Shown piece by piece: positions 1 through 48,875 of a DNA stretch of 48,875 bases. Source of the stretch: an uncultured Methylococcaceae bacterium (GTDB lineage Bacteria > Pseudomonadota > Gammaproteobacteria > Methylococcales > Methylococcaceae). The notes under the pieces were generated by a model. That model saw nothing but the letters and a program-made list of their open reading frames with translations. It was not told the origin of the DNA and made no database searches. The number at the start of each line of letters is the position of its first letter. Position 1 is the first letter of the stretch. The translations under genes were made by a program, and so were the position numbers. The stretch lies in contig CAIYXP010000298.1 of NCBI GenBank assembly GCA_903930145.1, positions 1 through 48,875 on the forward strand. Direction: 5' to 3'.

Positions 1-81
1 CAGCTCCTCCGCCAGCCAAGGGAACAGCGAGCCTTGAATGCCGAGCCACGTCTGTGATAAAGTCTCTCTCAACCTGTTCAT
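1..81 (-). CDS. IS transposase, N-terminal fragment (runs off window)
   Basis: Reading leftwards from an ATG at 81 the frame stays open to the window edge and gives 27 residues ending QTWLGIQGSLFPWLAEEL. This resembles the N-terminus of DDE transposases that start with a short LSQTWLxIQxxLFPWLxEELG segment. Only the first residues are visible, so neither the IS family nor intactness can be judged. Its position beside other broken mobile genes (to about 1.6 kb) supports an insertion-sequence origin. Confidence 0.5.
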   Translation of the reverse strand, partial: MNRLRETLSQTWLGIQGSLFPWLAEEL

Positions 82-191
82 TTGCCGATAGATATTGTTT
101 TTTGAGAAACTTCAATTTTATCACTTTGAGCAGGTTATTACCCCCTATTTGGCCCCCTCTGCGCCACTGATTCAGCTTGCTTTAATGAATT

Positions 192-449
192 TTGCAAGTT
201 CCTCAAGTGGCTTATTTTAAGTCTTTGCGCGATTCCCTGGCCGAGCGCTTCCATTTGGCGGTGAAATCGGCGGCACTAAAAGCTTGTGCCAAACCTGCCC
301 GTTTTCCTATTGAACATTCTCCCGCCATTCGACGGGTTTTGGTTCAAGGTTTTCCTTATCTTATCTTCCGGGAGTTAAGTGGAACTATACAAATCCTTGC
401 CCTAGCCCACCAGCGTCGGCGTCCGCATTATTGGCTAGGCAGGATTTAA
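192..449 (+). pseudogene. ParE/RelE-type toxin remnant
   Basis: The translated C-terminal part (PARFPIEHSPAIRRVLVQGF, then PYLIFREL and LALAHQRRRPHYW) matches the conserved second half of ParE-family plasmid-stabilisation toxins, where a phe-pro-tyr strand and an AHxRRRPxYW tail are typical. The first half of the fold is missing: there is an in-frame stop just upstream at 186-188 and no credible start, the nominal start being a TTG. No antitoxin gene is visible between 81 and 190. I read it as a decayed toxin fragment, not an active toxin-antitoxin pair. Confidence 0.55.
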
Positions 450-497
450 TGCTATCAGTTGCATTCTGGAACGCGGTAGATACCGTCTTGCCGCCCA

Positions 498-752
498 TCA
501 TGCAAGCGCTAATTTCGGATTGAACGGCTTGCCCGATTTCAGCACGCCGAAGGCGATGTGGACGAGCTTGCGCATGGCCGCGCAAACGACGGCCTTGCCG
601 TTCTTGCCGTTGGCCTTGAGCCGCTCGCAGAAGGCGCGGACGGCGGGGTTGCGCTGCCATGCGACCATGGCTGGCATGAACAGCGCCTTGCGCAGCAGGG
701 GGTCGCCGGTCTTTGACAATCTGATCGTTCCCACGCTCCGGTACACTGCCAT
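498..752 (-). pseudogene. IS110-family transposase, C-terminal remnant
   Basis: The frame contains RLSKTGDPLLRKALFMPAMV followed by NPAVRAFCERLKANGKNGKA and a closing MRKLVHIAFGVLKSGKPF. This is the C-terminal Transposase_20 region of IS110/IS116/IS902 transposases, which have a conserved (K/R)TGxxxLRKAL motif. A full-length protein would be over 300 residues, but homology begins only around position 735 and the N-terminal DEDD catalytic domain is absent. The break lies next to the short repeat at 762-827, so the element is truncated and inactive. Confidence 0.75.
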
Positions 753-761
753 TAAGTCAGC

Positions 762-827
762 GTTCGTAGTCCCGCCTTTAGGCGGAAAACTAACCGGAAA
801 GAACCGGCTAAAGCCAGGACTACAAAC
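762..827. repeat. Miniature inverted-repeat element (about 66 bp)
   Basis: The ends GTTCGTAGTCC (762-772) and GGACTACAAAC (817-827) are inverted repeats matching at 10 of 11 positions. Inside are two small hairpins, CCGCC-TTTA-GGCGG and CCGG-AAAGAA-CCGG. The layout (terminal inverted repeats around two hairpins) is that of a non-coding REP/MITE-type sequence. It abuts the truncated IS110 remnant. No gene is seen from the end of that remnant to about 975. Confidence 0.6.
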
Positions 828-975
828 AGTTTTGACATGCGCAAAACCCTCCGGCGAGGGAACGAAATGTTGGTTGAACTTTTGGGGGATTAGTGTATCT
901 TATGGGGTGTAACGGTTTGCGGCGAGCTCGGGACGTGGGTCACCAGTCGCAAACTTGGACGGTTTGGACGCCCCC

Positions 976-1583
976 TTACCGCTCCCATCTCCAATATTTA
1001 ATTTCGCCCTGTATTTCTTTGTTGCGCTTCCGGTCCATGTACCCTTTTTGTGTCGTGGCGTAATTTGTCCTGCCTGTCCAAATTCCTGATTCTTCTTTTC
1101 CCCTATCAAATACGGCAAGGCAGGCCAATGGTTCACGCCTACCTACCTCTAAAACGGCTCAGATAATAAAGTTTATCCACACCGCCAAGCTTTCCGGGGT
1201 TCCAGCCATATTTCATCAGGCGTTTTGATGTTGACGGCGGTATACAGCAACCATGGCGCACGCTCACCTTTCATGATTTTCCATTCACCCTTTGAATTTT
1301 CAAATAGGCTCCTGTCTATCAACAATTGATTTCCAATCACGTCGGTAAATTCTTGGCTATTTCCCCCGCCAAATTCATCCATGAACCTTTCAAACAAATC
1401 TTGTTCGTTCAGGCGTGGCGAAAGCTTTTCGATTCCAGCCGGATTGCGCGGAATTGGCATTGCACAGCCAGCGTTTAGATATTTCTTCATGCTTAACAAA
1501 AAGATTCCGGCATAATTGTTTTCATCGCACCAAATGGTGCGTATTATGCCGCTTCTTACCCCCAGATGAACCGCTGTAAACAA
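976..1583 (-). pseudogene. PBECR2-type phage nuclease domain, twice frameshifted
   Basis: The first frame (1583 to 1173) carries NEQDLFERFMDEFG, then DVIGNQLLIDRSLF and a NIKTPDEIWLEP segment. This is the pattern of the phage Barnase-EndoU-ColicinE5/D-RelE-like nuclease 2 (PBECR2) domain found at the end of phage head-morphogenesis proteins. The frame stops at 1173, but the expected continuation appears in other frames: KLYYLSRF near 1155, then EPLACLAVFDRG, IWTGRTNYATTQKGYMDRKR and IQGEIKYWRW down to a stop at 976. Two frameshifts are therefore needed to restore the domain. No phage structural genes flank it. Family assignment rests on motif recall and is moderately sure. Confidence 0.6.
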
Positions 1584-1632
1584 GCCACCGCAACGGTGAA
1601 CGCTTGTCGCTTATCGCCCCCCTCCCGGCCTA

Positions 1633-1760
1633 ATTAACTTAAGGAATGTAGTCAGTCAGCCCGTATGAAGCGAAGCGGAATACGGGTTTACGAACCACTA
1701 ACATCCGGATTTCGCCGCAAAGCGGCTACATCCGGGCTGCACCTTTTACCTTAAGTTAAT
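1633..1760. repeat. MITE-like element with 12-bp terminal inverted repeats
   Basis: ATTAACTTAAGG at 1633-1644 is repeated exactly, inverted, as CCTTAAGTTAAT at 1749-1760. The 128-bp interior has two hairpins: one with CCGTAT/ATACGG arms, one with CCGGAT/ATCCGG arms. The latter resembles the abundant proteobacterial GTAGCCCGGATG-type repeat. The right terminal repeat covers the stop codon (1756-1758) of the sensor kinase gene, so the element may have supplied the kinase's present stop. There is no coding capacity. Confidence 0.65.
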
Positions 1761-4700
1761 GGCTTTGAGCCAACGCCCGGGAGAATGCCTCTAAGTCGTA
1801 GTTGAAGGCCCAATGAGTCAAGGTATCGTCGAGTGCGGCATCGATGCCTTGGATATGTTCTAGAAGTTTGCTGATCTGCTCAAAATCACCCAATTCCACG
1901 GCATCCTTCAGCGCGGCCCGCCATTCCTCGGGGCAGTCCGCGAGGCGCGTCGACACCGTGGCGAGGTGCAACAGCTTCTTTTCGGGTGACGGTTCAGCAG
2001 CCTTGACGAACCGCAGGCCGATGCGTCTTTCAAAGATGGCAAACAGATCATCGGTGCGGAATGGCTTGCAGACGAACTCATCGCAGCCGCAGGCTAGGTA
2101 GCCCTCCCTGTTCTCTTCAAAGGCACTGGCAGTGAGCGCGACCACCACGGATTTTACCGCATCGGGCCTGGTAGCCATGCGCATCTTGATTTGTCGGGTT
2201 GCCTCTTCACCGGACATGACAGGCATGCGCATATCCATGAAGATGATATGGGGTTGCCAAGCCTCCCAGATTGCCAGCGCTTCCCGTCCGTCGACCGCCT
2301 CGCGGAATTCAAGCACCGGGGGTTGCGGATTGAGCGCGTCCAGCAGTGCCAGAAGCGGGGTTCGGTTGTTCGCCAAATCGTCCACGATGAGGACACGGCA
2401 GACTGGCTGACCGGGCTCTAGGCCGACAATCGTCCGACCGACATCCGATGCCGGTTCGGTGGCGTCCACTGCACGAAGCCGCAAGGTAAAGGTGAAACAA
2501 CTGCCCTTGCCCGGCAGACTGACTGCGGTCAACTCCCCCCCCATGAGTTGGACGAACTGCTTGCTCAGGGCCAGACCTAGGCCAGTTCCTTGCTGTGCAT
2601 TACGCCCAGTGACGGTCTGGGTAAAGGGTTCGAACAGTCGCTCCAGTTCATCGGGAGCGATGCCTGGCCCTGTGTCGATGACGCTGAACTGGATTGTATC
2701 AAGCTCGGTCGCTTCGACCCGCAGCGTAACTTCGCCGACCATGGTGAACTTGACCGCATTCCCTACAAGGTTAATGAGGATTTGGCGCAGCCTCAGCGCG
2801 TCCCCTTCCACCCAGCCAGGAAGTTCTATCGCCTCGACGGTCAGGGTTAGCCCCCGGTTGCGGGCGCGTTCCGCGAAAATGGCTTCCGTTTCCGCCAGCA
2901 ACCCGGTAAGATCGAAGTGTGCCATGCGGAGTGTCATGTGCCCAGACTCGATCTTGGCCACGTCGAGAATGTCATTGATAAGGGCCAGCAGGTGCTCACC
3001 ACTGCGCTGGATAGTGTCCAAGCTTTTGCGCTGGGCGGCGGTCAAGTTGGCATCGCGAATCAAGACTTGGGAGAAGCCGAGGATGGCGTTCATGGGGGTG
3101 CGGATTTCGTGGCTCATATTGGCCAGAAAAGCCGACTTTGCCCTATTGGCCTCCTCCGCCTGTTGCTTGGCGATGAGCAATTCCTTTTGTGCCCGCTTGC
3201 GTTCCGAAATGTCACGTGACACCCCGCGCACCTCGACATGGCCTGTTTTCTCGTTCAACCAAAAGGTCATAATGACCTCCGTCGCGATCATGCGCCCGTC
3301 TTTATGGGGATGCCCCACCTCGTCGACATAGGAGTGGCCAGGCTTGGTTTGACCGGATAACAGTGCTGTCGCCCTCTGCTTCAAGACCGTCTCCAATTGA
3401 TCTGCCACCTCCGGTGTCAAAAATGCGCCTATGGGTTTTTGCACATATTCCGTGGGTGTATAACCGCACATCGTCTCGATGGAGGGGCTGATATAGGAAA
3501 AGTGCAGGGTCTCCATGTCGAGCACCCAGACCACATCTTGGATTCTCTCGGTGATGATGCGATATTTTTGTTCACTTTCGCGCAGGGCCACCCCCTGCTC
3601 GCGTAGCGCGGTGATGTCGCGATTGACACCGACCACACGCACGGGCTGGCCCTCGGGGTTCGCCTCGATGATCGCCGAGGTCTGGATGTAGCGTACCCGG
3701 CCACCCGGCAGCAGGATGCGGAAGACATCCTCGTAGGGGGCGTTGTCGCGGATGGCGGCGGACAGGACGGCCTCGGCGCGTTCCTGGTCTTCAGGATGCA
3801 GGCACTGTTTCCAGAACTCGTAGAAGAGTCCGCTCTGCCGAGTGTCCTCCGGCACCTCGTACCAGGCGCACAGCCGCTCGTCCCAGTCCAGTCTGCCGCT
3901 AGTCATTTCCCAGCTCCAGATTCCGATGTCGGCGGCCCGTGTGGCCACTTTGAGCAACCGCATGGTTTCCTGTATCCGTTTTTCCACAGCCACCCGCTCA
4001 GTGATGTCTTCCACCTGCGCAATGAAATAGAGGGGTTGGCCCTCGGCGTCGCGAACCAGTGACGGGGCGACTTGGCCATGGATGATCTTGCCATCCCGAT
4101 GGCGATAGTGCTTTTCGAAAAGCGCGCTGTCCCGGGTTCCGTTTAGCGCCCCCTGGATAAAGGCCGAGCTGAGTGCTTGGTCGTCGGGTAGTGTCAAATC
4201 GTTGACGCTCATGACTAGGAGTTCTTGCCCGCTATAGCCAAAGATCGCGCTCATCTTCTCGTTGACCTGTAGGAACCGCCCATGGACATCCACCAGACAC
4301 ATCCCGGTGTTGGCGTTGGCGAAGGCCAGCCGGAACCGCTCCTCGCTCTCGCGCAGCGCCTGTTCCCGCTGTTTAATGGCCTCTGCCATGTCCCGGAAAC
4401 AGGTGTGGATGTCGGCCAACTCCGCGAATCGGTAGTTGATGGGATCGTCGGTGGCGGGGAGTTGGCCTTGCTCTAGATTCCGCATTTTCCCGGCAAAGGA
4501 GGCCAGCGGCAGTACGAGCAGCCGGTTCAGCCGACGATTCCTGAAAAAGGCCAAGAGCATCATTAGCCCTGTGAAGATAAACGAAAAGACCAGCAAGGCG
4601 TTGCGTTGGGTAGTCAGCAGTTCCGTGGGGATCAGGGCGACGATGCGGGCTCCGATGGCGCTTTTTTGTGAAATGATGGGTATCCAATCACGGTCACCGA

Positions 4701-5379
4701 CGTTCAGCGTCCGGCTTGCGGAGGGCGCCCCCGTCCATTTTTTCAGATCGAAAGAGGGAATCTTCAGTCCGGGGCCGCTGGAGAGCATGACGAAACCGTC
4801 ATTCGCGATAAGCAGCACGGGGGTTCCGGAAAATCGCGAAAACTGGTCCATAAAGTTCTGGACATAATCGAGATTCACACGTCCCAAATACAGCCGATCC
4901 CTGCTTTGGAATGCAAAATAGACACTCGGGGCATCGTCCTCGTAGCCCCGCATGATGTCGGAATATTCCTTGCCCGTGTTGACGGATTCCAAATAACGGG
5001 CTAGCTTTCCCCCGGAAAAGGAAAAGCCGGTAAACACCTTGCTGTTTGCCGCATCCTTAAAAACCTGCACAACGCGCAGCTTCTGATCCAGCAGATAGAG
5101 GTTGGAAAAGGCTGGAAACAGTTTTAGCACATTGGGCGAGCGCTCCGCCTCGGGCAGGTCGGCGAAGGTCTCCAGACTCGCCCGGGCTTCATCAAGGCGG
5201 CTTTCCAGAAACAACTGCACCCTGGCGGCGTCGGTCAGGCGCAGTTCCAAGTATTTGCGGTTGATCCCGGCAAGGGTGAACCAGGCGGACAAAAACAGTA
5301 GGGTGGAAGCCAGAACCAGCACCGACACGTCCAGCAGGAGGTTATAGCGTCCCAAAGGGGTGCTGCGAGGATGCCTCAT
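1756..5379 (-). CDS. Hybrid sensor histidine kinase with three PAS domains and receiver
   Basis: An inner-membrane hybrid kinase of 1207 residues. Order: TM1 (about 15-38), a periplasmic sensory region (about 40-257) of Cache-like size, TM2 (about 260-280), a linker, PAS/PAC units from about 346, 476 and 603, then HisKA with the phospho-acceptor in NMSHEIRTPMNA (His about 757). HATPase follows with N box NLVGNAVKFT and G box GTGLGL (about 931), then a receiver starting CRVLIVDD with the phospho-Asp in FMDMRMP (about 1048). The last 80 residues are helical and lack a recognisable Hpt. Its ATG overlaps the stop of the upstream binding-protein gene by 4 bp, so the two are translationally coupled and the binding protein probably presents a ligand to the periplasmic domain. 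An external Hpt/response-regulator partner would be expected. The divergent diguanylate cyclase is a neighbour but not a proven target. Confidence 0.93.
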   Translation of the reverse strand: MRHPRSTPLGRYNLLLDVSVLVLASTLLFLSAWFTLAGINRKYLELRLTDAARVQLFLESRLDEARASLETFADLPEAERSPNVLKLFPAFSNLYLLDQKLRVVQVFKDAANSKVFTGFSFSGGKLARYLESVNTGKEYSDIMRGYEDDAPSVYFAFQSRDRLYLGRVNLDYVQNFMDQFSRFSGTPVLLIANDGFVMLSSGPGLKIPSFDLKKWTGAPSASRTLNVGDRDWIPIISQKSAIGARIVALIPTELLTTQRNALLVFSFIFTGLMMLLAFFRNRRLNRLLVLPLASFAGKMRNLEQGQLPATDDPINYRFAELADIHTCFRDMAEAIKQREQALRESEERFRLAFANANTGMCLVDVHGRFLQVNEKMSAIFGYSGQELLVMSVNDLTLPDDQALSSAFIQGALNGTRDSALFEKHYRHRDGKIIHGQVAPSLVRDAEGQPLYFIAQVEDITERVAVEKRIQETMRLLKVATRAADIGIWSWEMTSGRLDWDERLCAWYEVPEDTRQSGLFYEFWKQCLHPEDQERAEAVLSAAIRDNAPYEDVFRILLPGGRVRYIQTSAIIEANPEGQPVRVVGVNRDITALREQGVALRESEQKYRIITERIQDVVWVLDMETLHFSYISPSIETMCGYTPTEYVQKPIGAFLTPEVADQLETVLKQRATALLSGQTKPGHSYVDEVGHPHKDGRMIATEVIMTFWLNEKTGHVEVRGVSRDISERKRAQKELLIAKQQAEEANRAKSAFLANMSHEIRTPMNAILGFSQVLIRDANLTAAQRKSLDTIQRSGEHLLALINDILDVAKIESGHMTLRMAHFDLTGLLAETEAIFAERARNRGLTLTVEAIELPGWVEGDALRLRQILINLVGNAVKFTMVGEVTLRVEATELDTIQFSVIDTGPGIAPDELERLFEPFTQTVTGRNAQQGTGLGLALSKQFVQLMGGELTAVSLPGKGSCFTFTLRLRAVDATEPASDVGRTIVGLEPGQPVCRVLIVDDLANNRTPLLALLDALNPQPPVLEFREAVDGREALAIWEAWQPHIIFMDMRMPVMSGEEATRQIKMRMATRPDAVKSVVVALTASAFEENREGYLACGCDEFVCKPFRTDDLFAIFERRIGLRFVKAAEPSPEKKLLHLATVSTRLADCPEEWRAALKDAVELGDFEQISKLLEHIQGIDAALDDTLTHWAFNYDLEAFSRALAQSH

Positions 5380-6458
5380 TCCAGCTCTTGCCGCAAGTTT
5401 TGAATGAAATGGAAGTCGCCGTTGACATCGCCGTTACGGTCGAATGTGATCGGCCCTAGGCTGGTTTGATGCGTCGCTCCCGAAAGCAGGTATTCCTTGA
5501 CACGCTCGGGGGTGTCATAGCCCTTGGCGAAGGCATCATCCAACAGTTCCAATGCTTGCTCAACCCCGACGATCTGGACATGGGCTTCATAGCCAAAGCG
5601 TGAGCGGAATTTCTCAAAAAACGCTTCGAGCGCGGGGTTTTGGCGACGGGAAGGGTACTGGCTAGGCAGGATAATCCGCTCGATGGCATCGCCCGCAGTC
5701 TCCAGAACTTCCGGCGAACGCGCCCAAGGGGTCAGCAGGATCGGCACATCGGGATGGATATAATGAAAAAGCTGGGCGATGTTCGCGATGGCGATCTGGA
5801 AAGTGCCTGCCAGGATATACAGCGCATCGAACGGTTGCGCCATGATTTCCCGATAATCGTCGGGCCTGAATTCAGAGACCAGCAACTTGCGATGGACGAT
5901 GCGCCATTGGCCGAGTGCGTCGAGTTCAGCGGAGAAGGCCGCAAACGCCGGGTCGGTATAGGGTAGATTGCTGGTGTCCTGCAACACCAAAATACGGTGG
6001 CCCGGCATTCGGTTGACATAGCGGGCGATGGCACGCTGTTCCTGTGTTGCGTCGGGGACAATGCGCAACAGGAAGTCGTCCTTGCCGGTCAGGGCCGGAC
6101 TGGTCGAAGCCGTATTGATGGTCAGCGCCCTGGAACCCGCAAACAGGTGCGAACTGGCTAGGGCGCACTTGGAAGGGTGGGTAGTGATGAAAAAGCGCAC
6201 ACCCTGCGCCATGGCCTTCTGAATGAGGGACGCTGTTTCTTCCGGCTTGCATTCTTCGTACACCTTCAGGATTTGGACGCGGCTGTGTGGATGTTCCTCT
6301 AGGAATAATTCGGAGGCATTCGTCTCGCTGGACCCGACCATTCCCCTGGAAGTCATTTGAGCGATCGATGCCACTAACACCGGCGGTGCCTGGCTGAATT
6401 GTCGCCACAATAGCAGGGATGCCGCTATCATGATTAGCAGCACTAGAAGCTTTTTCAT
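5376..6458 (-). CDS. Periplasmic ligand-binding protein (Peripla_BP_6-like)
   Basis: A 360-residue protein with an N-terminal hydrophobic export segment (about 4-22) and the two-lobed type I periplasmic-binding fold of branched-chain amino-acid/ABC receptors. Recognisable pieces are VRFFITTHPSKCALA, an inter-lobe RILVLQDTSNLPYTDPAFA segment and a C-terminal GPITFDRNGDVNG, the usual closing strand of Leu/Ile/Val-binding proteins. No permease or ATPase genes adjoin it. Instead its stop overlaps the start of the hybrid kinase by 4 bp, so it is more likely a sensor subunit than a transport component. The ATG at 6458 is preceded by a good GGAG ribosome site. The ligand is unknown. Confidence 0.85.
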   Translation of the reverse strand: MKKLLVLLIMIAASLLLWRQFSQAPPVLVASIAQMTSRGMVGSSETNASELFLEEHPHSRVQILKVYEECKPEETASLIQKAMAQGVRFFITTHPSKCALASSHLFAGSRALTINTASTSPALTGKDDFLLRIVPDATQEQRAIARYVNRMPGHRILVLQDTSNLPYTDPAFAAFSAELDALGQWRIVHRKLLVSEFRPDDYREIMAQPFDALYILAGTFQIAIANIAQLFHYIHPDVPILLTPWARSPEVLETAGDAIERIILPSQYPSRRQNPALEAFFEKFRSRFGYEAHVQIVGVEQALELLDDAFAKGYDTPERVKEYLLSGATHQTSLGPITFDRNGDVNGDFHFIQNLRQELE

Positions 6459-6674
6459 CTGTTTCTCCGATAATTCAGCACGGCCCTACTTTTTCAAGGA
6501 ATCTTATCGGACAGCGCACCGATTTCCACCCCATGGAGAGCTTGAATGCCGTCCTATTTTATCTTTAACGCGCGACATAAAGCGAATACAATACATTACC
6601 CATGTCTTTGTGGAAGAAGTAAGCCTTTATGATAATCCCATAAAAGTTGTTGTAGCCTGAGTCAGGAGTTCTTG
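6459..6674. promoter_or_regulatory. Divergent intergenic region, binding protein/kinase versus cyclase
   Basis: This 216-bp space must hold the promoters of the leftward binding-protein/kinase pair and of the rightward diguanylate cyclase. It is AT-richer than the flanking genes. A CAGGAG ribosome site at 6663-6668 favours the ATG at 6675 over the in-frame TTG at 6672. I do not see a confident -35/-10 pair. Confidence 0.4.
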
Positions 6675-7571
6675 ATGCGAATACTGGTGGTCGATGATGT
6701 CCCGGACAATATCAGGGTACTAAGCAGGATACTGACCGATGACGGGCACGATATATCTGCTGCCACCAACGGACGACAGGCTCTCAAACTCGCTACAACC
6801 TGCTCCCCTGACCTGATATTACTGGATGTGATGATGCCAGACATGGACGGCTACGAGGTTTGCAAGCGGCTCAAGGCCGAGCCTAAGTTAGGCTCGATCC
6901 CAGTTATTTTCATTACCGCACTAACCGACGTGGAGGACGAAACACACGGACTGGATTTGGGGGCGGTTGACTACATCAGCAAGCCATTCAAGGAGGCCAT
7001 CGTCAGGGCGCGCGTCAGGACCCAACTGAAACTCAAGAGCCAGTACGACACCCTTGAAAAAATGTCCATCCTTGACGGATTGACCGGCATACCCAACAGG
7101 CGGGCTTTTGACGAACGACTCGATCAGGATTGGCGACGGTCGCTCCGCTCCGGTGAGCCCTTGGCAATGGTAATGATCGATATCGATCACTTCAAGCTGT
7201 ACAACGACACCTACGGACATCTGGCCGGTGACGACTGTCTCCGACGGGTGGCAGAAACCTTGACCAATGGACTGTATCGGGTAGGGGATTTCGTCGGGCG
7301 GTTTGGCGGGGAAGAGTTTGTGTGTCTTCTCAGTGGGATCAATACCAATGGTCTTTCTGTGGTCTCTGAAAGGCTCAGGGCGAGTATCGAGGCGCTCCAA
7401 AGACCCCATGGCGCATCGTCCACATGTCCTTGGGTGACAGTCAGTGTAGGCGCTGCGATCTGCCGACCTACGCAGGAGATGACGCCTTCCGATCTCTCCG
7501 AGGCGGCTGATCTCCAGTTGTACACCGCCAAACAGCGAGGTAGAAACCAAGTTAGTCTGACACAGCTTTGA
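6675..7571 (+). CDS. PleD-like REC-GGDEF diguanylate cyclase
   Basis: A cytoplasmic response regulator of 298 residues making c-di-GMP from two GTP. The receiver (1-120) has the acidic pair in ILVVDDV and the phospho-acceptor in LILLDVMMPDMDGYEV (Asp about 52), with a conserved Lys in YISKPFK. The GGDEF domain (about 135-298) has the active-site GGEEF (about 210) and, five residues before it, an intact RVGD inhibitory I-site (RxxD), so product inhibition is expected. It is divergent from a hybrid kinase, a possible phosphodonor. The start was chosen for its ribosome-site spacing. The downstream neighbour is convergent. Confidence 0.92.
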   Translation: MRILVVDDVPDNIRVLSRILTDDGHDISAATNGRQALKLATTCSPDLILLDVMMPDMDGYEVCKRLKAEPKLGSIPVIFITALTDVEDETHGLDLGAVDYISKPFKEAIVRARVRTQLKLKSQYDTLEKMSILDGLTGIPNRRAFDERLDQDWRRSLRSGEPLAMVMIDIDHFKLYNDTYGHLAGDDCLRRVAETLTNGLYRVGDFVGRFGGEEFVCLLSGINTNGLSVVSERLRASIEALQRPHGASSTCPWVTVSVGAAICRPTQEMTPSDLSEAADLQLYTAKQRGRNQVSLTQL

Positions 7572-7699
7572 TGCTGCCGAATAATGCGCCCAGCCAAAGA
7601 GCGACGGGGTGCAGATCATTCGTCTGCACATGGATTAACCGGACAAGAGTCGCGCCAAATCACGGTTGGCGCTCGCCGTCCATTGCCGGGCCAAGGAAA

Positions 7700-10339
7700 T
7701 CACACCCTGGCCGGGTTGCCCACCAACAAATTGCGCAGTAGTTTTCTGGTTAAGTCGACCGGGATGATTAATATCGCCAAGCCCAAGGGGTATGCCCATT
7801 CGTACAAGCTTAAAGGGACAGTCCTGGTGATTTGCCCGCCTACGTAGGTGAAAACGATTTGCACCAAAAAAATGAACGCCAACACTAAGACGAAGTTTTT
7901 ATTGCCGCTTAAGTTGTCAAATAAATTTAGGCTTTCAGTCCGGGCGTTGAGTGTGTTGAACGAGTGGATAAAGGCAAAGAAGGCAAAAAAACCCGTCAAA
8001 AAGCTGGCATCTGAACTAAAGCTCGCCCGGATGGGGGGATATGTCAAAAATAGAAAGCTCAGGGCGCAACTGATAATGCCATTGGTAAAGATGGACGACC
8101 ACATTTCTTTGGTAATCAACGAGGCTTCCCGTGGAATGGGGGTTTCCCGCATGTAACGCTCCACCGCCGCCTCGCCCGAAAAGGCCAAAGCCGCCAAGGT
8201 GTCCATAATCAGGTTGACCCATAATAATTGCACCATGGTCAACGGCAAATCATACCCAAGGAATGGCCCTAAAAAGGCAATCAGGATGGCAGACAGGCTG
8301 ACCGTCAACTGGAACACCAAGAACTTGCGGATTGATTTGAACAAGGTGCGACCATACAGCACGGCTTGGGTGATGGAATAGAAGTTGTCATCCAATACGA
8401 CAATGTCGCTGGCTTCTTTGGTCATTTCCGTGCCGCTGCCCATGGCAAAGCCGACATCGGAATTTTTAACCGCCGGTGCGTCGTTCACGCCATCCCCTGT
8501 CATGCCCGCAACCCAGCCCAGTTCTTTGGCGAGCTTCACCAAACGACTCTTGTCGGTGGGGTAAGCCCGCGACACCACATATAAATTCGGCAGGGCCGCT
8601 TTCACTTCGGCGTCGGACAGTTCTGCCAGCTCGGTGGAGGTCAACACGATGCCTTGGTCGTCGGTGATCAAACCCACGTCCTTGCCAATCGCACGGGCCG
8701 TGTCTTTGGCATCCCCGGTAATCATCACGACATGGATGCCGGCCCGCTTCGCCCGTTGCACGGATGCATAGGCCGTGCTTCTCAAGTCGTCGCGCAAACC
8801 TAAAACACCCAACAAAGTCAACTCAGTTGGCAGGGTTTTATCTTCATGTATGGGGTTGTCGGTCATGGCCACGGCAATCAAGCGCATGGCGCGGTCGGAC
8901 AAGGATTTGATGGCCTGCAACAGCGCATCTTTGTCCAAGTCATGTTTTTCGCCGTCTTGGCCCAAATACCCTGTGCAATTTTCCAATACCACTTCCGGGG
9001 CGCCTTTCACTAGGGTAATGGCCGAACCATTGACGACTTCGGTGGCGGAGAATTTACGTGCGCTGCTAAACGAAATCAAATTGACGATGCGCAAATTGTC
9101 TTGAATGGCTAATTGATTGCCCAAGCTCAGCAATAATGCCTGCTCAGTCCGGTCCGCCCCGACTAATTTGGGTTCATTTACATTGGATGCATCAATCACC
9201 GCGCTGGTATTGTTACGCAGGGCAAATGCCAGTTTGCCTTGCAATTCTTCCGGCAAGTGTTTGAATTTTTCATAATGTTGATTGTCACCCGTGATGAATT
9301 CGGCGACGCTGAGTTTGCCTTGGGTTAAGGTGCCGGTTTTGTCAGAAAATAATATGGTCAAACTGCCGGCGGTTTCTATTCCCAATAATTTGCGCACCAA
9401 TACTTTGGCCTGCAATAACTTGCGCATATTCAATGACAGGACAATCGCTATCATCATGGGCAAGCCTTCGGGAACGGCGACGACAATGATGATGATCGAT
9501 AAAATTAATGCGGTGACTAGGTGGGAAATAATTTGCGGAATCGGCAACTTCACATAAGCATCCAAGCTACCGACATCCATGAATATATGCTTGTACATGA
9601 AAGTCAGGGCAATGCAAACCGCACCCACATAGGCAAATGTGGTGATTTGCCCACCCAGTATAGTCAGTTTGTTTTGCAATGGTGATAATCTATCCTCGGC
9701 ACTTATCACCTCTTCCAGCGTTTGCCCATATTGGGTTTTGTCGCCAACCGCTGTCACTTTCATGACCGCTTCGCCATCTTCAATCAGACAAGCCCGTTCA
9801 ATGATATTATATTTATGGATTTCGTCGATTTCATTCATAAGGGCATGTTTCTTGACTGCTTCGGATTCCCCTGTCAATGCCGCTTCATTGGCATCAACAT
9901 ATCCCGCCACCAAGAAACCATCAGCCGGCACGGTATCGCCCGGCTGCAATAATACATAGTCGTCCACCACCAAATCATTGATGCTGATTTCAAGGAGTTT
10001 ACTATTGCGGAACGCCTTGACTTTAATGAGTGAGGCTTCTTCCAGTAGCTTTTGAAACTCTGTTTCATTTTTATATTCCGACAAGGTGGCGACAATGGTG
10101 GCAATGAACACCGCCAATGCAATCCCCACGCCTTCATACCATTCGGCATAGCCAAATGCAGCCAAGCCGACGGTGACAAACAGGGCAACAATCAAAATGA
10201 TAATGATCGGGTCTTTAAGATTGCCCAGCAATTTACTCCAAAATGATTCGACTTCCTGCAAGGTGACGGCATTGCTGCCATTTTGCAAACGCGAATGTTC
10301 CACTTGTTCGTCGGTCAGACCTTGGTAATTAAATTGCAT
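7700..10339 (-). CDS. P-type Ca2+-transporting ATPase (P2 class)
   Basis: An 879-residue inner-membrane cation pump. The N-terminal cation-ATPase domain is followed by an actuator with LTGESEAVKK (about 155), the M4 motif VPEGLPM, the phosphorylation site DKTGTLTQG (Asp about 334) and the hinge MTGDGVNDAPAVK. The C-terminal membrane bundle has VQLLWVNLIMDTLAAL. These are type IIA/IIB features with Ca2+ as the likeliest ion; no calmodulin-type tail is present. It is the last gene of the 27-kb minus-strand run, 72 bp after the CitE-like gene. By eye it is AT-richer at third positions than the ter genes, a hint of separate origin. In a Ter setting a Ca2+ pump fits the Ca2+-binding TerD proteins. 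Confidence 0.9.
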   Translation of the reverse strand: MQFNYQGLTDEQVEHSRLQNGSNAVTLQEVESFWSKLLGNLKDPIIIILIVALFVTVGLAAFGYAEWYEGVGIALAVFIATIVATLSEYKNETEFQKLLEEASLIKVKAFRNSKLLEISINDLVVDDYVLLQPGDTVPADGFLVAGYVDANEAALTGESEAVKKHALMNEIDEIHKYNIIERACLIEDGEAVMKVTAVGDKTQYGQTLEEVISAEDRLSPLQNKLTILGGQITTFAYVGAVCIALTFMYKHIFMDVGSLDAYVKLPIPQIISHLVTALILSIIIIVVAVPEGLPMMIAIVLSLNMRKLLQAKVLVRKLLGIETAGSLTILFSDKTGTLTQGKLSVAEFITGDNQHYEKFKHLPEELQGKLAFALRNNTSAVIDASNVNEPKLVGADRTEQALLLSLGNQLAIQDNLRIVNLISFSSARKFSATEVVNGSAITLVKGAPEVVLENCTGYLGQDGEKHDLDKDALLQAIKSLSDRAMRLIAVAMTDNPIHEDKTLPTELTLLGVLGLRDDLRSTAYASVQRAKRAGIHVVMITGDAKDTARAIGKDVGLITDDQGIVLTSTELAELSDAEVKAALPNLYVVSRAYPTDKSRLVKLAKELGWVAGMTGDGVNDAPAVKNSDVGFAMGSGTEMTKEASDIVVLDDNFYSITQAVLYGRTLFKSIRKFLVFQLTVSLSAILIAFLGPFLGYDLPLTMVQLLWVNLIMDTLAALAFSGEAAVERYMRETPIPREASLITKEMWSSIFTNGIISCALSFLFLTYPPIRASFSSDASFLTGFFAFFAFIHSFNTLNARTESLNLFDNLSGNKNFVLVLAFIFLVQIVFTYVGGQITRTVPLSLYEWAYPLGLAILIIPVDLTRKLLRNLLVGNPARV

Positions 10340-10411
10340 GACGGGTTTTTCCTTTGGTAATTTAAAAGAATGGATTGATTCGGCAAAAGGGATGGCCCGA
10401 TTGCCGCTGGT

Positions 10412-11281
10412 TCAGTCATTGCCCATTTGATGCTGCCTGATGATGCTTTCCGCCCAAGACTGGTGGGTGGCGGGTTCGCACATCGAGCCTTGATGCAGGA
10501 ATACGGCATGTTCCGCGTTGAGGATGCGCTCCGCCATGCGCAAGTCGGCATCGGGGATGGCATAGAAGGATTCAACGAGGGGAACCTGCAAGGGGTGGAT
10601 GACAGTTTTGCCACACAGTCCGTGCGCCAAATCTTGCATGACTTCGGCATGCAATATCTCGGTTTGCTCTATGTGTTCGAAAACCGGGGCGGTGAGCTTG
10701 AAGCCATAGGGTTTGAAAATCGTGACAAGTTGGGCGATGGTCAGCCCTAGCGGGGTTTGATAAATCGTCAGATTGCGTGGTCGGCGGATGCCCAATAGGG
10801 CGAGTAGGTCGTTGCCGCCTATGCGCAAGGCGAGTATCCTGCCCTTGCAAGAATGCCGCAGTAGCTCGTCGCGCAATGACACCATTTCGAGGGTGTCGAA
10901 GACTTCGCGAGTTTCCAGCGTCAACATCGCCTGGAACGGTGAACCGATGAGTTGATTCAAATAATCATCAAGGTTGGTTCGTGTCAGTTTGGGAAACACG
11001 AAGCCGTCCAATTTTTCCACGCATGGCATCAGTAAGACACGCCGTAGGATGTTTGGATTGCGCACCCGCACGAAACGGCTCAAGCGGGTGTCGGCCGTCA
11101 TCCTCGCCAGGCAATCGGCTAGATTGGTCAATGCCGAGCCTAAATCCCTTTCGAATATGGCATCTTCCGTGCAGAAAATCACCGAGCGTAGGCTGGGGTA
11201 TTTTTTACCGTTGGCAATCGCAAGCAGGTCCTTGTGGGTGGCGGGGACGTAGAGGCTGGCACCGATAGGTTTCTCAGACAT
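10412..11281 (-). CDS. HpcH/HpaI aldolase / citrate-lyase-like protein (Ter module)
   Basis: A TIM-barrel protein of 289 residues of the CitE/HpcH-HpaI superfamily. Visible are ASLYVPATHKDLL at the N-terminus, a VRVRNPN strand, EKLDGFVFPKL and the metal-site strand ILALRIGGNDLLALLG. Members act on CoA esters or 2-keto acids with Mg2+; the substrate here is unknown. Its ATG overlaps the end of the StiP/PELOTA gene by 8 bp, showing cotranscription with the Ter-linked biosynthetic set (PRTases, ATP-grasp, HAD), with which this lyase type recurs. The residues after about 200 diverge from classical CitE. Confidence 0.82.
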   Translation of the reverse strand: MSEKPIGASLYVPATHKDLLAIANGKKYPSLRSVIFCTEDAIFERDLGSALTNLADCLARMTADTRLSRFVRVRNPNILRRVLLMPCVEKLDGFVFPKLTRTNLDDYLNQLIGSPFQAMLTLETREVFDTLEMVSLRDELLRHSCKGRILALRIGGNDLLALLGIRRPRNLTIYQTPLGLTIAQLVTIFKPYGFKLTAPVFEHIEQTEILHAEVMQDLAHGLCGKTVIHPLQVPLVESFYAIPDADLRMAERILNAEHAVFLHQGSMCEPATHQSWAESIIRQHQMGND

Positions 11282-12383
11282 CGTGTTGACCCTCGATTAA
11301 TGAAACGGCCAAATAAGGCATGTCTGGATCGATTTCGCAAGCCATGTTTCTTTCCGCAGCCAACTGCAATAGGTGGGCGACTTCAGGCAGTGAGGCATCG
11401 CGCACCATGACCCGTTTCGGTGTGCGCCGCAGCAACACTCGGGTGGCTTCACCCAAGCCCGGCTTGACTAGATTTTCGTCGCTTACCCCGAATCGGGCCA
11501 TGCAATCACGCAAGAAATTCCGGGAAACCTCCCTTGCCGCACGGGTGTCCACAGGGATGCCAACAGGCCGATGACCCGAGGCATAACGCTCGAAGGCCGC
11601 TTGCAGCAAGTCATCCACATAGTCGGTGGACATGTCCTGCGGGGCGAATTCATCATGAAACACGCACCCGTGAAAATCCCCGTCACCGATCTGCCCATTC
11701 AGCACGGAGCGGCTGACCAGACCCGAGATGGTCGCATTGAGGATGCTGGAGGGTATCAGATAATCTTCACAACTCGCCGCCGCACCCGCCACCCCCGCCA
11801 AATCGGACACGACATAAAGTTCGGGGTCGATGCGGGTCGCCATGGCTTGGTTGAATTGGGCAACGGCGAGCGCCAGCTCCCGTGCAATCACCCCTTTGCC
11901 GGTCCAACCGTCCACGAACACCAGCGTTTCCGGCTGGCGCCCACGGGTTTCCAAGATGTGGCGCAAGGCGATGGTGTCTATGCCACGGTCACGGATGATG
12001 GAGATGGAATAATGTTCGCAATCCCGTTGCCACAGGCGGGACAGCAGATGTTTGAGCACCACCCCGACGGGGGTGCCGGCACGGGCCAAGGACACGAGGG
12101 TGATTGCGCCGCAGCGCCGCGCGGCGATGATGGCAGCCAATTCAAGCAAGTCCCGTGCAAGCCGCAAGCGGTTGGCGGCTTGGGCGCGGCGGAAAATGGA
12201 CAGGTAAGTGGGCGACGGTTGGCGTTCCCGGCTGAGCATCTCACTGTAATGGCGCTGACCGCTTTGAATCAGGTGCTCCTTCTCGGCAATCTCGACGAAC
12301 TCGACTTGGATGGGTTTGAGCAAAAAGTTAACGTCTTCGGGACGATAACTGCCATGAAAATGCATGAATGCCTGTGTGTTCAT
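11274..12383 (-). CDS. StiP/PRTase_1 phosphoribosyltransferase with PELOTA-like C-terminus
   Basis: A 369-residue protein of the family often annotated as cysteine protease StiP. The core is a PRTase fold with a PRPP-loop-like TLVFVDGWTGKGVI (about 156) and a DYLIPSSILNATISGLVSRS segment. The last 60 residues, with LRRTPKRVMVRDASLPEVAH and MPYLAVSLI, fit the L7Ae-like PELOTA RNA-binding domain. Start and stop overlap both neighbours (4 bp with HAD, 8 bp with the CitE-like gene). Known Ter-linked biosynthetic operons carry the same set, whose product is uncharacterised. Confidence 0.82.
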   Translation of the reverse strand: MNTQAFMHFHGSYRPEDVNFLLKPIQVEFVEIAEKEHLIQSGQRHYSEMLSRERQPSPTYLSIFRRAQAANRLRLARDLLELAAIIAARRCGAITLVSLARAGTPVGVVLKHLLSRLWQRDCEHYSISIIRDRGIDTIALRHILETRGRQPETLVFVDGWTGKGVIARELALAVAQFNQAMATRIDPELYVVSDLAGVAGAAASCEDYLIPSSILNATISGLVSRSVLNGQIGDGDFHGCVFHDEFAPQDMSTDYVDDLLQAAFERYASGHRPVGIPVDTRAAREVSRNFLRDCMARFGVSDENLVKPGLGEATRVLLRRTPKRVMVRDASLPEVAHLLQLAAERNMACEIDPDMPYLAVSLIEGQHDV

Positions 12384-13144
12384 CCCAACGCCGCCAACGG
12401 CGCCAAGCCGAGTTCGAACAACTGCGAACCGCAGGGTGTCATCGCATAATCACATTCGGCCATGAAGGCGGCATCGCTAAGGCTATCGCCCATGCCTACG
12501 GTCAGCAATTCATCATGGCCTAGGCGCAAGCGTTCGATGAGATGGCGCACGGCATGTTCCTTGCCTAGGGATGAGGGCAAAACCGCCAGATTGTTGCCGT
12601 TGCGGTGTAGGTAAAAGGCCCCCTTGCGCCTTTCCAGCCAAGGGGCGACAAATTCCTGCTGCAAGCGGTCTAGGCTTTCAGCTTCGTTCTCGCGGTGTTT
12701 TGCCATCCAATAGAATGGTACACCGTAATCCTCGCCTATCCTCATGCGCACCGCCAAGCTATGGGTTTGGGCAAACGCCGTGGCTGTTTCGAGCAATTCC
12801 TGTAACACCGCCTGATAGCCGGTAGCCAATGCCCTGCCCCGTTCCAGCCAAGCCTCGTCGGGCTTTCCGCCCGGAGCCAGAAGCACACCGCCGAAGTCGA
12901 GCACGACCCAATCCCGAAAGGGCAACTTGACCCGGCGAAACGCATCGCCGCTACGCGCAGTGACCGGTATCACCCGCGTATGCTCGTCAAACCAGCGCCA
13001 TAAAATGCGCTGCTTGCCCGTCATGAAGGAATGGGCGCGGCCATCCGCCAAATAAGCGGTTTCGCTCAACGCGGCACCAGACGGGCATTTGGCAAGACTT
13101 TGGAACAAGGTGTCGTCCAAGTCGAGAAAGAGAACTTTATCCAC
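12380..13144 (-). CDS. HAD-superfamily hydrolase (Ter module)
   Basis: A cytosolic phosphatase-type HAD of 254 residues. Motif I is LFLDLDDTLFQ at the very N-terminus (nucleophile DxDxT), and motif IV is VGMGDSLSDAAFM near residue 215, with a C2-type cap between. The start is GTG at 13144, 11 bp after terB. Its end overlaps the StiP/PELOTA start by 4 bp, so it belongs to the same transcript. The substrate is not inferable; in Ter modules this HAD accompanies the two PRTases and probably dephosphorylates a pathway intermediate. Confidence 0.85.
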   Translation of the reverse strand: MDKVLFLDLDDTLFQSLAKCPSGAALSETAYLADGRAHSFMTGKQRILWRWFDEHTRVIPVTARSGDAFRRVKLPFRDWVVLDFGGVLLAPGGKPDEAWLERGRALATGYQAVLQELLETATAFAQTHSLAVRMRIGEDYGVPFYWMAKHRENEAESLDRLQQEFVAPWLERRKGAFYLHRNGNNLAVLPSSLGKEHAVRHLIERLRLGHDELLTVGMGDSLSDAAFMAECDYAMTPCGSQLFELGLAPLAALG

Positions 13145-13155
13145 CAGGGCAGTGG

Positions 13156-13611
13156 TTAGCTCAGTTCAAAGTCGGCAGGCTTTTGATTTAACTCCTCGAT
13201 GATCTTGCACACAATTTTTTTCTCGCTCTCGTCAAAATTGCCGTCCGCCCCGGCAATGGCGATGATTAGGCGCACGATCAAGCGAGCCGCCTCGTCGTTG
13301 TTTTTCATCTTGTGGATGGCCTCAAACGCCTTGGCTTCACCCAAATCCTTGTCGAATTCAATCGCAGTCAGGAAATTTTGAAAAGATTCAATCGTCTCCT
13401 TGCTGGAAAAGACCGAAAACGTTTCATAATGCTCGATGAAGCGGATCATCTTCTGCTTTTCCTGCGAGGAAATTTCGCCGTCGGCCATGGCGACCAACAC
13501 CGACCCGGCCATGCAGGCGTTAAGGAAGTCTTTGTTCTTGAATTTGAGGACTTCAGTTTTGAGCTCGCCCGCTTTTTGTTTGAGCGTGTCTAGGAAATTT
13601 TGAAAACTCAT
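13156..13611 (-). CDS. terB: Tellurite-resistance protein TerB
   Basis: A small all-helical cytoplasmic protein of 151 residues, the length usual for TerB. The two internally similar halves each carry a metal-site motif: VAMADGEISSQEKQKM and IAGADGNFDESEKKI, acidic clusters proposed to bind metal. The ATG at 13611 is preferred over upstream in-frame codons because the family begins MSFQNFLD and a hairpin lies just upstream. It sits between terA and the HAD gene. TerB is thought to bridge membrane-proximal Ter proteins and cytosolic partners. Confidence 0.93.
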   Translation of the reverse strand: MSFQNFLDTLKQKAGELKTEVLKFKNKDFLNACMAGSVLVAMADGEISSQEKQKMIRFIEHYETFSVFSSKETIESFQNFLTAIEFDKDLGEAKAFEAIHKMKNNDEAARLIVRLIIAIAGADGNFDESEKKIVCKIIEELNQKPADFELS

Positions 13612-13638
13612 GGTTGTTCTCCAGTGGTAGGAATGGCA

Positions 13639-13670
13639 GTTTGGCTTGCCGGTTAATTGGCAAGCCAAAC
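13639..13670. promoter_or_regulatory. 12-bp-stem hairpin between terA and terB
   Basis: GTTTGGCTTGCC (13639-13650) and GGCAAGCCAAAC (13659-13670) form a perfect 12-bp stem with an 8-nt loop in the 121-bp gap between the terA stop (13733) and the terB ATG (13611). No T-run follows on either strand, so it is not a standard terminator. An mRNA processing/stability or attenuation hairpin setting relative terA and terB output is plausible. Confidence 0.6.
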
Positions 13671-13732
13671 CGATGATATAGTTTACAATTAGTTTGGTCA
13701 GGTCGAGGCTTAAGTCTGTGAACCCGTCCCAC

Positions 13733-14902
13733 TCATTTATTGCCTTCGATCCAATTCAAGCCCCAGCGATACGCCTGATCCATTTCCCTCTGGCTGGCGA
13801 AATAGACCACTTCCTTGCCAATCTTGATCGACCCGCCTTGGTTTTCGAGCAGCGCGATGGCACAGCAAGTGCGGCGGTCGTCATGGGAGTCTAGGCGCAC
13901 CTCGATTTCGGGCTGGCCCGGTGTGCGCAGGATGACGACGGCATCGGTGGAGGACCAGTTCGGCACACCTTCATAAATAAAGGCATACACTAATATCCGT
14001 TGCAGATCATCCCAATGCGCACCGTTAATGCGTAGGTTTTCGCCGCCCAAGCTCGCACCCGTGCGGTCATCCCCGTCCAATTGCACGAAAGGAGGCCGGT
14101 TAAGCGCCCCAAACGTGTTGCCTAGCGCTTGAATGCACCCTTTGGAGCCGTCACGCATGGTGACCAAGCAGCCCAAATCCAGATCGACCCCGCCCCCGCC
14201 GGAAAAACCGCCAAACAGCCCTTTTTTCGCCGGGGGCCGATGCCAATTGAGGTTGATGAGGATTTCCCCGTGGTCGGCCCCGCCTTTCTTCTCCAAGGAG
14301 ACTGTGTTTCCACGCTTTTCCAAGGTGATCTTGCTGAGGCTGACGGTTTTCGGTGGCGGGGGTGGCTCGGCGGCGGGGGCGACTTCGCCGCCGAAGTGCC
14401 GCACCAAGGCATCCAAGCCCCCGTTGAAGCCCTGTCCCGTGGCCGACAAACGCCAAACCCCGTCCTTGCGGTAAATCTCCGCCAGCATCAACGCCCGCTC
14501 GGCTTGGAAATCGGCCCCGCTGAAGCTAAAACGGGCCGCTTCATGGCCGGCCTCGTCAACCAAGCGCAGATAGCCGCTTTGCAGCTTGGACATCACTCCC
14601 TCGCCTTCGATGCTGGCAGTGATGACTAGGCGGGCGATGCCAGCAGACAACTTTTGCAGATTGACGGCGAAGCCTGCCCTGTCGCCGGGCGGGGTGTAAA
14701 GCTTCACCCCGCCGCAAGGCGTGGTCGGCTGGTTGTAGAAGGTCATGTAGCGGTCGTCGGAAAGCTTGCCTTGGTCATCAAGCCCGAAGCAGGATAGGTC
14801 GATCACCAAACCCGGCGCATCGATTTTCAAGCCGATGCTAAATTTCCCCGCACCGGGCAGGAGATCGGCGATCTTGACACGTTGCCCCAACCGGATGTCC
14901 AT
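13733..14902 (-). CDS. terA: Tellurite-resistance protein TerA (two TerD-like domains)
   Basis: A 389-residue protein, TerA-like in length, with two TerD-fold halves. The N-terminal half (1-185) contains IDLSCFGLDDQGK and AEIYRKDGVWRLSATGQGFN. A Pro-rich hinge (PAAEPPPPPKT) leads to a C-terminal half with INLNWHR, VDLDLGCLVTMRDG, LDGDDRTGAS and the closing VYFASQREMDQAYRWG. The canonical Ca2+ loop is altered in both halves. The ATG at 14902 lies 4 bp after the terD stop, so the longer frame reaching back into terD is not the start. Part of terZ...A-B. Confidence 0.92.
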   Translation of the reverse strand: MDIRLGQRVKIADLLPGAGKFSIGLKIDAPGLVIDLSCFGLDDQGKLSDDRYMTFYNQPTTPCGGVKLYTPPGDRAGFAVNLQKLSAGIARLVITASIEGEGVMSKLQSGYLRLVDEAGHEAARFSFSGADFQAERALMLAEIYRKDGVWRLSATGQGFNGGLDALVRHFGGEVAPAAEPPPPPKTVSLSKITLEKRGNTVSLEKKGGADHGEILINLNWHRPPAKKGLFGGFSGGGGVDLDLGCLVTMRDGSKGCIQALGNTFGALNRPPFVQLDGDDRTGASLGGENLRINGAHWDDLQRILVYAFIYEGVPNWSSTDAVVILRTPGQPEIEVRLDSHDDRRTCCAIALLENQGGSIKIGKEVVYFASQREMDQAYRWGLNWIEGNK

Positions 14903-14906
14903 GGGC

Positions 14907-15485
14907 TTACCCGACGTGTACGCCGTGTTGCAGTGCCAAGGCGCGCAAACCGCCGGAGAATCCTTGTCCGACCGCCCTGAATTTCCAGTCTGCGCCATTG
15001 CGGTAAACTTCGCCGAAAATCATCGCCGTCTCGGTGGAATAATCTTCCGACAGGTCGAAGCGGGCAATCTCGACATTGTTGTCCATGTTGACAATACGGA
15101 TAAAGGCATTGGCGACTTGGCCGAAATTTTGCTTCCTGGCTTCGGCGTCGTGAATAGTGACCGCCACGACCAGCTTTTGGATTTCCGGCGGGGCACGTTT
15201 CAAATCGACTTTGATTGCCTCGTCATCGCCATCGCCCGAGCCGGTGAGATTGTCGCCAGTGTGTTCCACCGAGCCATCTGGCGATTTCGGTTGATTATAA
15301 AAGATGAAGAAGGCATCGTTTGGCACCTTGTTGTCCGCACCTACCATGAATAGGCTGGCATCCAAATCGAAGTCCTGTCCGTCGGTGGAGCGCGCATCCC
15401 AGCCCAGGCCAATCAACATGTGGGCCAAGTTGGGCGCTTCCTTGCTCAGATTGACATTTCCGCCTTTTTGAAGGGTAATCGCCAT
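14907..15485 (-). CDS. terD: TerD-family Ca2+-binding stress protein
   Basis: A 192-residue cytoplasmic/membrane-peripheral TerD-fold protein. It has the family start [15 protein letters not shown], the strand [11 protein letters not shown], the acidic Ca2+ loop [13 protein letters not shown] and the signature [20 protein letters not shown]. Two ATGs are possible; the second, at 15485, is chosen because the AGAGAGGAA ribosome site is 8 bp upstream of it and too close to the one at 15491. It lies between the PRTase-TRSP gene and terA. Confidence 0.94.
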
Positions 15486-15560
15486 GATCATTTCCTCTCT
15501 GGTTGAGTTATGTAATCACTCGGTTTGGCTGACTGGCTTTAGTGCCGTCCGGCAAACCGC

Positions 15561-16706
15561 TCAAAGATTTCTACAGTCATAAAATAGGCAGCGTCCTAGC
15601 TGCTGTGCAATTTCCATCAGTTCGTCCCCCAATGGGGTCTCGTGACAGATGATACACAGATCGTATTCACCCTGCCCGACGTTATATAAATAATTCTGGA
15701 TATTTTCCCCGTAATTGTCCGCAAAACCCATGCATTTGGAAATCCCCTCGCCGACTAGGATGGGCGACCGCGTGGTTGCTTGCACGGCGACGGCGAATCC
15801 CTTAGCCTCCAACTCAAGCCCCAAGCGGAACGCCGGGTGCATCAGTTCGCCCGTCCCCAACACCAACACGCGGGCGTTGGCATCCAATCCTGCCACGAGG
15901 GTGTCAATATTCTCCGGCGGAATATGGATGGCTGCGCTAATGCCGAAACGTCCCAAGCGGTCTGCCATGAAACCTTCCTCGCAATCATTATCGCCCACGG
16001 CGGGCAGGGGCGGTTCCCCTGGCCAATGCTCGACGGGTTGGAATTGGAAAGCACCGCGCAAAGCGGCGACACGGCGCACCGGGATGCCTATTTCTGCGGA
16101 AAACCGCTGGCCGGCATCCGATCCGCTGAAATCAGTGATGGAAGCAAAGACAATTTGCTGAAGCTGCGGGTTCACGGATAGGTACGCCCGCGCCAAATTG
16201 CACAGGGTCGAACCGGTGCTGATCTCGTCATCGATTAACACCAACGTGCCGGCCGTGCGGAATAAGTCATCATGATTTCCGTCTAGTGGCCGGTAGAGGA
16301 AAAGCTCGGGGGCGTGGGTGTGCCGCTCCTCGAAGCCTAGAAACTCCCTGCTCGCCACGCGGTAGCGGGTGGAGTGCAAATACAAGGCGGGATGGTCTGG
16401 GTTGCGCTGCAAAAACGCCTCGAACACACCATGGCCCAAGCCAGTGGCGGTCTCCGCCATGCCGATGAACACCGTAGGCGCAGCCCCGGCCGGAATGTCC
16501 GCCGCAAGATGCGCATGAATGTTGCGCATGACCGTGGGTGCGACCGGCCAGTGCTTGCCCAACACCTTGCTGATGAACAAGAAACCGCGTTTGCGGTTAT
16601 TGCGTGCGGCGAAGGCGCATAAATCATCAAAGGCAAAGGCTGCACCGGGGAATATGTCCACCGACAAAAAGCCCGTTTTCAGCAAAACAGTGCGAGTTTC
16701 GTTCAT
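15561..16706 (-). CDS. Phosphoribosyltransferase-TRSP protein (Ter module)
   Basis: A 381-residue PRTase_2/TRSP protein. The canonical PRPP-binding motif TLVLIDDEISTGSTL is near residue 155. The C-terminal TRSP domain contains its defining TTRSPILVGEG. The true start is ATG 16706, overlapping the stop of the ATP-grasp gene by 4 bp (ATGA). Starting at 16850 would add residues encoded antisense-like within ATP-grasp and breaks the family start. Together with StiP/PELOTA, ATP-grasp, HAD and the CitE-like lyase it is the uncharacterised biosynthetic arm of Ter systems, inferred to make a phosphoribosyl-derived metabolite. Confidence 0.88.
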   Translation of the reverse strand: MNETRTVLLKTGFLSVDIFPGAAFAFDDLCAFAARNNRKRGFLFISKVLGKHWPVAPTVMRNIHAHLAADIPAGAAPTVFIGMAETATGLGHGVFEAFLQRNPDHPALYLHSTRYRVASREFLGFEERHTHAPELFLYRPLDGNHDDLFRTAGTLVLIDDEISTGSTLCNLARAYLSVNPQLQQIVFASITDFSGSDAGQRFSAEIGIPVRRVAALRGAFQFQPVEHWPGEPPLPAVGDNDCEEGFMADRLGRFGISAAIHIPPENIDTLVAGLDANARVLVLGTGELMHPAFRLGLELEAKGFAVAVQATTRSPILVGEGISKCMGFADNYGENIQNYLYNVGQGEYDLCIICHETPLGDELMEIAQQLGRCLFYDCRNL

Positions 16707-17737
16707 GCCGCCTTGGTTTCCAAACAATGCGCACGGGGGATTTCGACAACACGGGAACCCACAGCGGCACTCGCTGCAAGCGCTTGCCCGGCAAAACCGT
16801 GAACCGCACCCCGCACCGCCAAATAAGGCAGGTTGACCCCGGCGGCACAACTCATGCCAATGCCGCCGGAAAATCGCGGGTTGACTTCCAGCAAGCGCAA
16901 GCCCCCTCGCCCCTCGCGAAACTGAACGTTGAACAAGCCTAGCAGGCCGTAATGACTAGCCAACTCCGCGCAAGCCGCCCGGATTGCCGGCAAATCGACG
17001 ATGTCCTGCCCATAAAGGCCATCCAAGGGTTTGCGACGTTGCACGAGGGCAACAAGCTGATTGCCATCGCCCACGCAATCCGCGCTATATTCCACCCCAT
17101 CCAGATATTCCATTAACAACAAACTTGGGATGAAATCTGCCTCGTCCAGCAAACGACGAAAATCATGGAGGGGGGTATGGTGCAAATGCCCTGTGAGCAG
17201 CAAATCCAAGCCTAGGCGATGCTCGTCGATGATGCGAAACCCAATGCCAAAAACCCCTTTGGCGGGTTTGACGCACAGCACCGGATGCCGCGAACGCAAA
17301 TCAGCGTAGGCGGCATCAAAAGCCGACAGCGAATCAAACGCGCAAAACTCCGCTGGAGGGACACAACACTCTGCCGAGTTGGAATAAAATTCAAGCTTGT
17401 CGTGGATCGTCCGCAAGTTGTCCGGGCTTGCCGTGCTAATCAGACGAACACCCAGCGATTCGAACCGTGTCGCGTTTTCGGCCAAAAGGACGGCTTCCCG
17501 CCCCGGAAAGAAAACCTCAATGCCTTCTTGCTTGCAAAAATCCAAGCAAAACGACAAGTATTCATCGCCATGACGATTCGCAGGTTCCAGCGCGTGATGG
17601 TGGGCGGACTGAAAACCCGTGAAGCGGGGGTGGTCGTGACTGCACACCAAGTCAAACTCCCCCGCCACATCGCCGCCGCGTATGGATTCCAACACGCTAT
17701 GGAGGTTGGAAAACGCCTTGTTGAACCAGACCCGCAT
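16703..17737 (-). CDS. ATP-grasp ligase (Ter module)
   Basis: A 344-residue ATP-grasp enzyme. The N-terminal pre-ATP-grasp region holds FFPGREAVLLAENATRFESL, the central part LCVKPAKGVFGIGFR is the ATP-binding strand with Lys, and the C-terminal metal site is LLEVNPRFSGGIGMS (about 286). It should activate a carboxylate for amide or thioester-type ligation; the substrate is unknown. The start at 17737 is 13 bp after terZ and the end overlaps the PRTase-TRSP start. Confidence 0.88.
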   Translation of the reverse strand: MRVWFNKAFSNLHSVLESIRGGDVAGEFDLVCSHDHPRFTGFQSAHHHALEPANRHGDEYLSFCLDFCKQEGIEVFFPGREAVLLAENATRFESLGVRLISTASPDNLRTIHDKLEFYSNSAECCVPPAEFCAFDSLSAFDAAYADLRSRHPVLCVKPAKGVFGIGFRIIDEHRLGLDLLLTGHLHHTPLHDFRRLLDEADFIPSLLLMEYLDGVEYSADCVGDGNQLVALVQRRKPLDGLYGQDIVDLPAIRAACAELASHYGLLGLFNVQFREGRGGLRLLEVNPRFSGGIGMSCAAGVNLPYLAVRGAVHGFAGQALAASAAVGSRVVEIPRAHCLETKAA

Positions 17738-17750
17738 ATCGCTGGTTTAA

Positions 17751-18335
17751 TTAAAGGAAAGGTCTGATGTTGGGGAGCAACTCCTGACATGTGCGCCCCT
17801 GTCCATTTTCACCGATGGCATGCATCTTCCATTCGTCGTTATGGCGATAAACCTTCGCCATAATCATCGCGGTGTGGTCGCCTTGGCAACTCAGATTGTA
17901 GCGGGCGATTTCCTTATTGCCTTGGGCGTTGACGATGCGGCAATAGGCATTTTGCACGCGGGAAAAGTTTTGCCCGGTGAAATTGCTCACCGCAAAGATT
18001 AGGCTTTTCACCTGGGCGGGCACTTTTGGCAAATCAACGATGATTTGCTCGTCGTCCCCTTCTCCGTCGCCGGTAAGGTTGTCGCCCGTGTGGCTTATGC
18101 TGCCATCGCGGCTTTGCAACTGGCGAAACCACACCACATCGACAGGATTCCCTTGTTCATCGAAGAGCATGCAGGAAGCATCAAGGTCGATGCTCTCGCC
18201 CCCGCCGAACAAACCACCCAATAACCCTTTGGATTTTGCCGCATCCCAGCCCAACCCCATGATGATTTTGGTTAATGCACTGCCCGCTTCCTTTTCCAAG
18301 GAAATCTTTTGACCTTTTTGTAGAGAGATTGCCAT
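17751..18335 (-). CDS. terZ: TerD-family protein, TerZ-like
   Basis: 194 residues, beginning [35 protein letters not shown] insertion, typical of TerZ versus TerD, precedes an intact Ca2+ loop GDNLTGDGEGDDE. The closing half has NFSRVQNAYCRIV and ARYNLSCQGDHTAMIMAKVY. The upstream ATG at 18485 adds a non-family leader and is rejected. The 174 bp between it and the AIM24 gene contains no gene, so an internal promoter is possible, but I see no strong one. Confidence 0.9.
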   Translation of the reverse strand: MAISLQKGQKISLEKEAGSALTKIIMGLGWDAAKSKGLLGGLFGGGESIDLDASCMLFDEQGNPVDVVWFRQLQSRDGSISHTGDNLTGDGEGDDEQIIVDLPKVPAQVKSLIFAVSNFTGQNFSRVQNAYCRIVNAQGNKEIARYNLSCQGDHTAMIMAKVYRHNDEWKMHAIGENGQGRTCQELLPNIRPFL

Positions 18336-18509
18336 AAATTTAAGTCTCGCTAAATGCGGATTGACGAAGTGTGATGCATGGCATGGCGTCGAATGATGGC
18401 CGCACAATCGCATTAATCCAATCATTGACACCCGCCACGCCTGAATTTTTTTGGTGCCTTCCCCGCGCCTTCCGATCATCGGCACGGTTTCCCGTCACAA
18501 CTGCCCGGT

Positions 18510-19202
18510 TCACCCCGAATTCCCGGCTTGGCGACTGAATAGCCCACGATTGCGGGAACAGACGATGACTTGGCCCTGACCACTGAATTTCAAGACCAAA
18601 CCCTCGCCCGAGGTGACCGAACCCACCAGCGAACCCAACAACCCCCCCTGTTGTTGCAGGAGGGTGACTTCATAGTGCAGGCCGGACGACCAAGCCACCG
18701 CATGTTTATTGTCGATGGTGATGGGATGGCCTTGAACGACATCCAAGGTGAACACCGACCCTGTCCCGCACACCGCCAGTTTGCCATGCCCAGTCGCCTC
18801 CATCACGACGAAGCCGCCCGTCCCGCCGAACAATGCGCCGCCCAAATTGTTCATTCGCGCCTTCAATTCGACGGTGGACTCCGCCGCGACAAAACTGCCG
18901 TCGGAAAGCACGAAGGAAGCCTTGGGCGACACGTCCAAAATCTGGATGGCACCGGGCGTCGCCGGGGACAGCAGGCAATCGCCATCCCCGCGCACGGCGA
19001 CGATTTCCTGTTGAAACAGCGACTCCTCATTGACCAGCCGCCGCAGCAAGGATTGCCCCAAGCCTCCGCGCATCTGGCCTTTCAGGTCCAATGCATCCTC
19101 CATCATGACCATGGCATCGGATTCGCAAAAAATCTTTTCGCCCCGTTTCAGACTGACCAGCAGGAAAGGATCGATGTCGCCGGTGATCGAGAAAACTGGC
19201 AT
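18510..19202 (-). CDS. AIM24-family protein
   Basis: A 230-residue beta-rich protein of the AIM24/TIGR00266 family. It has FLLVSLKRGEKIFCESDAMV at the N-terminus, GGLGQSLLRRLVNEESLF and the Gly-rich GGALFGGTGGFVVMEATG. No signal peptide or TM is seen. Its start is 6 bp after the upstream terD stop, so it is in the ter transcript. The family's molecular role is unknown in bacteria. Its insertion between two TerD paralogs suggests a structural or membrane-linked partner of TerD. Confidence 0.88.
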   Translation of the reverse strand: MPVFSITGDIDPFLLVSLKRGEKIFCESDAMVMMEDALDLKGQMRGGLGQSLLRRLVNEESLFQQEIVAVRGDGDCLLSPATPGAIQILDVSPKASFVLSDGSFVAAESTVELKARMNNLGGALFGGTGGFVVMEATGHGKLAVCGTGSVFTLDVVQGHPITIDNKHAVAWSSGLHYEVTLLQQQGGLLGSLVGSVTSGEGLVLKFSGQGQVIVCSRNRGLFSRQAGNSG

Positions 19203-19208
19203 GCCGGC

Positions 19209-19787
19209 CTACCCGATGTTGACGCCGTGGTCGGATGCCAGCGCCTTCAAACCGCCGGCAAAACCCTGGCCCACTGCCTTGAATTTCCATTCAGCGCCAT
19301 TGCGGTAGACTTCACCGAAAATCATGGCCGTCTCGGTGGAATAATCTTCCGACAAATCAAAGCGGGCGATTTCCGTGTTGCTGTCCTTGTTGACGATACG
19401 CATGAACGCATTGCGCACCTGCCCAAAGTTCTGTTTGCGGGCCTCCGCATCGTGTATGGTCACGGCGAACACCAGACGCTGCACGGCAGGGTCGGTCCCC
19501 GGCAAATTGATGCTGACTTGCTCGTCGTCCCCCTCGCCCGCGCCAGTCAGGTTGTCACCGGAATGCATTACGGCCCCGTCGGGCGACTTTTTATTGTTAT
19601 AAAACACAAAATGCCCATCGGACAGCACTTTGCCGTTTTCACCGGTCAAGAACACGCTGGCATCAAGGTCGAAAGCAGACCCATCGGTGGAGCGGGCATC
19701 CCAGCCCAAGCCCACCAATGCATTGACCAAGCCCGGATCGGTCTTGCTTAAACTGACATTGCCGCCTTTTTGCAAACTAATAGCCAT
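19209..19787 (-). CDS. terD: TerD/TerE-family Ca2+-binding stress protein
   Basis: 192 residues, very similar to the protein at 14907-15485. It starts [15 protein letters not shown], has [15 protein letters not shown], an intact loop [13 protein letters not shown] and [27 protein letters not shown] ribosome site precedes the ATG at 19787 with 7-8 bp spacing. It is the first gene after a 312-bp gap and is likely the promoter-proximal gene of the terD-AIM24-terZ-biosynthetic-terAB transcript. Whether to call it TerD or TerE is arbitrary from sequence alone. Confidence 0.93.
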
Positions 19788-20099
19788 AAGTCACTCCTAC
19801 CAAAGTTGAATTAAACCTACAAAACATTAATGGATTGGGTTTTTGCAATCAATCCACGCACCTTATTATCCCGATTTAGGAGCATCCAATCATTGCCTGA
19901 CCAGACCAAGGCAAGCCCCTCAATCGCGTGCTAGGATAGCATAGCTCGTTATCTGTCTTATCATCCAAGATGCTGCCGATAGGCATTCGTTCGCGAAAAC
20001 CCTATTCATGATACTTATCATTGATTGCCTAGGAGAGGAAAACCACTGATGTTGGGGTTGTCGGGCATCCATGCAATGCCGTTTAGACCGAATCATCCG
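19788..20099. promoter_or_regulatory. Gap between kinase gene and terD: probable promoter region
   Basis: 312 bp without a gene, the largest break in the 27-kb minus-strand run. On the minus strand, TTGATT, 17 bp, TAATGT lies just upstream of the terD ribosome site and is a weak sigma-70-like candidate. The rest is moderately AT-rich. I see no clear terminator for the kinase gene. Confidence 0.4.
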
Positions 20100-21605
20100 T
20101 CAATGTCCCTCGACCATTTGTATCACTGCCAACCGCCCGCCCTCTTGCGGTGAAAAAAGCAGCGTGCCCCCATCCATCAGCGGGGCGGCCATGCCGATAG
20201 GAATGGGGTGCTTGGTTTCGCCGGAAATTTCGGTCAACTCAGGCAGGTTCTCGTTGACCAGCCACCATGCCTCATTGTGCCAGACGAAATAACCCACCCG
20301 TTTGCGCAATTCCGGTGCAAGGCGTTCATTGGGGAAGATGTTGCGGTTGACATGCCAAGGGAACAGCGATTGGTTGGTGTAAACCATCAGCCTGTGATTG
20401 TCCGGGGTGAATTGACCCTCCCGGCGGGCCGAGTAAAGATTCAACACGGGCAAACTGCCCCGGTATGGGGTCTCGCAAAACGGACAACGGGGCGCGGTGG
20501 TATTGTCGAACACATACCACGCTTGGCTACAGTTGGGATTTTGGCAGGGTTGGATCAAATCCACCGTTTTCACCAGCGCATTTTCCCATTCGTCGGCGGT
20601 GGGACGCTCGGAAGGTTTATGCAGACCTTGCATGAATGCCCGGTCAAATAACGGGGTCAGATAAGGCCCGGACACCGTATAAGGTATTTTGGCCGTGTCC
20701 TTCCATGGCAGTTCGCTAGGTTTGATGTTTTTAGCCCTAATGCGGTTGCTGGTGTCGGAGGGATGTTCGACGAACAGGGCTTTCTCACCCATGGACAAGG
20801 TCTCGTCGATTTGCGGGTCTGCGTCATGCACTTTGTCGCCACGCAAGGGATGGCGGTAGAACAGATACATGTAGATCAACACAGCCAAGGCATGGCGGTC
20901 GGTGGCGATGCTGGGAAGTTTGCGCTTGGGGTCTTCTTTGCCCAAGTGGCACGTCATGACGACTTCGGGTGCGATGAAGTCCGGCGTGCCCACCACGTCG
21001 GGCGGATATTTGCCCGGAACCACCAAACCATCAATGTCGATGATGCAGGCACGACCGTCCGTGGGGTCGACCAATACATTCTTATAGGAAAGGTCGGAGT
21101 GGGCCAAGCCTGCGGCGTGCATCCGTTTCACTGCCCGGGCGATGAGGATGCAAATTTTCAAGTACTTCCGCCAATCCCCACGTTCGCGGGGGTCGAGGAA
21201 TCGATTTTGGTTATTGGCGCTGGCGAACCACTTACCTTCCTTTTCCCTGCCCTTGATCCCCAGAAAATCGTCATTCCTAGAACCAAACTCGAAAAAGAAA
21301 TGGCGCTGATAGGTGGGGGCGACCACACCGATGCGGCCGTTGAATTCAACCACGGCGCTAGGCCAGCAGAACAGGTTTTTCCAATAATCCCCGCCGGCGT
21401 TTTCAAACAGGCTCTGCCGATAGCGCCCCGTAATCATGAGCAGCCGGTCTTTGGTCTGCGCATCCTGCTCTTCGCGGAAAAAACCCACGACATAGGATTT
21501 GTCGGGGCTGAAATAAACATCCTTCATGCCTCCAGACCCGATGATTTCATCCACTATTTCAATGGGTTGTCCTTCAACAGTTTGCAATTTTATGATGTTC
21601 GCCAT
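20100..21605 (-). CDS. TerY-P triad protein kinase with zinc ribbon
   Basis: A 501-residue eukaryotic-like kinase. The glycine loop is EIIGSGGMKDVYF (about 24), the catalytic loop HSDLSYKNVL (about 168) and the metal motif IDIDGL in place of DFG (about 188), followed by VVGTPDFIAPEV. The strand after the Gly loop reads SYVVGFFREEQ and lacks an obvious VAIK lysine. A CxxxxC...CPFC zinc ribbon lies at about 350-378, then a C-terminal beta-rich region with FHA-like spacing. The ATG at 21605 is 5 bp after the PP2C stop; the longer N-terminal frame lacks family similarity. With the PP2C and TerY genes it forms the kinase-phosphatase-vWA triad known from Ter systems, probably phosphorylating TerY or TerD partners. 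Confidence 0.88.
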   Translation of the reverse strand: MANIIKLQTVEGQPIEIVDEIIGSGGMKDVYFSPDKSYVVGFFREEQDAQTKDRLLMITGRYRQSLFENAGGDYWKNLFCWPSAVVEFNGRIGVVAPTYQRHFFFEFGSRNDDFLGIKGREKEGKWFASANNQNRFLDPRERGDWRKYLKICILIARAVKRMHAAGLAHSDLSYKNVLVDPTDGRACIIDIDGLVVPGKYPPDVVGTPDFIAPEVVMTCHLGKEDPKRKLPSIATDRHALAVLIYMYLFYRHPLRGDKVHDADPQIDETLSMGEKALFVEHPSDTSNRIRAKNIKPSELPWKDTAKIPYTVSGPYLTPLFDRAFMQGLHKPSERPTADEWENALVKTVDLIQPCQNPNCSQAWYVFDNTTAPRCPFCETPYRGSLPVLNLYSARREGQFTPDNHRLMVYTNQSLFPWHVNRNIFPNERLAPELRKRVGYFVWHNEAWWLVNENLPELTEISGETKHPIPIGMAAPLMDGGTLLFSPQEGGRLAVIQMVEGH

Positions 21606-21610
21606 GGGCT

Positions 21611-23173
21611 TTAAGGTCCTGGTGCAAGCAGCGCGAGGGTGCGGTCGTCGTGATTGCCGGGGCTCCAAAAGCTCATCCACTCCAACAGCCGCTCATTGGG
21701 TTTCTCGTCGTCCAGCAAGGGGGACAACTCGTCCCAAAGCGCATCCCATAACACAGGTTTCACCAAATTGCCGTCGGTTTCAAATTTAGGGTCGCTGATG
21801 CCGTCGGACATCAGGGCAAATACCGTAAAATCTGGGGCGATGAACACATTCAGGCGCTTCATGATCTCATCGTAAGAAGACAGCACCGCTTGATCCAAGA
21901 AACGGGTCTGGCCGGCGTATTCACCGGAATCCACTTCGCCCAGCAATTCGACCCCGACCCCGCGTCGATAGACGGCCACCGCGCCGTCACCCACCCAGAA
22001 GCTGGCGAACAAATGGCCCGCTTGGAGCTTTCTGTGCAAGCCTAGAATCAACGTGGTGGCATAGTCTTTCACGGGCCTGCCGTTGGCAACAGCCTCGTCC
22101 TCAATAGCCTTGTGCGCGGCAAAGGCTGCACCGCCTAAGACCGGGTAAAGTTCTTTTTTCAAATCTTCGCACAGATTCAAAGCCCCCTCCGGGCGTGCGG
22201 CAAGTTCCCGCAGTTTCCCCGAAACTTCCCCACCCTCCAGACACTGTTTCATCTTTTCCACGGCCCGCTGCACGGCGATTTGGGAGCCTTTCCGTGACTG
22301 TGGGGCGCTGCCGGCGCCATCAGCCACCGCCAAGATGTTCCAGTCCGTCTCGGCATCCAGCAGAAAATCGTCGTCGCGGAAACTACCCACATGCGCATGG
22401 GAACGACCGCGTTGGCTGGCGGCAACCATTTTGCAGCCGTCTTTGCCTAGGATGAATGCGGTCGCAGCGTCGGGCTTCCAGTCTTTGTCACAGGCGTCGG
22501 AAGGCAAATCCTTCCATAACGAGCGCGGATCGGGGTTGACGACCAGCCTACACTCCCCCTCCATCACGGCGGTCAGACGGTAGCTGAATTTCAACGGGTA
22601 TTCGCCGGCGATGGCGGGGATACCCTGCAAGCGCCTGGATTCGGGATCAAAAACCAAGCCCAATTCCGGGGGTATTTCCATGTTGATAATCTTCAGATCT
22701 TCCACACCGGACATTTCCAGCACGGCGTCGAAGGGTTCGCCCACCTTGGCGTTCTTGCCAATGAAAAAACTAGGCCGGTTTGATGGGAATGGCTTTGCAG
22801 GGCGGCTAAAGGAGGGTATGACGGGATGTCCCGGACGGGTAAATGGCATAGGGGAATCTTTGGTTAGGCTTGGAATGTCCAGTGGCAGGGCGGGCATGGC
22901 CGCGACATCCGGGTCGGTTTGGGCTTCGCCGGCTGGGGAAGCAGGGTCGGCAAATTGCGCACCCTGGTTAAACGCTTGCCAGCTTGCCTTGATTTGCTCG
23001 CAAAATTGTTCAAACGCCTGTAGAACCGGCTGACTGCGAGTGAATTCGGCCAACAATTCGGCGGGGGCGACTTCAGCGTTCACAGTGGGTGGCTCGTCGG
23101 CATCATCGGCATGGCAAATGCTTTGGATCAACCAATCTAATGTTTCCGGGGATATATGAGGCTTGGTTGGCAT
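21611..23173 (-). CDS. PP2C-type protein phosphatase with Ig-like domain
   Basis: 520 residues. The first 110 are low-complexity and Pro-rich. Residues about 125-206 form an Ig/He_PIG-like module (NAKVGEPFDAVLEM ... GLVFDPESRRLQGIPA ... GEYPLKFSYRL). The remainder is a PP2C_2 domain with SHAHVGSFRDDDF, the metal motif ILAVADGAGSA (about 283) and LMSDGISDPKF. It is a Mn/Mg-dependent Ser/Thr phosphatase expected to reverse the adjacent kinase. It lies 3 bp from terY and 5 bp from the kinase, indicating one transcript. The Ig-like module on a cytosolic phosphatase (no signal peptide) is unusual and suggests protein docking. Confidence 0.87.
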   Translation of the reverse strand: MPTKPHISPETLDWLIQSICHADDADEPPTVNAEVAPAELLAEFTRSQPVLQAFEQFCEQIKASWQAFNQGAQFADPASPAGEAQTDPDVAAMPALPLDIPSLTKDSPMPFTRPGHPVIPSFSRPAKPFPSNRPSFFIGKNAKVGEPFDAVLEMSGVEDLKIINMEIPPELGLVFDPESRRLQGIPAIAGEYPLKFSYRLTAVMEGECRLVVNPDPRSLWKDLPSDACDKDWKPDAATAFILGKDGCKMVAASQRGRSHAHVGSFRDDDFLLDAETDWNILAVADGAGSAPQSRKGSQIAVQRAVEKMKQCLEGGEVSGKLRELAARPEGALNLCEDLKKELYPVLGGAAFAAHKAIEDEAVANGRPVKDYATTLILGLHRKLQAGHLFASFWVGDGAVAVYRRGVGVELLGEVDSGEYAGQTRFLDQAVLSSYDEIMKRLNVFIAPDFTVFALMSDGISDPKFETDGNLVKPVLWDALWDELSPLLDDEKPNERLLEWMSFWSPGNHDDRTLALLAPGP

Positions 23174-23176
23174 GGA

Positions 23177-24229
23177 TTAACCCTTGCCCCGGTGGACATC
23201 AAAGCCGTCAGCGTCAGTATTTTCGAAATTCACCGATTTTCCGCACCAAGGGCATTGTGCCAAGCCCAGACTACCGATGCACATCAGTCCACCGCAGGCA
23301 CACATCGCAAACGCAGAGGGATTGCCACAATGCGGGCAACCGGGTGTGCCGATCAATTCGCCGGTGTTGACTTTCAGGTTCGGGTTGCTGTCGTCGGTCC
23401 ATGCAAAATAATTTTCATCAAGCGGATAGCAGCCTGACAATTCATAGGCCGCGTTGTCTATCTTGAAATAGTCGGTTTCGAGGTGGATATTCGCCCGGTC
23501 ATATTTGATGAGATAAGGCTTATGGCTTTTCTGGCAACGGCCTATCAGGGTCACGCAATCCTTGTCCACCAAATTGGGGCAAGGCGGCGGCAGGTCACGG
23601 ATGATTTTCAGCAAGGTGTCGTCGATCTTGGCAAGCTGCACACCGGGTGATCCATTGCCGACACTCCGACTCTGGGCGGTCAACGAAGCCGTGACCCAGC
23701 GGATAAAATCAGTGAAACTGTCGCCTTGGGTCTCTTCAAAAACCAGTACGTTTTCAGTCAATTGCCTAAGCACCGACAAATCGGCGTAGTTTCCAAAGGC
23801 GACGGCAATGCAATGCGCCTTGTGCGCGTAATCCCTTTTCCAGCGGCTAATCGGTATGTCCGTGGAGTCCGTAGGCTTGCCATCGGTAAAAATATAGACA
23901 ATCGGTCGCCAATCGCCTTTGCACTCGGCAGTGGTGGCTATCACCACGCGGTCAATTTCATGCATCAGGTGGATGAGTGCCGCGCCGAGGGCGGTCCCAC
24001 CGCCCATGGGCAGCCTCGGCGGATAAAACGAGGCGACATCCACCAACGGCGCAACGGTTTCAGCCTTGCCGGCAAACGCAATGACGGACAAGTATACGGT
24101 TTCCAGTGCGTGGGGGTCGTGCCGCAAGCTGCGCACGATTTGAGACAGGCCGTCTTCCATTTTCCTAAGGTTGTCGCCAACCATGGATTCCGACACATCG
24201 AGAACAAAAAACACCGGCAGTCTGCGCAT
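23177..24229 (-). CDS. terY: TerY vWA protein with C-terminal zinc-binding TerY-C domain
   Basis: 350 residues. The vWA domain (1-200) has a full MIDAS: FVLDVSESM, the conserved Thr in MGGGTALGAAL, and FTDGKPTDS. A linker containing DLPPPCPN leads to a C-terminal region rich in Cys (CPHCGNPSAFAMCACGG ... CPWCG, about 295-330), the zinc-binding TerY-C type. In Ter systems this is the TerY-P member working with the kinase and PP2C encoded just downstream. It lies 22 bp after another vWA gene. Confidence 0.9.
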   Translation of the reverse strand: MRRLPVFFVLDVSESMVGDNLRKMEDGLSQIVRSLRHDPHALETVYLSVIAFAGKAETVAPLVDVASFYPPRLPMGGGTALGAALIHLMHEIDRVVIATTAECKGDWRPIVYIFTDGKPTDSTDIPISRWKRDYAHKAHCIAVAFGNYADLSVLRQLTENVLVFEETQGDSFTDFIRWVTASLTAQSRSVGNGSPGVQLAKIDDTLLKIIRDLPPPCPNLVDKDCVTLIGRCQKSHKPYLIKYDRANIHLETDYFKIDNAAYELSGCYPLDENYFAWTDDSNPNLKVNTGELIGTPGCPHCGNPSAFAMCACGGLMCIGSLGLAQCPWCGKSVNFENTDADGFDVHRGKG

Positions 24230-24251
24230 GGCTAACTCCTTATGAAACGGG

Positions 24252-24893
24252 CTAAATCACAACTTGCACTTCGGGCGGCGGCGGGGGCAGGCTCGTGGGG
24301 GAGGCAACGCCTGCACTGCTGCTGCCGGTGGCCACACTGGCCGACACCCATTTGAAGAATTGGGCGAAGGAGGCGATATCGGTGGTGTCCAAGCTCACGA
24401 CTGTCGGCGTCAACTCCTTCAGCAAAGCCTCCTTGGCTTTTTGACCGGCGGCACAGGCAACAATATTGCCGAAATGGCGTTGCTTCACTTTTGCGATCAT
24501 TTCCCGATAGCACTGCAAGTCCGACGGGCTGCCGTCAGTCATGATAAACAGCAGGGGTCGCCAATCGCCCTTACGATCCGGGCTGCCGAGAATGACATCG
24601 CGGTCAACCCGGTCAATCAGCAATTCCAGTGCCGCGCCTAAAAAGGTCGCGCCCGAACCGGGCACTGCAATTTCCGGCAGACGGACCTGCTCCAAAGGGG
24701 TCAGCGGGAAAAGCTCTTTGGCCTCGATATCGAAGGTGATGACGGACAGGTGTACGCTCTCAAGCGCATAGGGGTCTTGCCGCAAGGCGGACAACATGGA
24801 TTGCATGCCCACATTCACCGCGTGTATTGGCTCGCCCCGCATCGACCCGGATGTGTCCAGCAGAATGTAAACCGGAAGTCTTCGCGTAGTCAT
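24252..24893 (-). CDS. terY: TerY-type vWA protein
   Basis: 213 residues, essentially a single vWA domain: MIDAS motifs ILLDTSGSMRGEPI, PGSGATFLGAALE and IMTDGSPSD. It lacks the Cys-rich tail of the downstream paralog. Instead it ends in SLPPPPPEVQVVI, a tail shared with the paralog at 25617-26255, a candidate docking peptide. Metal-dependent ligand binding is expected. It lies 38 bp after a TerD-family gene. Confidence 0.9.
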   Translation of the reverse strand: MTTRRLPVYILLDTSGSMRGEPIHAVNVGMQSMLSALRQDPYALESVHLSVITFDIEAKELFPLTPLEQVRLPEIAVPGSGATFLGAALELLIDRVDRDVILGSPDRKGDWRPLLFIMTDGSPSDLQCYREMIAKVKQRHFGNIVACAAGQKAKEALLKELTPTVVSLDTTDIASFAQFFKWVSASVATGSSSAGVASPTSLPPPPPEVQVVI

Positions 24894-24931
24894 AGGTGGA
24901 TTTCGTATTGCAAAGCTGGCGGATAATGGTT

Positions 24932-25582
24932 TTACAGGTATCGGTCACGCAAAATATGGACAAAGGTGTCGGTTTCAAAGGGGATGCCTATGGCTTGAAA
25001 CTTCCACCCCGTAGATTCCCGCTCCAGTTCGGCGAAAATCATCGAATGGTGCGGCGCATAGGTCGCATCACCCGACAAGTCAAAGCTTGCCATTTCACGC
25101 CCCTTGCCATCCACCGCATGGATAAAGGCATTCTTGACTTTGCCGAAATGCTGTTTGCGTTCTATGCCTTGGTAGATTTGCACGATAAAGGCTATTTTCT
25201 TGTACTGCTCGGGCAGTGCCGACAAGTTGGCGATGATTTGCTCGTCGTCCCCGTCGCCCTCCCCGGTGCGGTTGTCCCCGGTGAGGTGAATGTAGCCGGA
25301 CGGATGGCGCAAACTGTTGAAGAAAACCACATCCCCATTTTTCAGGTTGGGGTGCCCATTCTCAACACTGCCTAGATTTTTGACCTTGCCATCGGCGGCA
25401 CAGAGAAAAGCGACGACATCCAAGTCGTAGTCTTCAGTTTGTTTGTTGCCAAACAATCCCCCTAGGAAGCCACTGGATTTCTCCTCGGCAATATCCCAGC
25501 CCAAGCCAATGGTGACTTGGGATAAATCGTACACATCTTTGCGCAGGCTGACGCCCTGCCCTTTTTTCAGTTTGACGGCCAT
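24932..25582 (-). CDS. TerD-family protein, TerX/TerZ-like
   Basis: 216 residues. It begins MAVKLKKGQGVSLRKDVYDL and has a GFLGGLFGNKQTEDYDLDVVAF insertion region like TerZ/TerX. The Ca2+ loop GDNRTGEGDGDDEQI is intact, followed by KQHFGKVKNAFIHAVD and HHSMIFAELERESTGWKF. Its C-terminus (FETDTFVHILRDRYL) differs from standard TerD. It lies between two TerY-type genes, so adaptor and Ca2+-binding subunits alternate. Confidence 0.88.
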   Translation of the reverse strand: MAVKLKKGQGVSLRKDVYDLSQVTIGLGWDIAEEKSSGFLGGLFGNKQTEDYDLDVVAFLCAADGKVKNLGSVENGHPNLKNGDVVFFNSLRHPSGYIHLTGDNRTGEGDGDDEQIIANLSALPEQYKKIAFIVQIYQGIERKQHFGKVKNAFIHAVDGKGREMASFDLSGDATYAPHHSMIFAELERESTGWKFQAIGIPFETDTFVHILRDRYL

Positions 25583-25616
25583 GATGAATGTCCCGAAATG
25601 TGTGAAAGGCTGAAAA

Positions 25617-26255
25617 TTACATGACTATGTTGACTTCCTGTGGCGGGGGCGGCAAATCGCTCAAGCCCATGACTTCCTTTTGGCCGGATTCGACTTTCTG
25701 GCTACCAGAGGACACGGAAGCCGACACCCATTTGAAGAAGGCTCCGATGGCCGCCGAATCGGCGACATCCAACTGCAAGACTATTTCAGTGATTTGTTTC
25801 AACACATTGGTGTCCGCGCTGGGTCCAGCCGCACAAGCCACGATGATGCCGGTCTTGACTTTCTTCAAGCTGTCCAAACCTTTGCGCCAATTGTCTGTGG
25901 GCGACCCATCGGTCATCAAGAAAACCAAAGGCTTCCAATCGCCTTTTTGTTCCGCCGAAGTCTTGACCACTTCCGCCTCAATCCGCTTGGACAGCAAAGT
26001 CAGCGCTTCCCCCAAGCTGGTCGAGCCGGTGGCGACAATCACGGGAATCTGAAACGAAGCGAGTTCGGTCAAAGGGACCACTTGCTTGGCACTCGACTCA
26101 AACGTAATAACCGACAAAAAAGCGGTTTCCAGTGCATAGGGGTCTTTGCGCAATGTCGAAACCAGCACTTGCACGCCATTTTTGACGGCTTCGATGGGTT
26201 CGCCCGACATCGAACCCGAGACATCCAAAACCAGATAAACAGGAAGACGACGCAT
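25617..26255 (-). CDS. terY: TerY-type vWA protein
   Basis: 212 residues with a complete MIDAS (LVLDVSGSMSGEPI, ATGSTSLGEAL, LMTDGSPTDN). It ends in DLPPPPQEVNIVM, nearly the same Pro-rich hydrophobic tail as the paralog at 24252-24893. The two are probably duplicates that kept the tail for function. It is followed by 34 bp to the TerX/TerZ-like gene. Confidence 0.9.
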   Translation of the reverse strand: MRRLPVYLVLDVSGSMSGEPIEAVKNGVQVLVSTLRKDPYALETAFLSVITFESSAKQVVPLTELASFQIPVIVATGSTSLGEALTLLSKRIEAEVVKTSAEQKGDWKPLVFLMTDGSPTDNWRKGLDSLKKVKTGIIVACAAGPSADTNVLKQITEIVLQLDVADSAAIGAFFKWVSASVSSGSQKVESGQKEVMGLSDLPPPPQEVNIVM

Positions 26256-26309
26256 GAGAATCTCCTTATCGTTTAGAAAATGTACTAATAAAAATCAAAG
26301 ATTGTCGAA

Positions 26310-26891
26310 TCAGGCCACATCGACACCGAACTGCCGGCACAATGCCTCCAGACCACCGGCATACCCTTGACCGACGGCCTTGAATTTCCACTCATTGTCA
26401 CGCCGGTAAACCTCGCCGAACACCATCGCCGTTTCCGTGCTGTAATCTTCCGAGAGATCGAAGCGGGCGATTTCCAAGTTGCCTTCTTGATCGACAATGC
26501 GGATGTAAGCCCCACCAACCTGCCCGAAGTTCTGGCGGCGCATGTCGGCATCGTGAATAGTGACGCTCACCACCAGCCGTTGAACATAGGCAGGCATGTT
26601 GCCCAAATCGACCTTGACTTGCTCGGCATCGTCTCCCCCACTCGCGCCTTCCTTGTTGTCACCCATGTGCTCGACCGAACCACAGGCCGATTTAAGCTGG
26701 TTGTAGAAGATGAAATCATTGTCACTCCGCACCTTGCCGTATTCGCCCAGCATGAAAACACTGGCATCAAGGTCGAAATCTTCGCCCGCCGTGGTGCGCT
26801 CCTCCCAACCCAAGCCAATCATGATGCGCTTCAGGTTGGGCGAAGACTTGGATAAGGAAATATTCCCGCCTTTGTTTAATTTGACCGCCAT
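26310..26891 (-). CDS. terD: TerD-family stress protein
   Basis: 193 residues, TerD-like. It begins MAVKLNKGGNISLSKSSPNL, with [15 protein letters not shown], a partly changed Ca2+ loop GDNKEGASGGDDAEQ and [20 protein letters not shown]. The loop retains Asp residues but replaces the NxTGxGxGDDE pattern. It is closest to the zinc-ribbon TerD encoded just upstream (same SVExx and GGLE(A/T)LC endings), suggesting tandem duplication. Confidence 0.9.
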   Translation of the reverse strand: MAVKLNKGGNISLSKSSPNLKRIMIGLGWEERTTAGEDFDLDASVFMLGEYGKVRSDNDFIFYNQLKSACGSVEHMGDNKEGASGGDDAEQVKVDLGNMPAYVQRLVVSVTIHDADMRRQNFGQVGGAYIRIVDQEGNLEIARFDLSEDYSTETAMVFGEVYRRDNEWKFKAVGQGYAGGLEALCRQFGVDVA

Positions 26892-26933
26892 AGTTAGTTT
26901 CCCCTTAAATCTTGCTACCTATAATCTTTATTC

Positions 26934-27704
26934 CTAGTCTACGTTGACGCCAAATTCATGGCACAAGGTTTCCAACCCGCCTACGTATCCCTGACCCACT
27001 GCCTTGAATTTCCATTCGGCGCCACGCCGATAAATTTCACCAAAAATCATCGCCGTCTCGGTGCCGTTATTGTCGGAAAGGTCGAAACGGGCAATTTCCA
27101 CGCCAGTTTCCTCGGCAACAATGCGGATATATGCCCCTTTAACCTGACCGAAGTTCTGCCGCCGTGCTTCCGCCTCGTAAATGGTGACGCTCACCGACAG
27201 GCGCTGGATAACGCTTGGCATCTTGCTTAGGTTCACCTTGATCACTTTGGCATAGCCTTCCTTGGCCCATGCCTTGCTGTCTTCGATCAGTTCGACCGAG
27301 CCGCACGATGATTTAAGTTGGTTGTAGAAGATGAAATCTTCGTCGCCCCGCACCTTGCCGTTTTCAGCCGTCATGAAGACGCTGGCTTCAAGCTCGAAAT
27401 CGTTGGCTGGCTTTGCGAGTACCTTCCAACCCAAGCCGACCAAGATGCGACTTAGATTAGGGGAATGTTTCGATAGGGAAATATTCCCCCCCCTCGTCAA
27501 TTTCACCGCCGAAGTCGGCGGGATCGGGGCCGGCACGGGTCTGGGTTGGGGAGGGTGTTGCTCCTGCCTTGGAGGTGTCGGGGTCGACTCCGGCTTTGGT
27601 GAAACCGGGGTCGGCGCATCAACGGCCGGCTTGGGTTTCCCACAAAATGGACAATACTCGGTTGCCCAACCCAACTGCATTTTACAGTGTCTGCACACCA
27701 ACAT
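26934..27704 (-). CDS. Zinc ribbon - Pro-rich linker - TerD domain protein
   Basis: 256 residues in three parts: a four-Cys zinc ribbon (CRHC and CPFC; Cys 4, 7, 18, 21), a 38-residue Pro/Thr-rich linker (27-64) and a TerD domain (66-256). In the TerD part the acidic strand reads FELEASVFM instead of FDLDAS, and the Ca2+ loop is replaced by IEDSKAWAKEGYAK, so Ca2+ binding is probably lost, while [20 protein letters not shown] is kept. It starts 3 bp after the tubulin-like gene, implying tight coupling to it. It is likely an adaptor subunit and not a sensor. Confidence 0.88.
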   Translation of the reverse strand: MLVCRHCKMQLGWATEYCPFCGKPKPAVDAPTPVSPKPESTPTPPRQEQHPPQPRPVPAPIPPTSAVKLTRGGNISLSKHSPNLSRILVGLGWKVLAKPANDFELEASVFMTAENGKVRGDEDFIFYNQLKSSCGSVELIEDSKAWAKEGYAKVIKVNLSKMPSVIQRLSVSVTIYEAEARRQNFGQVKGAYIRIVAEETGVEIARFDLSDNNGTETAMIFGEIYRRGAEWKFKAVGQGYVGGLETLCHEFGVNVD

Positions 27705-27707
27705 TAA

Positions 27708-30700
27708 TTAACTACCGGGTGGCGGTTCGGGCGGCAATCCCGGCGCTCCAGAAATAGGAGGCGGCGGCGGAACGCTCGCAAACAAGGCGGTCAGTTCGGG
27801 AATTTGGTTCAGGGGCAGCCACGATGGCAAACCCTCGCGCCAAGCGTAGGTCGCAGCCGCCACCTGGCCTGCCGCCGCCCATTGCTGAAGTTGGGCGTAT
27901 GGATAAGGTCCATGCTGTTGACCATTGACCGCAATGAAATACTGGTATTGAGTGGGTAGCGGCGGCACACCAGGAAGGGGCGGTGGTGCCACAAACGGTG
28001 GAGGCGTGGCAGTTTGCCCATTGGCTGGCTGACCCTCCTGTGCAGGTTTTTCCAGCCACTGGTCCAACCTACCCGCTTGGAAGAATACAGGCAGCACAAC
28101 CCGCTTTAGTCGTGGCAGTTCACTTTTCTCGACTTCCCAAGAATAGGCGTCTTCGTTGGAATTATCGACCGTGCCACTCCATTCTTTTAGGGTATCGGCA
28201 GCCCTTAGCCTGCAATGGGCAATCTCGGCATCGCCCATGCCTTTCCGTTTGGCTTTCTCCCGCAATTCGTGCGCAATTTCCTCGGCGATGGCGGCGGAAA
28301 AGCCTTTGACCGGCTTTTGAGCGCCAGTGTCGGTATCAACCAGGCACGGCGTGTAAACGTCCAGCGCATAAAATTCTGCCAGCGCCGTCAAGAAGAGCAG
28401 TTGCTTGACATCAAGACTGTTCAATTTATCGGTGATTTCTTCCATGATCTGCCTATGGTAGGTCTCCGGCAAGCCATTGAGCCGAAATGCGCGCTCGTTG
28501 CCGATGCGCCGGCTGTCGCCACGGCTGACGGCAAACACATACTGTCCGGGCGGAACCACCTCCGGGTTACTGTCACGAGTCAACACACCAAGCATGACCC
28601 CGATGAGATAATGGAAAAAGTCATCGGCCAAACGATTCAATTCGGTCGTCGACGGTGCCAAAGGGTGAGTGAACTGGGTGGAATCCCTATGGGTGTGGAG
28701 GGGAATTTTCTCGGATTCCTTGCGGTAGCTGGTGCGCCAAGCTTCCATGCCGCGCAGCGTGGTCAACGGAATGCCCGACAATTCACAATAACAGACCGCA
28801 CGTCCCGGCACGCCAGTGTCGACAAAGGCAAGCTGTTGCGGCGAAATGCCCGCTGCCGTGGGTATCTGTGCGAGCATCTCCTCCTTGAAGCGCTTCTCGT
28901 ATTCAGCCGCCTTGGACACGCCGATATAACATTTGAATTGATCCGGTTTAGGGGCGAAATCTTTGCCCCAACTGGCATCCACCCAAGGCATGGCACGGGT
29001 CAGCAATTCCTGGAACCGCCTTTGCCGCTCTGCGGGGCGTATCGCTTCCAAAGCGAGTATCAATGGATCGACCTCGTCCGGTTGTTGGTTGGAAATCAGG
29101 GCGATCTGCTGTTCGGCCTTGGCCCTTAACAAACCAATCAATCGTTCCCGTTCGCCAGAGTCCGCCAGCATGGGAAACAAGGTCTTGGAACCGCCAATAT
29201 CTTTGAACACCTCGTCGGCCCATGTGCGCAGTTCCTGCATCGCTGGCATCGGCGCACTCTCCGCCGGCGTTTCGACACGGATATAAGTGGCATAATCTTT
29301 GTGGATGTCTTCCTGCAACAATTCAACCTTGCGTTCGACCGAGCCGATCATCGCCAACACGGCATTCCTGCCTGCCTGCAATTCCCCAACCAAGCCCGTC
29401 CAGCGGGCATCGCCGCGCTCATCAAGCCCTTGCCGTTCGCCCAGCCATAGAGAAATGTCCTGCAAGCGCAGGGATGCGTGGGTAGCCGCCTTGTTGCGCA
29501 GATGGAACTTCAAAAAGTTGCAAATCTCTTCTTTCAACTGCTCCAAAATGCGCCTGGCTTGCTCCTCTTTGTTGCCGAAGCTAAAGAATCCGCTACCCTT
29601 GGTTTGCTCCAGATTGTCCAACAGGCGCTCGTATTCGCAGGTGCGGACGACATCGCGTATCTCGCCATAGCGCTTGGCGTTGACTGCCAATGCGGCAATC
29701 AAGCCGGTGTTGGGGTTTTCCAAACGGTCTTTGATTTGCTCCACCGAGGAAAGCACGTATTCCAAGCCACCGAACTCTTTGTTGTCGAGATAGACATAAA
29801 GCTGATTATGCAATTTGTCTTTGATATCCTTGATGAGTTGGTTGGCATTGTGGGTAATCCGGTCTTCCGTGGTGTCGGCGGTGGAATCTTGGTCACGCAC
29901 GACATCATGCTCCAATTCCTTGACCACCTCCCGAATGCGACTCCCCCACTCGTCCTTGTTAAAACCCGAGGCAATCTGTTCAATGCGTCCTGCCACCTTC
30001 TGCCGCATCCCTTCGATGAGCGAGCCCTGCCGGTCCAGCAACAAATCGTCGGTAAGCTGGTAATCGACGAACTCCCCCCGGTTGATGCTGGCCTTGGGAT
30101 CGCTGATCTCCGGGAATTCGATAAAAGGCTTGGCCACCAATTGCATGTAAGCCGCCATGAACTCATCGCGTTGCTTGTCGGTGGCGCGTGACGAGCCGAC
30201 ATTGTCCGCTGCGACACCAAAGAACGCCTTGAGCATTGCCTCGGTCCAATGATAGGCGCGAATGTCGCGCCTCACGCCCAATTGAGTGTCCAGCACCGAC
30301 TGCCCAAAGGCCGAATAGCCCTGATAGTAGGATAGCTTCATGTCGCCATACCGGTTGCCCGGCACCGGCGGCGTGAAGGGCAGTATCTTGTGCTGGCGTT
30401 GATTGACCGCGACGGAGCGCTTTCGGTTGGCGAAATCGATGGAGGCAAAATCCTCAAACAGCGCATCGGCCACCATTTCGTAAACGTCTTTCTGGTTACT
30501 GGTGTGTAATTGCGCCAAGTTGCCCGAATCAATCAAATAGACCTCGTCAAAAGGTGTCACACTGAGCTCAGGCCGGTCATAGTTGTCCCAGCGCGTCACA
30601 AAATGCGCCCCCCCCCTCATGCAGGTTTCCAGTTCCATGAAAGAGGCATAGCCATTCGCCTCGGTGCGTTCTTTGGCGGCACTTTGATACCCGGTCGGCA

Positions 30701-31418
30701 AAAACAACATCATTTCGACTTCTGCTGCGCTAACGGTTTCTTTGGCTATCCATTTAGACAACCAGCCCATGTCCAAGAACGAACCCGCACCGGTTCCGCC
30801 AGCCACGGAGCCGATGACGACAATCCGAAACTTGCTGGTGTCCAAGTCCAGCCCCAGAGCTTTAAGTTGGGCATCTTTATTCAAACCGCTTTTCAACCAG
30901 ACTAGCTTGGTGCGGATTTTTTCCTTGATTTTGGTGTATTTGTCGAAGAAATACAGGCGGGAAATGGCACGAATCTGGCCCGCACCCTTGCTTGGGTCTA
31001 TGCCCAATTCGCGGATTTTTTTCGGTGTCAGCGGAGACCAGTCCTTGATGTAGGGGTACTTGGTCAAATCATCGTCGCTACGGCTGTAACGCTCGATTTC
31101 GAAGCTTTCGACCAAGCGATCCTCGTCCGTCAATTTGACACTGTCGGCAAGCGGGTCGGTGCGCTGCGACTTCCCCGACTCGACCAAGGCCCCATGGTCA
31201 AGGTCGAAATGAATGAATTGCGCCACCGGAAATTCCGATAGACTGGAAATCCGCATGGGATTATGTGGCGGACCCCAGACAGAGGTGAGTATCCGGCGGC
31301 GGACGCGCAAGATGACTTCCATGCCCGTGCCGCCCACGCCAATGTACAGGGTCGGGCGAAGTTTGACGATTTGATCGGCTCTATTGGTGGCGCGTGGCGC
31401 AGTGTCTGGTTCGGCCAT
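27708..31418 (-). CDS. Tubulin/FtsZ-like GTPase family protein with C-terminal GYF_2 domain
   Basis: 1236 residues. The N-terminus has the nucleotide-binding strand PTLYIGVGGTGMEVIL (about 22-37), and near 206 the tubulin/FtsZ-type signature VVIGSVAGGTGAGSFLDMG, matching the Pfam Tubulin_2 (tubulin-like) family. A long, charged, largely helical middle (about 400-1100) has no domain I recognise. Residues about 1160-1210 (YFIAVNGQQHGPYPYAQLQQ ... ATYAWREGLPSWLPL) are a GYF_2 domain, followed by a Pro-rich tail (VPPPPPISGAPGLPPEPPPG). No TM or signal peptide is present. GTP-dependent assembly is inferred from the family. The gene sits between a Pro-rich membrane protein and the zinc-ribbon TerD, hinting at a scaffold role in a membrane-associated Ter complex. 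Confidence 0.82.
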   Translation of the reverse strand: MAEPDTAPRATNRADQIVKLRPTLYIGVGGTGMEVILRVRRRILTSVWGPPHNPMRISSLSEFPVAQFIHFDLDHGALVESGKSQRTDPLADSVKLTDEDRLVESFEIERYSRSDDDLTKYPYIKDWSPLTPKKIRELGIDPSKGAGQIRAISRLYFFDKYTKIKEKIRTKLVWLKSGLNKDAQLKALGLDLDTSKFRIVVIGSVAGGTGAGSFLDMGWLSKWIAKETVSAAEVEMMLFLPTGYQSAAKERTEANGYASFMELETCMRGGAHFVTRWDNYDRPELSVTPFDEVYLIDSGNLAQLHTSNQKDVYEMVADALFEDFASIDFANRKRSVAVNQRQHKILPFTPPVPGNRYGDMKLSYYQGYSAFGQSVLDTQLGVRRDIRAYHWTEAMLKAFFGVAADNVGSSRATDKQRDEFMAAYMQLVAKPFIEFPEISDPKASINRGEFVDYQLTDDLLLDRQGSLIEGMRQKVAGRIEQIASGFNKDEWGSRIREVVKELEHDVVRDQDSTADTTEDRITHNANQLIKDIKDKLHNQLYVYLDNKEFGGLEYVLSSVEQIKDRLENPNTGLIAALAVNAKRYGEIRDVVRTCEYERLLDNLEQTKGSGFFSFGNKEEQARRILEQLKEEICNFLKFHLRNKAATHASLRLQDISLWLGERQGLDERGDARWTGLVGELQAGRNAVLAMIGSVERKVELLQEDIHKDYATYIRVETPAESAPMPAMQELRTWADEVFKDIGGSKTLFPMLADSGERERLIGLLRAKAEQQIALISNQQPDEVDPLILALEAIRPAERQRRFQELLTRAMPWVDASWGKDFAPKPDQFKCYIGVSKAAEYEKRFKEEMLAQIPTAAGISPQQLAFVDTGVPGRAVCYCELSGIPLTTLRGMEAWRTSYRKESEKIPLHTHRDSTQFTHPLAPSTTELNRLADDFFHYLIGVMLGVLTRDSNPEVVPPGQYVFAVSRGDSRRIGNERAFRLNGLPETYHRQIMEEITDKLNSLDVKQLLFLTALAEFYALDVYTPCLVDTDTGAQKPVKGFSAAIAEEIAHELREKAKRKGMGDAEIAHCRLRAADTLKEWSGTVDNSNEDAYSWEVEKSELPRLKRVVLPVFFQAGRLDQWLEKPAQEGQPANGQTATPPPFVAPPPLPGVPPLPTQYQYFIAVNGQQHGPYPYAQLQQWAAAGQVAAATYAWREGLPSWLPLNQIPELTALFASVPPPPPISGAPGLPPEPPPGS

Positions 31419-31456
31419 GATGGTTCTCGTATCTGTTCGGTTTTAATTGCGCAGTC

Positions 31457-31975
31457 TCAACGGCGTCCGGTGATGAGCATCAACACTAAAGACAGCAAGG
31501 CAATGCCGATAAAGATTCCCAAGTATAGCGGCGTAAAGAATTTGTCTTGATTGACGATGCCCAATACGCTGCCAGTCGCCAAGCTGGACAGCAAAGTGAA
31601 CAGCCACCAACCCGCCGCGTTGGCGGAGCGCGGCGCCACCCTTTTGCCGACGAGCATGTTGGCATAACCGTTCTTGGCAAAGAAAAACCCGATCAGCAAC
31701 ACCAGCAAGACACCGCCGCCGATGGCCATGTCGCGGGGGCTGGTGTCAGTCTGAATGCCGTCGTTAGGCACATTCACCGAAATATTGGTTCCCGTTTCAG
31801 GGGTGGCCTGCTGCACCGACCCGGCATTATAGGCGGGTTGGGGCGGGTTGGGGGCAGGTGGAGGTATTTTGAAACCCTTGGATTCAGGCACAGGGACAGC
31901 ATCCGAAACTGCCGGCTTGGTTGCCTGAACTTGAGTATTGACGTTGCCTTTGATGGGTGTTTTATTCTCAGCCAT
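31457..31975 (-). CDS. Pro-rich membrane protein, unknown family
   Basis: 172 residues. The N-terminal half is soluble and low-complexity with a Pro-rich stretch (KIPPPAPNPPQPAYN, about 36-50). It is followed by three predicted membrane helices at about 84-101, 122-140 and 149-169. I recognise no family. It lies 38 bp before the tubulin-like gene. The Pro-rich segment is a plausible ligand for the GYF_2 domain of that protein, and the helices could anchor it. This is inference from composition and neighbourhood. Confidence 0.75.
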   Translation of the reverse strand: MAENKTPIKGNVNTQVQATKPAVSDAVPVPESKGFKIPPPAPNPPQPAYNAGSVQQATPETGTNISVNVPNDGIQTDTSPRDMAIGGGVLLVLLIGFFFAKNGYANMLVGKRVAPRSANAAGWWLFTLLSSLATGSVLGIVNQDKFFTPLYLGIFIGIALLSLVLMLITGRR

Positions 31976-32075
31976 GATAGTTCTCAGTTTAAATACGAAA
32001 ATGGTTATTCAGCTTGAGACATTGAGCAAATAAGTTTTGGCATCCGTTAAGTGTCCGTGTATTAGTCATTGTAAA

Positions 32076-33545
32076 CTACCCAATGGGGTTAACGCTATGC
32101 CCTGGCTTTTTATCCGAGACTGATAATTTAGTCATTCGCCGTTGTATTTTAGCGATAACCTCTCCTGTGTCGGAGTGCAACTCTTGGGATTGAAAGGGTT
32201 TCAGTTTGAATTTTTGCAGCCGCCCATCGACTTCAATCTCATAATAGCGTTGCTTCGCCGCTAACATAAAAGCCAAAAAAACAAGACCAATCAGGGCCAA
32301 CAAACCTAGGCCAATAATAAAAATTGGATAGGTCGGATAATTAATTTGAACAATGATAGGCACTTTGACGAATGAGGATTGTATCCCGGTTGGCGGGCTA
32401 AACACCTCAGAGATGGGGTCTCCCGGAAACAGTTCATTGAGGTTGCGCCTGAACGTTTCTGACACAACGATTTGCTGATTATTAAGCCCTATGTCGACCG
32501 TGCCATGCACTTTAAGCGTCTTACCCAAAGAGCCCAGTGCCGTAGATGACCAGATGGAGGGTATCTTGGCCAAGGGAATGGGGAAATTGACTTTAATTTC
32601 CCGCTGTGCGCTCGGTTCCAAGCCGACTATGTTTTGCGGTTCGACGGACAGCGGGTTACTCCATGTGTCAATGGTGAATTGGGCGGAAATATCGGCTGCT
32701 TGGATAATATAGGGATAGAATAAGTTTTCCAATGAGGCCACGATTTCCACGCTAGGCTGCTGCTCGGAGGCAGCCACATCCAAAACCACCGTTTGCTGGT
32801 CGGCAGCCAGACTCACCTTCGTCTTCGAACCCGCTCCATTCCTGATTTCCTTTGGCACTAGGCGCACCGATTCCCGGTCTAGGGGTTTAAGCCGGGCCGA
32901 CTGCCCGGTGAAGACTTGCATGATGCGACCGCTTTGCAACAATTCGCGCAGTTGGGCATCGGCTTCCTGACCGTAGGCCATGGCATAAACCATGAGTCCG
33001 TTGGCTTGGTATACAGCCCCCTTGACGGGCATCCCCAGCGGGAAAACCACCGTCCTGACGATTGACGGTTCGTTATGTATCAGATGGTAAAACTGTCGGT
33101 TGCGCTTTGCCGTTTCGGCATCATTATTGGGGCTGTTTTTATTATTGGTGAAAATCCACACAATACCCGGCTTGGTTTGAAACTGTTCGATGATCGTCTT
33201 CGTCACCGCTTCTTCAAAATCCGTATCGGCCAAACCGCTTGTTTTGGTTTTTTTTGCAACGGCGATGGCGGCAACGGACTCTTCCAAGGGCCGCGATTGG
33301 CCGCTTGCAAAAACCAGCATGGGCGATTGACTGCCCCCGGCTGACTGATTGAATGCGGAGACAAAGATTTGATCTTCCGGGCCGCTGACGGCTTGAATGA
33401 CAGCCAGCACAAGAGGCTTGAACTGAGAGTTTGGATCGCTGTAAAACGGTTCCATCCACCCAGAATTCTGAATAAGAAATGCCTGCTGTCCGGAAGCCAC
33501 AGCGGGTGAAAACAGCGCCAGTAATATTAGCAAGCAAAAACGCAT
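32076..33545 (-). CDS. Membrane-anchored vWA-like protein
   Basis: 489 residues. A signal peptide (1-19, ends SPAVASG) leads into a vWA-like domain starting QAFLIQNSGWMEPFY, where the first MIDAS Asp is replaced (LIQNSGW), with IVWIFTNNKNS at the expected third-motif position. A beta-rich region (about 240-400), one TM (about 405-428) and a basic cytoplasmic tail (KQRYYEIEVDGRLQKFK ...) follow. Topology is therefore a periplasmic domain with an inner-membrane anchor. It is part of the tubulin-like block: 25 bp after the 490-residue orphan and 100 bp before the Pro-rich membrane protein. Metal binding by the MIDAS is doubtful. Confidence 0.78.
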   Translation of the reverse strand: MRFCLLILLALFSPAVASGQQAFLIQNSGWMEPFYSDPNSQFKPLVLAVIQAVSGPEDQIFVSAFNQSAGGSQSPMLVFASGQSRPLEESVAAIAVAKKTKTSGLADTDFEEAVTKTIIEQFQTKPGIVWIFTNNKNSPNNDAETAKRNRQFYHLIHNEPSIVRTVVFPLGMPVKGAVYQANGLMVYAMAYGQEADAQLRELLQSGRIMQVFTGQSARLKPLDRESVRLVPKEIRNGAGSKTKVSLAADQQTVVLDVAASEQQPSVEIVASLENLFYPYIIQAADISAQFTIDTWSNPLSVEPQNIVGLEPSAQREIKVNFPIPLAKIPSIWSSTALGSLGKTLKVHGTVDIGLNNQQIVVSETFRRNLNELFPGDPISEVFSPPTGIQSSFVKVPIIVQINYPTYPIFIIGLGLLALIGLVFLAFMLAAKQRYYEIEVDGRLQKFKLKPFQSQELHSDTGEVIAKIQRRMTKLSVSDKKPGHSVNPIG

Positions 33546-33569
33546 GAGTTTTTTATTGTTCTTGATGAG

Positions 33570-35042
33570 CTAGGCTAAGAGTCTCCATCCAGGAATAGGG
33601 TCGTCAAAGTCCGGGTGGTACAAATAAATACATTTGCGATAAACGAAAGGGCGAGCCAGCCAGGGACGGGCGACTTTCTTGATGAAAAAGTCTATGTCGC
33701 CATCCCCCGTCACCATCTGGAATATCGTAGTATGCTTGACTGGGTTTTTAAAGAGGCTATCGGACCCTTTATTCCATGGAATGCGCGCGCATAACGCCGA
33801 TTTGTCAGGAGACTCCAGCAAAGGTAGCACAATATGGTTTGCAGTGGCATCGGAAACCTCTTCGGGGTCGAGCCACGGATGGCTCCTCAACTGGGTTTCC
33901 AGCGTAAAGTTGACCGTACCGGAACCGAACCGCGGACAGGCTGTTTCTTGTTTTTCAGGATGCCCACTCGCCAGTGTGATGTAAGTGTAGCGTTCGGTCC
34001 CCTGGTCAAAACCCAGTTGCCATAGCATTCCATCCCTTGCGAGGTATGGGCTGCCGAATTCAAAACAGGGTTGAAAGCCTTCCGGCCAACTGATAAACGC
34101 GATGGCTGGCTTGCTGTCGATACCGTCAAATTTAAGGATCAATTGACCGGTGCGGCTCAGCCAAATGATTTGGCGACGGTCGATGATGGACGCATCAAAA
34201 GGCTCGGCCAGAAAACTATGCTCGACCTCCATTTGCTCGCTCTGGAGCGGGTTCCTAGGATCGACTTGCAAAATCACTCCCACATTCCCGTCCAGTATCG
34301 CCGGGACAAATATTCTTTTCCCTTGGAAGCAGCAGGGCGCACCTACGCAACGCCCCGGAAGCAAGCGAAGCCCATAAGTGAGATTGAGGATATTGATGCC
34401 TATGACCGCAAGCCCTTTATCGGTCGGCAGATAAATATTTCGCCGGACAAGGTCTGGGCAGGCGAGTCCCCAGCGGCTGGCCAGCAAAGTTGACTCTGGC
34501 AGCAATTGGGGGTTGCCCTTCAATTCCGCCCACTGATTCGAAGAGTCGCGGAAGACAAACAGCATCCCCTTGCGTGGTTCGACGGCAAGCAATGAGGGCC
34601 GTCGCATGGAGAAGTTGCCGACTAAAAAGTGATAGTCCCCCGGTGGGGGTAAAGGGATCGACGTGGCGGGGTCTTGCTGAAGTGTCAAGTCTTTGGACAA
34701 AGCCAGTTTGGCCTGAGTCTGGCGCAAACCGGGCAGCCCTTGGAAATCGGGGGGTTGACCACAGCCAAAAGGGGGCAGCCAACTTTCCGTGCGCGACCCC
34801 AAAGATGTCGGCAGCGGTTGACCCGTGACGGGAGAGTGGCGGAAGGCAGCGGGGTAGAGAACATTTTCATGCCCCTCGGCCCATAACAGGGCGCCGGTCA
34901 GTTCGGCAAGTTCGCACATACTGTACTGCTCGCTGGCAGAACCCAAGCCACAGTAGTCAAGCAGTTTGAATGCGTCGGTTTTTCCATTCCTTGCCCAGCT
35001 TTCCCTGCGGCCATCAGTGTAGTCAAAATCCCAATTTGCCAT
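33570..35042 (-). CDS. Uncharacterised 490-residue protein, possibly beta-propeller-like
   Basis: No family recognised. No signal peptide or TM, so probably cytoplasmic. From about residue 150 the sequence consists of repeating beta-strand units with aromatic/Gly turns (RKGMLFVFRDSSNQWAEL, DKGLAVIGINILNLTYG, KRIFVPAILDGNVGVILQVD, QIIWLSRTGQLILKFDG), reminiscent of a propeller. It is first in the minus-strand run, starting at an ATG at 35042 behind a 398-bp non-coding region, and 25 bp before the vWA-like gene, so it is likely the leading gene of the operon. Confidence 0.7.
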   Translation of the reverse strand: MANWDFDYTDGRRESWARNGKTDAFKLLDYCGLGSASEQYSMCELAELTGALLWAEGHENVLYPAAFRHSPVTGQPLPTSLGSRTESWLPPFGCGQPPDFQGLPGLRQTQAKLALSKDLTLQQDPATSIPLPPPGDYHFLVGNFSMRRPSLLAVEPRKGMLFVFRDSSNQWAELKGNPQLLPESTLLASRWGLACPDLVRRNIYLPTDKGLAVIGINILNLTYGLRLLPGRCVGAPCCFQGKRIFVPAILDGNVGVILQVDPRNPLQSEQMEVEHSFLAEPFDASIIDRRQIIWLSRTGQLILKFDGIDSKPAIAFISWPEGFQPCFEFGSPYLARDGMLWQLGFDQGTERYTYITLASGHPEKQETACPRFGSGTVNFTLETQLRSHPWLDPEEVSDATANHIVLPLLESPDKSALCARIPWNKGSDSLFKNPVKHTTIFQMVTGDGDIDFFIKKVARPWLARPFVYRKCIYLYHPDFDDPIPGWRLLA

Positions 35043-35440
35043 TTATTTCAAATTTCATTAGTGAGCGTTTTACGCCATTCATCACCCCGAAAAGCCACTT
35101 TCCTCTGCCATTCCGACACGCATAATCAAGCGTGGGAATCGCTTGATAATAATGATCTGGATCAATGATGCTGTCAACTGTGAGGATACAAAAAATGCGG
35201 GGGCGGTTTTACATTTGGGTGGCCATTGACCCTTAGCGCCATTCGGTTTGGCCTTCCGCAGGCCTATTGAGTGCCATGTGTCACCATTGGCGATCCCAAA
35301 TCGGGGGGCAGCGCCTGCGTCATTCAGGCGAAATCGGCGAGGAGTAAAGCGCCCTTGATATTTACCCAAGTACAAATTTCCTACGTTTATCAGACTTTAG
35401 TACTATAATTTGTCCATTCTGGCAACGCTAACGGATCTAT
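35043..35440. promoter_or_regulatory. Divergent intergenic region (ter/tubulin run versus pit)
   Basis: 398 bp separate the leftward tubulin/ter run from the rightward phosphate transporter. A perfect TATAAT at 35404-35409, 31 bp before the pit ATG, is a good -10 box, but the matching -35 is weak. Small hairpins occur (GGCCT-TCCGC-AGGCC near 35251; CGCCTG-N7-CAGGCG near 35313). The leftward promoter is expected here but not resolved. I see no convincing gene. Confidence 0.45.
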
Positions 35441-37057
35441 ATGAATGTTTCTACCGACGCCCTCTCCACATCCCCTGCACCCCGTGTCTATCAAAAAAAC
35501 TCCCTAATTGCCAATATCGTTTTTATAGCCCTACTTGTTTTCGGCCTGCTGTTCACAGGTTACAGCTTGGTGAGTGATATCAGCGGTGCCGGTGGAAAAC
35601 CTCTCTCTTGGCTCCCCTTCATCTTGCTTTTCACGGCGTTGCTCACTGCCCTAGGGTTCGAATTCGTCAACGGTTTCCACGACACCGCCAACGCCGTGGC
35701 AACTGTCATCTACACACATTCGTTACCCCCCAATTTTGCAGTGGTATGGTCGGGGGTATTCAATTTCCTCGGTGTCTTGTTTTCAAGCGGCGCGGTTGCC
35801 TTTGGCATCATCTCATTGCTGCCGGTCGAATTGATGCTGCAATTGGGTTCAGGTGCCGGTTTTGCCATGGTTTTCGCCCTGCTCATCGCTGCCATTCTGT
35901 GGAACCTCGGCACTTGGCATCTCGGTTTGCCAGCCTCATCGTCGCATACCCTGATCGGCTCAATCATCGGTGTCGGTGTCGCCAATGCCATGATGCATGG
36001 GCGGGGCGGGGCTAGCGGCGTCGATTGGGCGCAAGCGACCAAAGTGGGTTATTCATTACTGCTTTCCCCGATCATCGGTTTCAGTTGCGCAGCCCTGCTA
36101 CTGCTGGCCTTGCGGACCTTGGTGAAGAACCAAGAACTCTACGAGGAACCCAAAGACAACGCCCCACCGCCTTGGTGGATTCGCAGCATCCTCATTTTGA
36201 CCTGCACGGGTGTTTCTTTCGCCCATGGCTCCAACGACGGGCAAAAAGGCATGGGGCTCATCATGCTGATCTTGGTTGGCATCGTACCGACCGCTTACGC
36301 ACTCAACCGGGCGATGCCGATGGATCACATGACGCAGTTCTTGGCGGTGGCTCGCGTGACCCAAGAGGATTTGGCCAAGTCCACATCAACACCGGCCCCT
36401 GCCGACCCTCACGCCACCTTGACCGACTATGTACGCACCAAAGAGTACAGTTCCGAGATCGTGCCAGCTCTCGCCAGTGTGGTCGGCGACATCGCCAGGC
36501 AAGTGAAGGGTTACGGTTCCCTAGCCCGCGTGCCAATGGAGGCTGTGGCCAACGTTCGCAACGAGATGTATCTGGCCTCCGAATCCATTCGCCTGCTGGA
36601 TAAGAATGGTGCCGTGAAATTCGACAATGACACCCATTCCAACCTCTTGGCCTTCAAGAAAGAAATTGATGACTCCACCAAATTCATACTGCTCTGGGTC
36701 AAAGTGTCAGTCGCCATTGCCTTAGGTCTGGGCACCATGGTGGGATGGAGGCGCATCGTCGTGACGGTGGGGGAAAAGATTGGCAAGTCTCACCTGACGT
36801 ATGCCCAAGGGGCATCGGCGGAAATGGTCGCCATGGCGACTATCGGTGCGGCCGATATGTTTGGCCTGCCAGTGTCCACCACGCACGTACTGTCCTCTGG
36901 CATAGCAGGTACAATGGCCGCCAACAAATCGGGATTGCAGCTCACCACTCTGCGCAACCTGGCAATAGCTTGGATTCTTACCCTGCCTGTTGCAGTCGCG
37001 CTTTCCGCCTCCCTATACTGGCTGTTTACCCAGGTTTTTTTAATATCCACGAGTTGA
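35441..37057 (+). CDS. Inorganic phosphate transporter, PiT family
   Basis: 538 residues and about ten membrane helices. The PiT signatures are present in both halves: EFVNGFHDTANAVATVIYT (about 64-82), the mid-protein VSFAHGSNDGQKGMGL (about 252) and FGLPVSTTHVLSSGIAGTM (about 470). It is a cation-coupled low-affinity phosphate carrier in the inner membrane. A hydrophilic insert of about 120 residues (about 310-410) between helices is typical of PitA-like proteins. The gene is monocistronic, with its own TATAAT-like box, and its stop is followed 1 bp later by a 27-bp palindrome shared with the par locus. Confidence 0.92.
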   Translation: MNVSTDALSTSPAPRVYQKNSLIANIVFIALLVFGLLFTGYSLVSDISGAGGKPLSWLPFILLFTALLTALGFEFVNGFHDTANAVATVIYTHSLPPNFAVVWSGVFNFLGVLFSSGAVAFGIISLLPVELMLQLGSGAGFAMVFALLIAAILWNLGTWHLGLPASSSHTLIGSIIGVGVANAMMHGRGGASGVDWAQATKVGYSLLLSPIIGFSCAALLLLALRTLVKNQELYEEPKDNAPPPWWIRSILILTCTGVSFAHGSNDGQKGMGLIMLILVGIVPTAYALNRAMPMDHMTQFLAVARVTQEDLAKSTSTPAPADPHATLTDYVRTKEYSSEIVPALASVVGDIARQVKGYGSLARVPMEAVANVRNEMYLASESIRLLDKNGAVKFDNDTHSNLLAFKKEIDDSTKFILLWVKVSVAIALGLGTMVGWRRIVVTVGEKIGKSHLTYAQGASAEMVAMATIGAADMFGLPVSTTHVLSSGIAGTMAANKSGLQLTTLRNLAIAWILTLPVAVALSASLYWLFTQVFLISTS

Positions 37058-37058
37058 A

Positions 37059-37085
37059 TGGACTGTCCCAACTTGGGACAGTCCA
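37059..37085. promoter_or_regulatory. Palindrome 1, candidate parS-like site
   Basis: A perfect 27-bp odd palindrome centred on C37072, with core CTGTCCCAA-C-TTGGGACAG (37063-37081). It lies between the pit stop and the convergent parB stop. The same 19-bp core recurs twice upstream of parA. No T-run follows, so a simple terminator is unlikely. Confidence 0.7.
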
Positions 37086-37150
37086 AAAGTTCGCGATTGC
37101 GAGGATAGCGGACATCGCCGGCGCATCAGCAAAAAACCTAGAGAGCCGGC

Positions 37151-38191
37151 CTAAGCGGAAGGGTCAGGCGAATCCACCGGGCCAATTGCGTCGCCGTCTT
37201 TGGACAATTGGCTTTTAAGTAAACCAATCAGTGCTGTTTGAATAGGCTCCCAGTCAATATTGGTGCCCTGGGTTGCTTGTATTTTAATGCCTTTGGGGCT
37301 TCGGTCGACGGTGCAAAGGGGGTTCCCCTGTGCCGACGTCACAACGGCGCGAACAGGGGATGCACCCAAACCCCTTTCTTGGCATTTGGATTCAATCCAC
37401 GCCATCGCCCGTGTTTGCGGCATATTGCCGTCACGAATCCGTTCCACCGCCCTCACCACCAGAGCAAGATCACCCCCCCTTCCTTTGTAGGTGGCCAAAG
37501 ATTCGGCGGTCGCGCAGCCGATCAGCCCAGGTTGGCGCTCCAGCATGTCGATGACCGCTGGCGGCAATCGCGCAAAGGCCATTAGGCGTTGTACATGGGA
37601 TTTCTCCCAAGGTGTGATCTCGGCCAATTTACGGATCGAAGTCGCGGCATTCACATTCATCAATATCTGCAAGCCTTTATAAATCTCGTAATCAGTCAAG
37701 GTTTCGTGGAAAAAGTTGTCCAGCACCGTACTTCGCGCCGAGTGCACGTCATCCATCTCGCGCACAAATGCCGGTATCTCCTGATACCCGAGATACCGGT
37801 AAGCGCGCATTCGCGTTTCACCGGCAACGAGTTCGTAGCGCTTGCCGACGGCCCTGACAATAATCGGATTGTTTAACCCATCCTGACGGATGTTTTCCGC
37901 CAAACCGACGACTTTCTCTTCGCTTAGCGTCAGCCGGTTTTGAAATCGGCTAGAGTCAATCCTGTCGATGGGGATCAAGATCACTGCATCGGTTTTTGCG
38001 CCAGCTTCCCCCTCCGCTTGCCCTTCCCCCGCATACGCGCCCGCCGCGTTGCGGTCGGTCGGTTCCACGGTAGCGGGCAGACTGGCAAAGGTCGGCATGC
38101 CATTGACGGCGGATTCTGGCGCGGCTTCAATGATGCCTTGCTTGAGCAATCCGCTGAATTTAGGCGGTACGGACTTCTTGGCGGCAGTCAT
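37151..38191 (-). CDS. parB: ParB-family partition protein
   Basis: 346 residues. The N-terminal ParB/Srx (CTP-binding) domain has IPIDRIDSSRFQNR, the box LNNPIIVRAVG and VAGETRMRAYRYLG (GExRxxA). The central helix-turn-helix is in ATSIRKLAEITPWEKSHVQR with the following LPPAVIDMLERQPGL. The C-terminus is a poorly conserved dimer region. ATG 38191 overlaps the parA stop by 4 bp (ATGA); the longer frame to 38272 lies inside parA. The organisation parA-parB with coupled translation and nearby palindromes is plasmid-like, not the canonical chromosomal gidB-linked pair. Confidence 0.9.
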   Translation of the reverse strand: MTAAKKSVPPKFSGLLKQGIIEAAPESAVNGMPTFASLPATVEPTDRNAAGAYAGEGQAEGEAGAKTDAVILIPIDRIDSSRFQNRLTLSEEKVVGLAENIRQDGLNNPIIVRAVGKRYELVAGETRMRAYRYLGYQEIPAFVREMDDVHSARSTVLDNFFHETLTDYEIYKGLQILMNVNAATSIRKLAEITPWEKSHVQRLMAFARLPPAVIDMLERQPGLIGCATAESLATYKGRGGDLALVVRAVERIRDGNMPQTRAMAWIESKCQERGLGASPVRAVVTSAQGNPLCTVDRSPKGIKIQATQGTNIDWEPIQTALIGLLKSQLSKDGDAIGPVDSPDPSA

Positions 38192-39219
38192 GCGGCTTCC
38201 CCTAGGCGGAGATCGGCAACGGGCGACCATTGGCCGTCCAAATGGATCTGATAGCGGTCGATCAGCGACCAAGCCAAGTTGATGACGGCTTCGGCACTGA
38301 CCGTTCCGGGTTCCCGCTCCAACACCGTTCCGCTCAGTGCGTCATCAAGCATGTTGATTTGCCGTCTAAACGAGGCGGAAAATGGCAAGATGTTGTCGTT
38401 CAGGTGGTTAGGGTAGCAAGAACCCAAAGTTTGCAGTGCCTCCTTGCAGGAACCGTAGCTTGGGTGATACCCGTTGGCGACGATATGGACACCGAGGTTC
38501 AGGTCGGGGAATGCGTTGTTCAGTTCGTTGACATTCGATGCCAGAACCTGCATGGCCTTCAGCGACTGCCCGTCAAGCATCACCACCGCCAAAATTTCAT
38601 TGGAGGCAAGCATCAGCGCGTTGGTGAGCAGGCTGGTCGACGGGGCCGTGTCGATCAGCACCACTTCGTAGCGCGAGAAGAAAGCCATGCAATCGCGCAC
38701 CATCCGGTTGTAGATGAATTCCCGGTTAGCTGCCGACATCATCCAGCTATCTGCTTCCGCCAGGGTGATGTCGGCGGCAATCAGGTCTAGGTGCCCGTCC
38801 GCGTAGATGGGCTTGACCGCTTCTTCGATATTGACGGGCTGCCCGCGATAACACCGCCGCATCAGTTCTCCGATATGCGTCAATTCTTCTGCGGCCCAGT
38901 CAATCCCCATCAAGCCAGTGAGCGAAGCCTGAGGGTCACCGTCGACTAGCAGCACCCGATAACCCATCATCGCGAGGGCGCTCCCCAAGTTGCCCACCAC
39001 AGTCGTCTTGCCCACACCGCCTTTTGACATCCTGACGGGAATTTGCACGGGCATTCGATTGAAGTTCTGTGCGTCGCTACCGCCCTGTTGCCGAATGCGA
39101 ATGGCTCGCAAGTCTTTAGGTTCGTAAAGCCGGTTCTTTTCTTCCGAGAGAAACTCATCAAAGCCGTCGGGCGGCAATAGGCTTTGGGCTAATTTTGCCT
39201 TCATCTGAATATTTTTCAC
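38188..39219 (-). CDS. parA: ParA-family partition ATPase
   Basis: 343 residues with a deviant Walker A, RMSKGGVGKTTVVGNLGSAL (about 57-76), VLLVDGDPQASLTGLMG and the Walker B strand VVLIDTAPSTSLL. The 50-residue N-terminal extension (LYEPKDLRAIRIRQQGG) resembles the regulatory region of type Ia plasmid ParAs that autorepress. The start is GTG at 39219 with an AGGAT ribosome site. A promoter-like pair and two palindromes lie immediately upstream. It functions with ParB in DNA segregation. Confidence 0.9.
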   Translation of the reverse strand: MKNIQMKAKLAQSLLPPDGFDEFLSEEKNRLYEPKDLRAIRIRQQGGSDAQNFNRMPVQIPVRMSKGGVGKTTVVGNLGSALAMMGYRVLLVDGDPQASLTGLMGIDWAAEELTHIGELMRRCYRGQPVNIEEAVKPIYADGHLDLIAADITLAEADSWMMSAANREFIYNRMVRDCMAFFSRYEVVLIDTAPSTSLLTNALMLASNEILAVVMLDGQSLKAMQVLASNVNELNNAFPDLNLGVHIVANGYHPSYGSCKEALQTLGSCYPNHLNDNILPFSASFRRQINMLDDALSGTVLEREPGTVSAEAVINLAWSLIDRYQIHLDGQWSPVADLRLGEAA

Positions 39220-39252
39220 GATTTATCCTGTATTGCTTGCTATCTAAAGATC

Positions 39253-39281
39253 ACTATACTTGACAACTATTATTGCCGCAA
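39253..39281 (-). promoter_or_regulatory. Putative sigma-70 promoter of parAB
   Basis: On the minus strand TTGCGG (39281-39276) and TATAGT (39258-39253) are separated by exactly 17 bp, 34 bp before the parA GTG. The nearest palindrome (39316-39336) lies just upstream of the -35, a position compatible with a ParB/ParA regulatory site. Confidence 0.5.
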
Positions 39282-39315
39282 TAAATCCATTAATCATTGA
39301 ACTTGGACGTTAGTG

Positions 39316-39336
39316 ACTGTCCCAAGTTGGGACAGT
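39316..39336. promoter_or_regulatory. Palindrome 2, candidate parS-like/operator site
   Basis: A perfect 21-bp odd palindrome: ACTGTCCCAA-G-TTGGGACAGT. It contains the same core as palindromes 1 and 3 but with G at the centre. It sits about 35 bp upstream of the proposed parA -35 box. Confidence 0.7.
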
Positions 39337-39440
39337 GTGGGGGAGGTCGTTTGATGGCTGCCATGACGAGGATGCGTCGTGTCAAAACCGTGGCGGGATG
39401 CTAGATTTTAAGGCATGGCCTTTGGTTGTGGGGATGGGAT

Positions 39441-39473
39441 TGCGCCACTGTCCCAACTTGGGACAGTGGCGCA
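39441..39473. promoter_or_regulatory. Palindrome 3, 33-bp candidate parS-like site
   Basis: A perfect 33-bp palindrome (16-bp arms TGCGCCACTGTCCCAA, centre C39457). The inner 19 bp equal the core of palindromes 1 and 2, while the outer arms differ. It lies 105 bp from palindrome 2 and 72 bp beyond the haloperoxidase stop (39546). The 326-bp parA-haloperoxidase gap holds no gene. Confidence 0.7.
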
Positions 39474-39545
39474 GTTTGGATGATGGTCAACGGTAATGCG
39501 CCAGTGGTCAGCGCACTGACCAACCCTGCCGCCACAGACTGTCGC

Positions 39546-41210
39546 CTAGGGGCAATTCGCCTTTGCCAACCAAGAAGACAACGGCCCTTGGTCTGAGCGT
39601 TTGCCATCCGGGCTTTGGTAATACACGTGGTTGTCGCTTGACGAAACGCCCATGTAAGAGTTGCTGCCTGAATAGTGGCGGTAGGCCATGCTAGCAGACA
39701 TCTGGGTGAATTGACCAACCGGGGTGAATAGGTTGGCGTAATTTTCTTCCGCCCAATTGAACAGGCACTCAGTGGCATTGTACCCACTGTTCAATTTTGG
39801 ATCGCGGATATAATTAAGGGCCTTTTGCCATGCGTAATTCCCCACCTTTGCACCTGTCTCACGCGAAACCATGTCACCCTGGACAAAATGAATGCCGCCA
39901 TAGCGTCTTGAGATGCCCGCCTCATCTGCGGCCTCGGTGAAGGTCGCCCAATACAGCGTCACATCATGCGAGGGAACGGTTCCGGGTTGCACCCGCGAAC
40001 TACCCGCCGGGACGGTCACTTGATGGCCGAAGGCATCCGAGCCGGTGAAATTCTTCAATACCTCGGCCGCCGCGCGTGAAAATATGCTGTGACCGGAGAT
40101 GTACTCGGCAAACGGCGGTGTCACCAACGTAGATGCTTGGTATGGTTGCCAAGCCTCGGCGGCCACCGTTTGGCCATCGTAGTAAGGTATAGTCTGTCCG
40201 GTGTACAAATAGTGGATCGCCGTCACCGGGCGCACGTAGTCGTAGAAACGTTTGGCTTCCCAAGACACGATGCTGGCATCCAACACGGCGTTGGTCATGG
40301 CGAAAAACATTTTCACATCGTCGTCCAAGGTGTGCTTGTCGCGATTGGACACGAAAGTCGCGAATAACACCCAATGGCCCGGTGGCAATTCGGATGAGGG
40401 CCCGTCGGCCCAGTACTCCGCAATGGTTTTCTGACGGTCATCAAGGTAGCGGGTGTATTGCACCACTTGATCCGCCTGTGCGCGAAACGCCGCCGAACTT
40501 GTGGCGGCGGGCGGACCCGGACGGAACTGGTCGGCGGAAGTCAGCGCAAACGGCGTGACCTTGCCCCAGTGCGGCGCGATAAATTTCTGCACCACAGTGC
40601 CGCCATGACCATCCGAGACTCGCAATGGCTGCCAACGCGCCGGGTCGATAATCGCGTCGGGCGTGTTGACGGGGGCATAACCCGTGTAATCGGAATAAGG
40701 CGTGTGGCTGTCGCTTAAATCGCCCAGTTGATTGGAACCGTCATGGTGGCGATACTCAAGCAACGCCGCCGCCGCGACATTGCCGATGCCAATCGCCGTG
40801 GACGTGTCGGTGCTAGTGTTTGCCGGGTTGTAGCCCAGCGTAGACATTCTCGCGTCGAACTTGGCTTGTTCCGATGGGAACAGATCCGCCAAGGCACGAT
40901 AGGCTGCGAAACTGACGGCTGCTTTTTTGTTGTCATCCGTGCGTTCGCCGGCAGGCCGCCGTAACGTTGCGCCGAGGCGGGTGCCAACGGCCTTGGCATC
41001 ATAAGCCGCCCAAGCATCAAACATGGCAGTGTTCACAATCGCCAACGCACGCGCAACGATGGGAGGCCCGGGGCGGGTGTCGCGAATCGCTTGCAAAGTC
41101 ACATTATCCCAATCGGTGACAATGGTATCCGCGGATGCCGGATTTGAAAAAATGGCACTCAACGCCAGTGTCGCAGCCGATTTAAAAAAAGAATTGGGGT
41201 TGTTGTTCAT
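39546..41210 (-). CDS. Vanadium-dependent haloperoxidase (PAP2 superfamily), secreted
   Basis: 554 residues. A signal peptide ends about ASA (28) before DTIVTDWDN. The vanadate pocket is complete: KRFYDYVRP (about 322), PFAEYISGHSIFSRA with the catalytic His (about 372) and SRRYGGIHFVQGD (about 435). It oxidises halides with H2O2 in the periplasm or outside. After about 480 comes a separate C-terminal module (ATECLFNWAEENYANLF ... YRHYSGSNSYMGVSSSDNHV ... WLAKANCP) that I have seen attached to many proteobacterial exported proteins. ATG 41210 is preferred: an AGGTG ribosome site lies 6 bp upstream, too close to the ATG at 41216. Confidence 0.88.
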   Translation of the reverse strand: MNNNPNSFFKSAATLALSAIFSNPASADTIVTDWDNVTLQAIRDTRPGPPIVARALAIVNTAMFDAWAAYDAKAVGTRLGATLRRPAGERTDDNKKAAVSFAAYRALADLFPSEQAKFDARMSTLGYNPANTSTDTSTAIGIGNVAAAALLEYRHHDGSNQLGDLSDSHTPYSDYTGYAPVNTPDAIIDPARWQPLRVSDGHGGTVVQKFIAPHWGKVTPFALTSADQFRPGPPAATSSAAFRAQADQVVQYTRYLDDRQKTIAEYWADGPSSELPPGHWVLFATFVSNRDKHTLDDDVKMFFAMTNAVLDASIVSWEAKRFYDYVRPVTAIHYLYTGQTIPYYDGQTVAAEAWQPYQASTLVTPPFAEYISGHSIFSRAAAEVLKNFTGSDAFGHQVTVPAGSSRVQPGTVPSHDVTLYWATFTEAADEAGISRRYGGIHFVQGDMVSRETGAKVGNYAWQKALNYIRDPKLNSGYNATECLFNWAEENYANLFTPVGQFTQMSASMAYRHYSGSNSYMGVSSSDNHVYYQSPDGKRSDQGPLSSWLAKANCP

Positions 41211-41413
41211 TTGCATCACCTCATTGGAAAGCAGATATTTCGCCAGCCCATGCTGTACGATGACAATCAACGGCATAGCCGAAACTGTGTCATATGACAC
41301 AGCTTTGATAATACGCCTAATATTTGTCAGTGAAAAGGTGAATATTTACATTGCATTTATGAATGTTTCGGGTTGCAATCGAGTGGCTAATCACGGGACT
41401 GCGACGCGGGGGG

Positions 41414-41534
41414 CAATGCTGTTGAATTAAGCAGTAGGTCGGCGTCCCTATGCCGACAACAGGCTTGCTTGTTGCTTTGGCGGCAAAGGGTTGCCGCCCT
41501 GCTTATGATGTGCGGGTTTATTTCAACAGCATTG
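41414..41534. repeat. MITE-like element with 13-bp terminal inverted repeats
   Basis: CAATGCTGTTGAA (41414-41426) is exactly repeated inverted as TTCAACAGCATTG (41522-41534). Inside are two hairpins: GTCGGC/GCCGAC (41438-41457) and GGCGGCAA-AGGG-TTGCCGCC (41479-41498). Runs of G flank both ends and may be a target duplication. It is non-coding and occupies most of the gap between the haloperoxidase promoter side and the M48 stop. The remaining bases 41211-41413 show nothing more than an AT-rich upstream region. Confidence 0.65.
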
Positions 41535-41551
41535 GGGGCGGGGAAGCAAGC

Positions 41552-42346
41552 TCAGCGCTGACCGGTGTCACGCAGCAGATTGCGTCTGACTGATTTGAAA
41601 GCTTCGGAATCCGGCGGGTCGCGGCTGACTTGCTGGCGATTGGCGACGAGCCGTTCCAAGGACTGGATGCGGCGTGGATCGGGCAAGTGCGACTCCCCGC
41701 CCATAGGCAGGCGCTTTGCCACCTGCAGCAGGGCACGGGGGTCGTAGCCTGCCGAGCGGAGAATCGCAACGGCGATTTGGTCGGCCTGCTCCTCTTTGCG
41801 AGGGTCTATGGTTTGCCGCACCGACCCGGCGCCCACGACCACGCTACGTTCTGGCGCCGGCGAATCGAAGATGTCAAACAGCCCGCGAGAATCTGAACTG
41901 GCTTGGCTGCAAAAATGCCCCGCCATTTCGTGGCCCAACTCATGGGCGATGATCGCGGCCATTTCAGACTCGTTTTGCGCGAAGGTGATCGCGCCTTCGG
42001 TGACGAAGATATAACCCGCGCCAATCGAGAAGGCGTTCGGCGCCAAGTTGCGCACCACGGAAAACCGCCAGGGAATTCCGTCACCGCCAGCGTTAAGCTG
42101 GGCCAGGCGAACCCCTAGTTTCTGAATGTATTGAGTGGACTCGTCACCGCTGGAACGCAAAGGCCATTCTTGTTCAATGTGTTGCCGCGTGTCCCTAGCC
42201 CTTTCCAATTCCCCCAGGCAAAGGCCATAGGCAGCACTTGCCAACAATAGCCCCGGCAAAACGGCGAGGTAAGGTTGCGCCCACCCAAGGGGACGCAACC
42301 AACCCCCGTTATTTGGCGACGACGAAAGTCGATTCGTCGGTGTCAT
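41552..42346 (-). CDS. M48-family metalloprotease
   Basis: 264 residues from the ATG at 42346. There is an N-terminal hydrophobic segment (AVLPGLLLASAAYGLCL), then the zinc site in MAAIIAHELGHEMAGHF and a downstream EEQADQIAVAIL providing the third ligand (Glu), as in BepA/YcaL-type periplasmic proteases. The ATG start overlaps the upstream lipoprotein gene by 38 bp; a TTG at 42299 with a G-rich ribosome site would avoid this and is an alternative. A role in envelope quality control is likely. Confidence 0.85.
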   Translation of the reverse strand: MTPTNRLSSSPNNGGWLRPLGWAQPYLAVLPGLLLASAAYGLCLGELERARDTRQHIEQEWPLRSSGDESTQYIQKLGVRLAQLNAGGDGIPWRFSVVRNLAPNAFSIGAGYIFVTEGAITFAQNESEMAAIIAHELGHEMAGHFCSQASSDSRGLFDIFDSPAPERSVVVGAGSVRQTIDPRKEEQADQIAVAILRSAGYDPRALLQVAKRLPMGGESHLPDPRRIQSLERLVANRQQVSRDPPDSEAFKSVRRNLLRDTGQR

Positions 42347-42956
42347 AACTGGTGCCTGCCTGAACCTTGTGCTGAATGACATAAGTTCCCAACTCGGCGT
42401 TCTTCGGAACCGGAATCGTCGCATCGGCATTCCACCCGCCCGAAGCCCTGTCAGTGTTTTTCTGGGGAAGTTCGGCCAGCGTCTTGCCGTCCTTCTCCAG
42501 AGTCCACGTCTCAGTGACTTGGGTGGAAGCTGTTTTCGGCGGTAGCATCAGCGAGTAATCAGTGGCTACATTCACCGACTCGCCCGGTTTGACGGTGCGC
42601 GGCGAGGAAGAACCCTTGCGGATTTTAACTTGGGTGGTGTCCACCGGCTTGGTCAGTCCGAACATTTTCTGGTCGTCCGTTGGCGTGCGCACCTGTGAGG
42701 CTTGATATTGGCTGAGCTTGACCGCGCCCCAGCCGACAACCGCGCCAGTCGCAGCACCGATGGCCGCGCCCGTGCCGCAACTGCTGGCGTTCCCGCCAGC
42801 GATGAAGCCAGTCAGGCAACCGAGTGCCGCCCCGCCCACGGCCCCGGCACCGGCCCCCATCAACTGGTCGTTGCCTTGCTGGCTTGCGCAGCCAGCCATC
42901 AGAACCGGAAAGACAGCCAGCGCCATCAGTGTTTTTCTACGATTGGTTTTATTCAT
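42309..42956 (-). CDS. Glycine-zipper lipoprotein
   Basis: 215 residues. A lipoprotein signal with lipobox LMAGC (Cys 23) is followed by a glycine-zipper segment (GAGAGAVGGAALG ... GTGAAIGAATGAVVGWGAVK), a Lys/Pro linker, and a C-terminal beta-rich domain (KPGESVNVATDYSLMLPP ... TETWTLEKDGKTLAELPQ). It is probably outer-membrane associated. It overlaps the M48 gene start, suggesting the two act together at the envelope. Confidence 0.85.
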   Translation of the reverse strand: MNKTNRRKTLMALAVFPVLMAGCASQQGNDQLMGAGAGAVGGAALGCLTGFIAGGNASSCGTGAAIGAATGAVVGWGAVKLSQYQASQVRTPTDDQKMFGLTKPVDTTQVKIRKGSSSPRTVKPGESVNVATDYSLMLPPKTASTQVTETWTLEKDGKTLAELPQKNTDRASGGWNADATIPVPKNAELGTYVIQHKVQAGTSYDTDESTFVVAK

Positions 42957-43057
42957 ACTCTAGCCTCTCTGCTATCAATTTGCGGATACTACAATGCGGC
43001 ATTTAGCATAGCAAATCTATCTTCGATTTGAAGATGATTGTGCGATGCTTTACAAAT

Positions 43058-44809
43058 TTAGTCTGTCTTACGCGCCCCGCCGGGAATAATGCTCCATGAG
43101 GGGGAAGGCCCACTGGACGGCTTGGGGCTGCTCCTTGCCGCAGGGGCGGCAGGACGGGCTTTGACCACTGGCTTCGGCTTTGGCGGGGCAGGGGCGGACA
43201 CTGGCCGTTCCTTGATTTGCGGCTTGGGCGCAGTCGATTCCGTGCGTCGGGCTTTCGGTGCAGGCGGGGCGGGAACGGCCTTCTCCACTGGTTTGGCGGT
43301 GGGGGGCGGTGCGGCGACTGGCGCAATCGTCGGCTGGGGCTGTTCGGCTGGCGGTGCGGCTGGCAAAGTCTGTGACGGCTGAATTTGGGGTGCGACCAGC
43401 GCTGGAGTCGAAGCCGGCGCCGGGGCAGGAGTGGGCGTCTCCGCCGAAGGTGCCGCAGGGGCTGTGCTTTCCTCAGGAACAGGCAAGGGGCGGGGCGGGG
43501 GCGGCACGGGCTGTGCCACACTGCTTACCGGAGGCTTTACGTCAGGCGTGGAAACCGTCGCCGCCGTTTTGGAAAAGTAAAAATAAGCCCCGGTGGCGAG
43601 AGCGGCCAACGCCGAGAGTATTCCTGCCAAGATCAAGACCGCATTCTTTTGCGAGGCTGCTTGGTGCGTGTCAACGCCTGGGGAAGCCGTCCGCTCCTGC
43701 GCGGCAGTCAGCGGCCTACTCCTTGCCGTGTTGCCAAGTGGACCCGTGCTTGTACCGCTTGAGGGCATATCCCCACTCCAGACCGGGCGGGAAGTCGGGC
43801 CGGTTTCAACCAACCCCAAGGCCAAGGCGAATTCCCTGACTGACCGCTGTCGCTGATTGACATTAAGGCTGAGCGACTGGGTGATGGCATCCTCGACTTC
43901 GAGCGGCACGTCCGGGACGAATTGGGAGGGCGGAAGCAGTTCGGCGCCGGCCACCCGCTCGTGTGCCGGCGGCGGGTTCTGCCCCGTCAGCAACGCATAA
44001 AACGTCGCGCCCAAGGCATAAATGTCGGAACGTTCGTCAGTCCCCGTCCCCATCACCTGTTCGGGCGGGCTGAAGCCGTAAGTCGCAGCCCTGCCCAAGG
44101 TCCGGGTCATCGCCTCCGGCACGGCTTCCTTGGCAATCCCGAAATCGACCAGCATGATCCGCTCGTCCTCATTCAGCAGGATATTGTCCGGCTTGAGGTC
44201 ACGATGGATGATGGGCGGGTCTTGGCTGTGCAAATACACCAAGACCTCGCACAGTTGGCGCATCCAAGGGAACAGCTTTTCCATGGGCACGCGCCGGTCG
44301 GGGTACTGCTTGCGCTCGCTGCCCAAGGTCCGGCTCCCGCCAAACTTCAGCGACAGGTAAACCATGCCGTTCGCGGACCTACGCTCTATGATGTCGGGTA
44401 TGGCGGGGTGGTCGAGCCGGCTGAGCAACGAGGTTTCATACTCGTCGAACAGCATTTCCGGCACTTCCTTCAGCGCCCGGCGCTTGCCGCTCAATTGCAA
44501 GTCATCCACCAAGTAGGCCGCGCCGAAGCCGCCCTTGCCCAGCACTGACTTGATCCGGTAGCGGTCGAGCACCACATCGCCCGCCGCAAGCAGCCAGCCG
44601 AACACGCCGCGGACCGCGCCATTGGGGGCATAGTCCACATGGGCCAATTCCAAATTGCACTGGCCGCAACGGTATTCGCGCCTTTGCAATGGCCCCAGTT
44701 CGTTGGCGGCACCACAGACCGGGCAAGTGTGAACCTCTTGAGGCTGGCGCGGGGCGACGACGGTCTTGTCATCGTTGACGGCGGATTCTTCGGGTATTCT
44801 TGAATTCAT
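43058..44809 (-). CDS. Ser/Thr protein kinase with zinc ribbon, TM and Pro/Ala-rich C-terminus
   Basis: 583 residues. The N-terminal zinc ribbon (CPVC ... CGQC, about 29-55) is followed by a Hanks-type kinase: VLGKGGFGAAYLV, the catalytic Lys in RRALKEVPE, HRDLKPDNILL (about 200), VDFGIAKEA (about 218) and GTDERSDIYALGATFYALLT. A TM lies at about 382-405 and a 170-residue periplasmic tail is almost entirely Pro/Ala/Val. All kinase catalytic residues are present, unlike in the TerY-P kinase. The tail may contact peptidoglycan or wall proteins. It lies 20 bp from the EpsL-like gene on the same strand. Confidence 0.9.
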   Translation of the reverse strand: MNSRIPEESAVNDDKTVVAPRQPQEVHTCPVCGAANELGPLQRREYRCGQCNLELAHVDYAPNGAVRGVFGWLLAAGDVVLDRYRIKSVLGKGGFGAAYLVDDLQLSGKRRALKEVPEMLFDEYETSLLSRLDHPAIPDIIERRSANGMVYLSLKFGGSRTLGSERKQYPDRRVPMEKLFPWMRQLCEVLVYLHSQDPPIIHRDLKPDNILLNEDERIMLVDFGIAKEAVPEAMTRTLGRAATYGFSPPEQVMGTGTDERSDIYALGATFYALLTGQNPPPAHERVAGAELLPPSQFVPDVPLEVEDAITQSLSLNVNQRQRSVREFALALGLVETGPTSRPVWSGDMPSSGTSTGPLGNTARSRPLTAAQERTASPGVDTHQAASQKNAVLILAGILSALAALATGAYFYFSKTAATVSTPDVKPPVSSVAQPVPPPPRPLPVPEESTAPAAPSAETPTPAPAPASTPALVAPQIQPSQTLPAAPPAEQPQPTIAPVAAPPPTAKPVEKAVPAPPAPKARRTESTAPKPQIKERPVSAPAPPKPKPVVKARPAAPAARSSPKPSSGPSPSWSIIPGGARKTD

Positions 44810-44828
44810 TATTGTGTAATATAGATAA

Positions 44829-46190
44829 TCAGAATTTTAGCGTGCCACTGCAAAACACGCTGTTTACATCATAGTCGAAATTGTAAGGCAGCAAAGTTGC
44901 TGGGTTAATAGGGGTATCGTTGGAATTTCGCTTTGCACCTTGGTATCCAAGCGATATTTCGGCATTTGGCACGGGCGTGTAGACCAGCGAAACTTGACCG
45001 TTCAGGATCGTGTCTTGGCGACGGGATAGGGCGGTGGTCGTCGGAATGCCTGGGTCGCCAGAATAATCCCAAGTTTGGTACATGAATTTCGCCATCAAGG
45101 TCAACTTGGGGCTAACTTGCCACATCGGCGACAGACTAAACCCCTCCACAAGGATAAAATTGGCCGTCACATCCGCAAACGAGTTCAACCGGTGAAAACC
45201 GGAAAGTGCCAGCATCACTTTAGCGGTAGGTGTCCAATTGAGCGTCAGATCAAAGGTTTCGCCGCTATAATCCCGCTGGCTGTAATCGGGGTTAATGCGG
45301 GAGATGTAACCGACATTGCCGATGAAGTTGGTTTTCGCTGTGATCTTCCAAGTTAACAAGGCATTGATGCTGTGCTGCTGATACTTGTTGTCGAATAAGG
45401 AACCTTGGCCCAATGTTCGGTTTGGAAATTTGCCGTCGGTGAAAGAGTACTGCAAACCAGTAGAATTATTCGACGGGGTCGTATAATTCAAACCGACCAA
45501 AGCCGTGAGCATTTGTTGATTATTGAGCGCCCGACTACTCGTGCTATTGGTGAATTCAAGATAGCTCAAATTAGCCCGTGCTTTCCAACGGGGATGCCAC
45601 GCATAATTCAGGTCGGCAAACGCATTATTGGTGGTAATGATATTCAGGCCATAAAAATTGGTATTGGTAAACCCACCCATTGCGCGCGAGTAAGCGTAAC
45701 CGACATTCCCCGACCACTGCCTGCCAAGCTGCCAGTTCCATGCAGCACGGTTGTTTGAAGAGATATGATTCAAGAATGTATTGTTGACGAAGCGGTTGTC
45801 CGTCACACTCAAGTTGAGCCTAAACAGTTGGCGGCCCAAGGCGTAGTTGACGGCACTGCCAACCGTGGCTTGGTTCATCACATCGTCAAAAACGAATCCG
45901 TTGGGTAGAGCTGAGAGACCGGGCGATTTAGGCTGGTAGAACAGATTGTCGATGTAAGTGACGGTGTTCGAGACATAGGGCTGGAAAATGTCGGACAGGT
46001 CCGCCATGGCCTGCGCCGCCACCGGGCATAGCCATACAATAAGCACGGACAACCCATATTTCAGCGAATGTCCATTTATTTTAAAATGTTTTTTATTGGG
46101 GCCCAAGCCGATTTGCCGGCGGTTACCGGGGTTGACCGGACTGTTGCCATACAAGCCTTGGGTGCTGCAAGGGTGTTTATTGTCAGACAT
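44829..46190 (-). CDS. Outer-membrane beta-barrel protein, EpsL-like
   Basis: 453 residues ending in Phe (GTLKF), with alternating amphipathic strands throughout. After a long basic N-region there is a signal peptide with cleavage near PVAAQA (about 60). The start of the mature part (FQPYVSNTVTYIDNLFYQ) and LNWTPTAKVMLALSGFHRLN-type strands fit the XrtB/PEP-CTERM-associated EpsL family, involved in exopolysaccharide output. The N-terminus from ATG 46190 is longer than usual; no better start is visible. PEP-CTERM genes follow at 47.1 and 48.5 kb, supporting the assignment. Confidence 0.7.
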   Translation of the reverse strand: MSDNKHPCSTQGLYGNSPVNPGNRRQIGLGPNKKHFKINGHSLKYGLSVLIVWLCPVAAQAMADLSDIFQPYVSNTVTYIDNLFYQPKSPGLSALPNGFVFDDVMNQATVGSAVNYALGRQLFRLNLSVTDNRFVNNTFLNHISSNNRAAWNWQLGRQWSGNVGYAYSRAMGGFTNTNFYGLNIITTNNAFADLNYAWHPRWKARANLSYLEFTNSTSSRALNNQQMLTALVGLNYTTPSNNSTGLQYSFTDGKFPNRTLGQGSLFDNKYQQHSINALLTWKITAKTNFIGNVGYISRINPDYSQRDYSGETFDLTLNWTPTAKVMLALSGFHRLNSFADVTANFILVEGFSLSPMWQVSPKLTLMAKFMYQTWDYSGDPGIPTTTALSRRQDTILNGQVSLVYTPVPNAEISLGYQGAKRNSNDTPINPATLLPYNFDYDVNSVFCSGTLKF

Positions 46191-46816
46191 CGGGGTTCGC
46201 TAAGATTGACTTGTTGCATTATGGCTTTGAACTGGGCGATGTGCAATCTAGCGGCCTATGCGCAAAGCTTGTCGCAACAAACTTAACATTATAGTGCGGT
46301 TGTTGGTTGTGTCTATTTCCACTGGCTGAGAGGCTAACTTGGCCTGGATTGGCATCCCAAGACAACCAAGCTTGCAGCGGTTTGACTGCATCGTCATGGT
46401 GCATTTGTCACCAACATAGGGCGATGACAAACGTAAGTTTTTTGCGCTAGGGGTGTTGACACAGGAAGCCAGTCGTGAGAAATTATAATTGACTGTGTGA
46501 TTTAGTAGGTTTATGGCAAGGGTATGCGTCTGCGATGCCGCATTCAGAAAATTGTTTTTTTCAAATCGTGGCGGGCACGGAAAGCATTTCCATCCGGCCG
46601 AAGAGTGGCTGAGGAACTGGCCTTGCGCTGCATTAACGCTGGATGCGTGAGCAAAAAGAGTCAAGGGCGATCTTTTTGATTTACTAAACAGAAACAATCT
46701 GACTAATTTTCTTAAGACTAGACGGGTTTTTAATCACACGGTATTGCTTTTCTTGGTATGATTTTTGCTTTATACTAAACAAATGCGTTCAGTCGAACAT
46801 CGACTGACCAACCCTG

Positions 46817-46859
46817 AACGGCACTGAAGCGCGCCAAGCGTTTTGGCTGGCGGTGAAGC
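46817..46859 (+). repeat. PEP-CTERM leader element, divergent copy A
   Basis: Begins AACGGCACTGAAG and ends GGCTGGCGGTGAAGC, matching the two ends of copies B and C but with a different middle. It lies about 285 bp before PEP-CTERM gene 1. Confidence 0.4.
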
Positions 46860-46990
46860 AGGATTGCCCGGACAGGGCAGGTAAAAAAATTCTTGTCGCG
46901 GCACAGAGTTCCAAGAACCAAATGCCTAAAAACAGGAATGCACAAACTAGGGCGGCATGTGATTTTTGAACATCCGCGCCATCACCAAAA

Positions 46991-47040
46991 CAGACGGTTA
47001 AGGCTTAGCCGCTTCTGTTGAACCTTGAGGTCGGTGGAGC
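46991..47040 (+). promoter_or_regulatory. PEP-CTERM leader element, copy B
   Basis: CAGACGG, TAAGGCT, GCCGCTTCTGT and GAGGTCGGTGGAGC follow in the same order as in copy C and end 104 bp before the ATG of PEP-CTERM gene 1. The first half can fold (CGG...CCG around TAAGGCT). It could be a promoter-linked regulatory box or a leader RNA. Confidence 0.5.
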
Positions 47041-47143
47041 CTCTGCCTTTGGCAGAGAGCCAGCGCACCGATTATCTAAAACTAGTGATTCAATGTCTGA
47101 ATCCAACGCATTTTTGCCAACCTTTAAACAATCGGAGTTTGTT

Positions 47144-47705
47144 ATGAAACAAAAAGCCAAAGCCAGCTTTTTCGTCGCTGCATTTGCCCTAGCAGGTGTC
47201 GCATACGTTCCGCAAGCCAGTGCCATTGTGGTCTCATTAGGAGTGATTGATCCCTATGGCATCAGAGGGATAGCGGGTGGTGCGCCAGCCGGTTCGCCAG
47301 GGTCTTTCACGGATTACTTTAATTTCCAAGTCAGCGCCGCCTCAGGCGTTGGGGCAACTGCCATTTCTTGGACACCCGGCGTCAAGCTGGACAAGCTCTC
47401 CCTGTTTTCAGGGGCTGAGCGGCACTGGCTCTTTGATGGCCAGTAATACGCCAACCGCCACCTCGTTTGGGGCGTTTACCAGCTATGTGAGTAGCCTCTA
47501 CCAAGTCGGGTTTATGCCTGACCAATGGTATTCATTAAAAGTTGAGGGATCCGGGCTAGGCAATAACGCCATGTACATTGGCGGCATTGCGACCATACCC
47601 GTCCCGGAACCGGCAGAATGGGCGATGCTGCTGGTTGGCTCCGGTTTAGTGGGCTTCCAAGTCCGTAGCAAACAAAAAAAATTGGAAAAAACTTTCATAC
47701 GGTAA
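47144..47705 (+). pseudogene. FxDxF-type PEP-CTERM protein, frameshifted
   Basis: ATG 47144 with a GGAG ribosome site. A signal peptide (MKQKAKASFFVAAFALAGVA ... ASA) leads into a mature part with the FTDYF (FxDxF) motif. The frame hits TAA at 47444-47446. The other frame continues with SGTGSLMASNTPTATSFGAF and a proper sorting signal: VPEPAEWAM, a hydrophobic helix and basic RSKQKK. Dropping one G from the GGGG at 47411-47414 joins the frames into about 186 residues. So it is either a recent +1 frameshift or an assembly error. It is a substrate of an exosortase, an extracellular matrix protein. Confidence 0.8.
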
Positions 47706-47984
47706 ATAAAAGCACTAACTGTGCCAAAACTGACCATGCATGGATGGGCTGTCTGTGCATTGCCAGCACACAGAGACGAACCTAGCGGTTACGAACTTCC
47801 TAGCCACCGCGTTTTGGTTTTAAAAAGTTATTAAAGATCATAGATTTGATTTGTTTATGCCTAGCTTCCCCCACACGCACACGGAAGGATGCCATTGTGG
47901 GGGCGCTGGAAGCTTAGGGCTTGGGTTGCGCTAGTTGCGCCCAAAAGGGCAATGGGCCAGGTACCTAAGACCCGCGCTTGTTTT

Positions 47985-48030
47985 TCGCAAATTGCAAACC
48001 AATTTGCAAAAGTATTTGCAAATTGCAAAT
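47985..48030. promoter_or_regulatory. Cluster of TTTGCAA palindromic sites
   Basis: The 17-bp perfect palindrome ATTTGCAA-A-TTGCAAAT (48014-48030), a one-mismatch copy TTCGCAAATTGCAAA (47984-47998) and a half site AATTTGCAA (48001-48009) lie within 47 bp. This is operator-like spacing. No gene starts within 300 bp on the minus strand; PEP-CTERM gene 2 begins 510 bp to the right. The rest of 47706-48390 shows no gene. Confidence 0.5.
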
Positions 48031-48390
48031 CCTGCTTCGGTCGCTGAGGCGGGGTAACGCCAAGCATGCCATTCGCCGGCTATGCCGGGCACTGGCTCGG
48101 TAATACAGCCGAAAAGCTGGGAGGTAGCGGTCTCTAGGCTTGTTCATCAATTTGAAACAATGGGCTGCATATAATAGGAAATCGACAAGAATGACTCTTG
48201 TTTTGGATATGGCATGATTCATGCATTCTAAATATCAAGCGCAAATGAAACAGGTCAAGCGGTAGACCATTTGGAAATCTTCCCTGCCAAGAGATTCAAC
48301 CCTCTCGCAAGCAGATTTCGAATTCGGAAAAATAAAGAGCGAAATGGATGCGCAGTTGACTGCTGCGCGTTGATACGCGAAGGCAATAGA

Positions 48391-48442
48391 CAGACGGCAC
48401 TAAGGCTGTGCCGCTTCTGTGGGTTCTTTAAGGTTGGTGAAG
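48391..48442 (+). promoter_or_regulatory. PEP-CTERM leader element, copy C
   Basis: CAGACGGCACTAAGGCTGTG then CCGCTTCTGT and AAGGTTGGTGAAGC. CGGCAC-TAAGGCT-GTGCCG is a 6-bp stem with a 7-nt loop. It ends 99 bp before the ATG of PEP-CTERM gene 2, the same distance as copy B from gene 1. Confidence 0.5.
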
Positions 48443-48541
48443 CATACAAACCATAGACTGGTCGTGTGATTCACCGGATAGTTCGGATTTTATTAAAGTC
48501 CGGTTTAATTTTTGTTCATGTTTAAATTTTCGGAGTTCACT

Positions 48542-48875
48542 ATGAAACTAAATGCTAAGATCAGCCTGTTGGCTGGCGCCATTGCCCTGATGGGTGTTGT
48601 CTACATGCCGCAGGCGAGCGCTGCGGTCGTCACCGCTACCCCGTCCTCGCTCAGCGTACCGGGCGGTGCGACCTTCAGTTCGACCCCCGGTGTGGGCGCC
48701 TTCACCGATTGGGTGAACTTCTCGTTACTGGACCTTGCCGACCTGAGCGGCACCGCCACCTCCATCAAGCTGAAAACCTCCGGGATAGCGTTGACCTCCT
48801 TCGAGCTGTACAACGGCACCGGCGCAGGTTCCGTGGGTTCTTTGGTGTCCACCGGATCCATCAGCACCTTCCCCG
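48542..48875 (+). CDS. PEP-CTERM family protein (partial, cut by window end)
   Basis: ATG 48542 follows a CGGAG ribosome site. The 111 visible residues begin with a signal peptide MKLNAKISLLAGAIALMGVV ... QASA, paralogous to gene 1 (MKQKAKASFFVAAFALAGVA ... QASA). They continue with GVGAFTDWVNFSLLD, the FxDxF-family position, and a Gly/Ser/Thr-rich beta region. The C-terminal sorting signal lies outside the window, so the PEP-CTERM call rests on similarity to gene 1. Tandem paralogs with matching leaders indicate duplication. Confidence 0.72.
   Translation, partial: MKLNAKISLLAGAIALMGVVYMPQASAAVVTATPSSLSVPGGATFSSTPGVGAFTDWVNFSLLDLADLSGTATSIKLKTSGIALTSFELYNGTGAGSVGSLVSTGSISTFP

Follow-up and report, generated by a model that had tools for sequence, protein, structure and literature searches.

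The window analysed here, the whole stretch of 48,875 nucleotides from a contig of an uncultured Methylococcaceae bacterium (CAIYXP010000298.1), carries on its minus strand a gene block built around a tubulin-like protein (TUB), followed by a tellurite-type stress (Ter) cluster. The features of this run are the following.

33570..35042, minus strand: P490, 490 aa, the first gene of the module
32076..33545, minus strand: P489, 489 aa, vWA-like protein
31457..31975, minus strand: P172, 172 aa
27708..31418, minus strand: TUB, 1236 aa, tubulin-like protein
26934..27704, minus strand: ZnR-TerD adaptor (zinc ribbon plus TerD)
26310..26891, minus strand: TerD with FDLDAS and a DN..G..GGDD-type loop
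25617..26255, minus strand: vWA protein of the Ter set
24932..25582, minus strand: TerD
24252..24893, minus strand: vWA protein of the Ter set
23177..24229, minus strand: TerY, vWA plus TerY_C metal-binding domain
21611..23173, minus strand: PP2C phosphatase of the TerY-P triad
20100..21680, minus strand: protein kinase of the TerY-P triad
19209..19787, minus strand: TerD
18510..19202, minus strand: AIM24-family protein
17751..18485, minus strand: TerD
16703..17737, minus strand: ATPgrasp_Ter, biosynthetic arm
15561..16850, minus strand: PRTase_2-TRSP, biosynthetic arm
14907..15491, minus strand: TerD
13733..14998, minus strand: TerD-domain protein, 421 aa
12380..13144, minus strand: S6PP-type (HAD) phosphatase
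11274..12383, minus strand: StiP plus PELOTA, biosynthetic arm
10412..11281, minus strand: C-C_Bond_Lyase, biosynthetic arm

All open reading frames described in an earlier note on this DNA were found on the minus strand at the coordinates it gave, including the 3-bp gap between TUB and the zinc-ribbon TerD; the gaps between P490 and P489, P489 and P172, and P172 and TUB are 24, 100 and 38 bp. The window has the Ter hallmarks, with TerD paralogues, the TerY-P triad (TerY_C vWA, PP2C and kinase) and the biosynthetic arm. Scanning the window for Rfam families and tRNAs returned nothing useful, and between positions 14000 and 33999 both promoter patterns (18 versus 11.6 +/- 3.6 in shuffles) and terminator patterns (27 versus 26.6) were hardly above the shuffled background.

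Judged by profile and model together, TUB is a tubulin-superfamily protein, as had been proposed. Its N-terminal part matches Pfam Tubulin_2 (1.2e-53), a domain present in 27/27 aligned TUB members, and the structure prediction that the earlier note suggested as a check yields a model that can be superposed on entire CetZ/tubulin chains, with Z up to 24.8. All 50 of the 50 fold matches listed are tubulin-superfamily entries, with 298 of the 1,000 chains left unaligned, and families absent from the list may still match; Foldseek alone gave modest matches (best E 1.3e-4, TM-score 0.35 by target). Furthermore, the glycine-rich loop AGGTG[AS]G, a near form of the GTP loop GGGTG[ST]G given for FtsZl1 proteins in 2010, occurs in 84/84 TUBs and a DFA..KRS-type stretch in 81/84. 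Long helices span residues ~454-808 of the model, and the C-terminal part consists of a Pro-rich region and a GYF_2 domain (1160-1209). GYF_2 was found in 26 of 27 TUB rows; the exception is the window protein, which was truncated ahead of this domain in that set and carries it at full length. The closest solved relative of the GYF domain is AgmX/GltJ (7z3c, 5.2e-10). Most matches in whole-protein TUB searches covered the GYF domain only and were left out of the TUB counts.

With respect to P489, the comparison of its model indicates that it has a vWA fold lacking the metal motif common in such domains, which bears out the proposed vWA-like character by fold, the sequence profiles being weak. 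The protein has a hydrophobic, signal-like N-terminus (1-19), a vWA fold (~16-206), an Ig-like sandwich (~225-404), one membrane helix (~401-430) and a short C-terminal beta region. Foldseek alone ranked Kir-channel sandwiches first, and the vWA fold emerged at a second look by structure comparison, with a best Z of 9.2, on a scale where Z 7-8 is common by chance and families missing from the list may still match. Eleven chains with Z 8.0-9.2 are ones that we take to be vWA-type or vWA-bearing (4fx5 and 2x5n by title). The window P489 has no Pfam match up to E 0.1 and no solved relative up to E 1, and only 2/42 aligned relatives reach the VWA profile (E ~0.07-0.08). QNSGWM stands in place of the MIDAS motif in 76/81 P489 proteins, and DxSxS was found in the first 70 residues of 0/81.

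P172 has a Pro-rich N-terminal tail with a conserved GFx[LIV]P motif, followed by membrane segments. Of the three helices ascribed to it, two are recognised by hydropathy, the third being weaker and seen by reading the sequence; together with P489, it provides the membrane-linked partners that had been expected for the tubulin-fold protein. The loop after its first membrane segment is positively charged in 84/84 proteins and the stretch before that segment in 0/84, a pattern which suggests that the tail lies outside, with the short second loop, expected outside, also slightly positive in 76/84. The tail would then more likely meet periplasmic parts, and GFx[LIV]P as a ligand of the GYF domain was rejected on account of these charges. 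P490, aligned in 44 rows, has neither a Pfam family nor a membrane segment by hydropathy, and its three weak matches among solved structures are not convincing. It is no orphan, as it had been called, since its family is recognised in 76 loci.

A genome scan found 143 relatives, of which 80 were kept for loci. The four genes stand in a single order in 76/76 loci with all four recognised, mostly from Massilia, Janthinobacterium and relatives, a count made from plus-strand ORFs only; a search of both strands places all four on the same strand. In addition, 78/81 loci have an ORF with a zinc ribbon at its start behind TUB (control: 26/3280 ORFs). This count uses a wider form of the ribbon pattern, the narrower one, which missed the C-x4-C type and took some wrong frames, giving 22/73. 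The three loci without the ribbon gene are L009, L014 and L062, the last with 234 nt left after TUB. Four cysteines, and a P and a G between them, are invariant in 30/30 aligned fifth proteins, and 61/66 fall in one cluster. The zinc-ribbon protein is thus part of the conserved unit, which comprises five genes, a probable cell-envelope module that is conserved in many Proteobacteria. The grouping of the four genes in the earlier note stands, while its placing of the zinc-ribbon TerD outside the block does not; a four-gene block fused to Ter was accordingly rejected as the natural unit, TerD being adjacent in one clade only.

The usual fifth protein consists of a ribbon, an often Pro-rich linker, one membrane-helix-like segment and a tail. 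The segment is found in 61/63 non-TerD proteins with a 15-residue cut, the remaining two falling below it (1.31 and 1.52 versus 1.6), and a stricter 19-residue hydropathy cut gives one membrane segment in 30/63. The linker reaches at least 15% Pro in 42/65 proteins. In 3/30 Pfam-scanned fifth proteins, those of the window and of two Thiodictyon MAGs (L047 and L123), the linker is followed by TerD; in the window, ribbon cysteines 4, 7, 18 and 21 are followed by a Pro-rich linker and a TerD domain (66-251). The TUBs of these three genomes form one clade (100/100), and the gap from TUB to the ribbon-TerD gene is 2-3 bp in all of them. Most simply, the TerD-type protein would have arisen by one replacement, the membrane part giving way to TerD; the TerD-type ribbon could nevertheless be unrelated to the other ribbon type, because zinc ribbons are short and common. 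An LGWA-type ribbon pattern run over the bacterium's own genome returned the known ribbon and no others. The acidic DN..G..G-GDD loop is kept in seven ordinary TerDs and absent from the three ribbon-TerDs, an absence which, together with the missing DxSxS of P489, weakens the earlier proposal of Ca2+/metal signalling.

How far the module and Ter go together differs between genomes. In L123 the module is flanked by TerD, TerB, TerC and ribbon-TerD. In L047 the ribbon-TerD is the sole visible ter gene on an 11-kb contig, because the contig ends ~0.9 kb behind it, too short to tell; additional ter genes next to the module are seen in two genomes only, the window and L123. No TerD relative was found in 78/80 genome-contig loci (stretches of up to 10 kb on each side, often less), and in G679 a long distance separates the module from the TerD genes. 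The ter cluster of G005, which is of the same family and has TerD, vWA, TerY, PP2C and kinase, shows no TUB or ribbon-TerD in the 35 kb read. The TUB block is therefore no regular part of Ter systems, and its expected recurrence with ter genes holds for the Thiodictyon MAGs and fails as a general rule. The Ter link is real and lineage-specific, made via one adaptor, because the TerD-type adaptor is confined to one clade; there the zinc-ribbon partner carries TerD instead of a membrane-anchored tail, and the module is therefore tied to the tellurite-type stress system.

Our preferred reading, to which we give a probability of about 0.45, is that of an envelope-spanning five-gene module in which TUB would be the scaffold, the zinc-ribbon adaptor would set the output, and GYF_2 would dock ZnR-TerD and, via that protein, other Ter proteins. 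TUB would be a cytosolic tubulin-type scaffold that may use nucleotide and polymerise, P172 and P489 (vWA plus Ig-like, with one membrane helix and a predicted periplasmic location) would make up the envelope part, and P490 would be a soluble partner. The fifth protein would act as adaptor: its ribbon and linker are predicted to lie inside and would be followed by an exchangeable part. In most genomes this part is a membrane helix, with the tail behind it predicted to be outside; the window and the two Thiodictyon genomes have a soluble TerD domain there. GYF_2 most likely holds the Pro-rich linker of the adaptor, and this docking may not be general, because only 42 of the 65 linkers are Pro-rich by the measure given above. 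TUB assemblies at the membrane would collect ZnR-TerD and thereby other TerD and TerY-P proteins, and the Ter system would gain an envelope-linked, nucleotide-controlled docking site that may affect its response. A wider version, in which the tubulin-family scaffold is a general envelope platform with an exchangeable ribbon adaptor, the TerD swap put the Ter network under a tubulin-type assembly, and periplasmic input comes via the vWA without a metal site, seems to us somewhat unlikely.

The module might instead be a stand-alone envelope machine for remodelling or signalling, as predicted for FtsZl1 systems, with the ter genes mere neighbours and ZnR-TerD, in which TerD would simply stand in for the membrane part of the adaptor, outside the Ter pathway. 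The rarity of TerD relatives around the module, the G005 cluster, the lone ribbon-TerD of L047 and the lost acidic loop are all consistent with this. Against it, all three genomes of the clade (3/3) have TerD in the fifth gene, which regularly belongs to the module, and the L123 module has ter genes or AIM24 on either side; the TerD fusion and repeated adjacency therefore speak for more than chance neighbourhood, and we regard such a machine as unlikely. Another arrangement concerns GYF_2, which could fold back on TUB's own Pro-rich stretches as an assembly brake, the adaptor being bound by another surface. These stretches lie directly on both sides of GYF_2 in the window TUB and could be its ligand, and linker Pro content varies among fifth proteins; set against this, the adaptor gene so regularly follows TUB, and the 50 residues after the ribbon average 22% Pro, that we find the brake rather improbable.

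Tubulin and vWA genes also occur in conflict systems, according to the available text of PMC7159879, and on plasmids of Thermus and Allomeiothermus distant Tubulin_2/vWA pairs have genes for BrxL and RecQ-type helicases nearby. An anti-phage system of tubulin/vWA/GTPase type with Ter proteins as effectors is nonetheless very improbable here: the window ORFs scanned with Pfam include no TRAFAC GTPase, GAP1 or FNIII partner, PADLOC matches at E < 0.01 were limited to the kinase among 10 window proteins, and the fifth proteins, with their one dominant cluster, are not highly variable.

Under the preferred docking reading, GYF_2 and the ZnR linker form a testable docking pair, and GFx[LIV]P adds a conserved short motif. 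For one Tubulin_2 subgroup there is now a constant set of five genes, in soil and water bacteria that can be cultured, with a model that contains both tubulin domains where sequence had not revealed the C-terminal one, and a natural domain swap ties the module to Ter. Tubulin_2/vWA membrane systems had already been predicted, and the module is a variation on that theme. To our knowledge, the physical organisation of Ter in the cell is little understood.

Ter systems, as Anantharaman et al. reportedly described them in 2012, comprise TerD, the TerY-P triad and a biosynthetic arm. The window shares with them its TerD paralogues, TerY/PP2C/kinase, ATP-grasp, PRTase-TRSP, StiP-PELOTA and C-C lyase, and differs in having the tubulin module, with a ZnR-TerD lacking the acidic loop, in the same gene run. 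GltJ also joins a zinc ribbon, a GYF domain and a membrane helix. However, only the GYF stretch of TUB is alike, the whole-protein NCBIfam GltJ profile matching residues 1158-1224 only, far under its cut-off (27.7 versus 450 bits), and ribbon and GYF are here split over two neighbouring proteins, one of them a tubulin; AgmX/GltJ is itself described, in the text available, as a Myxococcus gliding motility protein (PMC3169522). The GAP1-N2 tubulin conflict systems (Kaur et al. 2020, PMC7159879) have in common with the module a tubulin, a vWA and membrane proteins, with ribbons and GYF among their components, and the available text places their tubulin theme in firmicutes and actinobacteria.

The closest comparison is with the Tubulin_2 (FtsZl1)/vWA membrane systems predicted in 2010 from rather variable gene neighbours (Makarova and Koonin, PMC2875224), for which we rely on the portion of that paper available to us; "tellur" and "TerD" are absent from its main text. 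Common to both are a divergent N-terminal tubulin/FtsZ domain, a glycine-rich loop, a long helical middle, a vWA-type partner, uncharacterised membrane proteins and a predicted membrane role. The FtsZl1 hallmark is an extended coiled coil followed by a helical C-terminal part, and P-loop GTPase and OmpA partners are frequent there and not required; the Pfam-scanned window ORFs contain neither. The module differs in its GYF_2 end, its zinc-ribbon adaptor gene, its vWA without DxSxS and a block in which no GTPase gene was found. Furthermore, the T6-H7 region and the tubulin C-terminal domain were not placed in the 2010 description as available, whereas the TUB model superposes on whole tubulin chains.

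The positions of the ORFs bear out an earlier note's placement of four block genes with a zinc-ribbon TerD behind them, and the genes of this neighborhood are as follows:

From 35441, divergent to the block and upstream of it: PHO4 transporter
33570-35042, minus strand: P490, a 490-aa protein
32076-33545, minus strand: P489, a 489-aa vWA-fold protein
31457-31975, minus strand: P172, a membrane protein
27708-31418, minus strand: TUB, a 1,236-aa tubulin-like protein
26934-27704, minus strand: ribbon-TerD, a zinc ribbon joined to TerD

Behind the ribbon-TerD, the minus-strand gene run continues with a Ter set (ORFs and Pfam, window) made up of multiple TerD genes, a pair of vWA genes, the TerY, PP2C, and kinase genes, AIM24, an S6PP-type phosphatase, and a biosynthetic arm of ATPgrasp_Ter, PRTase_2-TRSP, StiP-PELOTA, and C-C_Bond_Lyase. 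The Ter kinase (20100-21680) carries an internal zinc-ribbon-like cysteine set at about residue 378, and a P-type cation-transporting ATPase (7700-10339) lies immediately behind the biosynthetic arm. Close to the block, ParB-like and ParA-like genes stand in a row (37151-39219); the contig may belong to a plasmid or to an integrated element. A DUF6851/vanadium chloroperoxidase-like protein is found at 39546-41300.

The tubulin type proposed for the 1,236-aa protein holds, with Pfam placing Tubulin_2 at residues 24-374 (1.2e-53) and the predicted model matching CetZ and tubulin chains in fold. Pfam also places GYF_2 at 1160-1209 (7.5e-18), the nearest solved GYF being AgmX/GltJ. AGGTG[AS]G is present in 84/84 TUB proteins and a DFA..KRS-type stretch in 81/84 (window included in both), the latter being presumably the counterpart of the FtsZ T7 loop. 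The model of residues 1-1150 (24 aligned sequences as input) reaches a mean pLDDT of 79.8 and a pTM of 0.68. The first 50 Foldseek rows are tubulin/FtsZ entries, though they score modestly (best E 1.3e-4; TM-score 0.12-0.17 by query, 0.27-0.48 by target). A second structural alignment is topped by CetZ (3zid, Z 24.8, 329 residues, 6.2 Å, model 20-1006; 4b46, Z 23.7, 309 residues, 4.1 Å, model 21-903), followed by tubulins at Z of about 20.5-21.5, mostly with 330-360 residues aligned and with about 20-922 of the model matched to positions 1 to about 420 of the chains. Since these aligned lengths exceed the nucleotide-binding domain alone, the predicted model must contain the second tubulin domain, interrupted by helices at about 454-808, borders that are our own reading of the secondary-structure string. 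For the Tubulin_2 family, Makarova and Koonin (2010, PMC2875224) describe T6-H7 as not confidently placed and a tubulin-like C-terminal domain as not found, and a 2023 paper (PMC9871819) gives the FtsZ_C and Tubulin_C Pfam domains as absent.

The P489 model (mean pLDDT 90.8) resembles vWA domains in fold at about 16-206 (4fx5, Z 9.2, 3.4 Å, 135 residues; ArnAB complex 8s05 chain A, Z 8.9; Rpn10 2x5n, Z 8.1) and Ig-like sandwiches at 225-404. QNSGWM replaces the metal motif in 76/81 P489 proteins, which makes canonical metal binding unlikely. P172 has GFx[LIV]P within its first 60 residues in 81/84 cases, against a rate of 0.12% in shuffled sequences (L119 is cut, L014 has DFNLP, and L009 is without the motif), and apart from this motif (G 96, F 99, P 98%) its tail shows little conservation as far as about residue 69. 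The loop after TM1 is positively charged in 84/84, from which the loop is predicted to lie inside and the tail outside. CPxCG is present in 44/76 P490 proteins, those of the window and of two Thiodictyon MAGs (L047 and L123) being without it.

Relatives were collected by a genome_contigs scan with a four-row TUB alignment, keeping the best 80 of 143, and L009, L013, and L014 were added from other searches (duplicate stretches L042 and L044 left out). TUB scores above 400 in 83 loci besides the window. All four genes are recognized in 76 loci, with one gene order in 76/76 (L042 standing for L013); this count used plus-strand ORFs only, and a separate both-strand search lists the four genes on one strand. 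One or more genes are missing in 7/83 loci: four contigs start within or just before the remaining module genes (L064, L066, L092, L119), L062 has no recognized P490 and a short P489, L014/L044 no recognized P490, and in L009 neither P490 nor P489 is recognized. Massilia, Janthinobacterium, Pseudoduganella, and Rugamonas predominate among the hosts of the best 80 of 143, which also include Azohydromonas, Noviherbaspirillum, Comamonadaceae, Acinetobacter, Rhodanobacter, Endozoicomonas, and Thiodictyon; because most are Oxalobacteraceae, the loci are not independent. The module is rare in broader genome draws, being found in 0/37 other genomes of the window's family, with full-length TUB in two genomes besides the window (G679 and G730) among 398 of the phylum, where 27 further matches are GYF-only. 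Distant relatives occur on plasmids: Azospirillum sp. TSA2s p2 (L009) encodes a TUB of 28% identity with a P172-like gene, and a type IV secretion cluster lies in the vicinity along with genes of the caspase and OmpA families and DUF4384. On Allomeiothermus and Thermus plasmids (L011, L012), distant Tubulin_2 genes are paired with vWA genes close to BrxL and RecQ-type helicases, and on the former also to a DNA methyltransferase, a setting like that of a defence island.

An ORF starting with a zinc ribbon, C-x(2-4)-C-x(6-16)-C-x2-C at the N terminus, follows TUB within 400 nt in 78/81 loci where 150 nt or more remain behind TUB (the contig end cuts 12 of these ORFs, and one has just 70 aa). The pattern occurs in 26/3,280 other ORFs of at least 150 aa in the same loci; with several starts and frames allowed per locus, the chance rate is some times this 0.8% per ORF, still far below 78/81. 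The four cysteines and the intervening P and G are shared without exception by 30/30 aligned fifth proteins (30 of 66 full-length). By BLAST, the parts behind the ribbon form one cluster of 61/66, which may be loosely joined since low-complexity filtering was off, a second cluster of the window, L047, and L123, and two singletons (L069, L075). In 12 proteins inspected, the layout is mostly ribbon, linker, membrane helix, and helical-looking tail, and Pfam finds TPR-type repeats in about four of 30 and PEGA in L069. The side before the helix is more positive in 53/63 adaptors, and on these charges ribbon and linker are predicted to be inside. At the 19-residue cut, none of the three TerD-type proteins shows a membrane helix; a stretch in L047 reaching 1.69 at a looser 15-residue cut was rejected, as it sits inside the TerD domain. 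In an alignment of ten TerDs, seven ordinary ones (one a contig-end fragment) keep DN..G..G-GDD or close variants and the three ribbon-TerDs are without it, that of the window having FELEAS in place of FDLDAS; in the 2kxt/2kxv work, these residues are reported to bind Ca2+ in TerD.

Recurrence of the block with ter genes, as the earlier note had envisaged, is seen in few loci: a phmmer search of the fetched stretches with the window proteins (E 1e-4) finds TerD relatives solely in L047, L123, and the locus of the window itself. TUB and ribbon-TerD are separated by 3 bp in the window and L047, and by 2 bp in L123. The order in L123 is TerD, TerD, TerC, ribbon-FGE, TerB, ribbon-FGE, then P490, P489, P172, TUB, and ribbon-TerD, beyond which AIM24 and an ORF joining TerD with AIM24 lie on the opposite strand; the 11-kb contig of L047 reads ribbon-FGE, module, ribbon-TerD, with no other ter gene. 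The FGE-sulfatase proteins (L123, 2603-3871 and 4835-5935; L047, 93-1172) carry at the N terminus a zinc ribbon that closely resembles the one in ribbon-TerD and are further candidate adaptor outputs. AIM24-family genes stand in both ter clusters (window, 18510-19202; L123, 14627-16652, with TerD and AIM24 in one ORF). The three TUBs form one clade (100/100; tree of 27 rows of 84) within a partly unresolved backbone, so that one adaptor swap, with TerD replacing the membrane part, is the simplest, though unproven, reading. Within the family, 2/38 genomes have TerY_C, namely that of the window and G005; over the 35 kb read, the ter cluster of G005 is without TUB and without ribbon-TerD. Across the phylum, TerD relatives occur in 39/398 genomes, and no match except that of the window itself begins at the ribbon (next earliest at residues 27, 32, 41, and 43) in a scan that scored at most six candidates per genome and to which a divergent ribbon would not align; G679 has module and TerD genes on one contig, far apart.

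These features fit an envelope-spanning tubulin-like scaffold whose output would be set by an exchangeable adaptor. As the genes of TUB and adaptor are neighbors and Pro-rich peptides are ligands of GYF domains, GYF_2 would dock the Pro-rich linker of the adaptor; TUB polymerization, GTP use, and an effect on Ter are putative parts of the same proposal. Against it, further ter genes are visible beside the module in only two of the three genomes, the window's and L123; we give the scaffold, docking and Ter coupling included, a probability of roughly 0.45, and regard it as rather unlikely that the module is a stand-alone envelope machine with ter genes merely as neighbors. Open-licence literature, mostly at the level of titles and abstracts, yielded no description of the module or its Ter link, and an earlier description is possible. 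The window's own genome has a second Tubulin_2 cluster (contig C416, 92-13420; L046), differing from the block, which encodes a tubulin-like protein of 1,125 aa and three others: one of 829 aa that begins somewhat similarly, one of 932 aa whose start is hydrophobic, and one of 280 aa whose start is P-loop-like. This second cluster resembles the FtsZl1 gene sets of 2010.
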